A stretch of DNA of 34,378 nucleotides, taken from positions 1-34,378 of IMG/VR virus record IMGVR_UViG_3300034284_002572; one strand, 5' to 3'. The translations under genes were made by a program, and so were the position numbers. Below, piece by piece: positions 1 through 34,378 of the stretch (the first letter of the stretch is position 1; each line of letters begins with the position of its first letter). The notes beneath the pieces were generated by a model. It searched no databases. It saw only the letters and a list, made by a program, of their open reading frames with translations, and was not told where the DNA came from. The stretch is from a virus.

Positions 1-160
1 CTTCATGTTTTGGATCTATAAAAATTGCTAAATTATGATCCTTGAGATCGGTTAATAACTTAGTAAAGTTTGATATATAGTGATCGAACCCCCTGCTCCA
101 ACCCTCAGATGCAGAGCCTCTGTCAAGATCCCATATCCCGGTGACTAGTGTAGAATTCAT
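1..160 (-). CDS. HtrL/YibB-like glycosyltransferase, N-terminal fragment
   Basis: Leftward gene cut by the window edge; only the first 53 codons are present. The ATG is at 158-160 on the minus strand, and an in-frame stop lies four codons upstream, so this start is well constrained, although no clear Shine-Dalgarno sequence precedes it. The protein begins MNSTLVTGIWDLDRG and continues with WSRGFDHY and LAIFIDP. This pattern (V-T-x-x-W/Y-D-x-x-R-G, a Y-x-x-x-F segment, then a strand ending in F-x-D) matches the start of the HtrL/YibB family, poorly characterised proteins linked to surface glycan synthesis. It fits the rightward glycan genes from 1604. It is the only leftward gene seen here. 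Family assignment rests on a short stretch. Confidence 0.6.
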   Translation of the reverse strand, partial: MNSTLVTGIWDLDRGSASEGWSRGFDHYISNFTKLLTDLKDHNLAIFIDPKHE

Positions 161-360
161 AAGAAAGAGTTAGTTAGTTAGTGTATTGGTATAAGTTATA
201 ATCACCGGACCTGCATAATATTAGAGGGTTTTTGATTGTAGTCAAGACACGATTTTTTACCAGATGTACTGCTCTCGACTTGACAAATTCCATATTTTGG
301 ATATAAGTTATGAGTAGGTTAGAAGTAGCACACCAATGACGAGGAGCTTTTAGATAAGCC
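161..360. promoter_or_regulatory. Divergent intergenic spacer
   Basis: About 200 bases separate the leftward gene (start at 160) from the rightward gene at 361, the longest gene-free stretch in the window. It holds three GTTA repeats at 169-180 and GTGTATTGGTATA at 181-193, a weaker match to the repeated GGTGTATT motif found before other genes. A ribosome binding site (GAGGAG, 341-346) serves the gene at 361. Open frames inside are short and unconvincing. Divergent promoters are expected here, but no exact start point can be assigned. Confidence 0.4.
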
Positions 361-558
361 ATGGCCATAGATAAGAATAAGGATGATTTCGGTGATAGAA
401 AGGACTTCAGAAGAAAACATCTTAGGAATAAATTTCTTGATAAAAAAGAAAAAGTAGAAGAAAACTACAATTCTCCTAGAATCAAGAAAGAGAATAAAAA
501 AAGGATTGAAGAGATGAGACAAGAAGAACTTTGGGAAGACTGGGAAGATAATGTCTAG
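361..558 (+). CDS. Small highly charged protein, function unknown
   Basis: A 65-residue protein made almost entirely of charged residues: a Lys/Arg/Asp-rich N-terminal half (residues 1-30) and a Lys/Glu-rich C-terminal half ending in alternating Trp and acidic residues (ELWEDWEDNV). It has no membrane segment, cysteines or catalytic motif and is probably helical or disordered. The ATG at 361 follows GAGGAG at 341-346, a usable but rather distant ribosome binding site. The end overlaps the next start by 8 bases, suggesting translational coupling. No family is recognised. The coding call rests on the binding site, the coupling and continuity with the following operon. Confidence 0.6.
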   Translation: MAIDKNKDDFGDRKDFRRKHLRNKFLDKKEKVEENYNSPRIKKENKKRIEEMRQEELWEDWEDNV

Positions 559-811
559 TAAATTTATTGAAGAACTAAATTATGGTGATGCTTTTAGTTA
601 CAATAATTTGCTTTACGTTTTGACTACCGACTATAAAAAGAATAATGATAGGCTTTGTTTGTCTTTGATTGATGGTGGTTTAAGGTGGTTTAAACCAAAC
701 GAAATAGTAGAACCTACAAATCTATATACTATGGATAAAGATAATAATATTATCGCAATCAAAGAAAGCAAAAAAGAAAATGTGGCTAATCAAACTCAAA
801 ACATTCCTTAA
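551..811 (+). CDS. Small phage protein, function unknown
   Basis: An 86-residue soluble protein. Residues 8-60 look like a small beta-rich domain (GDAFSYNNLLYVLTTDY, then a strand-turn-strand with GGLRWFKPNEIVEP), reminiscent of phage proteins that give the properties of a single folded sheet domain. The tail after residue 70 is Lys/Glu/Gln-rich and likely disordered. There is no catalytic motif. It starts inside the end of the 361 gene and overlaps the next gene by 32 bases, so it belongs to the same run. Function is unknown. Confidence 0.65.
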   Translation: MSSKFIEELNYGDAFSYNNLLYVLTTDYKKNNDRLCLSLIDGGLRWFKPNEIVEPTNLYTMDKDNNIIAIKESKKENVANQTQNIP

Positions 812-1046
812 GTCTCTTATATTTCATATTTATGCTGGCTCTCCTAAGAGTACCAAAAATGAAATTCTAGAAAGACTATCTTTTTGCACATCTTGCGAAC
901 ACTTTAACATTAAGAAACAAGAGTGTGGCGTATGTGGGTGTGCTATTAGCGATAAAAGCATATTTATGAATAAACTAGCATGGGCTGATCAAGAGTGTCC
1001 TGTAGGAAAATGGAAAAAAATCACAAGAACGAAGGAGAAACAATGA
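780..1046 (+). CDS. Small Cys-rich, probably zinc-binding protein
   Basis: An 88-residue protein with six cysteines: C36 and C39 (CTSC), C49, C52 and C54 (CGVCGC) and C73 in ECPVGKW. The pattern CxxC, then CxxCGC, then a final CPxGKW resembles a family of small zinc-binding proteins common in environmental phages and some bacteria. The N-terminal 20 residues are hydrophobic and basic (FLKSLIFHIYAG) and could be membrane-associated. The ATG at 780 lies inside the previous gene (32-base overlap). The stop overlaps the next ATG in an ATGA arrangement. Its biochemical role is unknown; zinc binding is inferred from cysteine spacing. Confidence 0.7.
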   Translation: MWLIKLKTFLKSLIFHIYAGSPKSTKNEILERLSFCTSCEHFNIKKQECGVCGCAISDKSIFMNKLAWADQECPVGKWKKITRTKEKQ

Positions 1047-1594
1047 CAACAAAAACCCATCGCCCAAAGTATATCTTAACAAATGACGATATTTTCGAGT
1101 CTGTACAAAAAAGAATATCTGCTGGACATATGGGTTCGACAGTATTTGTTCCTCATGTTTGTAATAACATAGATCTATTTGGAGGAGGATTTGCAGCGCA
1201 AGTAGCATCCAGATTTCCAGAAGTAAAAGCCAACTACCACGTTCTTGGCAAAAACTTCCTTAAGTCAAATTTTGGTTATTCGCAAATTCTAAAAGTTAAA
1301 GAAGATAAAAAATACAAACATGGATTATACTTCATAAATATGATAGCTCAAAATGGTATCAAAAACCCAAATAATCCAAGACCAATAAATTATGCTGCTT
1401 TAGTCAGAAGTATGATACAAGTTTCGCAGCACATAATTAGTAACACTGGCTTTTCAAACAAGTCAGAAAATGTAGAAATTCATGCTCCTAAATTCGGAAG
1501 CGGACTAGCCGGTGGCGACTGGAATTTTATTAGTGATTTAATTGATGATATTTGGGGCAAATATACCGTATTTATCTATAATTATAAAAAGTAA
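1043..1594 (+). CDS. Macro-domain protein (ADP-ribose-1''-phosphate phosphatase-like)
   Basis: A 183-residue single macro domain, a fold that binds ADP-ribose and in the Poa1p-like branch removes the 1''-phosphate of ADP-ribose-1''-phosphate. Visible landmarks are an N-terminal strand and loop (VFVPHVCNN, 34-42) with N41, the glycine-rich loop GGGFA (47-51), and the late signature PKFGSGLAGGDW (149-160) that closes over the ligand. ATG 1043 is preferred to an upstream in-frame ATG at 995 because GAAGGAGA (1031-1038) precedes it and it forms an ATGA overlap with the gene before. In a phage it could process tRNA-splicing by-products, reverse ADP-ribosylation or consume NAD-derived defence signals; these roles are inference. 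Confidence 0.87.
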   Translation: MTTKTHRPKYILTNDDIFESVQKRISAGHMGSTVFVPHVCNNIDLFGGGFAAQVASRFPEVKANYHVLGKNFLKSNFGYSQILKVKEDKKYKHGLYFINMIAQNGIKNPNNPRPINYAALVRSMIQVSQHIISNTGFSNKSENVEIHAPKFGSGLAGGDWNFISDLIDDIWGKYTVFIYNYKK

Positions 1595-1603
1595 TTTGTT
1601 GAT

Positions 1604-2251
1604 ATGAATAAAATTATATCTTTTAGTCTTTGGGGCAATAATCCTAAATATACAATTGGTGCTATAAAAAATGCAGAATTAGCATTGTCTATCTATCCAG
1701 AATGGAAATGCTTATTCTTTATAGGATCAGATACAGATAAAGAGATTATTTCTAAACTTAAAGAATTCCCAAATACTAGCATTATACATAAATTGGGTGC
1801 TTGTGATTGGACTGGTATGTTTTGGAGATTTGAAACTTCTTACAATCCAGAAATAGATGTTTCTATTTTTAGAGATACCGACTCTCGACTTAATAGCAGA
1901 GAAAAACATGCCGTAGAGGATTGGCTCAACTCCGATAAAGCTTTTCATATAATGAGAGATCATCCTCATCATGGATTTCCAATTCTTGGAGGTATGTGGG
2001 GATATAAGAGAAAATCCAATTACGATTTAAAAAAGCTCTTTGATGCCTTTATCCCAAATAACTCTTATGGTACCGATTATGATTTCTTAGGAAATATTTT
2101 ATATCCTATGATTGGAGACGATAAAATAGTTCATGATCCCTTTTTTGAAAATAAGCCTTTTCCAACAAGTAGAGAAGGCACAGAATTCGTTGGAGATGTT
2201 TATGATGAACATAATATTAGACATCCAGAGTTCTATAAGTTTTTGATATGA
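1604..2251 (+). CDS. Glycosyltransferase-like protein (GT-A fold likely)
   Basis: A 215-residue protein opening with ISFSLWGNNPKY (5-16), an N-terminal strand and loop seen in a family of phage and bacterial glycosyltransferase-like proteins. The sequence FRDTDSRLNSRE (89-100) supplies a DxD motif expected to hold a metal and a nucleotide sugar. HIMRDHPHH (115-123) and GGMWGYK (129-135) are further conserved-looking blocks with His/Asp residues near the predicted acceptor site. No signal peptide or membrane segment is seen. It is the first gene of the rightward glycan island and overlaps the next by 4 bases. Sugar donor and acceptor cannot be read from sequence. Confidence 0.72.
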   Translation: MNKIISFSLWGNNPKYTIGAIKNAELALSIYPEWKCLFFIGSDTDKEIISKLKEFPNTSIIHKLGACDWTGMFWRFETSYNPEIDVSIFRDTDSRLNSREKHAVEDWLNSDKAFHIMRDHPHHGFPILGGMWGYKRKSNYDLKKLFDAFIPNNSYGTDYDFLGNILYPMIGDDKIVHDPFFENKPFPTSREGTEFVGDVYDEHNIRHPEFYKFLI

Positions 2252-2901
2252 AGACATTAAACAATTGCGGATTCTACACTTTTACAACACACAAGCACAT
2301 AGAGAGATGTTCTTGGATAGACGAAACATGGGCTAAGGATCAGCATATTTACCATATAACAGATAAAGTAGATACAAGAGAAAACTATATACATAGTACA
2401 GACGATCATTCTTATTCGTCTAGTATGTATAAAAATTTTTATGCGATGTATTATGCTTTAAATTATCATATAAATAAATTTGATTGGTTTTTCTTTATTG
2501 GCGACGATGTTTTTGTTTATGTGAACAATCTAGAAAAAGCGATAGAAAAACTGAATAAAGAAGACAATAAAATGTATGGAGAAATAGCAAATTGCTGGCC
2601 AAATGACAGAACGTTATTTTATGTTCTTGGTGGTGGAGGTATTTTGTTTAACAAGACATCCCTATCAGCATTTTGCAAATATAACCACTTTTCTATTACT
2701 GAATTACTAGATAGATTTATTTTTTCGGATGTTGCCATAGGCATTATTGGTAGAGATGCTAAAATTCAAAACGAAAATATTGCTGGGATATATTCACAAC
2801 CACCAGAATTTTACAACATTACAAATCCTAATGAATGTATTTCTTTTCATTACATTAAGACAAAAGAACAATTTGACTACCTAAACTCTTTTAATATCTA
2901 A
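2248..2901 (+). CDS. Fringe/beta-1,3-galactosyltransferase-like glycosyltransferase (GT31-like)
   Basis: A 217-residue protein with the layout of Fringe and core-1 galactosyltransferase relatives. An N-terminal region has R-C-x-W-x-x-T-W (20-28). The metal-binding strand is DWFFFIGDDVFVYV (79-92), where GDD replaces the usual DDD/DxD and aromatic residues flank it. A glycine-rich GGGGILFNK (128-136) corresponds to the GGAG-type loop of GT31. The first ATG overlaps the previous gene by 4 bases, indicating coupling. GT31 enzymes are rare in phages, so divergence is expected. The acceptor is unknown. Confidence in the fold is good, in specificity nil. Confidence 0.75.
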   Translation: MKTLNNCGFYTFTTHKHIERCSWIDETWAKDQHIYHITDKVDTRENYIHSTDDHSYSSSMYKNFYAMYYALNYHINKFDWFFFIGDDVFVYVNNLEKAIEKLNKEDNKMYGEIANCWPNDRTLFYVLGGGGILFNKTSLSAFCKYNHFSITELLDRFIFSDVAIGIIGRDAKIQNENIAGIYSQPPEFYNITNPNECISFHYIKTKEQFDYLNSFNI

Positions 2902-2907
2902 ATACTT

Positions 2908-3567
2908 ATGATAATTCATCATCATCTTGGTCTTGGAGATCATTTTGTTTGTAATGGTCTAGTTAATTATCTATGTAAAACCTCAAAAGAATCTATCCAT
3001 TTAATTTGTAAAAAACACAATATAGACACTATAAGATACTTATATTCAGAGAATACCAAAATAACAGTTGTTGGAATTGATAGCATTAATGAAATATTAG
3101 AGGTAAATGAATATGCCTCAAAAATAGATCATAAAATTCTAAGAATCGGATTTGAATATTGCGACCCAAAGAGCTGGGATACTTCTTTTTACAATCAACT
3201 AAATATAGATTTTATAGAGAGATATAGATTTTTTAAGCTACCTCAAAAAAAACCGAAAAACCTAATTAGAGTTCCAGACTCTCCTTATATTCTAGTTCAC
3301 AATCAAAGTAGTGATCAAAGATACAAACTTAATATAAATACAAATCTAGATATATTTTATATGAATAAGCAAGATGGATATCATCTTCTTTCCTATATAG
3401 ATGTGATTGTAAATGCTGAAGAAATACATTGCATTGATAGCTCTATTTTTCATCTTATAGATAGTATTCCAAATACCACAAATAAATTATATTTCCATGA
3501 TATAAGAAATTTTCCAGCGCATTTTAATAAATCAATAAAATGGGAGACAGTTTCATATGAGCATTAA
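2908..3567 (+). CDS. GT-B glycosyltransferase-like protein (heptosyltransferase/GT9-like)
   Basis: A 219-residue protein. The N-terminal HHHLGLGDHFVCNGL (4-18) matches the glycine-rich first loop of GT9 heptosyltransferase-like proteins. The C-terminal region contains AEEIHCIDSSIFHLID, resembling the segment where GT-B enzymes bind the donor nucleotide and which often reads x-D-S-S/T-x-x-H. At 219 residues it is shorter than typical GT9 enzymes (around 340), so part of one Rossmann domain may be reduced. It follows the fringe-like gene by 6 bases and overlaps the methyltransferase gene by 11 bases. Substrate is unknown. Confidence 0.62.
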   Translation: MIIHHHLGLGDHFVCNGLVNYLCKTSKESIHLICKKHNIDTIRYLYSENTKITVVGIDSINEILEVNEYASKIDHKILRIGFEYCDPKSWDTSFYNQLNIDFIERYRFFKLPQKKPKNLIRVPDSPYILVHNQSSDQRYKLNINTNLDIFYMNKQDGYHLLSYIDVIVNAEEIHCIDSSIFHLIDSIPNTTNKLYFHDIRNFPAHFNKSIKWETVSYEH

Positions 3568-4162
3568 AGGACAAATTTTAGAAAATTCATTATTCGCTGA
3601 CTTTATTAATAAAACAATAAAAGAATATTCTCCAAAAAATATTGTGGAAATTGGAACCTGGAAAGGTCTTGGTTCTACAAAAAGAATTATTGATGCTATT
3701 ACTGATAATAATCTTGACTCTAATTTTATTAGTCTAGAAACAAATAAAACATTTTATGATGAAGCAAAACAAAATCTAAAAGAATATACAGATCGTGTTA
3801 ACTTAATTTATGGAAGAATAGTAGAGATTATTGATGTTGAAAATTTCGTCTTATCTCAAGAATTAAACTATCAAGAGCAAGGCTGGTTCCATGAAGATAT
3901 TTCTAATTTTACATTGGCCCCTAATGTGCTTAGCTCTATTCCAGAAAAAATAGACTTTCTACTACTAGATGGAGGAGAATTTTCTACATATCCTGAGTGG
4001 TTGAAATTAAAGGATAGATCTAAAATTATAGCACTAGATGACACAAATACAACAAAATGCAGAAGAATTAAACAAGAAATCTTATCAGATAAAAATTCTG
4101 TTTACGAAATAATTATAGACTCTAATGATAGAAATGGTTTTATGTTTCTAAGAAAGAAATAA
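3557..4162 (+). CDS. SAM-dependent methyltransferase-like protein (class I)
   Basis: A 201-residue Rossmann-type protein. IVEIGTWKGLGST (29-41) is a motif I variant (E-x-G-x-x-x-G) that binds S-adenosylmethionine, and FISLETNK carries the acidic residue at the end of strand 2. IDFLLLDGGEF gives the post-motif acidic strand, followed by a late IIALDDTN strand. The layout resembles class I methyltransferases of the cephalosporin-hydroxylase and related group. Its position among glycosyltransferases suggests methylation of a sugar or capping of a glycan, but this is inferred from context. The first ATG overlaps the upstream gene by 11 bases. Confidence 0.68.
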   Translation: MSIKGQILENSLFADFINKTIKEYSPKNIVEIGTWKGLGSTKRIIDAITDNNLDSNFISLETNKTFYDEAKQNLKEYTDRVNLIYGRIVEIIDVENFVLSQELNYQEQGWFHEDISNFTLAPNVLSSIPEKIDFLLLDGGEFSTYPEWLKLKDRSKIIALDDTNTTKCRRIKQEILSDKNSVYEIIIDSNDRNGFMFLRKK

Positions 4163-4167
4163 TATTC

Positions 4168-4548
4168 ATGAGTCAACAAATCTTAATTTCTGACGGAGAG
4201 ATTCTCGACAGGTTCTCAATATTAGCTATTAAGCAAATAAAAATATCTGATAAAATAAAACTAAGTAATATAGAAAATGAGATTAGTCATTTAAGACCTA
4301 ATTTTTTAAAGATTCTTAGCATAGATCCAGAAATAGAAATGCTATATAATAGTCTTAAGGATATTAATGAAAAACTCTGGATAATAGAAGATAGTATTAG
4401 AATAAAGGAAAAGCTTCAACAGTTTGATTCTGAATTTATTGATCTTGCGAGACGAGTATATATTACTAATGACAAAAGAGCAAATATTAAAAAAGAAATA
4501 AATCTGAAAACAAAATCATATTTAGTTGAAGAAAAATCTTATGAATAA
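4168..4548 (+). CDS. DUF6165-like protein of the glycan island
   Basis: A 126-residue helical protein that matches, along its length, the family I know as DUF6165: an early D-G-E-I-L-D-R-x-S-I-L-x-I-K block (9-22), a central LWIIEDSIRIKE (71-82), then FDSEFIDLARRVY, ITNDKRANIKKEIN and a closing LVEEKSYE. In bacteria the family tends to sit beside glycosyltransferase or TPR-glycosyltransferase genes; its biochemical role is not known. The stop overlaps the next ATG (start 4541) by 8 bases. The conservation of the C-terminal EEKSY block suggests a functional, not decaying, gene. Confidence 0.72.
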   Translation: MSQQILISDGEILDRFSILAIKQIKISDKIKLSNIENEISHLRPNFLKILSIDPEIEMLYNSLKDINEKLWIIEDSIRIKEKLQQFDSEFIDLARRVYITNDKRANIKKEINLKTKSYLVEEKSYE

Positions 4549-5341
4549 AAATTCCAAATACATAGAAATCAACAAACTATCCCATCTCCACAACGGATCG
4601 TCTATTTTCTTTTGCAAAACAGATTACCTTCTTTCGGAATTTGAGAATATCAAAAACCAAAAAAATAATGTAATATTAATTACAGGTAATTCTGACTACG
4701 CAATCACAGATCAAATAGTAGATGCTGCACCAAAAAATATTAAAAAATGGTATGCTCAAAATGCACTATCTAATAATCCTATACTAGAACCATTACCGAT
4801 AGGACTAGAGAACAAGCTACCTTCAGTCAGAGAAGGCCACGGTGTTGGCTATTTTGATAGAGCAAGTCTAAAAGAAAAGTTGCTAGAGAGGGCTAATTCA
4901 AATAATAAAGAAGCAAAAAAAAATATATATGCAAACTTTAATATTAATACAAATCCTATTCACAGAAATTCAATTAAAGAAATATGTCAAAAGGCGAGTT
5001 TTATTGACTGGGAAGAACCGAATCTTTCACTAGACTCTTTTTTTGATAAGGTATCAGAATACAAAATGATAGTATGTCCAGCAGGGAATGGGCTAGATAC
5101 TCATAGGCTATGGGAAGTCCTGTACTGTAACAGAATACCCATTACGTTCAAGATGGCTAACTATAAGCTTTACGAGCTATACAATAAATTACCTATAATA
5201 ATATTAAAAAATAATAAAGACTTAATGAATGATAAGCTTATAGAAGAGAAATATTCAGAATGTATCCATAAACAATACGACATGTCCATACTAGACATAG
5301 GTGCTTTGATTAACAAAATAGAGAGAGAAAATGATGAATAA
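4541..5341 (+). CDS. Exostosin/GT47-like glycosyltransferase
   Basis: A 266-residue protein. The best landmark is VCPAGNGLDTHRLWEVLYC (178-196) followed by NRIPIT, the donor-binding segment of exostosin-like GT-B enzymes, where C-P-x-G-x-G-D-x-H-R-x-W-E-x-L is followed by x-x-P-I. The N-terminal half contains strands around VILITGNSDYAI and PLPIGLEN that fit the acceptor domain. The ATG at 4541 is chosen over an in-frame TTG at 4526 because it gives the short overlap typical of this operon. It overlaps the FkbM gene by 11 bases. Donor and acceptor are unknown; the fold assignment is based on one strong motif. Confidence 0.75.
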   Translation: MNKNSKYIEINKLSHLHNGSSIFFCKTDYLLSEFENIKNQKNNVILITGNSDYAITDQIVDAAPKNIKKWYAQNALSNNPILEPLPIGLENKLPSVREGHGVGYFDRASLKEKLLERANSNNKEAKKNIYANFNINTNPIHRNSIKEICQKASFIDWEEPNLSLDSFFDKVSEYKMIVCPAGNGLDTHRLWEVLYCNRIPITFKMANYKLYELYNKLPIIILKNNKDLMNDKLIEEKYSECIHKQYDMSILDIGALINKIERENDE

Positions 5342-5912
5342 TAAAAAGATATACATAGAAGCTGGAGCTAACGACGGCATTTTTCAATCTAGGAGTTTAG
5401 ACTTTATTGATAACGATCAATATTTTGGAATATTAGTAGAACCAGTATTGTATTCATATCAAAGATGCTTACAAAATAGATCAAATAATACAAAAATATA
5501 CAATTGTGCTTTAGTAGATTTTGATCACAAAGAATCTACGATAGAAATTCATCATCATTCTTTGCATAGTGCTATGACAACTCTCATTAAATCTAGTGGG
5601 CAGTCATATCATCAAAATAGTAAAGTTCCGGCCAGAACGCTAGATTCCATTCTAGAAGAAAATAATATAATAAACATTGAAGCATTCTATCTAGATGTAG
5701 AAGGATATGAACTGAATGTATTGAAAGGAATTAATTTTTCTAAAAGAAAATTCAGCCTCATAGAGATTGAATGTCATGCTGGTCTAATTGATATTTCATT
5801 AGAAGAAGAAATTAATAACCACAACGATTTACTCTCCAAATATGGATACCTTTTATCTAGTCAAGTTAATGAAACTGGTGGCAACCCCAAAATAATTTTT
5901 AGGAATAAATAA
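5331..5912 (+). CDS. FkbM-family methyltransferase
   Basis: A 193-residue SAM-dependent methyltransferase of the FkbM family, O-methyltransferases found in polyketide and surface-glycan clusters. The N-terminus IYIEAGANDGIFQS (7-20) is motif I (E-x-G-A-N-D-G) and ILVEPV follows strand 2. PARTLDSIL (100-108) precedes the hallmark YLDVEGYELNVLKGI (120-134). It ends with IIFRNK, typical of the family. Two adjacent ATGs (5331 and 5334) are both possible starts, overlapping the upstream gene. In this island it probably methylates a sugar hydroxyl, which would cap or diversify the glycan; the acceptor is not known. Confidence 0.85.
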   Translation: MMNNKKIYIEAGANDGIFQSRSLDFIDNDQYFGILVEPVLYSYQRCLQNRSNNTKIYNCALVDFDHKESTIEIHHHSLHSAMTTLIKSSGQSYHQNSKVPARTLDSILEENNIINIEAFYLDVEGYELNVLKGINFSKRKFSLIEIECHAGLIDISLEEEINNHNDLLSKYGYLLSSQVNETGGNPKIIFRNK

Positions 5913-5920
5913 GAGAAATT

Positions 5921-6652
5921 ATGAAATCTCATAGAAAGTATAAATGTTCTTCTTTCTGTTCTTTTTTTAAAGGACAAAAATTTATCGAATCATATGTAGA
6001 AAATGTTTTAGAGCAAAGCATATTTAAAGACATAGAGTTCATATTTTTAGATTGCGATTCCCCAGAGAATGAAAAAGATATTATTCTACCATTGACAAAA
6101 GAATATGACAATATAAAATACTACAAATTAGATAAAGATCCAGGACTATATGCTGGTTGGAATACTGCTATTAAATTATGCTCAGCTCCTATTATAGGTA
6201 ATTGGAATATTGATGATAGAAAAAATAAAGAGGGATTAGAAATATTATTAGAGCAATTTAATAAAGATCCAGATTTAGACTTAGCTTATGGTTTTACCTA
6301 TGTTTCTCATATAGCTAATGAAAAATATAAAGACAATAGTTTCACAGAGATATATCCATACTTACCTCATTCTTTTACAAATCTACTAAGAAACAACAGT
6401 CCTCATTGTATGCCTTTATGGAGAAAGCGAATACATGAGAAAGTGGGTTTCTTTGATACTTCGTATAAGACAGCATCCGATGGAGATTTATGGTTGCGTT
6501 GCGCTGTCGCAGGCTGTAAGATAAGTATGATCAACCATCCGGTCGGGTTGTACTACGAGAACCCAAATGGCAGATCAACCAATCCTGAAACTCTCAAGGA
6601 AATGGTTGAAGAAGTTCAGAGTATGAGAGCAAAATATTACAATTGGATATAA
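5921..6652 (+). CDS. Family 2 glycosyltransferase (GT-A)
   Basis: A 243-residue GT2-like enzyme. The N-terminal strand and helix (FFKGQKFIESYVENVLEQS) and FIFLDCDSPENE (41-52) match the nucleotide-binding half. GLYAGWNTAIKLCSAPIIGN leads to the metal-binding NIDDRKN (96-102), equivalent to the DxD of GT2. HCMPLWRKRI followed by ASDGDLWLRCAVAG is the C-terminal acceptor/catalytic segment (ED motif-like, with SDGDLW). The usual unit of such single-domain enzymes is 230-300 residues, so it seems complete. No membrane anchor is present. It is the last of the contiguous glycan genes. Sugar specificity cannot be inferred. Confidence 0.85.
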   Translation: MKSHRKYKCSSFCSFFKGQKFIESYVENVLEQSIFKDIEFIFLDCDSPENEKDIILPLTKEYDNIKYYKLDKDPGLYAGWNTAIKLCSAPIIGNWNIDDRKNKEGLEILLEQFNKDPDLDLAYGFTYVSHIANEKYKDNSFTEIYPYLPHSFTNLLRNNSPHCMPLWRKRIHEKVGFFDTSYKTASDGDLWLRCAVAGCKISMINHPVGLYYENPNGRSTNPETLKEMVEEVQSMRAKYYNWI

Positions 6653-6654
6653 AT

Positions 6655-6783
6655 ATGAATGATTCTTTAGTGATTATTTTTGGTTTAGCTATTGTTTTTG
6701 GTGCTATTAGTGGGTTTTTAGGAGAGGGAACATCAGTTCAACCTTCTAAAAATTTAATATCTTTTTTGTTTTGGGATAACTGA
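6655..6783 (+). CDS. Tiny one-pass membrane protein
   Basis: A 42-codon frame begins 2 bases after the GT2 stop and ends 7 bases before the next gene, filling the gap exactly. Residues 4-22 (SLVIIFGLAIVFGAISGFL) form a single hydrophobic helix, with a short polar tail containing QPSKN and ending FLFWDN. It has no cysteine or charged motif of known families. The call rests on tight fit within the operon and a coherent membrane helix. It could be a small lysis or membrane-regulating peptide, but no function is supported. Confidence 0.5.
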   Translation: MNDSLVIIFGLAIVFGAISGFLGEGTSVQPSKNLISFLFWDN

Positions 6784-6790
6784 GAAATAA

Positions 6791-7321
6791 ATGAATAGAT
6801 TAAAAAACCAAAGAGTATATCTTGCTGGGGCTATGGATCGAGTACCAGACAGAGGAACTACATGGAGAGATAATATAACTCCATTTTTAGAAGAGATGGG
6901 TTCTATTGTTTTTAATCCTATTACCAAGCCGACTAACACGGGCTTGGAGGACAGTGATTCCCATGCTGTTAAAACCAAATTAAAACAAAAAGAGAGATAT
7001 GATGAACTGGCAGAGATGATGAAGGTTATTCGTAGAGTAGATCTGAGATTAGTAGACATTAGTGATTTTCTAGTGGTCAATCTTAATCTAGATATTCATC
7101 CTTGCGGTACATATGAAGAAATCTTCTGGGCTAATCGTCAAAAAAAACCTATCGTGGTTCATATGGAGCAGGGTAAAATTAATGCACCAGACTGGCTTTT
7201 CGGCACCATCCCTCATCAAACAATTTTTTCTTCTTGGGACGATATTAAGGAATATCTATCTCATATTAATTCTTCAGAAAATATAGATACTTATAAAAGA
7301 TGGTATTTCTTCTCAGTGTAG
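6791..7321 (+). CDS. Nucleoside 2-deoxyribosyltransferase-like protein
   Basis: A 176-residue protein with the flavodoxin-like fold of nucleoside 2-deoxyribosyltransferases, which move deoxyribose between bases. The start VYLAGAMDRVPDRG (9-22) matches the first strand and ligand loop. DISDFLVVNLNLD (89-101) is the conserved D-x-x-x-V-x-x-L/N-L-D strand. CGTYEEIFWANRQKKPIVV (105-123) carries the GTxxE segment, with E110 as the likely nucleophile, followed by the usual P-I/V-V strand. It may salvage or modify nucleosides, or cleave a nucleotide signal; relatives range from NDT to NADase-like enzymes. The GMP reductase two genes downstream supports a purine-related task, as an inference. Confidence 0.75.
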   Translation: MNRLKNQRVYLAGAMDRVPDRGTTWRDNITPFLEEMGSIVFNPITKPTNTGLEDSDSHAVKTKLKQKERYDELAEMMKVIRRVDLRLVDISDFLVVNLNLDIHPCGTYEEIFWANRQKKPIVVHMEQGKINAPDWLFGTIPHQTIFSSWDDIKEYLSHINSSENIDTYKRWYFFSV

Positions 7322-7325
7322 ACTA

Positions 7326-7529
7326 ATGCCCAAATACTATGTCAAATCAGGTCAGATTAAATTTGTGATAGATTCTTCTGATCATGTATCAGCTATTTTA
7401 GCAACCCTGAAATATTATAAGGGTAGAGGCATAATGACTGGACTCAAAATTTGTATCTCTGAAAATGGATTTGACGATTTTCATCAATGGACATGCTACG
7501 AAACAGATGAATATATGAGGAAAATATAA
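7326..7529 (+). CDS. Small conserved-looking phage protein, function unknown
   Basis: A 67-residue soluble protein starting 4 bases after the upstream stop and ending directly before the next ATG. It begins with a strand KYYVKSGQIKFVIDSSDH, followed by a helix (VSAILATLKYYKGRG) and a second sheet region (LKICISENGF, then WTCYETDEYMRKI). I recall similar small proteins in environmental phage genomes, without a known role. No catalytic motif is visible. Coding is supported by exact packing between two clear genes. Confidence 0.68.
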   Translation: MPKYYVKSGQIKFVIDSSDHVSAILATLKYYKGRGIMTGLKICISENGFDDFHQWTCYETDEYMRKI

Positions 7530-8660
7530 ATGCAAAAAATTATCAATGAAATTAAACTGGATTTTGATGACGTATTGATTAGACCAAAAAGATCAACCCT
7601 ATCTAGCAGATCAGAAGTTTGTTTGATTAGAGATTTTCACTTTAAGAACTCACCCAGAAAGTTCTCCGCTATACCCATAATAGTAGCCAATATGGATACT
7701 ACTGGTACGTTTGGTATGGCAAATATCGTATGCGAGAATCAAGCAATGGTTGCTCTACATAAGCACTATAAGCCAGATCAGCTTATAGAATATTATTGTA
7801 GCAATAGCAATGATCATAAAGAGCTAACATTTTATTCAACAGGAACATCAACTTCTGATATTGAAAAACTAACATATGTTTTCAATGCTATTAAAAATAA
7901 AGGATGTTTACTCCCAAATATATGTGTGGATGTCGCTAATGGATATAGTGAAAAATTCGTAAAAACAGTAGCACATATTAGAAAATTATACGAAGAGATA
8001 GTAGTAATGGCTGGTAATGTTGTTACGCCAGAAATGGTAGAAGAACTTATTCTTCATGGCAAGGTAGATATAGTAAAGGTTGGTATAGGCCCAGGCTCTG
8101 TTTGTACTACAAGATTAAAAACAGGCGTAGGATACGCACAGATATCGGCTTGTTTGGAATGTTCAGACGCGGCGCACGGTCTTGGTGGACATATTTGCGG
8201 AGATGGTGGATGCAAACACGTTGGAGATATATGCAAAGCTTTTGGTAGTAATGCTGATTTTGTAATGTGCGGAAACTTTTTTGCTGGATGTGAAGAATGC
8301 GAAGGAGAATGGGAATACGAGTACCAAGCTGGAATAGGGGTAGCACTAGCTGAACCATTTTGGCAACCGTTTGATCCTGGCACCGGAGGTCCGAAGAGGA
8401 AAACAAGACTCAAATTTTATGGGATGAGTAGCAAAGAAGCCATGGAAAAGCACAATAATGGTGTTGCTAACTATAGAACAAGCGAAGGTAGATGTGTGAG
8501 CGTTCCGTACAAGGGACATGTTAAGGATACTCTACTGGATATCTTTGGAGGACTAAGAAGTGCTTGCACATATATTGGTGCGTCAAGAATGAAAGACTTT
8601 GGTAAAAAGACTACATTTACAATGGTTAATAACACTCATACGAAGACATACGACAAATGA
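7530..8660 (+). CDS. guaC: GMP reductase (IMPDH/GMPR family)
   Basis: A 376-residue TIM-barrel enzyme converting GMP to IMP and ammonia with NADPH. The active-site loop is GIGPGSVCTTRLKTGVGY (185-202), with C192 as the catalytic cysteine, followed by DAAHGLGGH and the GDGGC phosphate loop. The C-terminal half reads FYGMSS (296-301), YRTSEG (315-320), then GGLRSACTYIGASRMKDF (340-357), all typical of GMP reductase and not of IMP dehydrogenase; no CBS domains are present. Around residues 258-295 there is an insertion of some 20-25 residues relative to the bacterial enzymes, containing EWEYEYQAGIG and DPGTGGPKRK, with extra cysteines just before it. The gene starts immediately after the previous stop and overlaps the next by ATGA. 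In a phage it should shift the purine pool from G towards IMP. Confidence 0.9.
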   Translation: MQKIINEIKLDFDDVLIRPKRSTLSSRSEVCLIRDFHFKNSPRKFSAIPIIVANMDTTGTFGMANIVCENQAMVALHKHYKPDQLIEYYCSNSNDHKELTFYSTGTSTSDIEKLTYVFNAIKNKGCLLPNICVDVANGYSEKFVKTVAHIRKLYEEIVVMAGNVVTPEMVEELILHGKVDIVKVGIGPGSVCTTRLKTGVGYAQISACLECSDAAHGLGGHICGDGGCKHVGDICKAFGSNADFVMCGNFFAGCEECEGEWEYEYQAGIGVALAEPFWQPFDPGTGGPKRKTRLKFYGMSSKEAMEKHNNGVANYRTSEGRCVSVPYKGHVKDTLLDIFGGLRSACTYIGASRMKDFGKKTTFTMVNNTHTKTYDK

Positions 8661-9712
8661 ATTTAAATTTTTCTGGTCCAATTAATCATACAGGATATGG
8701 TATATCTTCTTTTAGCATACTTAAAGAGCTTTCTAAGAAACACGATATAACATATTTCCCAAAAGGCAACCCGTCTGTTGAGAATCAAGAAGAATACGAT
8801 TTTGTCAGTCTTTTAATGTCTAGACAAAATAGCTTTGATATAAATGCTCCATTCTTAAAAATTTGGCACCAATTTGATTTAGCAGACAGGATTGGAAGAG
8901 GCGGGTATTATGCTTATCCGTTTTTTGAGCTTGATACATTCAACGAGAGAGAGAAAAAACATTTATCGGTCCCAGATGAAATTTTTGTTTCTAGTAGCTG
9001 GGCTAAAGACGTAATTAAAAATAATGGTATTAACAGCACAGTATCTGTAGTTCCTCTTGGTGTTAATAGGTATATCTTTCATGAGAATATTCCAAGCCTC
9101 AGAACTGATAACAAATATGTCTTTTTAACTATTGGTAAGTGGGAAGTAAGGAAAAGTCACGATATTCTTCCGGAATTATTTAGAAAAGCTTTTGGCAACT
9201 CAAAGGACGTTGAGCTATGGATACTGGCAGCAGAACATACAAATTCATATTCCTCACCAGAAGAAATTACAAAATGGAAAGCTCTATATAATAGTCCTAA
9301 TATAAGAGTTATTCCAGGAGTTGAGACCCAAAACGATGTAGCTAATCTAATAGCTCATAGTGATTGTGGACTATATATTAGTAGAGCCGAAGGTTGGAAT
9401 CTAGAACTATTAGAAACAATGAGTATGAATAAACCAGTGATAGCAACCAACTACTCGGCACATACGGAATTTTGCAACGATCAAAATAGCTATATGGTGG
9501 AGATTAATGAAGTAGAACCTGCTTTTGACGCTAAGGCTTTTACTGGTCAAGGTAGTTGGGCAAAAATAGGACAACAACAAAAAGATCAAACTATAGAACA
9601 TATGAGATATGTCTATAAAAATAATATTAGAGTCAATCCAGAAGGCATTAAAATGGCTAAAAAATTGTCTTGGGAGAACTCAGCCGATATAATTTCTAGG
9701 TGTATATTCTAA
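8657..9712 (+). CDS. GT4-family glycosyltransferase (GT-B)
   Basis: A 351-residue two-domain glycosyltransferase. The N-terminal acceptor domain begins with NHTGYGISSFS (10-20), a glycine-rich loop. The linker VSVVPLGVNRYIF (129-141) precedes a C-terminal domain with YVFLTIGKWEVRKS (154-167). ISRAEGWNLELLETMSMNKP (241-260) contains the E-x7-E retaining-enzyme signature (E245, E253), followed by VIATNYSAHTEF. It is complete in length and has no membrane anchor. It sits apart from the main glycan island, with the GMP reductase in between. The ATG overlaps the upstream stop by 4 bases. Substrates are unknown. Confidence 0.85.
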   Translation: MNLNFSGPINHTGYGISSFSILKELSKKHDITYFPKGNPSVENQEEYDFVSLLMSRQNSFDINAPFLKIWHQFDLADRIGRGGYYAYPFFELDTFNEREKKHLSVPDEIFVSSSWAKDVIKNNGINSTVSVVPLGVNRYIFHENIPSLRTDNKYVFLTIGKWEVRKSHDILPELFRKAFGNSKDVELWILAAEHTNSYSSPEEITKWKALYNSPNIRVIPGVETQNDVANLIAHSDCGLYISRAEGWNLELLETMSMNKPVIATNYSAHTEFCNDQNSYMVEINEVEPAFDAKAFTGQGSWAKIGQQQKDQTIEHMRYVYKNNIRVNPEGIKMAKKLSWENSADIISRCIF

Positions 9713-9727
9713 ATAAGGAGACTCTTT

Positions 9728-10267
9728 ATGCCAATACCGAAACCAGAAGAAAACGAAGACAAGCAAAAGTTTGTATCTAGATGTATGAGTGATTCCATAA
9801 TGAAAAAGGATTACCCCGATACAAAACAGAGAGCCTCTATTTGCATGGGAGAGACTCAACAAAAAAATAAGTCTTCTTTAATAGAAGAAATACACGATTT
9901 CATACTTATGTCTAAAGCAGAGTATAATGATGAATGGGATGAATGGACATATATTTATGATCCAACGGACATATTAGATGAACAGGGACAAGTTATTGCT
10001 GAAGAAAAAGGTAAGAAGGTAACTTTAAATAAGCCCTTTAGAACTCCGGGTGGACCTAAAAAATTCTCGGTATACGTTAAAAATGAAAAAGGCAATACCG
10101 TAAAGGTTAATTTTGGTGATCCTAATATGGAAATTAAAAGAGATGATCCAGAAAGACGTAAGTCCTATAGAGCTAGACATAACTGTGACAGTCCCGGCCC
10201 CAAGTGGAAAGCCAACTACTGGTCTTGCAAAATGTGGTCCAAAACTAATGTATCAGATTTAACATAG
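9728..10267 (+). CDS. Virion-associated-like protein (DUF5872-like C-terminal domain)
   Basis: A 179-residue protein with two recognisable parts. Residues 1-45 (PKPEENEDKQKFVSRCMSDS, then DTKQRASICM) are a short Cys-containing helical motif common at the N-termini of phage head or prohead-related proteins. Residues 104-170 (FRTPGGPKKFSVYVK, FGDPNMEIKRDDPERRKS, ARHNCDSPGPKWKANYWSC) match a domain I associate with the name DUF5872, usually met in phage structural or head-maturation proteins. The middle is acidic and likely flexible. GGAG at 9717-9720 is a good ribosome binding site. The exact virion role is inference; the DUF name is from memory. Confidence 0.68.
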   Translation: MPIPKPEENEDKQKFVSRCMSDSIMKKDYPDTKQRASICMGETQQKNKSSLIEEIHDFILMSKAEYNDEWDEWTYIYDPTDILDEQGQVIAEEKGKKVTLNKPFRTPGGPKKFSVYVKNEKGNTVKVNFGDPNMEIKRDDPERRKSYRARHNCDSPGPKWKANYWSCKMWSKTNVSDLT

Positions 10268-10276
10268 GAAATTATC

Positions 10277-10849
10277 ATGTCTCAATACCATAAAACCATA
10301 TCGGAACTACTATCTGGACAAAAACCAGAAACATCAGCAACAGAGGAAACATCTATGTCGTCAGATACTCAAGATCAGACAAAAGCAGAAAATAATAATG
10401 TAATAGAACTACTCAAAAAGTCTCTCAACATCCACTGGCAACAAACCACAGTTCTTTCAGCACAAGCTGTACATCTACAAAGATGGGGATATTCAAAGCT
10501 CGCTGCTGTCATAAAAGCCGATGCTCTTGAAGAACATGAGCACGCTATGATTAATCTAACTAGACTAGAATTTTTTGATGTAGATTACCAGCCCTTAATG
10601 GTTCATCCACCGGCTTGGAAACGTCATGATATGGTTGCTATGATCCAGTACAACCTAGATTCAGTAAAAGAAGCAGCCATGGCAGAAAGAGAAACAATAT
10701 CTGCTGCTAGAGCTATTGGAGATGAACTAACTGCAAACATTATGATTCCTCTACTTCAAGGCAGCGAAGATGGTATTGTTTTATATACTGGTTTTCTAAA
10801 ATTAATTGAAGAAATGGGCTTAGACAATTTCTTGAGTATACAAATATGA
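10277..10849 (+). CDS. Ferritin-like four-helix protein
   Basis: A 190-residue protein with a 40-residue low-complexity Ser/Thr/Glu tail followed by a ferritin-like bundle. Landmarks are HWQQTTVLSAQAVHLQRWG (53-71) in helix A, DALEEHEHAMINLTRLEFF (82-100) in helix B with the ExxH motif E86-x-x-H89, AERETISAARAIGDELTAN in helix C, and GSEDGIVLYTGFL in helix D. Compared with bacterioferritin, the helix A glutamate seems replaced by H/Q and the helix D ExxH appears as E164-x-x-I167, so the di-iron site may be incomplete. Whether it binds iron, haem or serves as a structural virion protein is unknown. It overlaps the PAP2 gene by 4 bases. Confidence 0.68.
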   Translation: MSQYHKTISELLSGQKPETSATEETSMSSDTQDQTKAENNNVIELLKKSLNIHWQQTTVLSAQAVHLQRWGYSKLAAVIKADALEEHEHAMINLTRLEFFDVDYQPLMVHPPAWKRHDMVAMIQYNLDSVKEAAMAERETISAARAIGDELTANIMIPLLQGSEDGIVLYTGFLKLIEEMGLDNFLSIQI

Positions 10850-11496
10850 TAAATCTTAATTCTCTATTAAAATATAAAGAAATAGAAAACTTAGGATATG
10901 ATACTGTATACGTAGAAAAACCAGTAGCCGATTTAGTTGATTTTGATTGGAAATCCATATTAGATCAACCACCAGAGAATAATAGTAAAGAGACGCTCTC
11001 TGAATTAAAGTTAATTTCTAAGGAAACCCTAAACAGAACGAATAAAGATATTGAATTGGTAAAAATTATTGATCAATACCCAGAAAAACTATTCATGGAG
11101 ATAACAGACAGGTATAGTCTAAAGTATCCGGCTGAAAAAGTTGAAGAGTTTTATTCCTTAATTAAGCCAATTCTGCTTAACATAAAATCGCTTTGGAATA
11201 GACCAAGACCAGCACAATTAGCTAAATATTTTAATATCCCTATTGATGTCATCGTAACAGACACTCACCATACTGCCGCATATCCTTCTGGTCATACGGC
11301 ATATAGCAAGTTGATTTCTTTGATAGTTAAAGATACTTATCCTCAAATTAGTTATGGTGAATTAAACAAAATTGTTGATCAAACAGCAAAAGCTAGAATT
11401 ATGCAAGGGGTTCACTACCCCTCTGATAATATGGCATCCTTGGAATTAGTGCAATTTTTATTCGACAAACTCCAACCCAAATTAAAAATATCATGA
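10846..11496 (+). CDS. PAP2-family acid phosphatase
   Basis: A 216-residue phosphatase of the PAP2/vanadium-haloperoxidase superfamily. All three signature blocks are present: K114 x6 R121-P122 in KSLWNRPRP, P147-S-G-H150 in AYPSGHTA, and R184 x5 H190 x3 D194 in ARIMQGVHYPSD, where the usual SR is AR. The histidines H150 and H190 are the expected acid/nucleophile pair. There is no clear signal peptide or multi-helix membrane domain, so it may be a soluble class A-like acid phosphatase; it could act on nucleotides, phospholipid phosphates or phosphorylated proteins. Overlaps on both sides (4 bases each) place it firmly in the operon. Confidence 0.88.
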   Translation: MINLNSLLKYKEIENLGYDTVYVEKPVADLVDFDWKSILDQPPENNSKETLSELKLISKETLNRTNKDIELVKIIDQYPEKLFMEITDRYSLKYPAEKVEEFYSLIKPILLNIKSLWNRPRPAQLAKYFNIPIDVIVTDTHHTAAYPSGHTAYSKLISLIVKDTYPQISYGELNKIVDQTAKARIMQGVHYPSDNMASLELVQFLFDKLQPKLKIS

Positions 11497-12032
11497 AAGA
11501 AAATAAATCTAAGATACTAGATATGCTAAATGAACAGTTCAGTAAAGCCGAGATCAACAGCATGAATACTGTTGAAGAAAATCAAAAGATTAACCTAGAA
11601 CTTAACAATAATAACATATCAGAGAATGAAGTAGATGATGAGTCTAACAGTGGAGACTATGATGAATCCTATAAAGATCAATTTTTGGGAATGTCCATAT
11701 CTTCTTTAAGAAATATTTTGGATAATGCTAATCGTATACTATCGAATCTTGAGAATCCTACAGTACAAGAAAACTTGACAGCCTCTTGGCTTCAGGGTAT
11801 GATTGCGGTTGTTGAAAACAATATGAGTTCGGTTCACGATTTTGTAATGTTTTCAGATCACGATGACGATACTTCTAGTGACGCATCAAATAAGCGTCCG
11901 GGACTCTGGGAAAATATTCGCAAGAAAAAAGAAAGAGAAGGGAAAAAATACAAGCCTGCCAAGCCCGGAGACAAGGATAGACCTGATACGGAAACGTGGA
12001 AGAAATTAACAAAGGACAGCAAAAAATCATAA
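11493..12032 (+). CDS. Acidic phage protein with a conserved basic C-terminal module
   Basis: A 179-residue protein. Residues 1-60 are Asn/Glu/Asp-rich and likely flexible. Residues 65-125 hold a helical domain (MSISSLRNILDNANRIL, SWLQGMIAVVENNMSSVHDF) similar in style to virion-associated phage proteins. Residues 134-179 form a basic module, RPGLWENIRKKKEREGKKY, then KPAKPGDKDRPDTETWKKLTK, a recurring motif at the ends of environmental-phage proteins. No catalytic residues are evident. The arrangement with the 9728 gene suggests a head or assembly role, unproven. It overlaps the PAP2 gene by 4 bases. Confidence 0.68.
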   Translation: MKENKSKILDMLNEQFSKAEINSMNTVEENQKINLELNNNNISENEVDDESNSGDYDESYKDQFLGMSISSLRNILDNANRILSNLENPTVQENLTASWLQGMIAVVENNMSSVHDFVMFSDHDDDTSSDASNKRPGLWENIRKKKEREGKKYKPAKPGDKDRPDTETWKKLTKDSKKS

Positions 12033-12045
12033 TAGATGTCTATTA
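12030..12045. promoter_or_regulatory. Operator-like dyad before the sigma factor gene
   Basis: TAATAGATGTCTATTA is an inverted repeat with perfect 7-base arms (TAATAGA and TCTATTA) and a 2-base centre. It starts at the stop codon of the previous gene, about 36 bases before the sigma factor ATG at 12082. The centre is too short for an RNA hairpin loop, so a dimeric repressor or activator site is more plausible than a terminator. No DNA-binding partner is identified. Confidence 0.3.
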
Positions 12046-12081
12046 GGATAGTTTGAGGTCAAAACATAATTAGGAATTTAA

Positions 12082-12675
12082 ATGGAAACTAAACAGTTTG
12101 ATAGTTTGTCTACTTATATAGCTCTAGCAAAGAAAACCATCTCTAAATTTGGGCCAAAGTTTTATAACGGTCTTTCAACAGAGATGCTAAAAAATGAAGA
12201 AGCTATTTCTGATGTTGCTACTGCTTTGATGTATGCCGATTGGAGATTTGATGCTGATAGGCCAGGGAAGTCTGGACAAAAAAAGACACTCTATTCTTAT
12301 AGGAATCAGTGTGCTATTTGGGCGATTAAAACATATGTTACTAATAAATATAAAAGCAGAAAGCATTTAAGTCTTGATCACGATGCTGGTAATGATCAAA
12401 AGCTTGATGGTATGATACCAGACACTAGACAGCAATCCCCTATAGATTCGTTAATTGAACAAGAGTATTATACTAATCTAGAGCATGACATAGAGCAATT
12501 ATTTAATAACGATACTCTATCGTCAAAACAAAAGCAGCAAATTGAAATGTATTATTTTCAGGATAAGACATTATCTGAGATAGGTAAAGAGTTTGGAGTA
12601 TCCAGAGAAGCTGTTCGACAGAATATCAAAAGAGGATTAGATATTATTAAAAATTTTGACAGGTGCGAAGTTTAA
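12082..12675 (+). CDS. Phage RNA polymerase sigma factor (T4 gp55-like)
   Basis: A 197-residue alternative sigma factor. Residues 36-92 (KNEEAISDVATALMYADWRF, then TLYSYRNQCAIWAIKTYV) correspond to region 2, which binds core polymerase and melts the -10 element. Residues 145-192 form region 4, with a helix-turn-helix at LSEIGKEFGVSREAVRQNIK (164-183). The organisation (a reduced sigma with the ADWR-type region 2) is like T4 gp55 and cyanophage late sigma factors. TAGGA at 12071-12075 provides ribosome binding. A 16-base dyad lies just upstream. It probably directs transcription of late phage genes; the repeated GGTGTATT motif is the candidate target. Confidence 0.88.
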   Translation: METKQFDSLSTYIALAKKTISKFGPKFYNGLSTEMLKNEEAISDVATALMYADWRFDADRPGKSGQKKTLYSYRNQCAIWAIKTYVTNKYKSRKHLSLDHDAGNDQKLDGMIPDTRQQSPIDSLIEQEYYTNLEHDIEQLFNNDTLSSKQKQQIEMYYFQDKTLSEIGKEFGVSREAVRQNIKRGLDIIKNFDRCEV

Positions 12676-12679
12676 TCAA

Positions 12680-13102
12680 ATGTATAAATACATAACCGAT
12701 TGGATTTCTTATTTTAAGACTAAACCCCCTAGTGATGGAAAAATAGAAGATAATGAAATTTATATTGGGGCTTTGTCTTTCAAAATAACCTCTGAATCTG
12801 ATATAGATGTAATGTGTGCATTGCCAGATCTAAAAAATGCCAGCACAGAACAGATATCGTCATTAGCTGAAAAATATGCTGATTTTTTATTGGCTATTAA
12901 TGAAGGATACTTAAAAGACGATATAATTAAAATTATACAAAAAAATGTTGACGCTGGAACTGATCCAAAAGATACTTTATTTTTAGAAAATATGCTGTTT
13001 TATTGGGCCTTAGCTCACGTAGAATCTCAAAAAAGGAAAAAGAATAAAGAGAAAAAAGATCAGCCTGTTATTAGGCCTATTTCTGTATTTAACCGTCCCT
13101 GA
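12680..13102 (+). CDS. Phage protein, function unknown
   Basis: A 140-residue protein, mostly helical, with a central acidic SDIDVMCALPDL segment and a C-terminal Lys-rich stretch (KRKKNKEKK) before a short PVIRPISVFNRP tail. ATG 12680 is preferred over an upstream TTG (12656) that would lie inside the sigma factor gene; it follows the sigma stop by 4 bases, implying coupled expression. No family is recognised. The size and position between sigma factor and structural genes might fit an assembly or head-tail role, but nothing in the sequence proves it. Confidence 0.62.
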   Translation: MYKYITDWISYFKTKPPSDGKIEDNEIYIGALSFKITSESDIDVMCALPDLKNASTEQISSLAEKYADFLLAINEGYLKDDIIKIIQKNVDAGTDPKDTLFLENMLFYWALAHVESQKRKKNKEKKDQPVIRPISVFNRP

Positions 13103-13138
13103 ATTGAAAATATGCCCCGATACATTACTATAACGTAG

Positions 13139-13147
13139 GGTGTATTT
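13139..13147 (+). promoter_or_regulatory. Candidate phage promoter (GGTGTATT motif)
   Basis: GGTGTATTT lies in an 86-base gap, 41 bases before the ATG at 13189. It is one of five intergenic copies of GGTGTATT found in this window, all on the coding strand and at similar distances from a gene start. The A/T part here is interrupted by CC, making it the weakest of the five. A phage sigma factor as reader is an inference. Confidence 0.4.
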
Positions 13148-13188
13148 CCTATTGATTTAAGCCTCTTTCAGAGACTAAGAGTATCAAC

Positions 13189-13641
13189 ATGAACGGAAAA
13201 GAAAATCTTATCATATGGCAAAAATGGGCCGATCCATTTGGAGATGACGATCATCTGGATCAGCTTATAGATAGTCTTGAATCAGAAATGGCAGATGATT
13301 ATTCTAATTTTATAGATGAAGACTCTCAGGCTCAAACAGAAGAACCTACTGAGAAAAAATCAATTGTGAAAAGCCATAAAAATATTAGAGTAATGGCAAC
13401 GCCTATGGGTATAATTCCAGTAACAGAAAATACGGCTAGTGGTAAAATCTTTAATTTTTGGACAGGTCATACAAACTTCAATATTACCAGAAGAATAGTT
13501 GGTCTTATAGAAGAAACTGAAGGAGTTGAAACATTGGATATTTTCACTAGATATAGATTTAGAATATCTGTTGGAAAAGCATTTGATGATTCAAGTGTTA
13601 TGAGACGTATAAACGATAATGTCTATTCCTACCTAGAGTAA
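13189..13641 (+). CDS. Phage protein with conserved C-terminal domain, function unknown
   Basis: A 150-residue protein. Residues 1-60 are acidic (DPFGDDDHLDQLIDSLESEM, then a Glu/Thr-rich linker). Residues 65-150 form a compact domain: IRVMATPMGIIPVTENTASG, then a gripping strand FNFWTGHTNFNITRRI, and a final FTRYRFRISVGKAFDDSSV. The clean, well-ordered C-terminal half suggests a virion or late protein. No signal peptide or enzymatic motif is visible. It follows a GGTGTATT motif (13139) and precedes the ClpP-like gene by 6 bases, so it probably leads that transcription unit. Confidence 0.68.
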   Translation: MNGKENLIIWQKWADPFGDDDHLDQLIDSLESEMADDYSNFIDEDSQAQTEEPTEKKSIVKSHKNIRVMATPMGIIPVTENTASGKIFNFWTGHTNFNITRRIVGLIEETEGVETLDIFTRYRFRISVGKAFDDSSVMRRINDNVYSYLE

Positions 13642-13647
13642 AATTAA

Positions 13648-14319
13648 ATGAATAAAGAACCAGACATTTCATTAATACATAGTCATGGAATAGATATACA
13701 GAATAGAGAAATATATTTACATTCTTATATGTCTGACAATGAAGAAGAATCTGGTATAGACTACAGATGTTCTGTCACGTTTGAGAAAAATCTTCGCTAT
13801 TTGAATCTTTTGTCATTAGAGCCTATTCTAGTTCATATGCACTTGCCAGGAGGACATTGGCAAGATTGTTTAGGAATGTACGACGCTATAAAATTATCAA
13901 AAGCTAAAGTTATCATCCTAGCTTATGCCAAAGCAGAATCGTCTAGCAGTGTTTTATTGCAAGCTGCGGACTTAAGAATATTAATGCCAAACACGAATGT
14001 TCTAATTCATTATGGTTCATTTAGTGTCGATGCTGAACACAGCAAAGCTGCGGCCGCAGGCGTACAATGGAATGAAAGAGAGTGCGATAAGATGATTGAT
14101 GTATTCACTGATAGGTGTATGAATAGTAGTATATGTAAAGAGAAAAATTGGAAGAGAATGATGGCAAAAAAACACATCGTTTCACAATTGGCTAATAAAT
14201 GCGATTGGATTTTAACCTCAGAAGAAGCATTATATTATGGCTTTGCTGATGGTGTTCTTGGTAGCAAAAAATTTCCCAACATCGACTACCTTAAAACTTG
14301 CATCAAAAGAAAAAATTAA
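13648..14319 (+). CDS. ClpP-like serine protease
   Basis: A 223-residue ClpP/crotonase-fold protease. HLPGGHWQDCLGMYDAIKLS (65-84) matches the ClpP oxyanion strand and first helix. AYAKAESSSSVLLQAADLR (92-110) is the nucleophile segment; aligning VLL with ClpP makes S98 the catalytic serine. VLIHYGS (118-124) carries H121, and KCDWILTSEEALYYGFADG (184-202) carries D186 and the usual C-terminal E-A-x-x-Y-G-x-x-D. All three triad residues are thus present. In tailed phages such proteases often mature the prohead, but this gene lies away from recognised capsid genes, so a role as a ClpP replacement or other processing enzyme is also possible. Confidence 0.82.
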   Translation: MNKEPDISLIHSHGIDIQNREIYLHSYMSDNEEESGIDYRCSVTFEKNLRYLNLLSLEPILVHMHLPGGHWQDCLGMYDAIKLSKAKVIILAYAKAESSSSVLLQAADLRILMPNTNVLIHYGSFSVDAEHSKAAAAGVQWNERECDKMIDVFTDRCMNSSICKEKNWKRMMAKKHIVSQLANKCDWILTSEEALYYGFADGVLGSKKFPNIDYLKTCIKRKN

Positions 14320-14972
14320 TGTATATCGAATATGCCTGCTATGATTATTCACTATCTGATGAAGAGATAAAAAATAATGTAGCTCTAGCCATTCAGCTAG
14401 GAGTTAAACATTTCGGACTGCATTACATCAACATATCTTTGATTAAAGGTCTCATAGAAGAGCATGGCTTATCTATATCTTCTCCTTTAGATTATCCTTA
14501 TGGATTATTAGACTCTAAAAATAGATTATCGACTATAGGTTCTGCTATAAAGGCTGGAGCAAAAACTATTGATTTAGTCGCCCCTGCTAAGTTTATAGCA
14601 AATAGAAAATATGACAAATTACGAGATGATATTAAAAATAGTTTAGTATTATGTCAAGAAAATAATGTTGATCTGAGATATATACTAGAATATAGAGTAT
14701 TCAACCACGAAACATTAGCCAAAACTTGCCAAATTTTTAAAAGTCTTGGTATTGAATATGTCATGCCTTCAACTGGACATATGTTAGACGATATCAATGA
14801 TAACATAATTGCATGTAAATATCTATCCAGTAAATCTAAAATACAGACTATTTGTAATGGCAATATTTGGATAGAAAAACAGGCTGAATCATTGAGGAGT
14901 TCAAATATTTATGGAGTAAGGCTACACCACATACCCTCTATAGCGCTTTTCTTGAAAAATAATAGTCTTTAA
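14319..14972 (+). CDS. DeoC-like TIM-barrel protein lacking the aldolase lysines
   Basis: A 217-residue protein with the order of deoxyribose-phosphate aldolase: SSPLDYPYGLLDSKNR (54-69), AGAKTIDLVAPAKF (79-92), LRYILEYRVF (119-128) and GIEYVMPSTGHML (144-156). In true aldolases the STG motif is preceded by F-I-K-T, whose lysine forms the Schiff base; here it reads Y-V-M-P, and the later K-x-x-G-G strand reads IQTICNGN. So both catalytic lysines seem absent, while the phosphate-binding STG is kept. ATG 14319 is chosen because it gives TAATG coupling to the ClpP-like gene; an earlier in-frame ATG (14298) would lie within it. It may bind a sugar phosphate or catalyse another reaction. Confidence 0.72.
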   Translation: MYIEYACYDYSLSDEEIKNNVALAIQLGVKHFGLHYINISLIKGLIEEHGLSISSPLDYPYGLLDSKNRLSTIGSAIKAGAKTIDLVAPAKFIANRKYDKLRDDIKNSLVLCQENNVDLRYILEYRVFNHETLAKTCQIFKSLGIEYVMPSTGHMLDDINDNIIACKYLSSKSKIQTICNGNIWIEKQAESLRSSNIYGVRLHHIPSIALFLKNNSL

Positions 14973-15029
14973 TTAGGTTTTGGGGTATATCTAGTAGAAC
15001 CATCACCACTTTCAATAATGGAGATTAAA

Positions 15030-15557
15030 ATGGCCGAAATGCAACAAAATAGTGGAGCTGTCACAGGCACATCAACCAAAAACAACGGCGGGTCAATTAT
15101 AGCTGGTGGTACAAATCCAAGCAGAAATTTGATCAAGAAAAGTCCAAAAGGTTATGATGTTGGAGTATTCGGTTCTGTGGTTGTTGAGAGTAGTCTAGTA
15201 GGTAACGCAAAAGCCGTTAGCGCTGGAACATTTTCTCACAATCATGTCAAGCCCTTAAGTGCTAAGGTTACAACAGAATTAGCCGGCGTAAATACTAATG
15301 CTTTACTAAAAGCAGACAATAAGGTTACTAGAAGTATCCACAAGATTGAATCTGTAGTTACTAATAGAACAGCTACAGCTTTTAGAGCTGGATTCAACTT
15401 CTATACCGGTAGATTTGTTGGTAGTGTCACAACCGCTACAGATAGTCTTGGTAGTGACGGTGCTGCTAATCCAACAGCCGCAGTTCCAGGTAAATTAACT
15501 TATCAAGTAGGTAATGATGCTACTGTTGTCGCCTATAAGGCAAAGACTTCTGCTTAA
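15030..15557 (+). CDS. Virion-type protein, short paralogue
   Basis: A 175-residue Gly/Ser/Thr/Ala-rich protein, likely a structural (virion surface or fibre) protein. Its whole length aligns with the first ~170 residues of the protein at 16004: both begin MA[EQ]xQQN, then TSTKNxGGS, VGVFGS, and the most conserved block GTFSHNHxKPL. Beta-rich composition, no cysteines and no signal peptide fit a virion protein. ATG 15030 is preferred to ATG 15018 because GGAG (15020-15023) is then correctly spaced and because the paralogue begins at the equivalent residue. A strong hairpin follows the gene, as expected for an abundantly expressed protein. Confidence 0.72.
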   Translation: MAEMQQNSGAVTGTSTKNNGGSIIAGGTNPSRNLIKKSPKGYDVGVFGSVVVESSLVGNAKAVSAGTFSHNHVKPLSAKVTTELAGVNTNALLKADNKVTRSIHKIESVVTNRTATAFRAGFNFYTGRFVGSVTTATDSLGSDGAANPTAAVPGKLTYQVGNDATVVAYKAKTSA

Positions 15558-15590
15558 TATAATTTATTGTAATATATAAACGACATAAAT

Positions 15591-15621
15591 AAGCCAATGA
15601 TGCGTAAAGTGTCGTTGGCTT
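15591..15621 (+). terminator. Rho-independent-like terminator
   Basis: AAGCCAATGATGC pairs with GTGTCGTTGGCTT around a five-base GTAAA loop, a 13-base-pair stem including a few G-U pairs. It is followed by TGTTTACTTT, a T-rich but interrupted tract. It lies 33 bases after the stop of the virion-type gene and 25 before the next ATG. It is the only strong intergenic hairpin seen here. Confidence 0.7.
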
Positions 15622-15646
15622 GTTTACTTTATAGAAAGACCAACCC

Positions 15647-15964
15647 ATGTCAGAAAACATTATTCATTTCTGGGAGAATATTGCAACCACTAGTATCGGT
15701 ATAATTGTTACTATGGTTGGTTTTTGGGTGGCGATAGGAAGAAATATGGCCACAAAATCAGAAGTATTAGTAATGATTGAAACTCAATCACCATATCTTC
15801 ATGATAAACAATTTATTATGGAAAGATTAGCTTCTAATAAAGAAAGTCAAGCAGCTTTTGCTCTAGCTCTTCAAAGAAACACAGAAGTTATGACAGAACT
15901 AAAAATTCAAATAGCGATGCTTGGTAAAACCCTAGAAGCTTTAGAAGATAGAATAGAAAAATAA
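15647..15964 (+). CDS. Small one-pass membrane protein with coiled coil
   Basis: A 105-residue protein. Residues 12-30 (ATTSIGIIVTMVGFWVAIG) form one transmembrane helix, followed by RNMATKSEV and a long helical region (ERLASNKESQAAFALALQRN onward) that ends LEALEDRIEK and is likely a coiled coil. Topology and size resemble phage membrane-tethered proteins such as spanin-, holin- or virion-associated factors. It lies between the two paralogous virion-type genes, so it might be a structural cofactor instead. AGAAAGA (15634-15640) is a weak ribosome binding site. Function is not established. Confidence 0.65.
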   Translation: MSENIIHFWENIATTSIGIIVTMVGFWVAIGRNMATKSEVLVMIETQSPYLHDKQFIMERLASNKESQAAFALALQRNTEVMTELKIQIAMLGKTLEALEDRIEK

Positions 15965-16003
15965 ACTAAAATTTTCCTAAAATCATATTTCACGGAGAAC
16001 AAT

Positions 16004-17479
16004 ATGGCTCAAATTCAACAAAACGGATCTAATGTAACAGGCAACTATTTTCAAGGAACTTCGACTAAAAACAAGGGAGGATCTGTTGTTAGTGGAGGTG
16101 CTACTTCACAAGAGTTAAGTATTCGTTCTTCTAATAATACTAGTGTAGGAGTTTTTGGATCTACTGTTGCTAATAGCAATATTGTAGGAAATACTAAAGC
16201 TCTATCGTCCGGAACATTTTCTCATAATCATATCAAGCCCTTAACCGCTGGCGTAACATCAGAACTAGCAGGAATAAATAATGCGAATGCTTTTAAAGCA
16301 TCAAACAATACCAATAGAAGTGTCAATAAACTAGAAAATATTATCACAAACAATACTGCTTTTTTGTTTAGAAATAATGGCTTTAACGTCTCTACGAATA
16401 AATACGTTGGAACAGTAAATGATCAAAATGATGGTTTTGGATCTGATAATTCATCTAATACTAATTCTAGCACTAGTAATAAAGTTGCATACAAAACAGG
16501 TAAAAATAGACCAGTTATAGATAATCGTGTAGAAAATTTTGTATCCACCCCAGACAGCACATCAACTCCGTCGCCATCTTCAAATATTAGTCCCACTCCC
16601 ACCCCCACAGTTACTTTAACTCCAAGTGCTTCTCCAGTGGGTTTGGTATCTACAAATAGTGCCAACTATAATAATTGTGCAGGTAAGCCTTCTAGCGTAG
16701 GTACCAACGGTCGAAGCAGTTATTATGGAACATATGATATGTCTGGTAATATTTGGGAATGGCTAGAGACGGGAACAGACGCAAACAACAAGGTTTTAAG
16801 AGGAGGCAATTACGATTATGATGCTTCCTACATTACATCATCTGCTAGAAATTATACAGATAAAACTTCTGCTAATGACTTTTTTGGCTTTAGAATAGCT
16901 GCGTCATCATTACCTTCCGTTTATCCTAATATGGTATTGGTTGGAGACGTTAATAATAGTGCGGACTCTAGTGGATACGGAGCATTATCATATCAATACT
17001 ATATAGGTAGATATGAAGTTACAAATAGTGACTATGTAGAGTTTTTAAATGCTGTGGCACAAACGGATTCCAATGGGCTCTATAATAGCTCTATGAATTC
17101 CTTGTCTGTAGGCGGCATTACCAGAACAGGATCTGTTGGAAGTTACCAGTATGCTGCAAAAACTAACATGGGTAATAAACCAGTGAATTTTGTAAGCTGG
17201 GCAGATTGCGCTAGATATTGCAACTGGCTATGCAACAACAAGCCTTCTGGTGCTCAAACATCTAGTACTACAGAAAACGGAGCTTATGATATGAGCTTAT
17301 CCAATCCTCCACGTAACAATAGCGCTGTTGTTTTTATTCCAACCGAAAATGAATGGTATAAGGCAGCTTTTTATAAGGGCGGATCGACTAATGCTGGATA
17401 TTGGTTATATGCTACTCAAAGCAACACAGCGCCTAATTGCGTTAGTGTTAATACTTCCGGGGACGGTATACCTGTTTAA
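16004..17479 (+). CDS. Virion display protein with circularly permuted FGE/SUMF1 domain
   Basis: A 491-residue protein in three parts. Residues 1-180 are paralogous to the protein at 15030 (shared TSTKNKGGS, VGVFGS, GTFSHNHIKPL). Residues 181-215 are a Ser/Thr/Pro linker. Residues 219-480 hold the FGE-sulfatase/SUMF1 fold, a C-type-lectin-like fold, but in swapped order. The part that normally ends the domain comes first (NSANYNN at 218-224, YGTYDMSGNIWEW at 241-253, VLRGGNY, FFGFRIAAS). The part that normally begins it follows (MVLVGDVNNSAD at 310-321, YYIGRYEVTN, NKPVNFVSWADCARYCNWL at 391-409, FIPTENEWYKAAFYKGG at 444-460). The two pieces meet without visible loss or duplication. GGAG (15994-15997) precedes the ATG. 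Ligand-binding display is likely. Confidence 0.82.
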   Translation: MAQIQQNGSNVTGNYFQGTSTKNKGGSVVSGGATSQELSIRSSNNTSVGVFGSTVANSNIVGNTKALSSGTFSHNHIKPLTAGVTSELAGINNANAFKASNNTNRSVNKLENIITNNTAFLFRNNGFNVSTNKYVGTVNDQNDGFGSDNSSNTNSSTSNKVAYKTGKNRPVIDNRVENFVSTPDSTSTPSPSSNISPTPTPTVTLTPSASPVGLVSTNSANYNNCAGKPSSVGTNGRSSYYGTYDMSGNIWEWLETGTDANNKVLRGGNYDYDASYITSSARNYTDKTSANDFFGFRIAASSLPSVYPNMVLVGDVNNSADSSGYGALSYQYYIGRYEVTNSDYVEFLNAVAQTDSNGLYNSSMNSLSVGGITRTGSVGSYQYAAKTNMGNKPVNFVSWADCARYCNWLCNNKPSGAQTSSTTENGAYDMSLSNPPRNNSAVVFIPTENEWYKAAFYKGGSTNAGYWLYATQSNTAPNCVSVNTSGDGIPV

Positions 17480-17517
17480 TCAACAAAAATATTTAAAACA
17501 AAAGAGGGAATAGAATT

Positions 17518-17754
17518 ATGAATTTTGTACTTAAAGATACGTTAACTATTAATAATTTCATCGTCAAGCTATATCATAAAACTAATGAAGATATAGATAT
17601 GTCTATTGTTAATAGTGCTCTAGTAGATACTGTAGCATTAGACTTTCCTAATAAGATCATAGAAAGACTAGAAAATATTGCCGGTGTATCTAAAGTAGAG
17701 ATATACAATAGCAACAGCGAGTTGTTAATTAATAGTGAAAAAATAACCCTATAA
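17518..17754 (+). CDS. Small phage protein between structural genes
   Basis: A 78-residue soluble protein predicted as a beta-alpha-beta unit: NNFIVKLYHKT (12-22), a helix around DMSIVNSALVDT, and a last strand VSKVEIYNSNSELL. There are no cysteines, membrane segments or catalytic motifs. AGAGGGAA (17503-17510) is an excellent ribosome binding site. Its location between the FGE display protein and the tail-fibre genes suggests a structural or chaperone function, but no family was recognised. Confidence 0.6.
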   Translation: MNFVLKDTLTINNFIVKLYHKTNEDIDMSIVNSALVDTVALDFPNKIIERLENIAGVSKVEIYNSNSELLINSEKITL

Positions 17755-17770
17755 ATTTGGAGAATAAATT

Positions 17771-17992
17771 ATGCCAAGACCATTCACAGATATTACAACA
17801 TCAATTAGTTCTAATCCAATTAAAAATGGCACAGTAATAGCCTCTGCTACTTTTACAGGAAAATATGCTTTAAATAATAGTCATGTTAAAAATACGCCAG
17901 TAATATCCAGCATATCTTCTAAGTATGGCAATAGATTCTATAATGGTATTTTTGTTCAATTGGTTGGCGATCAAACAGTAGTTGGGGGTTAA
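17771..17992 (+). CDS. Small tail/virion-like protein
   Basis: A 73-residue Ser/Thr/Asn-rich protein with alternating small polar and hydrophobic residues (TDITTSISSNPIKNGTVIAS), typical of beta-structured phage fibre or tail proteins. It ends FVQLVGDQTVVGG directly before the ATG of the 17993 gene, so the pair is translationally coupled. GGAG at 17759-17762 precedes the ATG. The exact role is unknown. Confidence 0.58.
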   Translation: MPRPFTDITTSISSNPIKNGTVIASATFTGKYALNNSHVKNTPVISSISSKYGNRFYNGIFVQLVGDQTVVGG

Positions 17993-19225
17993 ATGAGTAT
18001 TAAAAGAATAAATGAATTTCCAGAAGGTAGCGGTAATCTAAGTTCAGATGACGTTTTTCTATTTATGGATAATCCTGCAAATAGTGGAGTCACAAGAAAA
18101 GTTTCATTAAATGAACTAAGTAATGCTATAGGAGTCGTAGGTTCTTCATCGGATAGATTAATTAAAGACAACAAAGAAGTTATACTTAATGGAAATGGTT
18201 TTTTAACATTACCTAGCGGTAGTATACTAAGTGAAACAAATAATACAGTATCCTTAATGCCTCCAACAGCAGCTTCCGGACAGAGCTTGGTAATTCGTCC
18301 AACCGTAGCTCTTTGGCTAATTACTTCTAGTAATTATATCGAATATGGCAATCCTATAACTATTTCAGTAACCCTACAAAGCTGGTCTTATTTTGGAACA
18401 GTCAATTATGTTATTACTGGAACCGGAGTAACTGAACAATCATTAGGTCGAGCACTAACCGGAAAGTTAACTTTCTCAAGCGTCTCTGCTCCAGACACTG
18501 AAACTATCACTTGGACCATACCAGCTAATAGTAGTATCAACGAATTTACTCTTACATTAACAAGTGTTGATGGAACAAGACCGGGTCCAGAGGTTGCAGA
18601 CGCAAACCTTTATCCGACACTATATTACAATTTTGAAGAATCTAATGGAATGCCTACTGGTCAATTCATTACTGTAACTAATAATGGAATATCTAGCTCA
18701 GAACATAGTCACGTTCATCTTGTATCAGGAGATCCCTCAACAGTTGATATTTACTTAGGTGATGATGATCAATATGTTAAGATCGAAAAAGATGGTGGCG
18801 ATGTTATTATCGGTACTGACTTAAATACTCATCTCTGGACTTTTGATACGGATGGTAAGCTAATATTACCAGGAGGATATGCTCAAGTTGTTGTGGAGAA
18901 CGATAGTGGAGTTCGTATTGGAACAGCGGGAACTAATGTTGCTCCTAATAGCCAAATTAAAATTGGCGGTGCTGAACATGCGTTTGAAATCTTCGGAGGG
19001 CCTCCTGGATATAGCTGGGCGTTTGATGGAGATGGTGAACTAACATTACCAGTTAGTGGTAGTATAACATTCCCAGATAATACAACCCAAACTTCTGCTG
19101 GTATACCAAGCAATACTGGATTGGCTCCAAACTCAGTTAGTATTACTAATATGGTTAGTATATCTCAAGCAAACTATGATGCTCTTATTACTAAAAATCC
19201 TACTACTTTGTATGTTATTTCATAA
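17993..19225 (+). CDS. Tail-fibre-like protein with repeated beta units
   Basis: A 410-residue protein. Its N-terminus, IKRINEFPEGSGNLSSDDVF (3-22), followed by DNPANSGVTRKVSLNEL, is the attachment motif common to phage tail fibres. Short repeated units follow: NGFLTLPSGSIL (68-79), WTFDTDGKLILPGG (282-295) and WAFDGDGELTLPVSGSITFP (342-361), each a W-x-F-D-x-D-G-x-L-x-L-P or related strand-turn. Residues 105-195 look like an independent beta-sandwich insert. The C-terminus ANYDALITKNPTTLYVIS is a frequent fibre ending. It presumably contacts the host surface. It shares a base with the next gene's ATG (TAATG). Confidence 0.8.
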   Translation: MSIKRINEFPEGSGNLSSDDVFLFMDNPANSGVTRKVSLNELSNAIGVVGSSSDRLIKDNKEVILNGNGFLTLPSGSILSETNNTVSLMPPTAASGQSLVIRPTVALWLITSSNYIEYGNPITISVTLQSWSYFGTVNYVITGTGVTEQSLGRALTGKLTFSSVSAPDTETITWTIPANSSINEFTLTLTSVDGTRPGPEVADANLYPTLYYNFEESNGMPTGQFITVTNNGISSSEHSHVHLVSGDPSTVDIYLGDDDQYVKIEKDGGDVIIGTDLNTHLWTFDTDGKLILPGGYAQVVVENDSGVRIGTAGTNVAPNSQIKIGGAEHAFEIFGGPPGYSWAFDGDGELTLPVSGSITFPDNTTQTSAGIPSNTGLAPNSVSITNMVSISQANYDALITKNPTTLYVIS

Positions 19226-19590
19226 TGTCTATATTTTTCAACAATTTTGAACTATCTTCTATTAAATTAGGAAACACCAATGTTTCTAAAATATTCTTAG
19301 GCGAAAATTTAGTATTCTCTCTGTGTCCCGATTCAACTTCTAGTGTTAAGATGACGGGATGGGTTTCTGGTGATCGAATTCTTGCTCCTATAGGATACGC
19401 CCCTTATGGGCGTGAGACTTATATATACGGTGATGAGGTTGTCCGTTATGAAACGGGCGTATGGCTCTATATGAACACTAGTGTAGAACTTGCTAGAGCA
19501 TATAGTTACGCAGAATGGCCTTGGTTAGTAGATTGGCCATCCCCATATGCTGCTGAGAAAGTTCGTCAAGACGGCACATCATGCATATAA
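19225..19590 (+). CDS. Short fibre-associated protein
   Basis: A 121-residue protein beginning FELSSIKLGNTNVSKIFLGE (8-27), the repeated I-x-L-G-x-x-x-V-x-K-I-x-L-G motif common in tail-fibre and structural proteins of environmental phages. The remainder is aromatic-rich (GYAPYGRETYIYGDEVV, then WPWLVDWPSPY), suggesting a compact tip or adhesin domain. It starts within the stop of the fibre gene (TAATG) and is followed by a 105-base gap with a promoter motif, so it ends the tail-fibre unit. Specific function is not known. Confidence 0.68.
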   Translation: MSIFFNNFELSSIKLGNTNVSKIFLGENLVFSLCPDSTSSVKMTGWVSGDRILAPIGYAPYGRETYIYGDEVVRYETGVWLYMNTSVELARAYSYAEWPWLVDWPSPYAAEKVRQDGTSCI

Positions 19591-19645
19591 TGATGGCATT
19601 ATTGACTGTCAGCGAATTTGTTGACTAAAACAGATAATACTAATT

Positions 19646-19656
19646 GGTGTATTATA
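19646..19656 (+). promoter_or_regulatory. Candidate phage promoter (GGTGTATT motif)
   Basis: GGTGTATTATA is followed by a T-rich stretch and lies about 40 bases before the ATG at 19696, in a 105-base gap after the tail-fibre unit. With the copy at 26866 it is identical over 11 bases. It would start the membrane-protein/protease operon. Confidence 0.55.
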
Positions 19657-19695
19657 TTTTTAGATGTATAAAGTTATCTTTAATTGGAGCTTAAA

Positions 19696-20034
19696 ATGGT
19701 AAAACCCGGCTATAGAACTAGTGAATTCTGGTTTACTTTTGTGAGCTTTCTATTTAGCGGATTATATCTGGTCGGATTACTAGATAGTAATACTCAAAAA
19801 GAAAATTTAATTCAAGAAACTAGCAGAGGCTTAGAAGCTACTATTCTTATTATTGGACAATTAATGGTTTTGTTTAAGTATGTCAAAGGAAGAACTGATC
19901 TAAAGAAAACTTGGTGGAGTACCGCAACTCCAGAAGAAAGAAAAGAAGCTAATAAAGCTAATGCTAAAAAAAAGAAAAAAAAGATAATTCCTAAAAAACC
20001 AGTAGCAATTCCTTCAAATCAGAATAAAAATTGA
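19696..20034 (+). CDS. Holin-like two-pass membrane protein
   Basis: A 112-residue protein with two transmembrane helices, residues 10-28 (EFWFTFVSFLFSGLYLVGL) and 47-63 (EATILIIGQLMVLFKYV), joined by a short polar loop, and a strongly basic Lys-rich tail (NAKKKKKKIIPKK). Two hydrophobic helices and a charged tail fit class II holins, which open the membrane at lysis. ATG 19696 is preferred over an in-frame TTG at 19684, because TTGGAG then serves as ribosome binding site. Position before the protease and membrane genes supports a lysis role, though membrane-anchored virion factors would look similar. Confidence 0.62.
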   Translation: MVKPGYRTSEFWFTFVSFLFSGLYLVGLLDSNTQKENLIQETSRGLEATILIIGQLMVLFKYVKGRTDLKKTWWSTATPEERKEANKANAKKKKKKIIPKKPVAIPSNQNKN

Positions 20035-20047
20035 TCTTTTTTGGATC

Positions 20048-20060
20048 GGTGTATTTAATA
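20048..20060 (+). promoter_or_regulatory. Candidate phage promoter (GGTGTATT motif)
   Basis: GGTGTATTTAATA followed by AATAGG lies 26 bases before the ATG at 20086, in a 51-base gap. It is the second motif copy within 410 bases, so the 19696 gene may be a one-gene unit or both starts may feed the operon. Confidence 0.5.
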
Positions 20061-20085
20061 AATAGGAACAAGAAAGAGATTTAAT

Positions 20086-20532
20086 ATGAATACAATATTG
20101 TCTAATCAAGCTTTAAGTATAGAATTATCTAGTAGACTAGAAACATTAATTAATCAAGTTAAGGTTTCTTTTTCTAATAATAAAGCTGTTGCAGTAAATC
20201 AAGCGTGGGGGATTTTGCAATTAGCAGTAGCAGAATCTGTTCAAGCTATTGAGGATAATAATCCTTCTCTTAAGGGATCAAATAAAAAAGAAATTGCTTT
20301 GAGTATGATAAGTAATTTTTACGATAGGGTTTTTTTAGTAGTAAATATCCCGTATGTTCCGGCGATGTTGCAGCCTATTATACAGAAGTACATCAAGGCT
20401 CTTCTGATGTTATTGGTAAGCTCAACCATAGATTCTATGGTAGAGATTTTCAGAAAAACTGGAATATTTGTTGATCCAAATACCGTTATTGATCCAGTAG
20501 TTGACAATGTGCCAAAGGTTTCAGATAAATAA
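20086..20532 (+). CDS. Helical protein with hydrophobic segments, function unknown
   Basis: A 148-residue mostly helical protein. Residues 1-75 are amphipathic (LETLINQVKVSF, AWGILQLAVAESVQAIE). Residues 85-122 are hydrophobic (VVNIPYVPAMLQPIIQKYIK, ALLMLLVSSTIDSMVEI) and might embed in or cross the membrane. It ends FRKTGIFVDPNTVIDPVVDN. No signal peptide is visible. Repeated proximity to holin-like and protease genes suggests a lysis or envelope role. AAGAGAT (20073-20079) precedes the ATG. No named family. Confidence 0.6.
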   Translation: MNTILSNQALSIELSSRLETLINQVKVSFSNNKAVAVNQAWGILQLAVAESVQAIEDNNPSLKGSNKKEIALSMISNFYDRVFLVVNIPYVPAMLQPIIQKYIKALLMLLVSSTIDSMVEIFRKTGIFVDPNTVIDPVVDNVPKVSDK

Positions 20533-20547
20533 AAAAGGAAATATCAA

Positions 20548-20934
20548 ATGAATTTTACAGAAAGCTTCCAAGAGTTTAGTAGCAAGTTGAGCACAACGGA
20601 TTTGGCTCTTTATGCCGGTGTCGGTCTTGTATTATGGGTTTTGTTTAAGGATAAACTTAGTCCAGTACAAAAACTCCTTGCGGGCTTAGTGGATAAGTTC
20701 AAGGGTGCTGGTGGCTCTGCGTTGCCAGTAGTTACAGTGCCGTCAGTATCTCCAGTGGTTGTTCCAAAGAGAACTGATGCTGAGGATACCTTTTTTAAGT
20801 TAGTAGTTTCGTGGAAACAAACTCGTGACCTAGCTGTTCAGAGTGGTTGTGCTGAGGCTGTTAAGGTTGCTGATCAAATGTTTCCATTTTTAAGTCCCAA
20901 CGTATGCAAAAAAAATGAGGATAAGGTATCATGA
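20548..20934 (+). CDS. Membrane-anchored protein, function unknown
   Basis: A 128-residue protein. Residues 16-34 (TTDLALYAGVGLVLWVLFK) form a transmembrane helix; a basic segment follows, then a Val/Pro/Ser linker (ALPVVTVPSVSPVVVPKR, 58-75). The C-terminal domain contains a helix around DTFFKLVVSWKQTRDLAVQS (80-99) and two cysteines (C101, C120). The layout (anchor, flexible spacer, small domain) suits an envelope-spanning factor such as a spanin-like or tether protein. AAAAAGGAAA (20531-20540) precedes the ATG. It overlaps the next gene by 4 bases. Confidence 0.62.
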   Translation: MNFTESFQEFSSKLSTTDLALYAGVGLVLWVLFKDKLSPVQKLLAGLVDKFKGAGGSALPVVTVPSVSPVVVPKRTDAEDTFFKLVVSWKQTRDLAVQSGCAEAVKVADQMFPFLSPNVCKKNEDKVS

Positions 20935-21422
20935 GTCAAAAAAATATATTACTAGGATTAGCCGCTTTATTAATTGTCGTCGGTCTGCTTAAGCCAGAGT
21001 TTTCAAATATCCTTGGTCCAAACAAACCAGTCGCAGTAGATGTCTTGGAATTACCAGTACCAACAAATGAAGCAGTTAAAAAAGAAGCAGATGATGTTGT
21101 TACTCTTCTAAAAGAAGCAGGGGCTAAAAGCGATGCCAGAAGACTAAGAGACCTATACATTGATCTTGCAAAGCTTGTTGAGCTTGATGGAGAAGATGAA
21201 GTTGTTAAGAGTACTGAAGAAATTCGTCAAGCTAATAGTTTGGCTGGTGTTATGCTTAGACTAGATATTAAAGGTAAGTATCCTGATCTAGCTAAAGAAA
21301 CAAAAGAAGTAGTAGTAGCTTCAATTGGAGATGATCAAATTCTTTTATCTAAAGAGCTAAGAACTAAGGCCGTAGAAGGTCTTAATGCTTTAGCTTGGGC
21401 CTGTAATCAAGGATCAAAATAA
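20931..21422 (+). CDS. Membrane-anchored helical protein, function unknown
   Basis: A 163-residue protein with an N-terminal transmembrane segment (residues 5-21, NILLGLAALLIVVGLLK) acting as signal anchor, a short Pro-rich neck (LELPVPTNEAV) and a long alpha-helical domain (residues 45-160) rich in Lys/Glu/Ala. It resembles the upstream 20548 product in overall plan, and the two may form a complex. There are no catalytic motifs. ATGA overlap with the preceding gene and TAATG with the protease gene show tight coupling. The role is inferred only from context as envelope-associated. Confidence 0.62.
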   Translation: MSQKNILLGLAALLIVVGLLKPEFSNILGPNKPVAVDVLELPVPTNEAVKKEADDVVTLLKEAGAKSDARRLRDLYIDLAKLVELDGEDEVVKSTEEIRQANSLAGVMLRLDIKGKYPDLAKETKEVVVASIGDDQILLSKELRTKAVEGLNALAWACNQGSK

Positions 21423-22348
21423 TGCCAAGACTCTCTCCGAAAGAACTATACGATAATTATCGCAAAGGATTCAGTGGATGCATATGGGAGCAGCATGTAT
21501 ATGACCATTTGATGGAAACTTCCAAGTATCCGTTATTTGGTGATGCCAGCAAAAGAATTAGTGGTAGTGGTAAAGGGAAACTTTCAACACCATACAAAAG
21601 CGTGTTAAAATTTGATAAGAATCCTTATAATGAAAGACAAACTACTGGAGATTGTGTGAGCCATGGAACACGAAATGCTTGTGATGTTACGCGAGCCGTA
21701 GAAATAGATATACACAATGAGAGAGAGGATTGGATAGCAAAAGGAGCAACAGAAGCTATTTATGGAGCAAGGGGGTTTTCTGGAGAAGGCATGAGTTGCT
21801 CTAGGGCAGCAGAGTTCGTTAGTAAGATCGGTGGAATAGTAGTAAGAAAAAATTATCCTGGGGTTGCTGACTTTAGCAAGTATAATGGTAGTCTAGGTGC
21901 TGGTTGGGGTGGTCGTGGATTACCAGATAAGGTAATAGACACAGCCAATGATCACCAAATCAAGACCGCTTCATTAATACGAACAGTAGAAGAAGCTAGA
22001 GATGCTCTTGCTAATGGCTATGGACTAGCAGTATGTTCTAATTATGGTTTTAGTAATACAAGAGATAAAAAGGGATTTGCTAGAACGTCTGGAAACTGGG
22101 GACATTGCATGGCTTGGATAGCATGTGATGATACCGGTAGCGAGCCAGCATTTCTAGTCCAAAATAGCTGGGGTAAATGGAATGACGGAGGACATCCAGA
22201 ATGGGGTCCAATTCCAGATGGGTCATTTTTAATCCATGCTGATGTAGCAGCTGGTATGTTGTCTGCTAATGGATCTTATGCCTTTAGTGGATTTGACGGT
22301 TTTCCTCTCCAAAAGCTACCAAGCTACGGATTTGAAGATTATCTATAA
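21422..22348 (+). CDS. Papain-like (C1-fold) cysteine protease
   Basis: A 308-residue protein with the order of papain-family peptidases. ERQTTGDCVSHGTRNACD (71-88) contains the oxyanion glutamine Q73 and nucleophile C78. TSGNWGHCMAWIACDD (222-237) has catalytic H228. AFLVQNSWGKWND (243-255) carries N248 of the NSWG motif. No signal peptide or propeptide is evident. It follows two membrane-anchored proteins and shares one base with the upstream stop. Phage C1-like peptidases are uncommon; it may cleave a host surface or peptidoglycan crosslink peptide at lysis or entry, or process a virion protein. The fold is well supported, the target unknown. Confidence 0.85.
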   Translation: MPRLSPKELYDNYRKGFSGCIWEQHVYDHLMETSKYPLFGDASKRISGSGKGKLSTPYKSVLKFDKNPYNERQTTGDCVSHGTRNACDVTRAVEIDIHNEREDWIAKGATEAIYGARGFSGEGMSCSRAAEFVSKIGGIVVRKNYPGVADFSKYNGSLGAGWGGRGLPDKVIDTANDHQIKTASLIRTVEEARDALANGYGLAVCSNYGFSNTRDKKGFARTSGNWGHCMAWIACDDTGSEPAFLVQNSWGKWNDGGHPEWGPIPDGSFLIHADVAAGMLSANGSYAFSGFDGFPLQKLPSYGFEDYL

Positions 22349-22382
22349 AATAATTTAGCTAAAATAATCGAAAATAGAAATT

Positions 22383-22394
22383 GGTGTATTAATA
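22383..22394 (+). promoter_or_regulatory. Candidate phage promoter (GGTGTATT motif)
   Basis: GGTGTATTAATA, preceded by AAATT as at 19646, lies 32 bases before the ATG at 22426, in a 77-base gap after the protease gene. It matches the other copies in both sequence and spacing. Confidence 0.52.
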
Positions 22395-22425
22395 CATATA
22401 CCTTCTTTCTACAGAGATTATTTCT

Positions 22426-22623
22426 ATGAGACTAATAGATAGAATAGCTCTAAATAGAGCAATACACATGCTTCTAGATTTTATCTTAGCTATTGTTAAG
22501 ATGTTTGATAAAAGCACTCCAGAAAATAAGCCCGATGGTCCTGTTAAGCCAAAACCATCACCTAAACGCAGACCTTTAAAAGATCTGATAGATAGTATAG
22601 TTCCATGGAGAGAACAAAAATGA
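22426..22623 (+). CDS. Small membrane-associated protein with basic tail
   Basis: A 65-residue protein. Residues 8-27 (LNRAIHMLLDFILAIVKMF) form an amphipathic or transmembrane helix, followed by a Pro/Lys-rich linker (STPENKPDGPVKPKPSPKRR) and a conserved-looking closing block, PLKDLIDSIVPW. Similar small proteins occur next to the cysteine-protease gene in other environmental phage genomes as far as I recall, without known function. AGAG (22413-22416) precedes the ATG, and the stop overlaps the next ATG (ATGA). Confidence 0.62.
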   Translation: MRLIDRIALNRAIHMLLDFILAIVKMFDKSTPENKPDGPVKPKPSPKRRPLKDLIDSIVPWREQK

Positions 22624-22970
22624 ATAAATTATTTGTTGGTTTATTTTGCGCTGGACTATTGTTTGCCCAATCGTCCTACTATGGCTCAACAACAGCCCCA
22701 GTAACTCTTGCTGGAGGCATTATTAAAGCAAAGCATGTACAAGAAGTATCACAAAAATATAAAAGAAAAGACTGTCCAGTTTGTAAGGGAAAAGGTTGGT
22801 ATATGAGTGGTGATGGTATTTTAAAAATTGATTGCACATATTGTGAGCCGGATAAGGGATCCTTATCAATAGGAACAATTAAATCAATAGCTCCAACACC
22901 AAGAACGTACCCTGCCCCAGTAAATTGTCCAAATGGTAATTGTCCAATTCCTAAAACATCAAGGAGATAG
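22620..22970 (+). CDS. Secreted Cys-rich (zinc-finger-like) protein
   Basis: A 116-residue protein with an N-terminal signal peptide, MNKLFVGLFCAGLLFAQSS, cleavage probably near residues 17-20. The mature part has a DnaJ-like Cys pair arrangement: CPVCKGKGWY (52-61) and CTYCEPDKG (72-80), each CxxC followed by Gly or acidic residues, then a Cys/Pro-rich end with NCPNGNCPI. Metal binding or disulfide formation outside the membrane is plausible. ATG 22620 is preferred over an in-frame ATG at 22605 because GGAGAG then acts as ribosome binding site and a proper signal peptide results. The role is unknown. Confidence 0.68.
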   Translation: MNKLFVGLFCAGLLFAQSSYYGSTTAPVTLAGGIIKAKHVQEVSQKYKRKDCPVCKGKGWYMSGDGILKIDCTYCEPDKGSLSIGTIKSIAPTPRTYPAPVNCPNGNCPIPKTSRR

Positions 22971-22975
22971 TAACT

Positions 22976-23374
22976 ATGGCAGATAACGAAAAGCTGAAAG
23001 CTATAGCTATTAAAATTCTAGAAAAATCCACTGTGCCCAAAGATAATTTATATGGATTCGCTATTGTTACCATCCTGATGATCATCAGCATAATTTTAAC
23101 TTGCGTAAGAATACTGCAAGAGTGCAATAAGAATAAACTAACAGCTCAATCTACAGCAGAAGATAAATATGCGATGTATAGTGAACAGCTACATACTTTC
23201 AGCGAACGTAGGGGATGGTTCACCAAAATGAAAATCAAGAAAATTTTAAGAAGAGAAATGAAAAAAGAAGATTATGAAAAATATTCTTTAGCAATACTCA
23301 ATGCTTTGTTAGAGACAGGAGAAGTTCTCACGGAGGATGAAGTAGTTACTTTAGTGGAGGCAGCAAATGTTTAA
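22976..23374 (+). CDS. Single-pass membrane protein, function unknown
   Basis: A 132-residue protein with one central transmembrane helix (residues 25-46, LYGFAIVTILMIISIILTCVRI) flanked by charged regions. The N-terminal side (1-22) is Lys-rich and could be cytoplasmic; the C-terminal 85 residues are helical and basic (WFTKMKIKKILRREMKKEDY) then acidic (LLETGEVLTEDEVVTLVEA). AAGGAGA (22961-22967) is a strong ribosome binding site. It overlaps the next gene by 8 bases. No family is recognised; envelope-related from context. Confidence 0.63.
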   Translation: MADNEKLKAIAIKILEKSTVPKDNLYGFAIVTILMIISIILTCVRILQECNKNKLTAQSTAEDKYAMYSEQLHTFSERRGWFTKMKIKKILRREMKKEDYEKYSLAILNALLETGEVLTEDEVVTLVEAANV

Positions 23375-23612
23375 TATAATAGTATGGTGTGTTTATGGCT
23401 TATTTGTCGGTTCAATAGCTAAAAGTATAGTGCCCGGAGAAGAAAATTTCGGTTTCTGGAAAACTATAGCTTTAGGGGTTGCAGGATCTTACTGCGGAGG
23501 TATAATAACCTATCTGCTGGGCATGACTCCACTACAACCTACCGGGATAGTGATGGGAGTAGCAGGAGCAATTGCTTCCTTAGTGTTTTACAAAAAGCTA
23601 TTAGAAAAATAA
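23367..23612 (+). CDS. GlsB/YeaQ/YmgE-like membrane protein
   Basis: An 81-residue three-helix membrane protein of the GlsB/YeaQ/YmgE type (also called transglycosylase-associated protein). Characteristic features are WCVYGLFVGSIAKSIVPGEE (7-26) with the A-K-x-I-x-P-G loop, a glycine-rich second helix (IALGVAGSYCGGIITYLLG) and a third helix ending LVFYKKLLEK. The bacterial family is linked to stress response with unclear biochemistry. In a phage it could support membrane function during lysis, or be a holin-like pore. It follows the previous gene with an 8-base overlap. Confidence 0.72.
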   Translation: MFNIIVWCVYGLFVGSIAKSIVPGEENFGFWKTIALGVAGSYCGGIITYLLGMTPLQPTGIVMGVAGAIASLVFYKKLLEK

Positions 23613-23625
23613 TCGACTCTATATA

Positions 23626-24093
23626 ATGAGACCAATCTGGACGGACTATTTCTTGGGATTAGCGAAAGTCGTTTCCCAAAGGAGCCATGACATACACACT
23701 CAACATGGTTGTGTTATCACGGATCAAAATAATAGAATACTAGGAGTAGGATATAATGGATACCCAAGAGGCTTAGATGATACTAATCTGCCAAAGAATC
23801 GTCCAGATAAATATCCTTGGATGGTTCATTCTGAAAGAAATGCTCTATCTAACTGTGTTGTTAGACCAGATGATGGCATAGCATATGTTACTGGTCAATG
23901 CTGTAATGATTGTATTATGGCTTTATGGCAGGAAGGCGTTCAAACAGTTTATATGTGTGATGATCATGGAACACATTTATTTGATGACAATGCTAAAAAA
24001 ATATTTGATACTTTTGTAGAGATGAGCGGAATAAAAATTATTAAAGTAGCACCAGACCTGTCTTGGCTAAAGAGTCTTTGCGGTGTAATATGA
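23626..24093 (+). CDS. Deoxycytidylate (dCMP) deaminase
   Basis: A 155-residue zinc-dependent deaminase converting dCMP to dUMP for thymidylate synthesis. The substrate loop GYNGYPRGLDD (42-52) is typical of dCMP deaminases. The zinc and catalytic motif is VHSERNAL (67-74), with H68 and E70, and the second zinc site is CCNDC (92-96), where C93 and C96 replace the more usual P-C-x-x-C. Length is right for the family. It lies before a tiny membrane protein, the ribonucleotide reductase and the dUTPase, forming a deoxynucleotide-supply cluster. Confidence 0.9.
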   Translation: MRPIWTDYFLGLAKVVSQRSHDIHTQHGCVITDQNNRILGVGYNGYPRGLDDTNLPKNRPDKYPWMVHSERNALSNCVVRPDDGIAYVTGQCCNDCIMALWQEGVQTVYMCDDHGTHLFDDNAKKIFDTFVEMSGIKIIKVAPDLSWLKSLCGVI

Positions 24094-24227
24094 ATGTACA
24101 AAGTTTATTTTTTTATCTGTCAATATTTTATTTATTATATCTGGAATATATCGGTGATCCTAATGTTAATAAGCAGTTTCACATCACCGTCATCCTCGGC
24201 CTCATTGCATTACTAAATAGGAGATAA
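24090..24227 (+). CDS. Tiny hydrophobic membrane protein
   Basis: A 45-residue frame starting in an ATGA overlap with the deaminase stop and ending one base before the reductase ATG. Residues 5-20 (SLFFYLSIFYLLYLEY) and 30-42 (QFHITVILGLIAL) are two hydrophobic stretches. The last codons, AGG AGA TAA, double as the ribosome binding site for the reductase, so translation may couple the two. No family is known. The exact fit between two genes and the coherent membrane profile support it, but a coincidental open frame cannot be excluded. Confidence 0.5.
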   Translation: MNVQSLFFYLSIFYLLYLEYIGDPNVNKQFHITVILGLIALLNRR

Positions 24228-24228
24228 T

Positions 24229-26421
24229 ATGTCTGCACTTCAAGAACTACAAAACTATACATTCGTTAGTAAATATGCTCGTTGGTTAGAAGATAAGAAT
24301 CGCAGAGAAACCTGGAAAGAGGCTGTTGATAGAGTACGTGAAATGATGCATACTCAATATGATTCTTTTGGAATAGCAGAAGATATTGATTGGGCATATG
24401 ATATTATGTATAAGAAGAAGGTTCTCGGTAGTCAAAGAGCATTACAGTTCGGTGGAGATCCTATCTTAAAACGTCATGCCAAAATATATAATTGCACAGC
24501 AAGTTATTGTGATCGTTTAAGATTTTTTCAAGAATGTTTTTGGTTATTATTGTGTGGGTCTGGTACTGGATTTAGTGTGCAGAAACACCATGTTGCTAAA
24601 CTACCGACACTAGAACACGAAGTAGAAAGTGATCAAGCTGTTAAATATGTAATTGATGATAGTATTGAAGGCTGGGCGGATGCTTTAGGAGTTCTATTAA
24701 GTTCATACTTCAGCAAGCCTGTCGAAGAGTTTAAACAATACAAAAACTCCCACATTGCATTTGATTATTCCAATATTCGTGCAAAGGGATCATCACTAGC
24801 GTCTGGTGTTGGTAAAGCTCCTGGATATGAGCCATTAGCTAATGGTCTTGAGAAGATCAGAGCTTTACTAGATAGGTGTATCCGCAATGGACAAAAAAAG
24901 CTAAGACCTATCGATGCTTATGATATTGTTATGCATAGCAGTGATGCTGTTTTATCTGGTGGAGTTAGAAGAAGCGCATCTCTAGCACTATTTAGTCATG
25001 ATGATGACGAGATGGCCAAAGCCAAAACAGGTAATTGGTATGTAGAAAATCCACAAAGAGCCAGAAGCAATAATTCTGCATTACTTCTAAAGAGCGAAAC
25101 TACTTTTGAAGAATTTTCCGGTTTAATGCAATCAGTGAAAGAATTCGGAGAGCCGGGTTTTATTTGGAGTGAATCAACAGAGATGATATTTAATCCTTGT
25201 GTTGAAATTGGAATGTGGCCTATTGATGAGGCTAGTGGCAAGAGCGGATGGCAAGGCTGCAATCTCTCCACAATCAATTGCTCTAGCGTAGACGATGAGG
25301 AAGATTTCTATGAGAGATGCAAAGCAGCAGCTATTATAGGAACGCTACAGGCTGGTTTTACCAAGTTAGATTATCTTGGACCAACTAGTGAAAAGATTTT
25401 TGAAAGAGAAGCTTTGCTTGGAGTTTCGTTAACTGGAACTATGGAAAAGCATGATCTTGTATTGTCAGAAAAGACATTAACTAAAGGTGCAAAAATTGCT
25501 GTAGAAACTAACAAGCAAATTTCTAAAAAGATTAATATAAATCAAGCAGCAAGAGTGACATGCTTGAAACCAGAAGGAACATCATCAAGTATGTTGGGTA
25601 CTAGCTCTGGTATTCATCCACATCACGCCAAACGATACATACGTCATGTTCAAGCCAATATTTTAGAGGCACCATACCAACACTTCAAGAAAGTAAACCC
25701 GCAAGCCTGCGAAAAATCATCGTGGTCTGCGAATAATACTGATGAAGTAGTTAAGTTTCCAATAGAAGTACCAGATGGTGCTAAACTAAGAAATCAATTA
25801 CCAGCAGTAGAAATGCTCTCTGTTGTAAAAGAAACACAAAAGAACTGGGTTCACTCTGGTAAGAATAGATCATTATGCACACAAGAGTATTTGAGTCATA
25901 ATGTGAGTAATACTGTCACAGTTAAACCAGACGAATGGGAATCTGTAACCAAATACATTTACGATAATAGAAAGTATTTTGCAGGCATATCCTTGATTCC
26001 GCAAAGTGGAGATAAAGATTATCCTCAAGCTCCTTTTACTACAGTATATACGAGCAGAGAAATTGTTAAAGAGTACGGAGATGCTGCTTTGTGGTGTTCT
26101 GGACTAATAGAACTTGGTCTCAATTATTTTAATAATAACCTATGGTCTGCTTGTGATTATGTTAGTTTAAATCAAGGTAAAGATGGTGACGATGAAAATA
26201 AGCTTATATTCGCCGTCAAGATGAAAAATTTTGCAGGTAAATACTTTGATGGAGATGTTAGAAGATTAACATACTGTATGAAAGACGTTTATAACTGGAA
26301 GATCTATTGTGATCTGTACAATAGTTTTGGTAAAGTAGATTATACTCAGCTATTAGAGACTGAAGATAATACTGCTGGTATTGAAGAAATTAGTTGTGCT
26401 GGAGGAGCTTGCTTACTATAA
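24229..26421 (+). CDS. nrdJ: Adenosylcobalamin-dependent ribonucleotide reductase (class II)
   Basis: A 730-residue monomeric reductase of the ribonucleoside-triphosphate type, reducing ribonucleotides with a B12-derived radical. The radical cysteine lies in FNPCVEIGMWP (321-331): N322, C324, E326 form N-x-C-x-E. Partner cysteines are C89 (YNCTAS) and C344 (QGCNLSTIN); the spacing from C324 to C344 is longer than in the Lactobacillus enzyme. KPEGTSSSMLGTSSGIHPHH is the conserved phosphate/substrate-binding segment. The swinging thiol pair is C723 and C728 in the tail CAGGACLL. Length matches the roughly 740-residue family. AGGAGA precedes the ATG. No small-subunit gene is expected or seen. 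Confidence 0.93.
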   Translation: MSALQELQNYTFVSKYARWLEDKNRRETWKEAVDRVREMMHTQYDSFGIAEDIDWAYDIMYKKKVLGSQRALQFGGDPILKRHAKIYNCTASYCDRLRFFQECFWLLLCGSGTGFSVQKHHVAKLPTLEHEVESDQAVKYVIDDSIEGWADALGVLLSSYFSKPVEEFKQYKNSHIAFDYSNIRAKGSSLASGVGKAPGYEPLANGLEKIRALLDRCIRNGQKKLRPIDAYDIVMHSSDAVLSGGVRRSASLALFSHDDDEMAKAKTGNWYVENPQRARSNNSALLLKSETTFEEFSGLMQSVKEFGEPGFIWSESTEMIFNPCVEIGMWPIDEASGKSGWQGCNLSTINCSSVDDEEDFYERCKAAAIIGTLQAGFTKLDYLGPTSEKIFEREALLGVSLTGTMEKHDLVLSEKTLTKGAKIAVETNKQISKKININQAARVTCLKPEGTSSSMLGTSSGIHPHHAKRYIRHVQANILEAPYQHFKKVNPQACEKSSWSANNTDEVVKFPIEVPDGAKLRNQLPAVEMLSVVKETQKNWVHSGKNRSLCTQEYLSHNVSNTVTVKPDEWESVTKYIYDNRKYFAGISLIPQSGDKDYPQAPFTTVYTSREIVKEYGDAALWCSGLIELGLNYFNNNLWSACDYVSLNQGKDGDDENKLIFAVKMKNFAGKYFDGDVRRLTYCMKDVYNWKIYCDLYNSFGKVDYTQLLETEDNTAGIEEISCAGGACLL

Positions 26422-26849
26422 TGCCAGTATTTTTTAAAAAACTAGACCCCAAAGCTAGCCTACCATCTAGAAACAATGTGTCTGATGCTGGGGCTGATTT
26501 GAGATCAATAGAGAGTATCATAATACCTCCATTGTCTCGTGCCCTTATTAATACAGGATTGTCTTTAGAGATTCCTTATGGATTTTATGGAAGAATAGCT
26601 CCAAGATCGGGACTTGCCGTTAAATATGGTATTGATGTATTGGCTGGGGTTGTAGATAGTTCTTATCGCGGCCCTCTCGGTGTGGTTCTATATAATACAG
26701 ACAAAGAAAAAGAGTTTGTTGTCAATGTTGGAGACAGGATTGCACAGATTATATTTGAACAACATTGGAACTTTAAAATGGAAGAAGTATCCGAACTGTC
26801 AGATACTAGTAGGTCAAATAATGGATTTGGCTCTAGCGGTATAAAATAA
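26421..26849 (+). CDS. dut: dUTPase
   Basis: A 142-residue trimeric-type dUTP pyrophosphatase with all five motifs: I, DAGADLRS (23-30); II, PRSGLA; III, GVVDSSYRGPLGVVLYN; IV, GDRIAQIIF; V, SNNGFGSSG near the C-terminus. It makes dUMP and keeps uracil out of DNA, working with the deaminase and reductase upstream. ATG 26421 is chosen over an in-frame upstream ATG (26394) because it gives TAATG coupling to the reductase and the normal N-terminus. The 68 bases after it hold a promoter-like motif. Confidence 0.94.
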   Translation: MPVFFKKLDPKASLPSRNNVSDAGADLRSIESIIIPPLSRALINTGLSLEIPYGFYGRIAPRSGLAVKYGIDVLAGVVDSSYRGPLGVVLYNTDKEKEFVVNVGDRIAQIIFEQHWNFKMEEVSELSDTSRSNNGFGSSGIK

Positions 26850-26865
26850 CACAACTACAGTTAAC

Positions 26866-26876
26866 GGTGTATTATA
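26866..26876 (+). promoter_or_regulatory. Candidate phage promoter (GGTGTATT motif)
   Basis: GGTGTATTATA, identical over 11 bases to the copy at 19646, lies in the gap between dUTPase and the PhoH gene, about 42 bases before the likely TTG start at 26918. A GTG inside the motif (26867) would open a frame, but this is better read as the promoter than as a start codon. Confidence 0.55.
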
Positions 26877-26917
26877 GTACTAGTTGGCACCTATCCTCTG
26901 TAGTTAAAGGGCGTAAT

Positions 26918-27643
26918 TTGAGAAAAAAAAATAGCTCTAAGAAAAGACCAAAGGTTATCGACGCTACGAATGAAATTCAAATTCCTTCAGCTTATAGAAA
27001 TAGGCTTAAACCAAGAACAGAAAATCAAAAAGAATATATTAGAACAGTAGCAGAAAACACTATAACCTTTTGTCAAGGTGTTGCTGGTAGCGGTAAGACC
27101 CATATCGCTATAGGCATGGCTTTAGAATACTTGCTTGATGAAAAAATTAAAAAGATCATCATTACAAGACCAGTTGTAGAATCTGGAGAAAAGATAGGAT
27201 ACCTACCCGGTACGGCAGAAGAAAAACTGCATCCTTATCTACTACCTCTATTAGACGAAGTTAATCACTTCATTCCATCAGCACATTACAACAGTTTAAA
27301 GACAAATAACAGAATTGAAATTGTACCACTAGGTTTAATGAGAGGTCGTAATTTTCATAATGCTTTTATAGTTGCCGATGAATGCCAGAATGCTTCATAT
27401 GATCAACTCAAAATGTTATTAACCAGAATAGGTAATAACAGTAAAATGGTATTAACAGGAGACGTTAGTCAATCCGATCTACATAGACATATGCAGGGAG
27501 GATTTTATGATATGTTATCAGCCCTTGCTGATGTAGAGGGCATAGGTATTTCTAAACTTGATTTTTCAGATATAGTTAGAAATCCTATCATAGGGAAAAT
27601 CATAGGTCGTTTAGACTCATACGAAAATGAAAACAGAAAATAG
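26918..27643 (+). CDS. phoH: PhoH-family ATPase
   Basis: A 241-residue PhoH-like P-loop ATPase, a family common in phages, with suggested RNA-handling or phosphate-stress roles. Walker A is GVAGSGKT (54-61). Other family landmarks are ITRPVVESGEKIGYLPGT, PLGLMRGRNFHNAFIVADE (Walker B, ending DECQ) and MVLTGDVSQSDL. TTG 26918 is preferred over the GTG at 26867, because AAAGGG (26907-26911) precedes it and the GTG falls inside a promoter motif. The N-terminus is Lys-rich (RKKNSSKKRPK). It overlaps the HNH gene by 17 bases. Confidence 0.88.
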   Translation: MRKKNSSKKRPKVIDATNEIQIPSAYRNRLKPRTENQKEYIRTVAENTITFCQGVAGSGKTHIAIGMALEYLLDEKIKKIIITRPVVESGEKIGYLPGTAEEKLHPYLLPLLDEVNHFIPSAHYNSLKTNNRIEIVPLGLMRGRNFHNAFIVADECQNASYDQLKMLLTRIGNNSKMVLTGDVSQSDLHRHMQGGFYDMLSALADVEGIGISKLDFSDIVRNPIIGKIIGRLDSYENENRK

Positions 27644-28211
27644 TAAATGCTTGGTACTAAACGGAGATTATTCTCCATTAGGTATTATAGATTGGAAAAA
27701 AGCGATAACTTGGTGTGTAAAGTATGAAAATAAAAGTAATCATGGTATAGAAATACTAGACTTTTATAAAGACGATTTTATTATTGGTGTTCATGATAAA
27801 AAACATCCAATACCAGCAGTTGTTAAAACTAATAGATATTTTCGTATCAATAATCAAAAAGTAACTTTTTCTCGTAAGAACTTATTCATTAGAGATGGAT
27901 ATACCTGTCAATATTGTGGCAATATAAAAGAAATCAATAAACTTACCTATGATCATGTTATTCCAAAATCTTCTTGGAAACACAAGGGAGTAAGTCCAAC
28001 ATCATGGACCAATATAGTAACAGCTTGCGTAGAATGTAATAGAAGAAAAGGGAATAAAACACCAAAGCAAGCAAACATGCCTCTATTAAACTTGCCAATA
28101 GTGCCACAAAAAAATATCCGTTACTTGCCCGTATCACACCACCTATCTACTATAAGGACAGATATTCCTCAAGAATGGCATCTGTATTTGCCAGAATCAT
28201 ACACAGGATAA
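27627..28211 (+). CDS. HNH endonuclease
   Basis: A 194-residue HNH nuclease. Residues 84-140 carry the domain: FIRDGYTCQYCG (87-98, zinc C94 and C97), KLTYDHVIPKS (105-115, D109-H110), SWTNIVTACVECNRRKG (126-142, N129, zinc C134 and C137, N138). The N-terminal 80 residues (VLNGDYSPLGIIDWKKA) resemble a known extension of free-standing HNH enzymes in phages. There is no intron boundary nearby, so it is a normal gene rather than an intron homing enzyme. It might cut host or competing phage DNA, or act in packaging. It starts inside the PhoH gene. Confidence 0.86.
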   Translation: MKTENSKCLVLNGDYSPLGIIDWKKAITWCVKYENKSNHGIEILDFYKDDFIIGVHDKKHPIPAVVKTNRYFRINNQKVTFSRKNLFIRDGYTCQYCGNIKEINKLTYDHVIPKSSWKHKGVSPTSWTNIVTACVECNRRKGNKTPKQANMPLLNLPIVPQKNIRYLPVSHHLSTIRTDIPQEWHLYLPESYTG

Positions 28212-28215
28212 TTAA

Positions 28216-28623
28216 ATGCGAGTCGATACTGAAGATTTTAGGATTAAACAAAATCAAGAACAGAACAAATTCTATACTTTATTAGGGAATGAATCATTCT
28301 GTGATGATAATGGATTTCCAAGGATGGAAACCGAGAGCGAATTCACATTTGCAAAAGCTCTTAAGAGTAAACTATCTAAGTCTTTCGGATCAGATAATCT
28401 ATCATACAGATTTTATATCAAAACAGATCCAAATAAAAATATTTTTAATCCAATAGAAACTTATTCACTAAAGACTAAAGAAAAGTCCTCTTTTATAAAC
28501 AAAACCTGTAAGATAGAGACAGTATTTTCCGAAGTTCCTGAAAGTGTTTTTAATCAGTATATTAATTTCCTCAAGACCAGTAATACAAAGTGGTTGAATA
28601 GCGCACAAAGAGAACTAAAGTAA
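28216..28623 (+). CDS. Phage protein, paralogue of 29253 product
   Basis: A 135-residue protein. It aligns with the protein at 29253 along most of its length: Q-N-K-F-Y-T-L-L and N-E-S-F-C-D-D-N-G-F-P-R (about 20-36), then IFNPIETYS, SSFINKTC, and the shared end FNQYINFLKTSNTKWLNSAQ. The recurring N-G/N-x-P-R turn, NIFNP block and FLKT-x-N-x-x-W-L end look like a small folded domain, probably protein- or nucleic acid-binding. No catalytic motif. It lies 4 bases after the HNH gene. Function unknown. Confidence 0.66.
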   Translation: MRVDTEDFRIKQNQEQNKFYTLLGNESFCDDNGFPRMETESEFTFAKALKSKLSKSFGSDNLSYRFYIKTDPNKNIFNPIETYSLKTKEKSSFINKTCKIETVFSEVPESVFNQYINFLKTSNTKWLNSAQRELK

Positions 28624-28628
28624 AGAGT

Positions 28629-28976
28629 ATGCCAGCCTACACCTTTTATTGTGAGAAATGTAAGCATAAGTTTGAGATAATCTGTAGTATCAAACAGTAC
28701 TCAGATAATCAGATATGTGATGAATGTAATAGTCCTAAGAATGTTATTAGGGCTTATACAGAGGATTTGCTTACTCTTAATACCTCCGTTAAAAAATCCG
28801 ATTCTGAGCTTAAAACAATAGGCGACCTAGCTAATCGGAATAGAGATAAGCTAACTGATGATCAAAAATTAAACCTATATCAAAAACACAATGATTACAA
28901 AGACGGTCCACCACCAGGAGAATTGCCAAAGGGTATGACCAGAATGAAGAAAACACCAAAGAGTAAGTGGGTATAA
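28629..28976 (+). CDS. FmdB-like zinc-ribbon protein
   Basis: A 115-residue protein opening with a zinc ribbon of the FmdB/CxxC type: YTFYCEKCKHKFEI (4-17) and CDECNSPKNVIRAY (30-43), with C8/C11 and C30/C33 as likely metal ligands. FmdB-type proteins are small regulators or cofactors in bacteria, and phage versions are common. The C-terminal part is helical then basic, ending GELPKGMTRMKKTPKSKW. It sits between the two paralogous genes of unknown function, 5 bases after the first. Confidence 0.75.
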   Translation: MPAYTFYCEKCKHKFEIICSIKQYSDNQICDECNSPKNVIRAYTEDLLTLNTSVKKSDSELKTIGDLANRNRDKLTDDQKLNLYQKHNDYKDGPPPGELPKGMTRMKKTPKSKWV

Positions 28977-28980
28977 TAAT

Positions 28981-29256
28981 ATGGATTATCAATATAGCGA
29001 TATGTTCGAAGGGCATAACAAAAAAATAAGCTGTAAGCACGAAATAGTTTTCAATATTACGGCGACAGTGTTAAGCGAAAATGATAAAGGTGAAGATGTC
29101 GGATATGAAGAAATATGCACAAAGCACTACCATATCCCAGTAAAAGACGGTGCAGACTATAAGCAATTTATGGATTCTTTTTTCCAGTTCTTAGAGGGAT
29201 GCTTGGCTAGTTCGGCAAAAAAAACTTATGAAAAAGACGAAGAGGACAAAACATGA
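28981..29256 (+). CDS. Small phage protein, function unknown
   Basis: A 91-residue protein of mixed strand and helix, with four cysteines (C18, C46, C74 and neighbours such as FEGHNKKISCKHEIVF), a strand ITATVLSEND, then a helix FMDSFFQFLEGCLASSAKKT, ending acidic (EKDEEDK). No catalytic or zinc pattern is certain. It starts 4 bases after the FmdB-like stop and overlaps the 29253 gene by 4 bases. It belongs to the run of small genes between HNH and RecA. No family is recognised. Confidence 0.62.
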   Translation: MDYQYSDMFEGHNKKISCKHEIVFNITATVLSENDKGEDVGYEEICTKHYHIPVKDGADYKQFMDSFFQFLEGCLASSAKKTYEKDEEDKT

Positions 29257-29636
29257 ATGATTTTATTCACTCTCCTAAAAACACATCGACTAATGAATCT
29301 GCAGTAGATGAATTTTACTGTGTCAGAGGTCAAGAAGATTTTCTAGACTCAAACAATAATCCTAGATGCAATAACGAAACCAGCGATAAGGTTCTAGCAA
29401 AAAAGATCGTCAGAGATGATGGTGCTATAAAATACAGTTTAAAGCTAGATAATAATGGTAAAATTTTTAATCCTATCTCAATATATGGTAGTACAAAAAT
29501 AAGTTCATTTTTAGATCGTGTTTGTAGGTCTCAAAACAAGTATAAAGAAGTAAATCTAAAAGCTTTTAATATGTATTTAAGTTTTCTTAAAACTAAGAAT
29601 ATTGCATGGTTACACAACGCAGAAAGAGAGATATAA
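29253..29636 (+). CDS. Phage protein, paralogue of 28216 product
   Basis: A 127-residue protein sharing its core with the 28216 product: DEFYCVRGQEDFLDSNNNPR (19-38), KIFNPISIYG (about 70-79), SSFLDRVC and FNMYLSFLKTKNIAWLHNAE at the C-terminus. The N-terminal 18 residues differ. The two copies are separated by two unrelated small genes, implying an old duplication with later insertion or shuffling. No motif for enzymatic activity is seen. Its start overlaps the previous gene by 4 bases. Confidence 0.66.
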   Translation: MNDFIHSPKNTSTNESAVDEFYCVRGQEDFLDSNNNPRCNNETSDKVLAKKIVRDDGAIKYSLKLDNNGKIFNPISIYGSTKISSFLDRVCRSQNKYKEVNLKAFNMYLSFLKTKNIAWLHNAEREI

Positions 29637-29639
29637 GTT

Positions 29640-29990
29640 ATGGCTAAAATAAATAAGACACTAGGTTATGCTATTAGTTGGTTGAATAGTCAGAATAAAT
29701 CACCAATAGAAATTGCTGATGAACTAAAGATAACAGAGAAGCAGGTACTAACAGCATTAGAAAAGGTTAGTACAAGTACCTCTGAAAATAATCTAAAGAC
29801 AGCAAAATCTCCAGCCAGTAGGTCTCAGAATCTTATGATAAGGGAGACTGCTGGTAAAAAGAACAATCATGTAGCAATCATGACGGGAGAAGCGTCTGCT
29901 CTTAATGACTCGTTAAAAGACAATATGCCTATTATACCAAGAACTAGGAATGAAAATTTTATCTTTAAGCCAAAAAATGGAAACAAATAA
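29640..29990 (+). CDS. Small HTH-like phage protein
   Basis: A 116-residue protein. Residues 5-42 (LGYAISWLNSQNKSPIEIA, DELKITEKQVLTALEKV) look like a three-helix helix-turn-helix unit, suggesting DNA binding. A flexible Ser/Thr/Lys-rich region follows, then QNLMIRETAGKKNNHVAIMT, a conserved-looking block found in similar phage proteins. The C-terminus, RNENFIFKPKNGNK, is basic. It might regulate early or middle genes or assist recombination. Role inferred from the helix pattern only. Confidence 0.6.
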   Translation: MAKINKTLGYAISWLNSQNKSPIEIADELKITEKQVLTALEKVSTSTSENNLKTAKSPASRSQNLMIRETAGKKNNHVAIMTGEASALNDSLKDNMPIIPRTRNENFIFKPKNGNK

Positions 29991-30405
29991 TCAGTATTTA
30001 TCGAAGTATTCTAATGGTAAAACAGTTTCGGCAGCACAATATATTACAGAGCTTATATGTGAGAATAAGGCAAGGAAAGATAAGCTAGATTTACATTATA
30101 GATTTTGGGTTAGTAAAAAATGGGAAGCCTATTATAGGAATCAGATAGCTTCTGCACATAAACTGCTCAAAACATATGACTCTAAGGCTATCATCAATGC
30201 CATAAGAGACAAGGAAGCAGAAAGAATTTACTCTTTGCGGGCGCCCCATTTGCCCGCTATTATACAAAAACATTCTGAACTCCTAGAGTCTCAAAATACG
30301 GATCTCACTATTGATATTGACAGAAAGAGTGATAAGTCCTATAGAAAAGACATTGTAAAGAAAAACGTTCTATCCAAACTTAAGGAAATAGATGATGGCA
30401 CTTAA
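29977..30405 (+). CDS. Helical phage protein upstream of recA, function unknown
   Basis: A 142-residue, mainly helical, basic protein with conserved-looking SKYSNGKTVSAAQYITELI (9-27), then FWVSKKWEAYYRNQIASAHK and a Lys-rich end. The start is uncertain: ATG 29977 is used here, but an in-frame ATG at 29950 would add nine residues; neither has a clear ribosome binding site. It overlaps the gene before by 14 bases and the RecA-like gene by about 11. The position directly upstream of the recombinase suggests a recombination mediator or accessory role, untested. Confidence 0.58.
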   Translation: METNNQYLSKYSNGKTVSAAQYITELICENKARKDKLDLHYRFWVSKKWEAYYRNQIASAHKLLKTYDSKAIINAIRDKEAERIYSLRAPHLPAIIQKHSELLESQNTDLTIDIDRKSDKSYRKDIVKKNVLSKLKEIDDGT

Positions 30406-31414
30406 AGAAGATGTTAAGAAAAATTTTGGCGATAATGTAATGCTAACGGCAAATGCTGTTATTGACAAGTCATTGATAAATATTCCTGTTAGTCCAGCAT
30501 TAGATGTTGTGCTCAATGGAGGAATACCAGAAGGCTCGTTCGTTATTTTTACTGGTCAACCCAAGTGTGGTAAAACTACAACTTCTCTAGACTTTTGTGC
30601 TACTGCTCAGAAACCAGAATATGCACATGGATCGTTTAAGGAAGGCAGAGAAGTCTACTATCTTAATATTGAGGGAAGACTAAAAAAACGAGACCTAGAA
30701 GGTATCCCTGGGTTAAATCTAGACAAATTTAATATCATAGGTTCCCAAGAAGGTAAGATTCTACATGCAGAAGAATATTTACAAATTGGTGAAAGGATTA
30801 TTAATGAGATCCCAGGATCTGTAGTTATCATCGACTCCTATTCTGCTCTATGTACAGAAGCGGAAATTACTAGCGATATGAATAAGATGCAAAGAGCAGA
30901 TGGTGCAAAGCTATTAGCGAAATTTTGCAGGAAGGTCGCTAATGTTATACCTGTCAATAGAAATATTGTGATAGGTATTACTCACCAAATGGGTAATCCC
31001 GGAATGGGACATAGTGAGTGGAAAGAAAAGAGTGGTCAGGCTATCGCATATCAAACGGATATTAAAATCAAAGCTAACTATTTTAGTCCATGGAATTTAA
31101 GTACAGATAGTCCTCAGATTGGTCAAGAAGTACATTGGCAGGTATTATGCTCTGCTCTAGGTGCTCCCGGAGGTAAAATTACAAGCTATATCAGATATGG
31201 TCAGGGAATCGATAAGCAGATGGAATTATTGACACTCGCTGTAGATTTGGGGCTTGTATCTAAGGGTGGTGCGTGGTATACTATGTCATCTGTCGAGGAC
31301 AAGCCTAAGTTCCAAGGTCTTGAAAAAACAAGACAATACTTAGTTGACCATCCAGAAGTTTATGACGATTTATGGACAAAAGTCAAGGATACTATGGGTA
31401 TCAAATGCAAGTAA
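30395..31414 (+). CDS. recA: RecA-family recombinase (UvsX/RecA-like)
   Basis: A 339-residue strand-exchange ATPase. From ATG 30395, Walker A is GQPKCGKTT (54-62), with the preceding strand SFVIFTG. VVIIDSYSALCTEAEI gives Walker B and a following loop, and NRNIVIGITHQMGNPGMG is the loop 1/2-like DNA-binding region. Size suits a phage RecA/UvsX core without the bacterial C-terminal extension. ATG 30395 sits 8 bases after AGGA; ATG 30392 just before it is also possible. It likely drives recombination-dependent replication and repair and is followed by a nuclease-like gene. Confidence 0.88.
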   Translation: MALKEDVKKNFGDNVMLTANAVIDKSLINIPVSPALDVVLNGGIPEGSFVIFTGQPKCGKTTTSLDFCATAQKPEYAHGSFKEGREVYYLNIEGRLKKRDLEGIPGLNLDKFNIIGSQEGKILHAEEYLQIGERIINEIPGSVVIIDSYSALCTEAEITSDMNKMQRADGAKLLAKFCRKVANVIPVNRNIVIGITHQMGNPGMGHSEWKEKSGQAIAYQTDIKIKANYFSPWNLSTDSPQIGQEVHWQVLCSALGAPGGKITSYIRYGQGIDKQMELLTLAVDLGLVSKGGAWYTMSSVEDKPKFQGLEKTRQYLVDHPEVYDDLWTKVKDTMGIKCK

Positions 31415-31824
31415 AAGATCTAGATGGTAATTCTTATAATTGGCAATTAGTTGGTAATATCGCTCATGGATCAATTCAAAACAAATCTAGCCTACATTTA
31501 CAGGCAAGAGATTTAATACATGAGTGCTTTCCAACTCTTCAAGTATTAGAAGAAGTACCGGTCAATATTAGAAGATCAGAAACTTTATACTTAGACTTTT
31601 ACTTACCTCTCATTAAGAGATGTATTGAAGTTCATGGAGAACAACACTATAAGTTTAGTAGATTTTTTCATAATAGTCCTTTAGGCTTTATAAGACATAA
31701 GAAACGAGATCAAGAAAAAAAAGATTGGTGCGAGCTAAATGGTATTGAGTATATAGAACTTCCATTTGATCAAACAGATCAGTGGACATTAAGGATCAAA
31801 AATGAACACGAAAGAACAAGTTAA
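31405..31824 (+). CDS. PD-(D/E)XK nuclease-like protein (Vsr/DUF559-like)
   Basis: A 139-residue protein. LYLDFYLPLIKRCIEVHGEQ (61-80) shows the core of a restriction-endonuclease-like fold: D64 on one strand, then E75-V-H77 in place of the usual E-x-K, followed by HYKFSRFFHN and a later WCELNGIEYIELPFD with the helix and strand of the Vsr/DUF559 type. The H for K change is also found in homologues of some nuclease groups. ATG 31405 is preferred over an in-frame ATG at 31372 deep inside recA, and gives a 10-base overlap. Adjacent to recA, it may process recombination intermediates. Activity is inferred. Confidence 0.63.
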   Translation: MQVKDLDGNSYNWQLVGNIAHGSIQNKSSLHLQARDLIHECFPTLQVLEEVPVNIRRSETLYLDFYLPLIKRCIEVHGEQHYKFSRFFHNSPLGFIRHKKRDQEKKDWCELNGIEYIELPFDQTDQWTLRIKNEHERTS

Positions 31825-32287
31825 CGAATGGGATAAGGTTCTTGACGAATATGAAAAAAATATTGGTCTTGGAACTTACAGAGCAGATTCTTTTCCAGAA
31901 GAAGAGCTTAATGGCTATTTTCAGATGAGTAGGGATGAACTTGAAAAAACAACTCCAGATGTTTGTGGTGAAATAGCATACAGGTTGGGTCAATTCGCAT
32001 TTCATGTTCAACGATCAATAAATAGAGAGCTTTCCAGACTAAACTGGGCTGATGAGTCTATTAAAGAAACGATTGCTGAAGAAATCAACAACTATAAGGG
32101 GTATGGATATATTGAAAAGTCTTTTCAGGCCATTAAAAATAATGAGAAAGCATCAGCATTAAATAAGATAAAAAAATATGCTAAGCAAAGAAGCGATAGA
32201 CTTCAATACCTAGCTAATAGTATCAAGCACTTGTCCGATATTATGTTATCTATTCAAAAGGCAAAGGTGAAACATGGATCTCAGTGA
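31802..32287 (+). CDS. Helical phage protein in the replication cluster, function unknown
   Basis: A 161-residue protein, almost all helix: an acidic N-terminus (EWDKVLDEYEKNIGLGTY), a central segment with FPEEELNGYFQMSRDELEK and a long basic C-terminal coil (KIKKYAKQRSDRLQYLANSI). No catalytic or metal motif is found. It starts within the nuclease-like gene (23-base overlap) and overlaps the next by 14 bases. Between recombinase and helicase genes it could be a loader, single-strand DNA mediator or structural partner, but no family is recognised. Confidence 0.62.
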   Translation: MNTKEQVNEWDKVLDEYEKNIGLGTYRADSFPEEELNGYFQMSRDELEKTTPDVCGEIAYRLGQFAFHVQRSINRELSRLNWADESIKETIAEEINNYKGYGYIEKSFQAIKNNEKASALNKIKKYAKQRSDRLQYLANSIKHLSDIMLSIQKAKVKHGSQ

Positions 32288-32651
32288 ATTAAGTAAAAAT
32301 CCCGACCAGCTAAAACAACTTATCTCCTTACTACAGAATATGCTGCCATCAGACGATACTGATGAAAGCAGCGAGGAGCCTAGTCCAATTAAAACAAAGA
32401 GTTCTAGAAAACCCAAAGGACAAACTCAAAACTCTAACAAGTTTCTAAATATGCCAGAAATGAACATGCACAAAGAGGATAGCGAGATAGACAAAAAACT
32501 ATCCAAGCATCCACCTGTTGCAAGAGCTAGAGAATTTGAACCAATAACGGTTAAGTGTAGAATTTGTGGTAAAGAAGAAACTCTTAACCCATCGTTAGTC
32601 GAATCTGTATCAAGATATAAATGTAACAAATGTTCATCATCAGCAGGATAA
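32274..32651 (+). CDS. Zinc-ribbon phage protein
   Basis: A 125-residue protein with a helical N-terminus (DLSELSKNPDQLKQLISLLQ), a long Ser/Lys/Pro-rich flexible region (residues 25-88) and a C-terminal zinc ribbon: VKCRICGKEETL (93-104; C95, C98) and YKCNKCSSSAG (115-125; C117, C120). Such a disordered linker plus zinc ribbon fits a nucleic-acid- or polymerase-binding adaptor. It lies immediately upstream of the helicase (3-base gap), so a replication accessory role is plausible but unproved. Confidence 0.66.
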   Translation: MDLSELSKNPDQLKQLISLLQNMLPSDDTDESSEEPSPIKTKSSRKPKGQTQNSNKFLNMPEMNMHKEDSEIDKKLSKHPPVARAREFEPITVKCRICGKEETLNPSLVESVSRYKCNKCSSSAG

Positions 32652-32654
32652 ATT

Positions 32655-34124
32655 ATGATTTTGTGTGATCCATCAGCTGAAAGAGCTGTATTGAGTGGTA
32701 TTCTCCAGTATGGGGAGGAAGTGTTTCTTGATATAGGAGATATTGTTCAAGAACAATCCTTCACCATAGATAGTAATCAAGTCCTATTCAAGTGTTGTAA
32801 GCATATTCTTGAAAAGGGACAATCAGTAAACACTATAGATATAGCCTCTATATACTCAGCTGCCCAAGAACTAGGAATGTCTCATATTCTTAGTCAGAAA
32901 GAGGAAGCCCAGCATTTAAAGGCTATCAAAGATTTTCCTGTCAATAAGGAGAATATTAGAAAATTTGCAGCTAAAATTAGAAAGCTTGAGATAGCTAGAC
33001 TACTCCACAAGGAACTAGGAAACACTCAAGAGAAATTGCTGGATATATCAGGATCAGAATCAATATCATCAATTATTGGTATTGCTGAAGACTCAATATT
33101 TAACTTCTCATCATCATTGAATAACGATAACGATAATGCTCCAACATTTATGTCTGCTGGGCTAGACGAGTATATCGAATATCTACAGAATAATAAGATT
33201 GATCAGGTTGGTATTTCTACAGGATTCCCTGTTTATGATCAGTCTATAGGTGGAGGACTAAGAAAGGGAACTATCAATGTTATCGGAGCAAGACCAAAGG
33301 TTGGTAAAACTCTTTTATCTGACAATATTGGTTATCATATAGCAAAGCAGAATATTCCAGTATTGAATATGGATACTGAAATGAATAAAGAAGATCATAT
33401 TCATAGAATCTTGGCTATGAGCACAGAGATAGAGATAAACAAGATCGAAACTGGTAAATTTACAGAATCTCCTGTAAATGCTAAGAAAATAGAACAAGCA
33501 GTTAAGGATCTCAAAGCTGCCCCGCTTTATCATAAGTCTATTGCAGGAAAACCGTTCGATGAACAACTAGCTATTATGAGAAGGTGGCTAGTAAAGGATG
33601 TCGGCTTAAATGATGACGGAACAGCTAAAGATTGTGTTATCATATATGACTATTTAAAGTTAATGGATTCTGGCGGAATATCTCAAGACCTAAAGGAATA
33701 TCAGGTTCTAGGTTTTATGATGACAGCCCTGCACAACTTTGCTGTTAAATATAAGGTGCCAATACTTTCATTTATTCAGCTTAATCGTGATGGTATATCT
33801 AAAGAGAGTACCGATTCTGCAAGCGGTTCAGATAGAATCATATGGTTATGTAGTAACTTTTCCATATTCAAGAGGAAGTCTGACGAGGAGATTGCAGAGG
33901 ATGGTGGAAAATCTGGTAATCGTAAATTAGTACCGGTAATTAGTAGGCACGGCGGAGGATTGGATGACAATGACTATATTAATTGTCATATGAAGGGTTG
34001 GTGTGCTAAGATTACAGAAGGTCAGACCAAGCTAGAGATAATGCATAATAACAAGTCAAACTCAGACGGATTTTTAATCGATGCCAATAATAATGAACAA
34101 AATCAAGAAATCCCATTCGTATGA
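32655..34124 (+). CDS. dnaB: DnaB-type replicative helicase
   Basis: A 489-residue hexameric-type helicase. Residues 1-150 form the N-terminal helical domain with the usual DPSAERAVLSGILQYG start. A linker precedes the RecA-like core: GFPVYDQSIGGGLRKGTINV (190-209), Walker A GARPKVGKT (211-219) and NIPVLNMDTEM. DCVIIYDYLKLMDSG is Walker B (H1a-like context), and FIQLNRDG and HGGGLDDNDY are later conserved elements. It unwinds the phage replication fork and would work with the primase that begins inside its 3' end. Length matches the family. Confidence 0.88.
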   Translation: MILCDPSAERAVLSGILQYGEEVFLDIGDIVQEQSFTIDSNQVLFKCCKHILEKGQSVNTIDIASIYSAAQELGMSHILSQKEEAQHLKAIKDFPVNKENIRKFAAKIRKLEIARLLHKELGNTQEKLLDISGSESISSIIGIAEDSIFNFSSSLNNDNDNAPTFMSAGLDEYIEYLQNNKIDQVGISTGFPVYDQSIGGGLRKGTINVIGARPKVGKTLLSDNIGYHIAKQNIPVLNMDTEMNKEDHIHRILAMSTEIEINKIETGKFTESPVNAKKIEQAVKDLKAAPLYHKSIAGKPFDEQLAIMRRWLVKDVGLNDDGTAKDCVIIYDYLKLMDSGGISQDLKEYQVLGFMMTALHNFAVKYKVPILSFIQLNRDGISKESTDSASGSDRIIWLCSNFSIFKRKSDEEIAEDGGKSGNRKLVPVISRHGGGLDDNDYINCHMKGWCAKITEGQTKLEIMHNNKSNSDGFLIDANNNEQNQEIPFV

Positions 34125-34378
34125 TCAAGCAAAACTGAAATACATTTCAGATGCTTTATGTGACAATATTGAAGAACTTCTAGATACTCTAGGAATAGAG
34201 GGCTATAAGAACCTTGGTAAACTTATTGCTATGAGCTGTCCAATTCATGGTGGGGATAATGAGTCTGCACTCAATATATATCATCAGGGAGACTCTTATA
34301 GGGGCAATTGGAAGTGTAGAACTCATCAGTGCGAAGAAACCTTTAAGGGATCCATTATAGGATTTATTAGAGGATGTT
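34093..34378 (+). CDS. DNA primase, N-terminal fragment
   Basis: The gene is cut by the right edge of the window; 95 codons are present. It begins inside the helicase gene with a 32-base overlap. The zinc-binding primase start is visible: LIAMSCPIHGGDNESALNIY, with C-P-x-H, then WKCRTHQCEETFKGSIIGFI, with CxxxxC. This CxxH...C...C arrangement followed by a G-S-x-I-G-F-I helix matches phage and DnaG-type primase zinc domains, here paired with the helicase as is usual. A second ATG (34121) is out of frame and stops at once. Confidence 0.82.
   Translation, partial: MNKIKKSHSYDQAKLKYISDALCDNIEELLDTLGIEGYKNLGKLIAMSCPIHGGDNESALNIYHQGDSYRGNWKCRTHQCEETFKGSIIGFIRGC

Follow-up and report, generated by a model that had tools for sequence, protein, structure and literature searches.

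The DNA analysed here (the window) is a complete IMG/VR record of 34,378 bases, itself a fragment of a phage genome, in which the short sequence GGTGTATT recurs ahead of genes. Its recurrence raises the question of whether the phage has a promoter of its own and, if so, which sigma factor reads it. Considering its strand-specific conservation, its geometry, the classes of genes that it precedes and the absence of a -35 partner, it is very probable (about 0.83 in our estimate) that GGTGTATT forms the core of a phage-specific late promoter with a single element, common to a family of large uncultivated tailed phages, whose largest records measure 190-244 kb.

Copies of the motif in the window

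Exact GGTGTATT is present five times in the window, always on the + strand, never on the - strand and always between called genes, with 38-52 bases separating the first G from the next start codon (Table 1). Shuffled versions of the window held 1.01 copies on average and four at most, and none of 100 shuffles reached five. The initial annotation had given the same five positions on one strand and in intergenic gaps, which are borne out here, and was also correct in finding the copies at 19646 and 26866 identical over 11 bases (GGTGTATTATA).

When a matrix derived from 228 family sites was run over the window, seven sites exceeded 11 bits, all on the + strand, and no site on the - strand exceeded 8 bits. 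Of two fainter relatives listed previously, the one at 9699 is real: GGTGTA is found in 33 of 43 diverged orthologous upstream regions, and the element, within the 3' end of the preceding gene, heads a run of genes that includes the sigma gene at 12082. The other, at 181, is unsupported, as it did not score in the matrix scan and sits in the divergent early region; conversely, the variant at 14982 had been overlooked.

Table 1. Positions of putative promoter elements and related features in the window and, where a handle is given, in related records (L, locus; G, record).
Feature	Position	Strand	Matrix score	Placement or description	Orthologous upstream regions
Phage sigma factor P0001, 197 aa	12082..12675	+		Two-domain sigma70/ECF type with region 4; candidate motif reader	
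Putative late promoter element GGTGTATATT	9699..9708	+	13.5	29 bases ahead of ATG 9728	
Putative late promoter element GGTGTATTTC	13139..13148	+	13.7	Exact; 50 bases ahead of gene 13189	GGTGTA in 6/53; GGGGTAT-like variants in others
Putative variant late promoter element GGGGTATATC	14982..14991	+	11.9	48 bases ahead of ATG 15030	GGTGTA in 14/26; GGGGTAT in several others
Putative late promoter element GGTGTATTAT	19646..19655	+	19.1 (window's best)	Exact; 50 bases ahead of ATG 19696	Retained in 27/45
Putative late promoter element GGTGTATTTA	20048..20057	+	15.1	Exact; 38 bases ahead of ATG 20086	Retained in 5/14
Putative late promoter element GGTGTATTAA	22383..22392	+	16.5	Exact; 43 bases ahead of ATG 22426	Retained in 7/16
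Putative late promoter element GGTGTATTAT	26866..26875	+	11.8	Exact; ahead of PhoH-like gene (start about 26912-26918)	Retained in 21/28
Host-type early promoter-like site (CTTGACA + -10-like ATATAAGT)	279..312	+		De novo class; ahead of gene at 361	TTGACA retained in 3/4
Host-type early promoter-like site (CTTGACT ... TAATATTAT)	213..246	-		De novo class; ahead of divergent gene ending at 160	
Internal GGTGTAT[TC] copies	G008 235969; G006 14259; G009 150952; G003 48431; G002 106373; G019 11159			Inside gene after portal	
Second sigma-like gene	L213:7096-7773 (G008 227096-227773)			Relatives L309-L388	
FGE-sulfatase, DUF1501 and subtilase with N-terminus SLTVESLENRKLLS	16004-17479; L243:14146-15387; L212:16611-18218				
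Single tail-region genes	G001 13918-29316; G008 13704-33068			5,132 and 6,454 codons	
IMP dehydrogenase/GMP reductase domain protein	7530-8660			In run with glycosyltransferase	

Enrichment and conservation in related phages

A collection of 50,697 phage records, searched by megablast and with the sigma protein, contained no direct relative of the window phage, and relatives were therefore drawn from IMG/VR by means of the sigma and PhoH proteins. Genes were called by a simple script in twelve long records, each read whole. In the related loci, GGTGTATT was counted 221 times forward and 12 times in reverse against about 41 and 47 expected, numbers that serve only as a guide because the loci partly overlap. 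A de novo search of six relatives and the window ranked GGTGTATT top among the 8-mers of gaps preceding genes, 44 of which contained it against 1.35 expected (P about 1e-49). Across twelve relatives and the window, gaps ahead of genes contained 0.520 copies per kb, against 0.071 for the reversed word, 0.0226 on the coding sense strand and 0.0054 on the antisense strand. The initial annotation had held that equal frequency inside genes would speak against a promoter; gaps ahead of genes are instead 23 times denser than coding sense, and the search of related phages that it had proposed finds the motif far above chance and clustered 20-60 bases before starts.

All 12 relatives show a forward bias of the GGTGTA core, including those in which the sigma has only 50-55% identity. 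Of 225 non-redundant diverged orthologous upstream regions at the seven site genes, 113 retain it, compared to 6 of 307 regions for a control set of nine other genes (Fisher P about 1e-43); gene 16004 was excluded from this set, as the motif is carried by 11 of its 24 orthologues though not by the window. Counting the exact 8-mer genome-wide in 19 records (196 copies vs 116 of the reversed word) is a weak test, since many true sites vary at positions 7-8.

Structure and geometry of the element

The 228 non-redundant sites give the consensus tttGGTGTATwwtAt, in which a T-rich stretch from -5 to -1 is followed by G93 G100 T95 G98 T100 A100 T82 (percent) and then by A/T. The logo contains no -35 partner, with at most 0.07 bits upstream beyond -9, and further downstream has T at +14 in 61% of sites and purines at +15/+16. 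This T/purine signature would fit a transcript start 7-8 bases past the core, and the logo as a whole appears as expected of a -10-like element with a start at that distance.

Among GGTGTAT copies in gaps, 108 of 136 lie 20-60 bases before a start, and copies within the preceding gene also tend to fall 20-80 bases ahead of the following start. Where copy and start are closest, only about 12-17 bases separate the first G from the beginning of the Shine-Dalgarno sequence, so the element cannot occupy a -35 position. The same spacing bears on the idea that the element, comparable to the MotA box in T4 middle promoters, is an activator site at about -30 with a host -10 downstream of it. Such a site might be expected to look alike, as a single conserved box ahead of genes, and one box is what the logo has; however, with the closest start codons 25-30 bases off and the Shine-Dalgarno at 12-17 there is no space for a -10, and no TATAAT-like element occurs at any fixed downstream distance in the 228-site logo, which makes an activator site very improbable.

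In the head operon, which is without gaps, six of seven genomes have a copy 33-46 bases ahead of the gene that follows portal, and sites of the same type are found at the ends of upstream genes. A separate observation concerns a conserved GGTGTAT[TC] copy within the gene that follows portal (Table 1). It lies about 720-820 bases ahead of the next start and may represent an internal promoter of the capsid genes or else a stretch of conserved protein sequence.

Two probable promoter classes and their target genes

De novo analysis also yielded a second class of about 140 sites, CTTGACA-N17-TATAAT, which by its form we take to be a host-type promoter. It precedes UvdE, a DNA polymerase III alpha-like gene, a DNA glycosylase and many small genes, as well as rIIA/rIIB-like genes (read by eye, without a family match). 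The GGTGTATT class precedes capsid-adjacent genes, a 5,132-aa tape-measure-sized gene, fibres, and genes for a trypsin-like exported protease, DUF1501, PhoH and HNH proteins. The two target sets are essentially disjoint; five genes that seemed to have both classes proved to be misread TTGACA...GGTGTAGAAT-like early promoters and were rejected. The label "late" is suggested by the kinds of genes and by the contrast with the host-type class, while some targets (PhoH, HNH endonucleases) are not classical late genes and count against it. In the window, the two host-type sites point away from each other within 213-312. The T4-type TATAAATA was considered as a class and rejected, having no specificity for gaps ahead of genes (25 gap-forward vs 15 reverse).

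The comparison of the two classes also bears on whether a phage sigma is needed at all, since the element might be an extended -10 promoter of a host sigma (housekeeping or ECF). GGTG-TATTAT does resemble an extended -10, and the -10 of the early class, TGTAGAAT, is similar, the motif finder sometimes confusing both. However, GGTG is near-invariant, yet the -7 T is present in only about 50%, the -35 typical of this phage's host-type class is absent, and the target gene sets are disjoint, leaving a host sigma an improbable reader.

Intrinsic terminators lie just upstream of 17 of 159 sites, compared to 14 of 600 control gaps (P 2e-5), and of 1 of 138 early sites. A terminator followed by the element is the usual layout in which the end of one operon adjoins the beginning of the next. 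At several hairpin terminators, the T-run passes straight into the T-tract of GGTGTATT (L018 13831, L021 13814, L052 13785 and others), where terminator and late promoter apparently overlap. With strong terminators placed immediately before many copies, few transcripts from upstream would extend to the element, which argues against its working in RNA as a processing site or translation signal. Although its 5' leader distance from starts would suit such a role, that distance varies from 25 to 80 bases and the element is missing inside operons, so that a role in RNA is scarcely credible.

Two repeated elements of roughly 60-110 bases were additionally noticed ahead of early genes (L212, L211 and other early regions), namely GCACTTAGGGC...GGCCGG...GACGTAAGTCCTTAT and AATCC..CGGATTTGG.....GATAGTCAGCGAGAAT; neither matched an Rfam family in L211/L212.

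Candidate sigma factors

The product of the gene at 12082 (P0001) matches Sigma70_r4 with an E value of 1.2e-13 (PF04545, 50.8 bits, cut-off 24.1) and, over residues 37-191, the two-domain sigma70/ECF profile TIGR02937 of NCBIfam (53.0 bits, cut-off 42.9); the Pfam region 2 model alone gave no match to it. Its predicted fold matches solved sigma factors. The initial annotation had described this protein as T4 gp55-like, a designation that has to be withdrawn, as similarity to gp55 is not detectable (hhalign probability 0.15%) and a clear region 4, absent from T4 gp55, is present; its proposal of a phage-specific late promoter different from the T4 TATAAATA is upheld by the comparative evidence. 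A scan of genome contigs for cellular homes of the sigma found one close relative only, on a 5.5-kb contig of a Chitinophagia MAG, which is too little for a host call.

The 12082 protein is a plausible reader of the motif but not the only candidate: a second sigma-like protein is encoded by every one of the 16 near-complete relatives in which the terminase region is included; since these genomes carry both, co-occurrence cannot separate the two, and genomes without the second gene, where tested, also lack the terminase region. The second protein (210-225 aa) combines a region 2 with a Cys-rich insert, and no region 4 is recognised in its C-terminal part; its gene lies upstream of the terminase genes and is absent from the window fragment. 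Sigma70_r2 was matched in seven genomes, and a low-confidence structure model contains a domain similar to sigma region 2 (probability 0.96, with 2.4 A over 71 columns against the SigE N-terminal domain), whereas the two-domain sigma profile scored 20 bits, under the 42.9 cut-off. A conserved TTGAC-N16/17-TATTAT host-type site precedes its operon, and the protein could thus be made early. The insert has a conserved CxxC...C...C pattern, the C-terminal part is degenerate, and a regulator-like gene and the terminase adjoin the gene; the protein occurs in hundreds of IMG/VR contigs and has no match in isolates.

Comparison with known phage systems

In phage phiEco32, the sigma factor gp36, without region 4, recognizes one element, tAATGTAtA, transcription starting 6-8 bp beyond it, while gp47 of phage 7-11, which has region 4, reads bipartite GTAAtg-16-aCTA late promoters (PMC8948821); T4 gp55 is likewise a sigma without region 4 that uses a single-element promoter (PMC7892883). 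The phiEco32 middle/late system (PMC8948821, PMC4281155) shares with the present one a single element with TGTAT and no -35, a phage-encoded sigma, structural gene targets and early genes on host sigma70 promoters; to its starts at 6-8 bp corresponds the putative start deduced here from T at +14 and the purines at +15/+16. The two differ in that two G rather than two A precede TGTAT, the phage lineage is a different and much larger one, and the clearest sigma, that at 12082, has region 4, which gp36 does not. The T4 late system (PMC7892883, PMC2988020) resembles it in its single -10-like element, the lack of a -35 and, as envisaged here, a phage sigma on host core. Nevertheless, this is not a T4 gp55 system, because neither a class of TATAAATA elements nor a gp55 homologue without region 4 was found when both were tested; T4 Gp23 and tail-sheath families were not detected in these phages either, the Gp23 search having had no positive control. 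Late transcription in phage 7-11 is comparable in that a phage sigma with region 4 acts on host core at late genes, but its promoter is bipartite rather than single-element.

By these analogies, the motif would be a new promoter sequence, in a lineage without isolates, working like the phiEco32 and T4 late systems. A literature search returned nothing relevant on GGTGTATT or GGTGTA as a phage promoter.

The comparison bears directly on the reader. A sigma with region 4 is expected to use a -35, as in phage 7-11, and none is seen, which counts against the 12082 protein as reader and not against the promoter. The published link between single-element promoters and sigmas lacking region 4 favors the second protein, which also has in its favor its region 2 match and predicted domain, its presence in all near-complete relatives with the terminase region and its possible early synthesis. 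On the other hand, its sigma assignment is weak compared to that of the 12082 protein, and no separate promoter class was found that would remain for the latter. Given the strength of its sigma assignment and its place in the run led by the 9699 element, we regard the 12082 sigma as the likeliest reader of GGTGTATT, with about half of the likelihood; somewhat more than a third falls to the second protein, reading the same late promoter, and the remainder to a host sigma or another reader. A combination is conceivable but rather unlikely, in which two unrelated phage sigmas serve one class: the region-2-only factor, made early from its host-type promoter, would open GGTGTATT and trigger the 12082 sigma, which would then take over or amplify without a -35 despite its region 4.

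Proposed mechanism

In the scheme that we favor, the host sigma would serve early genes through TTGACA-N17-TATAAT promoters. Once combined with a phage sigma, host core RNA polymerase would bind tttGGTGTATwwtAt as a -10-like element and open the A/T stretch. Transcription would start about 7-8 bases beyond the core, around +15 counted from the first G, and give leaders of roughly 10-60 bases. Synthesis of the phage sigma would in this way switch on the genes for head, tail, fibres, exported protease, PhoH and others, and the 12082 sigma would boost its own synthesis, since its gene is in the run led by the conserved 9699 element. As to polymerases encoded by the phages themselves, no beta domain of a multisubunit enzyme was present in 13 records, and a search for a single-subunit enzyme, run without a positive control, was negative.

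Implications and additional observations

As the searched phage collection holds no isolate of the family, these results provide its first regulatory map, comprising early genes, late genes and the signal, and the 228-site matrix allows late operons to be read in hundreds of metagenomic genomes. With a single-element motif and sigmas both with and without region 4, the family could also serve to test the proposed rule that region 4 dictates a -35.

Several other genes deserve mention (Table 1). FGE-sulfatase, DUF1501 and a subtilase with the N-terminus SLTVESLENRKLLS suggest, as a lead, that the host may belong to the Planctomycetota-Verrucomicrobiota group. The tail region has single genes of 5,132 and 6,454 codons, tape-measure-like in size and place, which point to a very long tail. 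The window also encodes a protein with an IMP dehydrogenase/GMP reductase domain, in a run with a glycosyltransferase.

Follow-up and report, generated by a model that had tools for sequence, protein, structure and literature searches.

The gene at positions 16,004 to 17,479 of IMG/VR virus record IMGVR_UViG_3300034284_002572 raises the question of whether a virus can carry a known fold with its two halves in exchanged order, and of what such a protein would be for. The FGE fold is well known and C-type-lectin-like. Domains of this fold are a common scaffold for ligand binding in phages and bacteria and for retroelement-driven diversification, and to our knowledge those described share a single chain topology. 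The initial annotation had proposed that the gene encodes a circularly permuted FGE/SUMF1 domain on a virion-type scaffold. The window, i.e., the whole stretch of DNA analysed (positions 1 to 34,378 of the record, 34,378 nucleotides, one strand), is a phage fragment with head-maturation-protease-like, class II ribonucleotide reductase, PhoH, RecA-like, DnaB-like, and sigma-factor genes. The features relevant to the question are the following.

15018..15557, + strand: stand-alone paralogue of the N-terminal module, kept in related viral contigs
16004..17479, + strand: whole gene, encoding an N-terminal module, a Ser/Thr/Pro linker, and a circularly permuted FGE-fold domain (translation, Pfam)
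16004..16516, + strand: N-terminal module, residues 1-171, duplicate of protein 15018-15557 (49% identity, 1.2e-42)
16517..16654, + strand: Ser/Thr/Pro-rich linker, residues 172-217
16655..16906, + strand: C-terminal part of the FGE domain, placed first, residues 218-301 (profiles; structure model)
16907..16927, + strand: new junction SLPSVYP uniting the old C- and N-termini, residues 302-308 (7 residues)
16928..17434, + strand: N-terminal part of the FGE domain, placed second, residues 309-477 (profiles; structure model)
17435..17476, + strand: C-terminal tail NCVSVNTSGDGIPV, 14 residues, first half of the opened loop
17993..19225, + strand: neighbour gene with a C-terminal Phage_tail_C (tail tip) domain (PF24243, 2.4e-06)
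19225..19590, + strand: 121-aa protein, matching over its entire length the N-terminus of a permuted-FGE protein in virus L105 (2e-61)

The open reading frame translates into 491 amino acids without an internal stop. FGE-sulfatase (PF03781) was the only family listed for the whole protein in the Pfam scan; the match (8.4e-22) is split over two stretches, and its score of 78.5 bits against the curated cut-off of 23.3 places the protein in the family. The motifs of the C-half (YYGTYDMSGNIWEW...RGG...GFRIAAS) stand ahead of those of the N-half (NMVLVGD...EVTN...CARYCNWL...ENEWYKAAFYKGG...ATQSNTAP). The exchange had been placed at residues 219-300 and 309-480, which is correct to within a few residues. 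Both halves are full length, so that the fold is complete, and neither a second N-half upstream nor a second C-half downstream was found in the 491-aa protein. For the N-terminal module and its stand-alone paralogue, no match was obtained in Pfam, PHROG, or PDB; relatives of the module are present in other viral contigs.

The same order was then sought in other phages and found on many independently assembled viral contigs. The first viral contig scan returned L001, with the same order at 60% identity and a different N-terminal module, and when viral contigs were scanned with the alignment of the two sequences, all of the ten loci recovered were permuted. Later viral and bacterial scans were made order-agnostic by using the N-half alone and the C-half alone, and distinct ORFs were classed with separate profiles. 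Among viral ORFs from the N-half-only scan, 49 were CN and 8 CNCN versus 3 NC. For the refined census, performed after one further scan, three sub-profiles were used: a and b for the N-half, which was divided in two, and C for the C-half. The distinct viral units comprised 106 Cab, 7 abC, and 3 bCa, plus partial units; the bacterial units were abC (116 single) and abCabC (9 tandem), with no Cab, a ratio that holds for the family of the window domain rather than for all viral FGE domains, as candidates were sampled in order of their similarity to the window. Viral FGE domains farther from this family may be canonical. L165, counted among the seven viral abC proteins, looks by its sequence like a PEP-CTERM protein of bacteria, signal peptide included, and is possibly not viral.

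Searches of whole records pointed in the same direction. A full C+N profile matched all 23 viral records searched, mostly over nearly its whole length (positions 1-284) and with scores of up to 433 bits. The highest copy number was ten permuted-unit matches in one 152-kb viral record, and several contigs that carry permuted units exceed 200 kb. Among the strong matches listed for 392 planctomycete and 386 cyanobacterial genomes, none covers the full profile; they span the N-half and reach slightly beyond it at most. Compact matches of ~705 bp had hinted at bacterial loci sharing the permuted order; they proved to be tandem canonical domains. No tblastn match was found in GenBank phages for the window protein (1e-5) or for a second unit, L088 (1e-3), nor any match in the BFVD viral structures at E ≤ 0.001. 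In the open-access literature subset, no publication was found that describes an FGE or C-type-lectin fold of phages in permuted form, and circular permutation of the FGE fold was not reported in the papers searched. The fold itself is known; what is new is its topology in the permuted units. Profiles and structure searches that depend on sequence order recognise only one half at once, and permuted domains are therefore easily missed in annotation.

A fault of assembly or binning that exchanged two parts of the gene is practically excluded, together with chance: L001 has the order as well, and so do dozens of contigs assembled from different metagenomes, among them separately assembled ones with matching genes such as L089/L090. 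The order is thus real, and the build that had been called unusual is rather the rule in viruses of the window's group.

The ends of the viral units reveal where the chain was opened. Cab units start with NxANYN (N(S/T)ANYN) and finish with ...TGDG, and in ordinary bacterial proteins the passage from segment b to C is one unbroken loop, e.g., ...ATANATGDISNAGPNVANYNFGADWNG. The opening therefore lies in the loop before the YGTYDxSGNxWEW motif, and the ends of the viral units match this one continuous loop, which bears out the earlier suggestion that the halves are complementary with nothing missing. The gap from C to N inside the viral units is mostly 6-15 aa, larger in some that carry an insertion. 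Successive units in one viral protein are up to hundreds of residues apart (e.g., L109, L131), and several viral proteins start just 2-14 residues ahead of the C-half. The short internal gap, the long spacing between units, and these starts together argue that permuted units are separate modules.

Structure prediction led to the same result. AlphaFold2, supplied with an alignment of 87 permuted units, folded the permuted chain into one compact domain with a mean pLDDT of 96.3 and a pTM of 0.94. Foldseek, which needs sequence order, gave weak partial matches to FGE-family chains. With VIA-align, model residues 1-90 aligned to human FGE 253-371, S. coelicolor FGE 188-305, CalU17 176-307, and Mtd, and residues ~88-277 to T. 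curvata FGE 12-214, S. coelicolor FGE 20-220, SUMF2 27-220, and PvdO 30-202. The first part of the model thus corresponds to C-terminal parts and the second to N-terminal parts of solved FGE-family chains, which is the signature of permutation. The Z values of 5-7 are modest, as expected when one half is alignable at a time. The solved FGE-family sequences listed are in canonical order, and positions 27-92 of the C-half profile match near their C-terminal chain ends.

Two other readings of the exchanged halves were weighed against these data. Bacterial abCabC tandems hold the same C-then-N neighbourhood internally, and the window protein might accordingly contain two incomplete FGE domains next to each other, left over from a tandem array, instead of one fold. 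We give almost no credence to this reading: the predicted model is single, compact, and confident, the units are bounded on both sides by linkers or protein ends, no half is truncated or missing, and the pairing is kept in 106 viral units. Alternatively, the C-half of one chain could complete the N-half of another, so that the functional fold would be intermolecular. Such a domain-swapped multimer would suit the short C-to-N junction (6-15 aa) and the oligomeric nature of many adhesins, and the prediction covered one chain only; however, that single chain was predicted to be complete (pTM 0.94) and nothing in it forces swapping, which makes the swap very improbable. With relatives, profile order, and structure prediction in agreement on circular permutation, it is close to certain that the window protein contains one complete, permuted, single FGE-fold domain.

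The closest cellular relatives of the viral units are bacterial FGE-sulfatase/SUMF1-like proteins (PF03781) of Planctomycetota, Verrucomicrobiota, and others. They share ~40-57% identity over the N-half and the same motifs, but all classified units are canonical, often in tandem, and a permuted unit was not found among them. We infer that the permuted domain arose through tandem FGE duplication. A canonical domain would have been duplicated and the outer halves lost, leaving a single C-N domain in which a short linker unites the old termini and the chain is opened at the loop described above. Bacterial tandem canonical FGE proteins with similar short C-to-N linkers do exist; the linker between most of their repeats is 12-15 aa long, close to the viral gap, which fits a tandem origin with loss of the outer halves. 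In a quick tree of 184 rows, one branch (SH-aLRT 98) parted all permuted units from all canonical units, bacterial and viral. The split was unsupported in a reduced tree of 89 rows, where one order change still suffices. Natural circular permutations have been described for favin/concanavalin A, saposin/swaposin, and DNA methyltransferases, along with a permutation-by-duplication route (PMC3320104). These are the same kind of rearrangement, and the saposin/swaposin pair also shares the tandem-duplication route proposed here. The viral FGE units differ from the published permutations in having several different cut points within one family. A phage virion protein with rearranged fold topology is also known from BPP-1, whose major capsid protein has a rearranged HK97 fold (PMC3863775); that rearrangement is non-circular, unlike the one in the viral FGE units.

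Concerning function, an FGE-type enzyme activity is not expected. Human FGE (SUMF1), bacterial FGE, PvdO, and EgtB share the fold and core motifs with the viral units and differ from them in their canonical order; EgtB-type sulfoxide synthases have an iron-binding DinB-like N-terminal domain. FGE has a copper-binding catalytic cysteine pair in its C-half. None of 91 viral units has this pair at the aligned positions, and none has two cysteines in that stretch; an FGE enzyme function was therefore rejected. The bacterial relatives likewise lack the catalytic cysteines.

The most variable stretch of the viral units is RGG..GFR, with an entropy of 3.2 versus 1.6 bits. Its counterpart in the variable proteins of DGRs (TvpA 2y3c, Mtd of phage BPP-1, TaqVP), which belong to the same C-type-lectin fold family, is the variable region, the known binding region of these proteins. 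In the DGR proteins the order is canonical and the variable region lies at the C-terminus, whereas RGG..GFR is internal in the window protein. Mtd serves phage BPP-1 in receptor binding, and a likeness to it is given by relative L150, which carries Mtd_N and a phage tail repeat in the same protein as the permuted unit. The RGG..GFR stretch is equally variable in the bacterial relatives, and its variability alone is therefore no proof of receptor selection. A reverse transcriptase (RVT_1) was found neither in the window nor in 37 viral records, which may be fragments, and no DNA repeat of the C-half was found within the window.

The permuted units belong to adhesin-like proteins with Ser/Thr/Pro linkers. 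In other viruses they follow N-terminal modules of quite different kinds or have none, and they share proteins with RCC1, Laminin_G_3, and DUF642; in relative L152, a long-tail-fibre PHROG occurs in the same protein. These fusions, together with the neighbour genes, make the virion-type scaffold of the initial annotation plausible in an indirect way, while the N-terminal module itself matches no known family. A viral placement search with the T4-type capsid profile PF07068 gave no match even in the control genomes and is therefore uninformative. At the syntenic place, the close relatives L084/L085 are without the window stretch 16004-19590, and a permuted FGE protein is encoded at another place of the L085 contig, which points to an exchangeable adhesin cassette of which the permuted-FGE gene is probably a part. 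A 105-aa protein encoded at 15647-15964 of the window occurs in >15 related viral contigs, often adjoining the gene of the N-terminal module; it has no PHROG match and could mark the window's virus group.

A receptor- or sugar-binding role of the permuted domain, as suggested earlier, is plausible in the same indirect way. The N-terminal module and the flexible Ser/Thr/Pro linker would tether the domain to the virion, and the non-enzymatic domain would use its hypervariable RGG...GFR face to bind a ligand, which is probably a glycan or protein on the host surface. It could instead be a structural or decoration module (a spacer or a head/tail ornament), or act outside the virion as a phage product. 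Such a role would agree with an N-terminal module without known family and with the many copies per virus (10 in one record). We consider it unlikely, since relatives pair the domain with lectin-like, adhesin-like, tail-fibre, and Mtd_N modules and the variable stretch lies where DGR proteins have their binding region. A virion-adhesin role of the window protein is moderately likely. The explanation as a whole, a phage adhesin-type protein with a permuted, non-catalytic, ligand-binding FGE domain arisen by tandem duplication, appears likely to us.

The loop before YGTYDxSGNxWEW is not the only site at which viral units are cut. The additional cut points are as follows.

L115:4534-5430; L292:3992-4939; L247:5782-6675: b-C-a order, cut just before the ...WIPTENEWYKA motif
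L296 ORF at 1857; L300 ORF at 3449: cut inside segment b

The b-C-a order occurs in three distinct viral proteins, those of L115, L292, and L247; L294 and L307 are near-copies of L247. In L296 and L300, the protein ends with ...EWYKAAYYLPTV (after EWYKAAYY), and the missing piece YATQSDSAP stands ahead of the C-half. In addition to the canonical order, the viral set therefore contains at least three permuted topologies (b|C, with 106 units; a|b; inside b). For the b-C-a domain of L115, modelled from an alignment with extra rows consisting of unaltered C-a and b-C fragments of relatives, a pLDDT of 91.9 and a pTM of 0.91 were obtained. Residues 1-167 of this model aligned to C-terminal parts of the same solved FGE-family proteins with Z values of up to 11.5. 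The b-C-a units fall at two places among Cab units on the 184-row tree, which weakly suggests later re-cutting.

Uncultured phages may maintain and disseminate a permuted class of the FGE/C-type-lectin fold that is specific to viruses, and may continue to re-cut it, with different exit points re-orienting the binding face on the virion; we offer this as a tentative idea that is rather doubtful at present. If true, topology shuffling would be a means of adhesin diversification without a retroelement. Viruses have rewired the FGE fold in at least three ways, most likely for display on the virus particle. The virus-specific class with its secondary cut points provides natural material for the study of fold permutation, and it would show in what way a binding domain comes to be mounted anew on a stalk in phages.

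Some proteins exhibited further unusual architectures. In the long ORF of L168 / L218 (one contig), residues ~837-1400 seem to hold a canonical a-b-C domain inside a loop of an outer permuted C-a-b domain. The units in ORF 1587-5933 of L092 and L095 and in ORF 1-3540 of L093 carry ~270 residues inserted between the C-half and the N-half, where the old termini lie; in Pfam, this insert is without a match. In ORF 2-4090 of L123, a permuted domain is directly followed by a canonical one in a single protein, and this canonical domain groups with planctomycete domains, as if separately captured.
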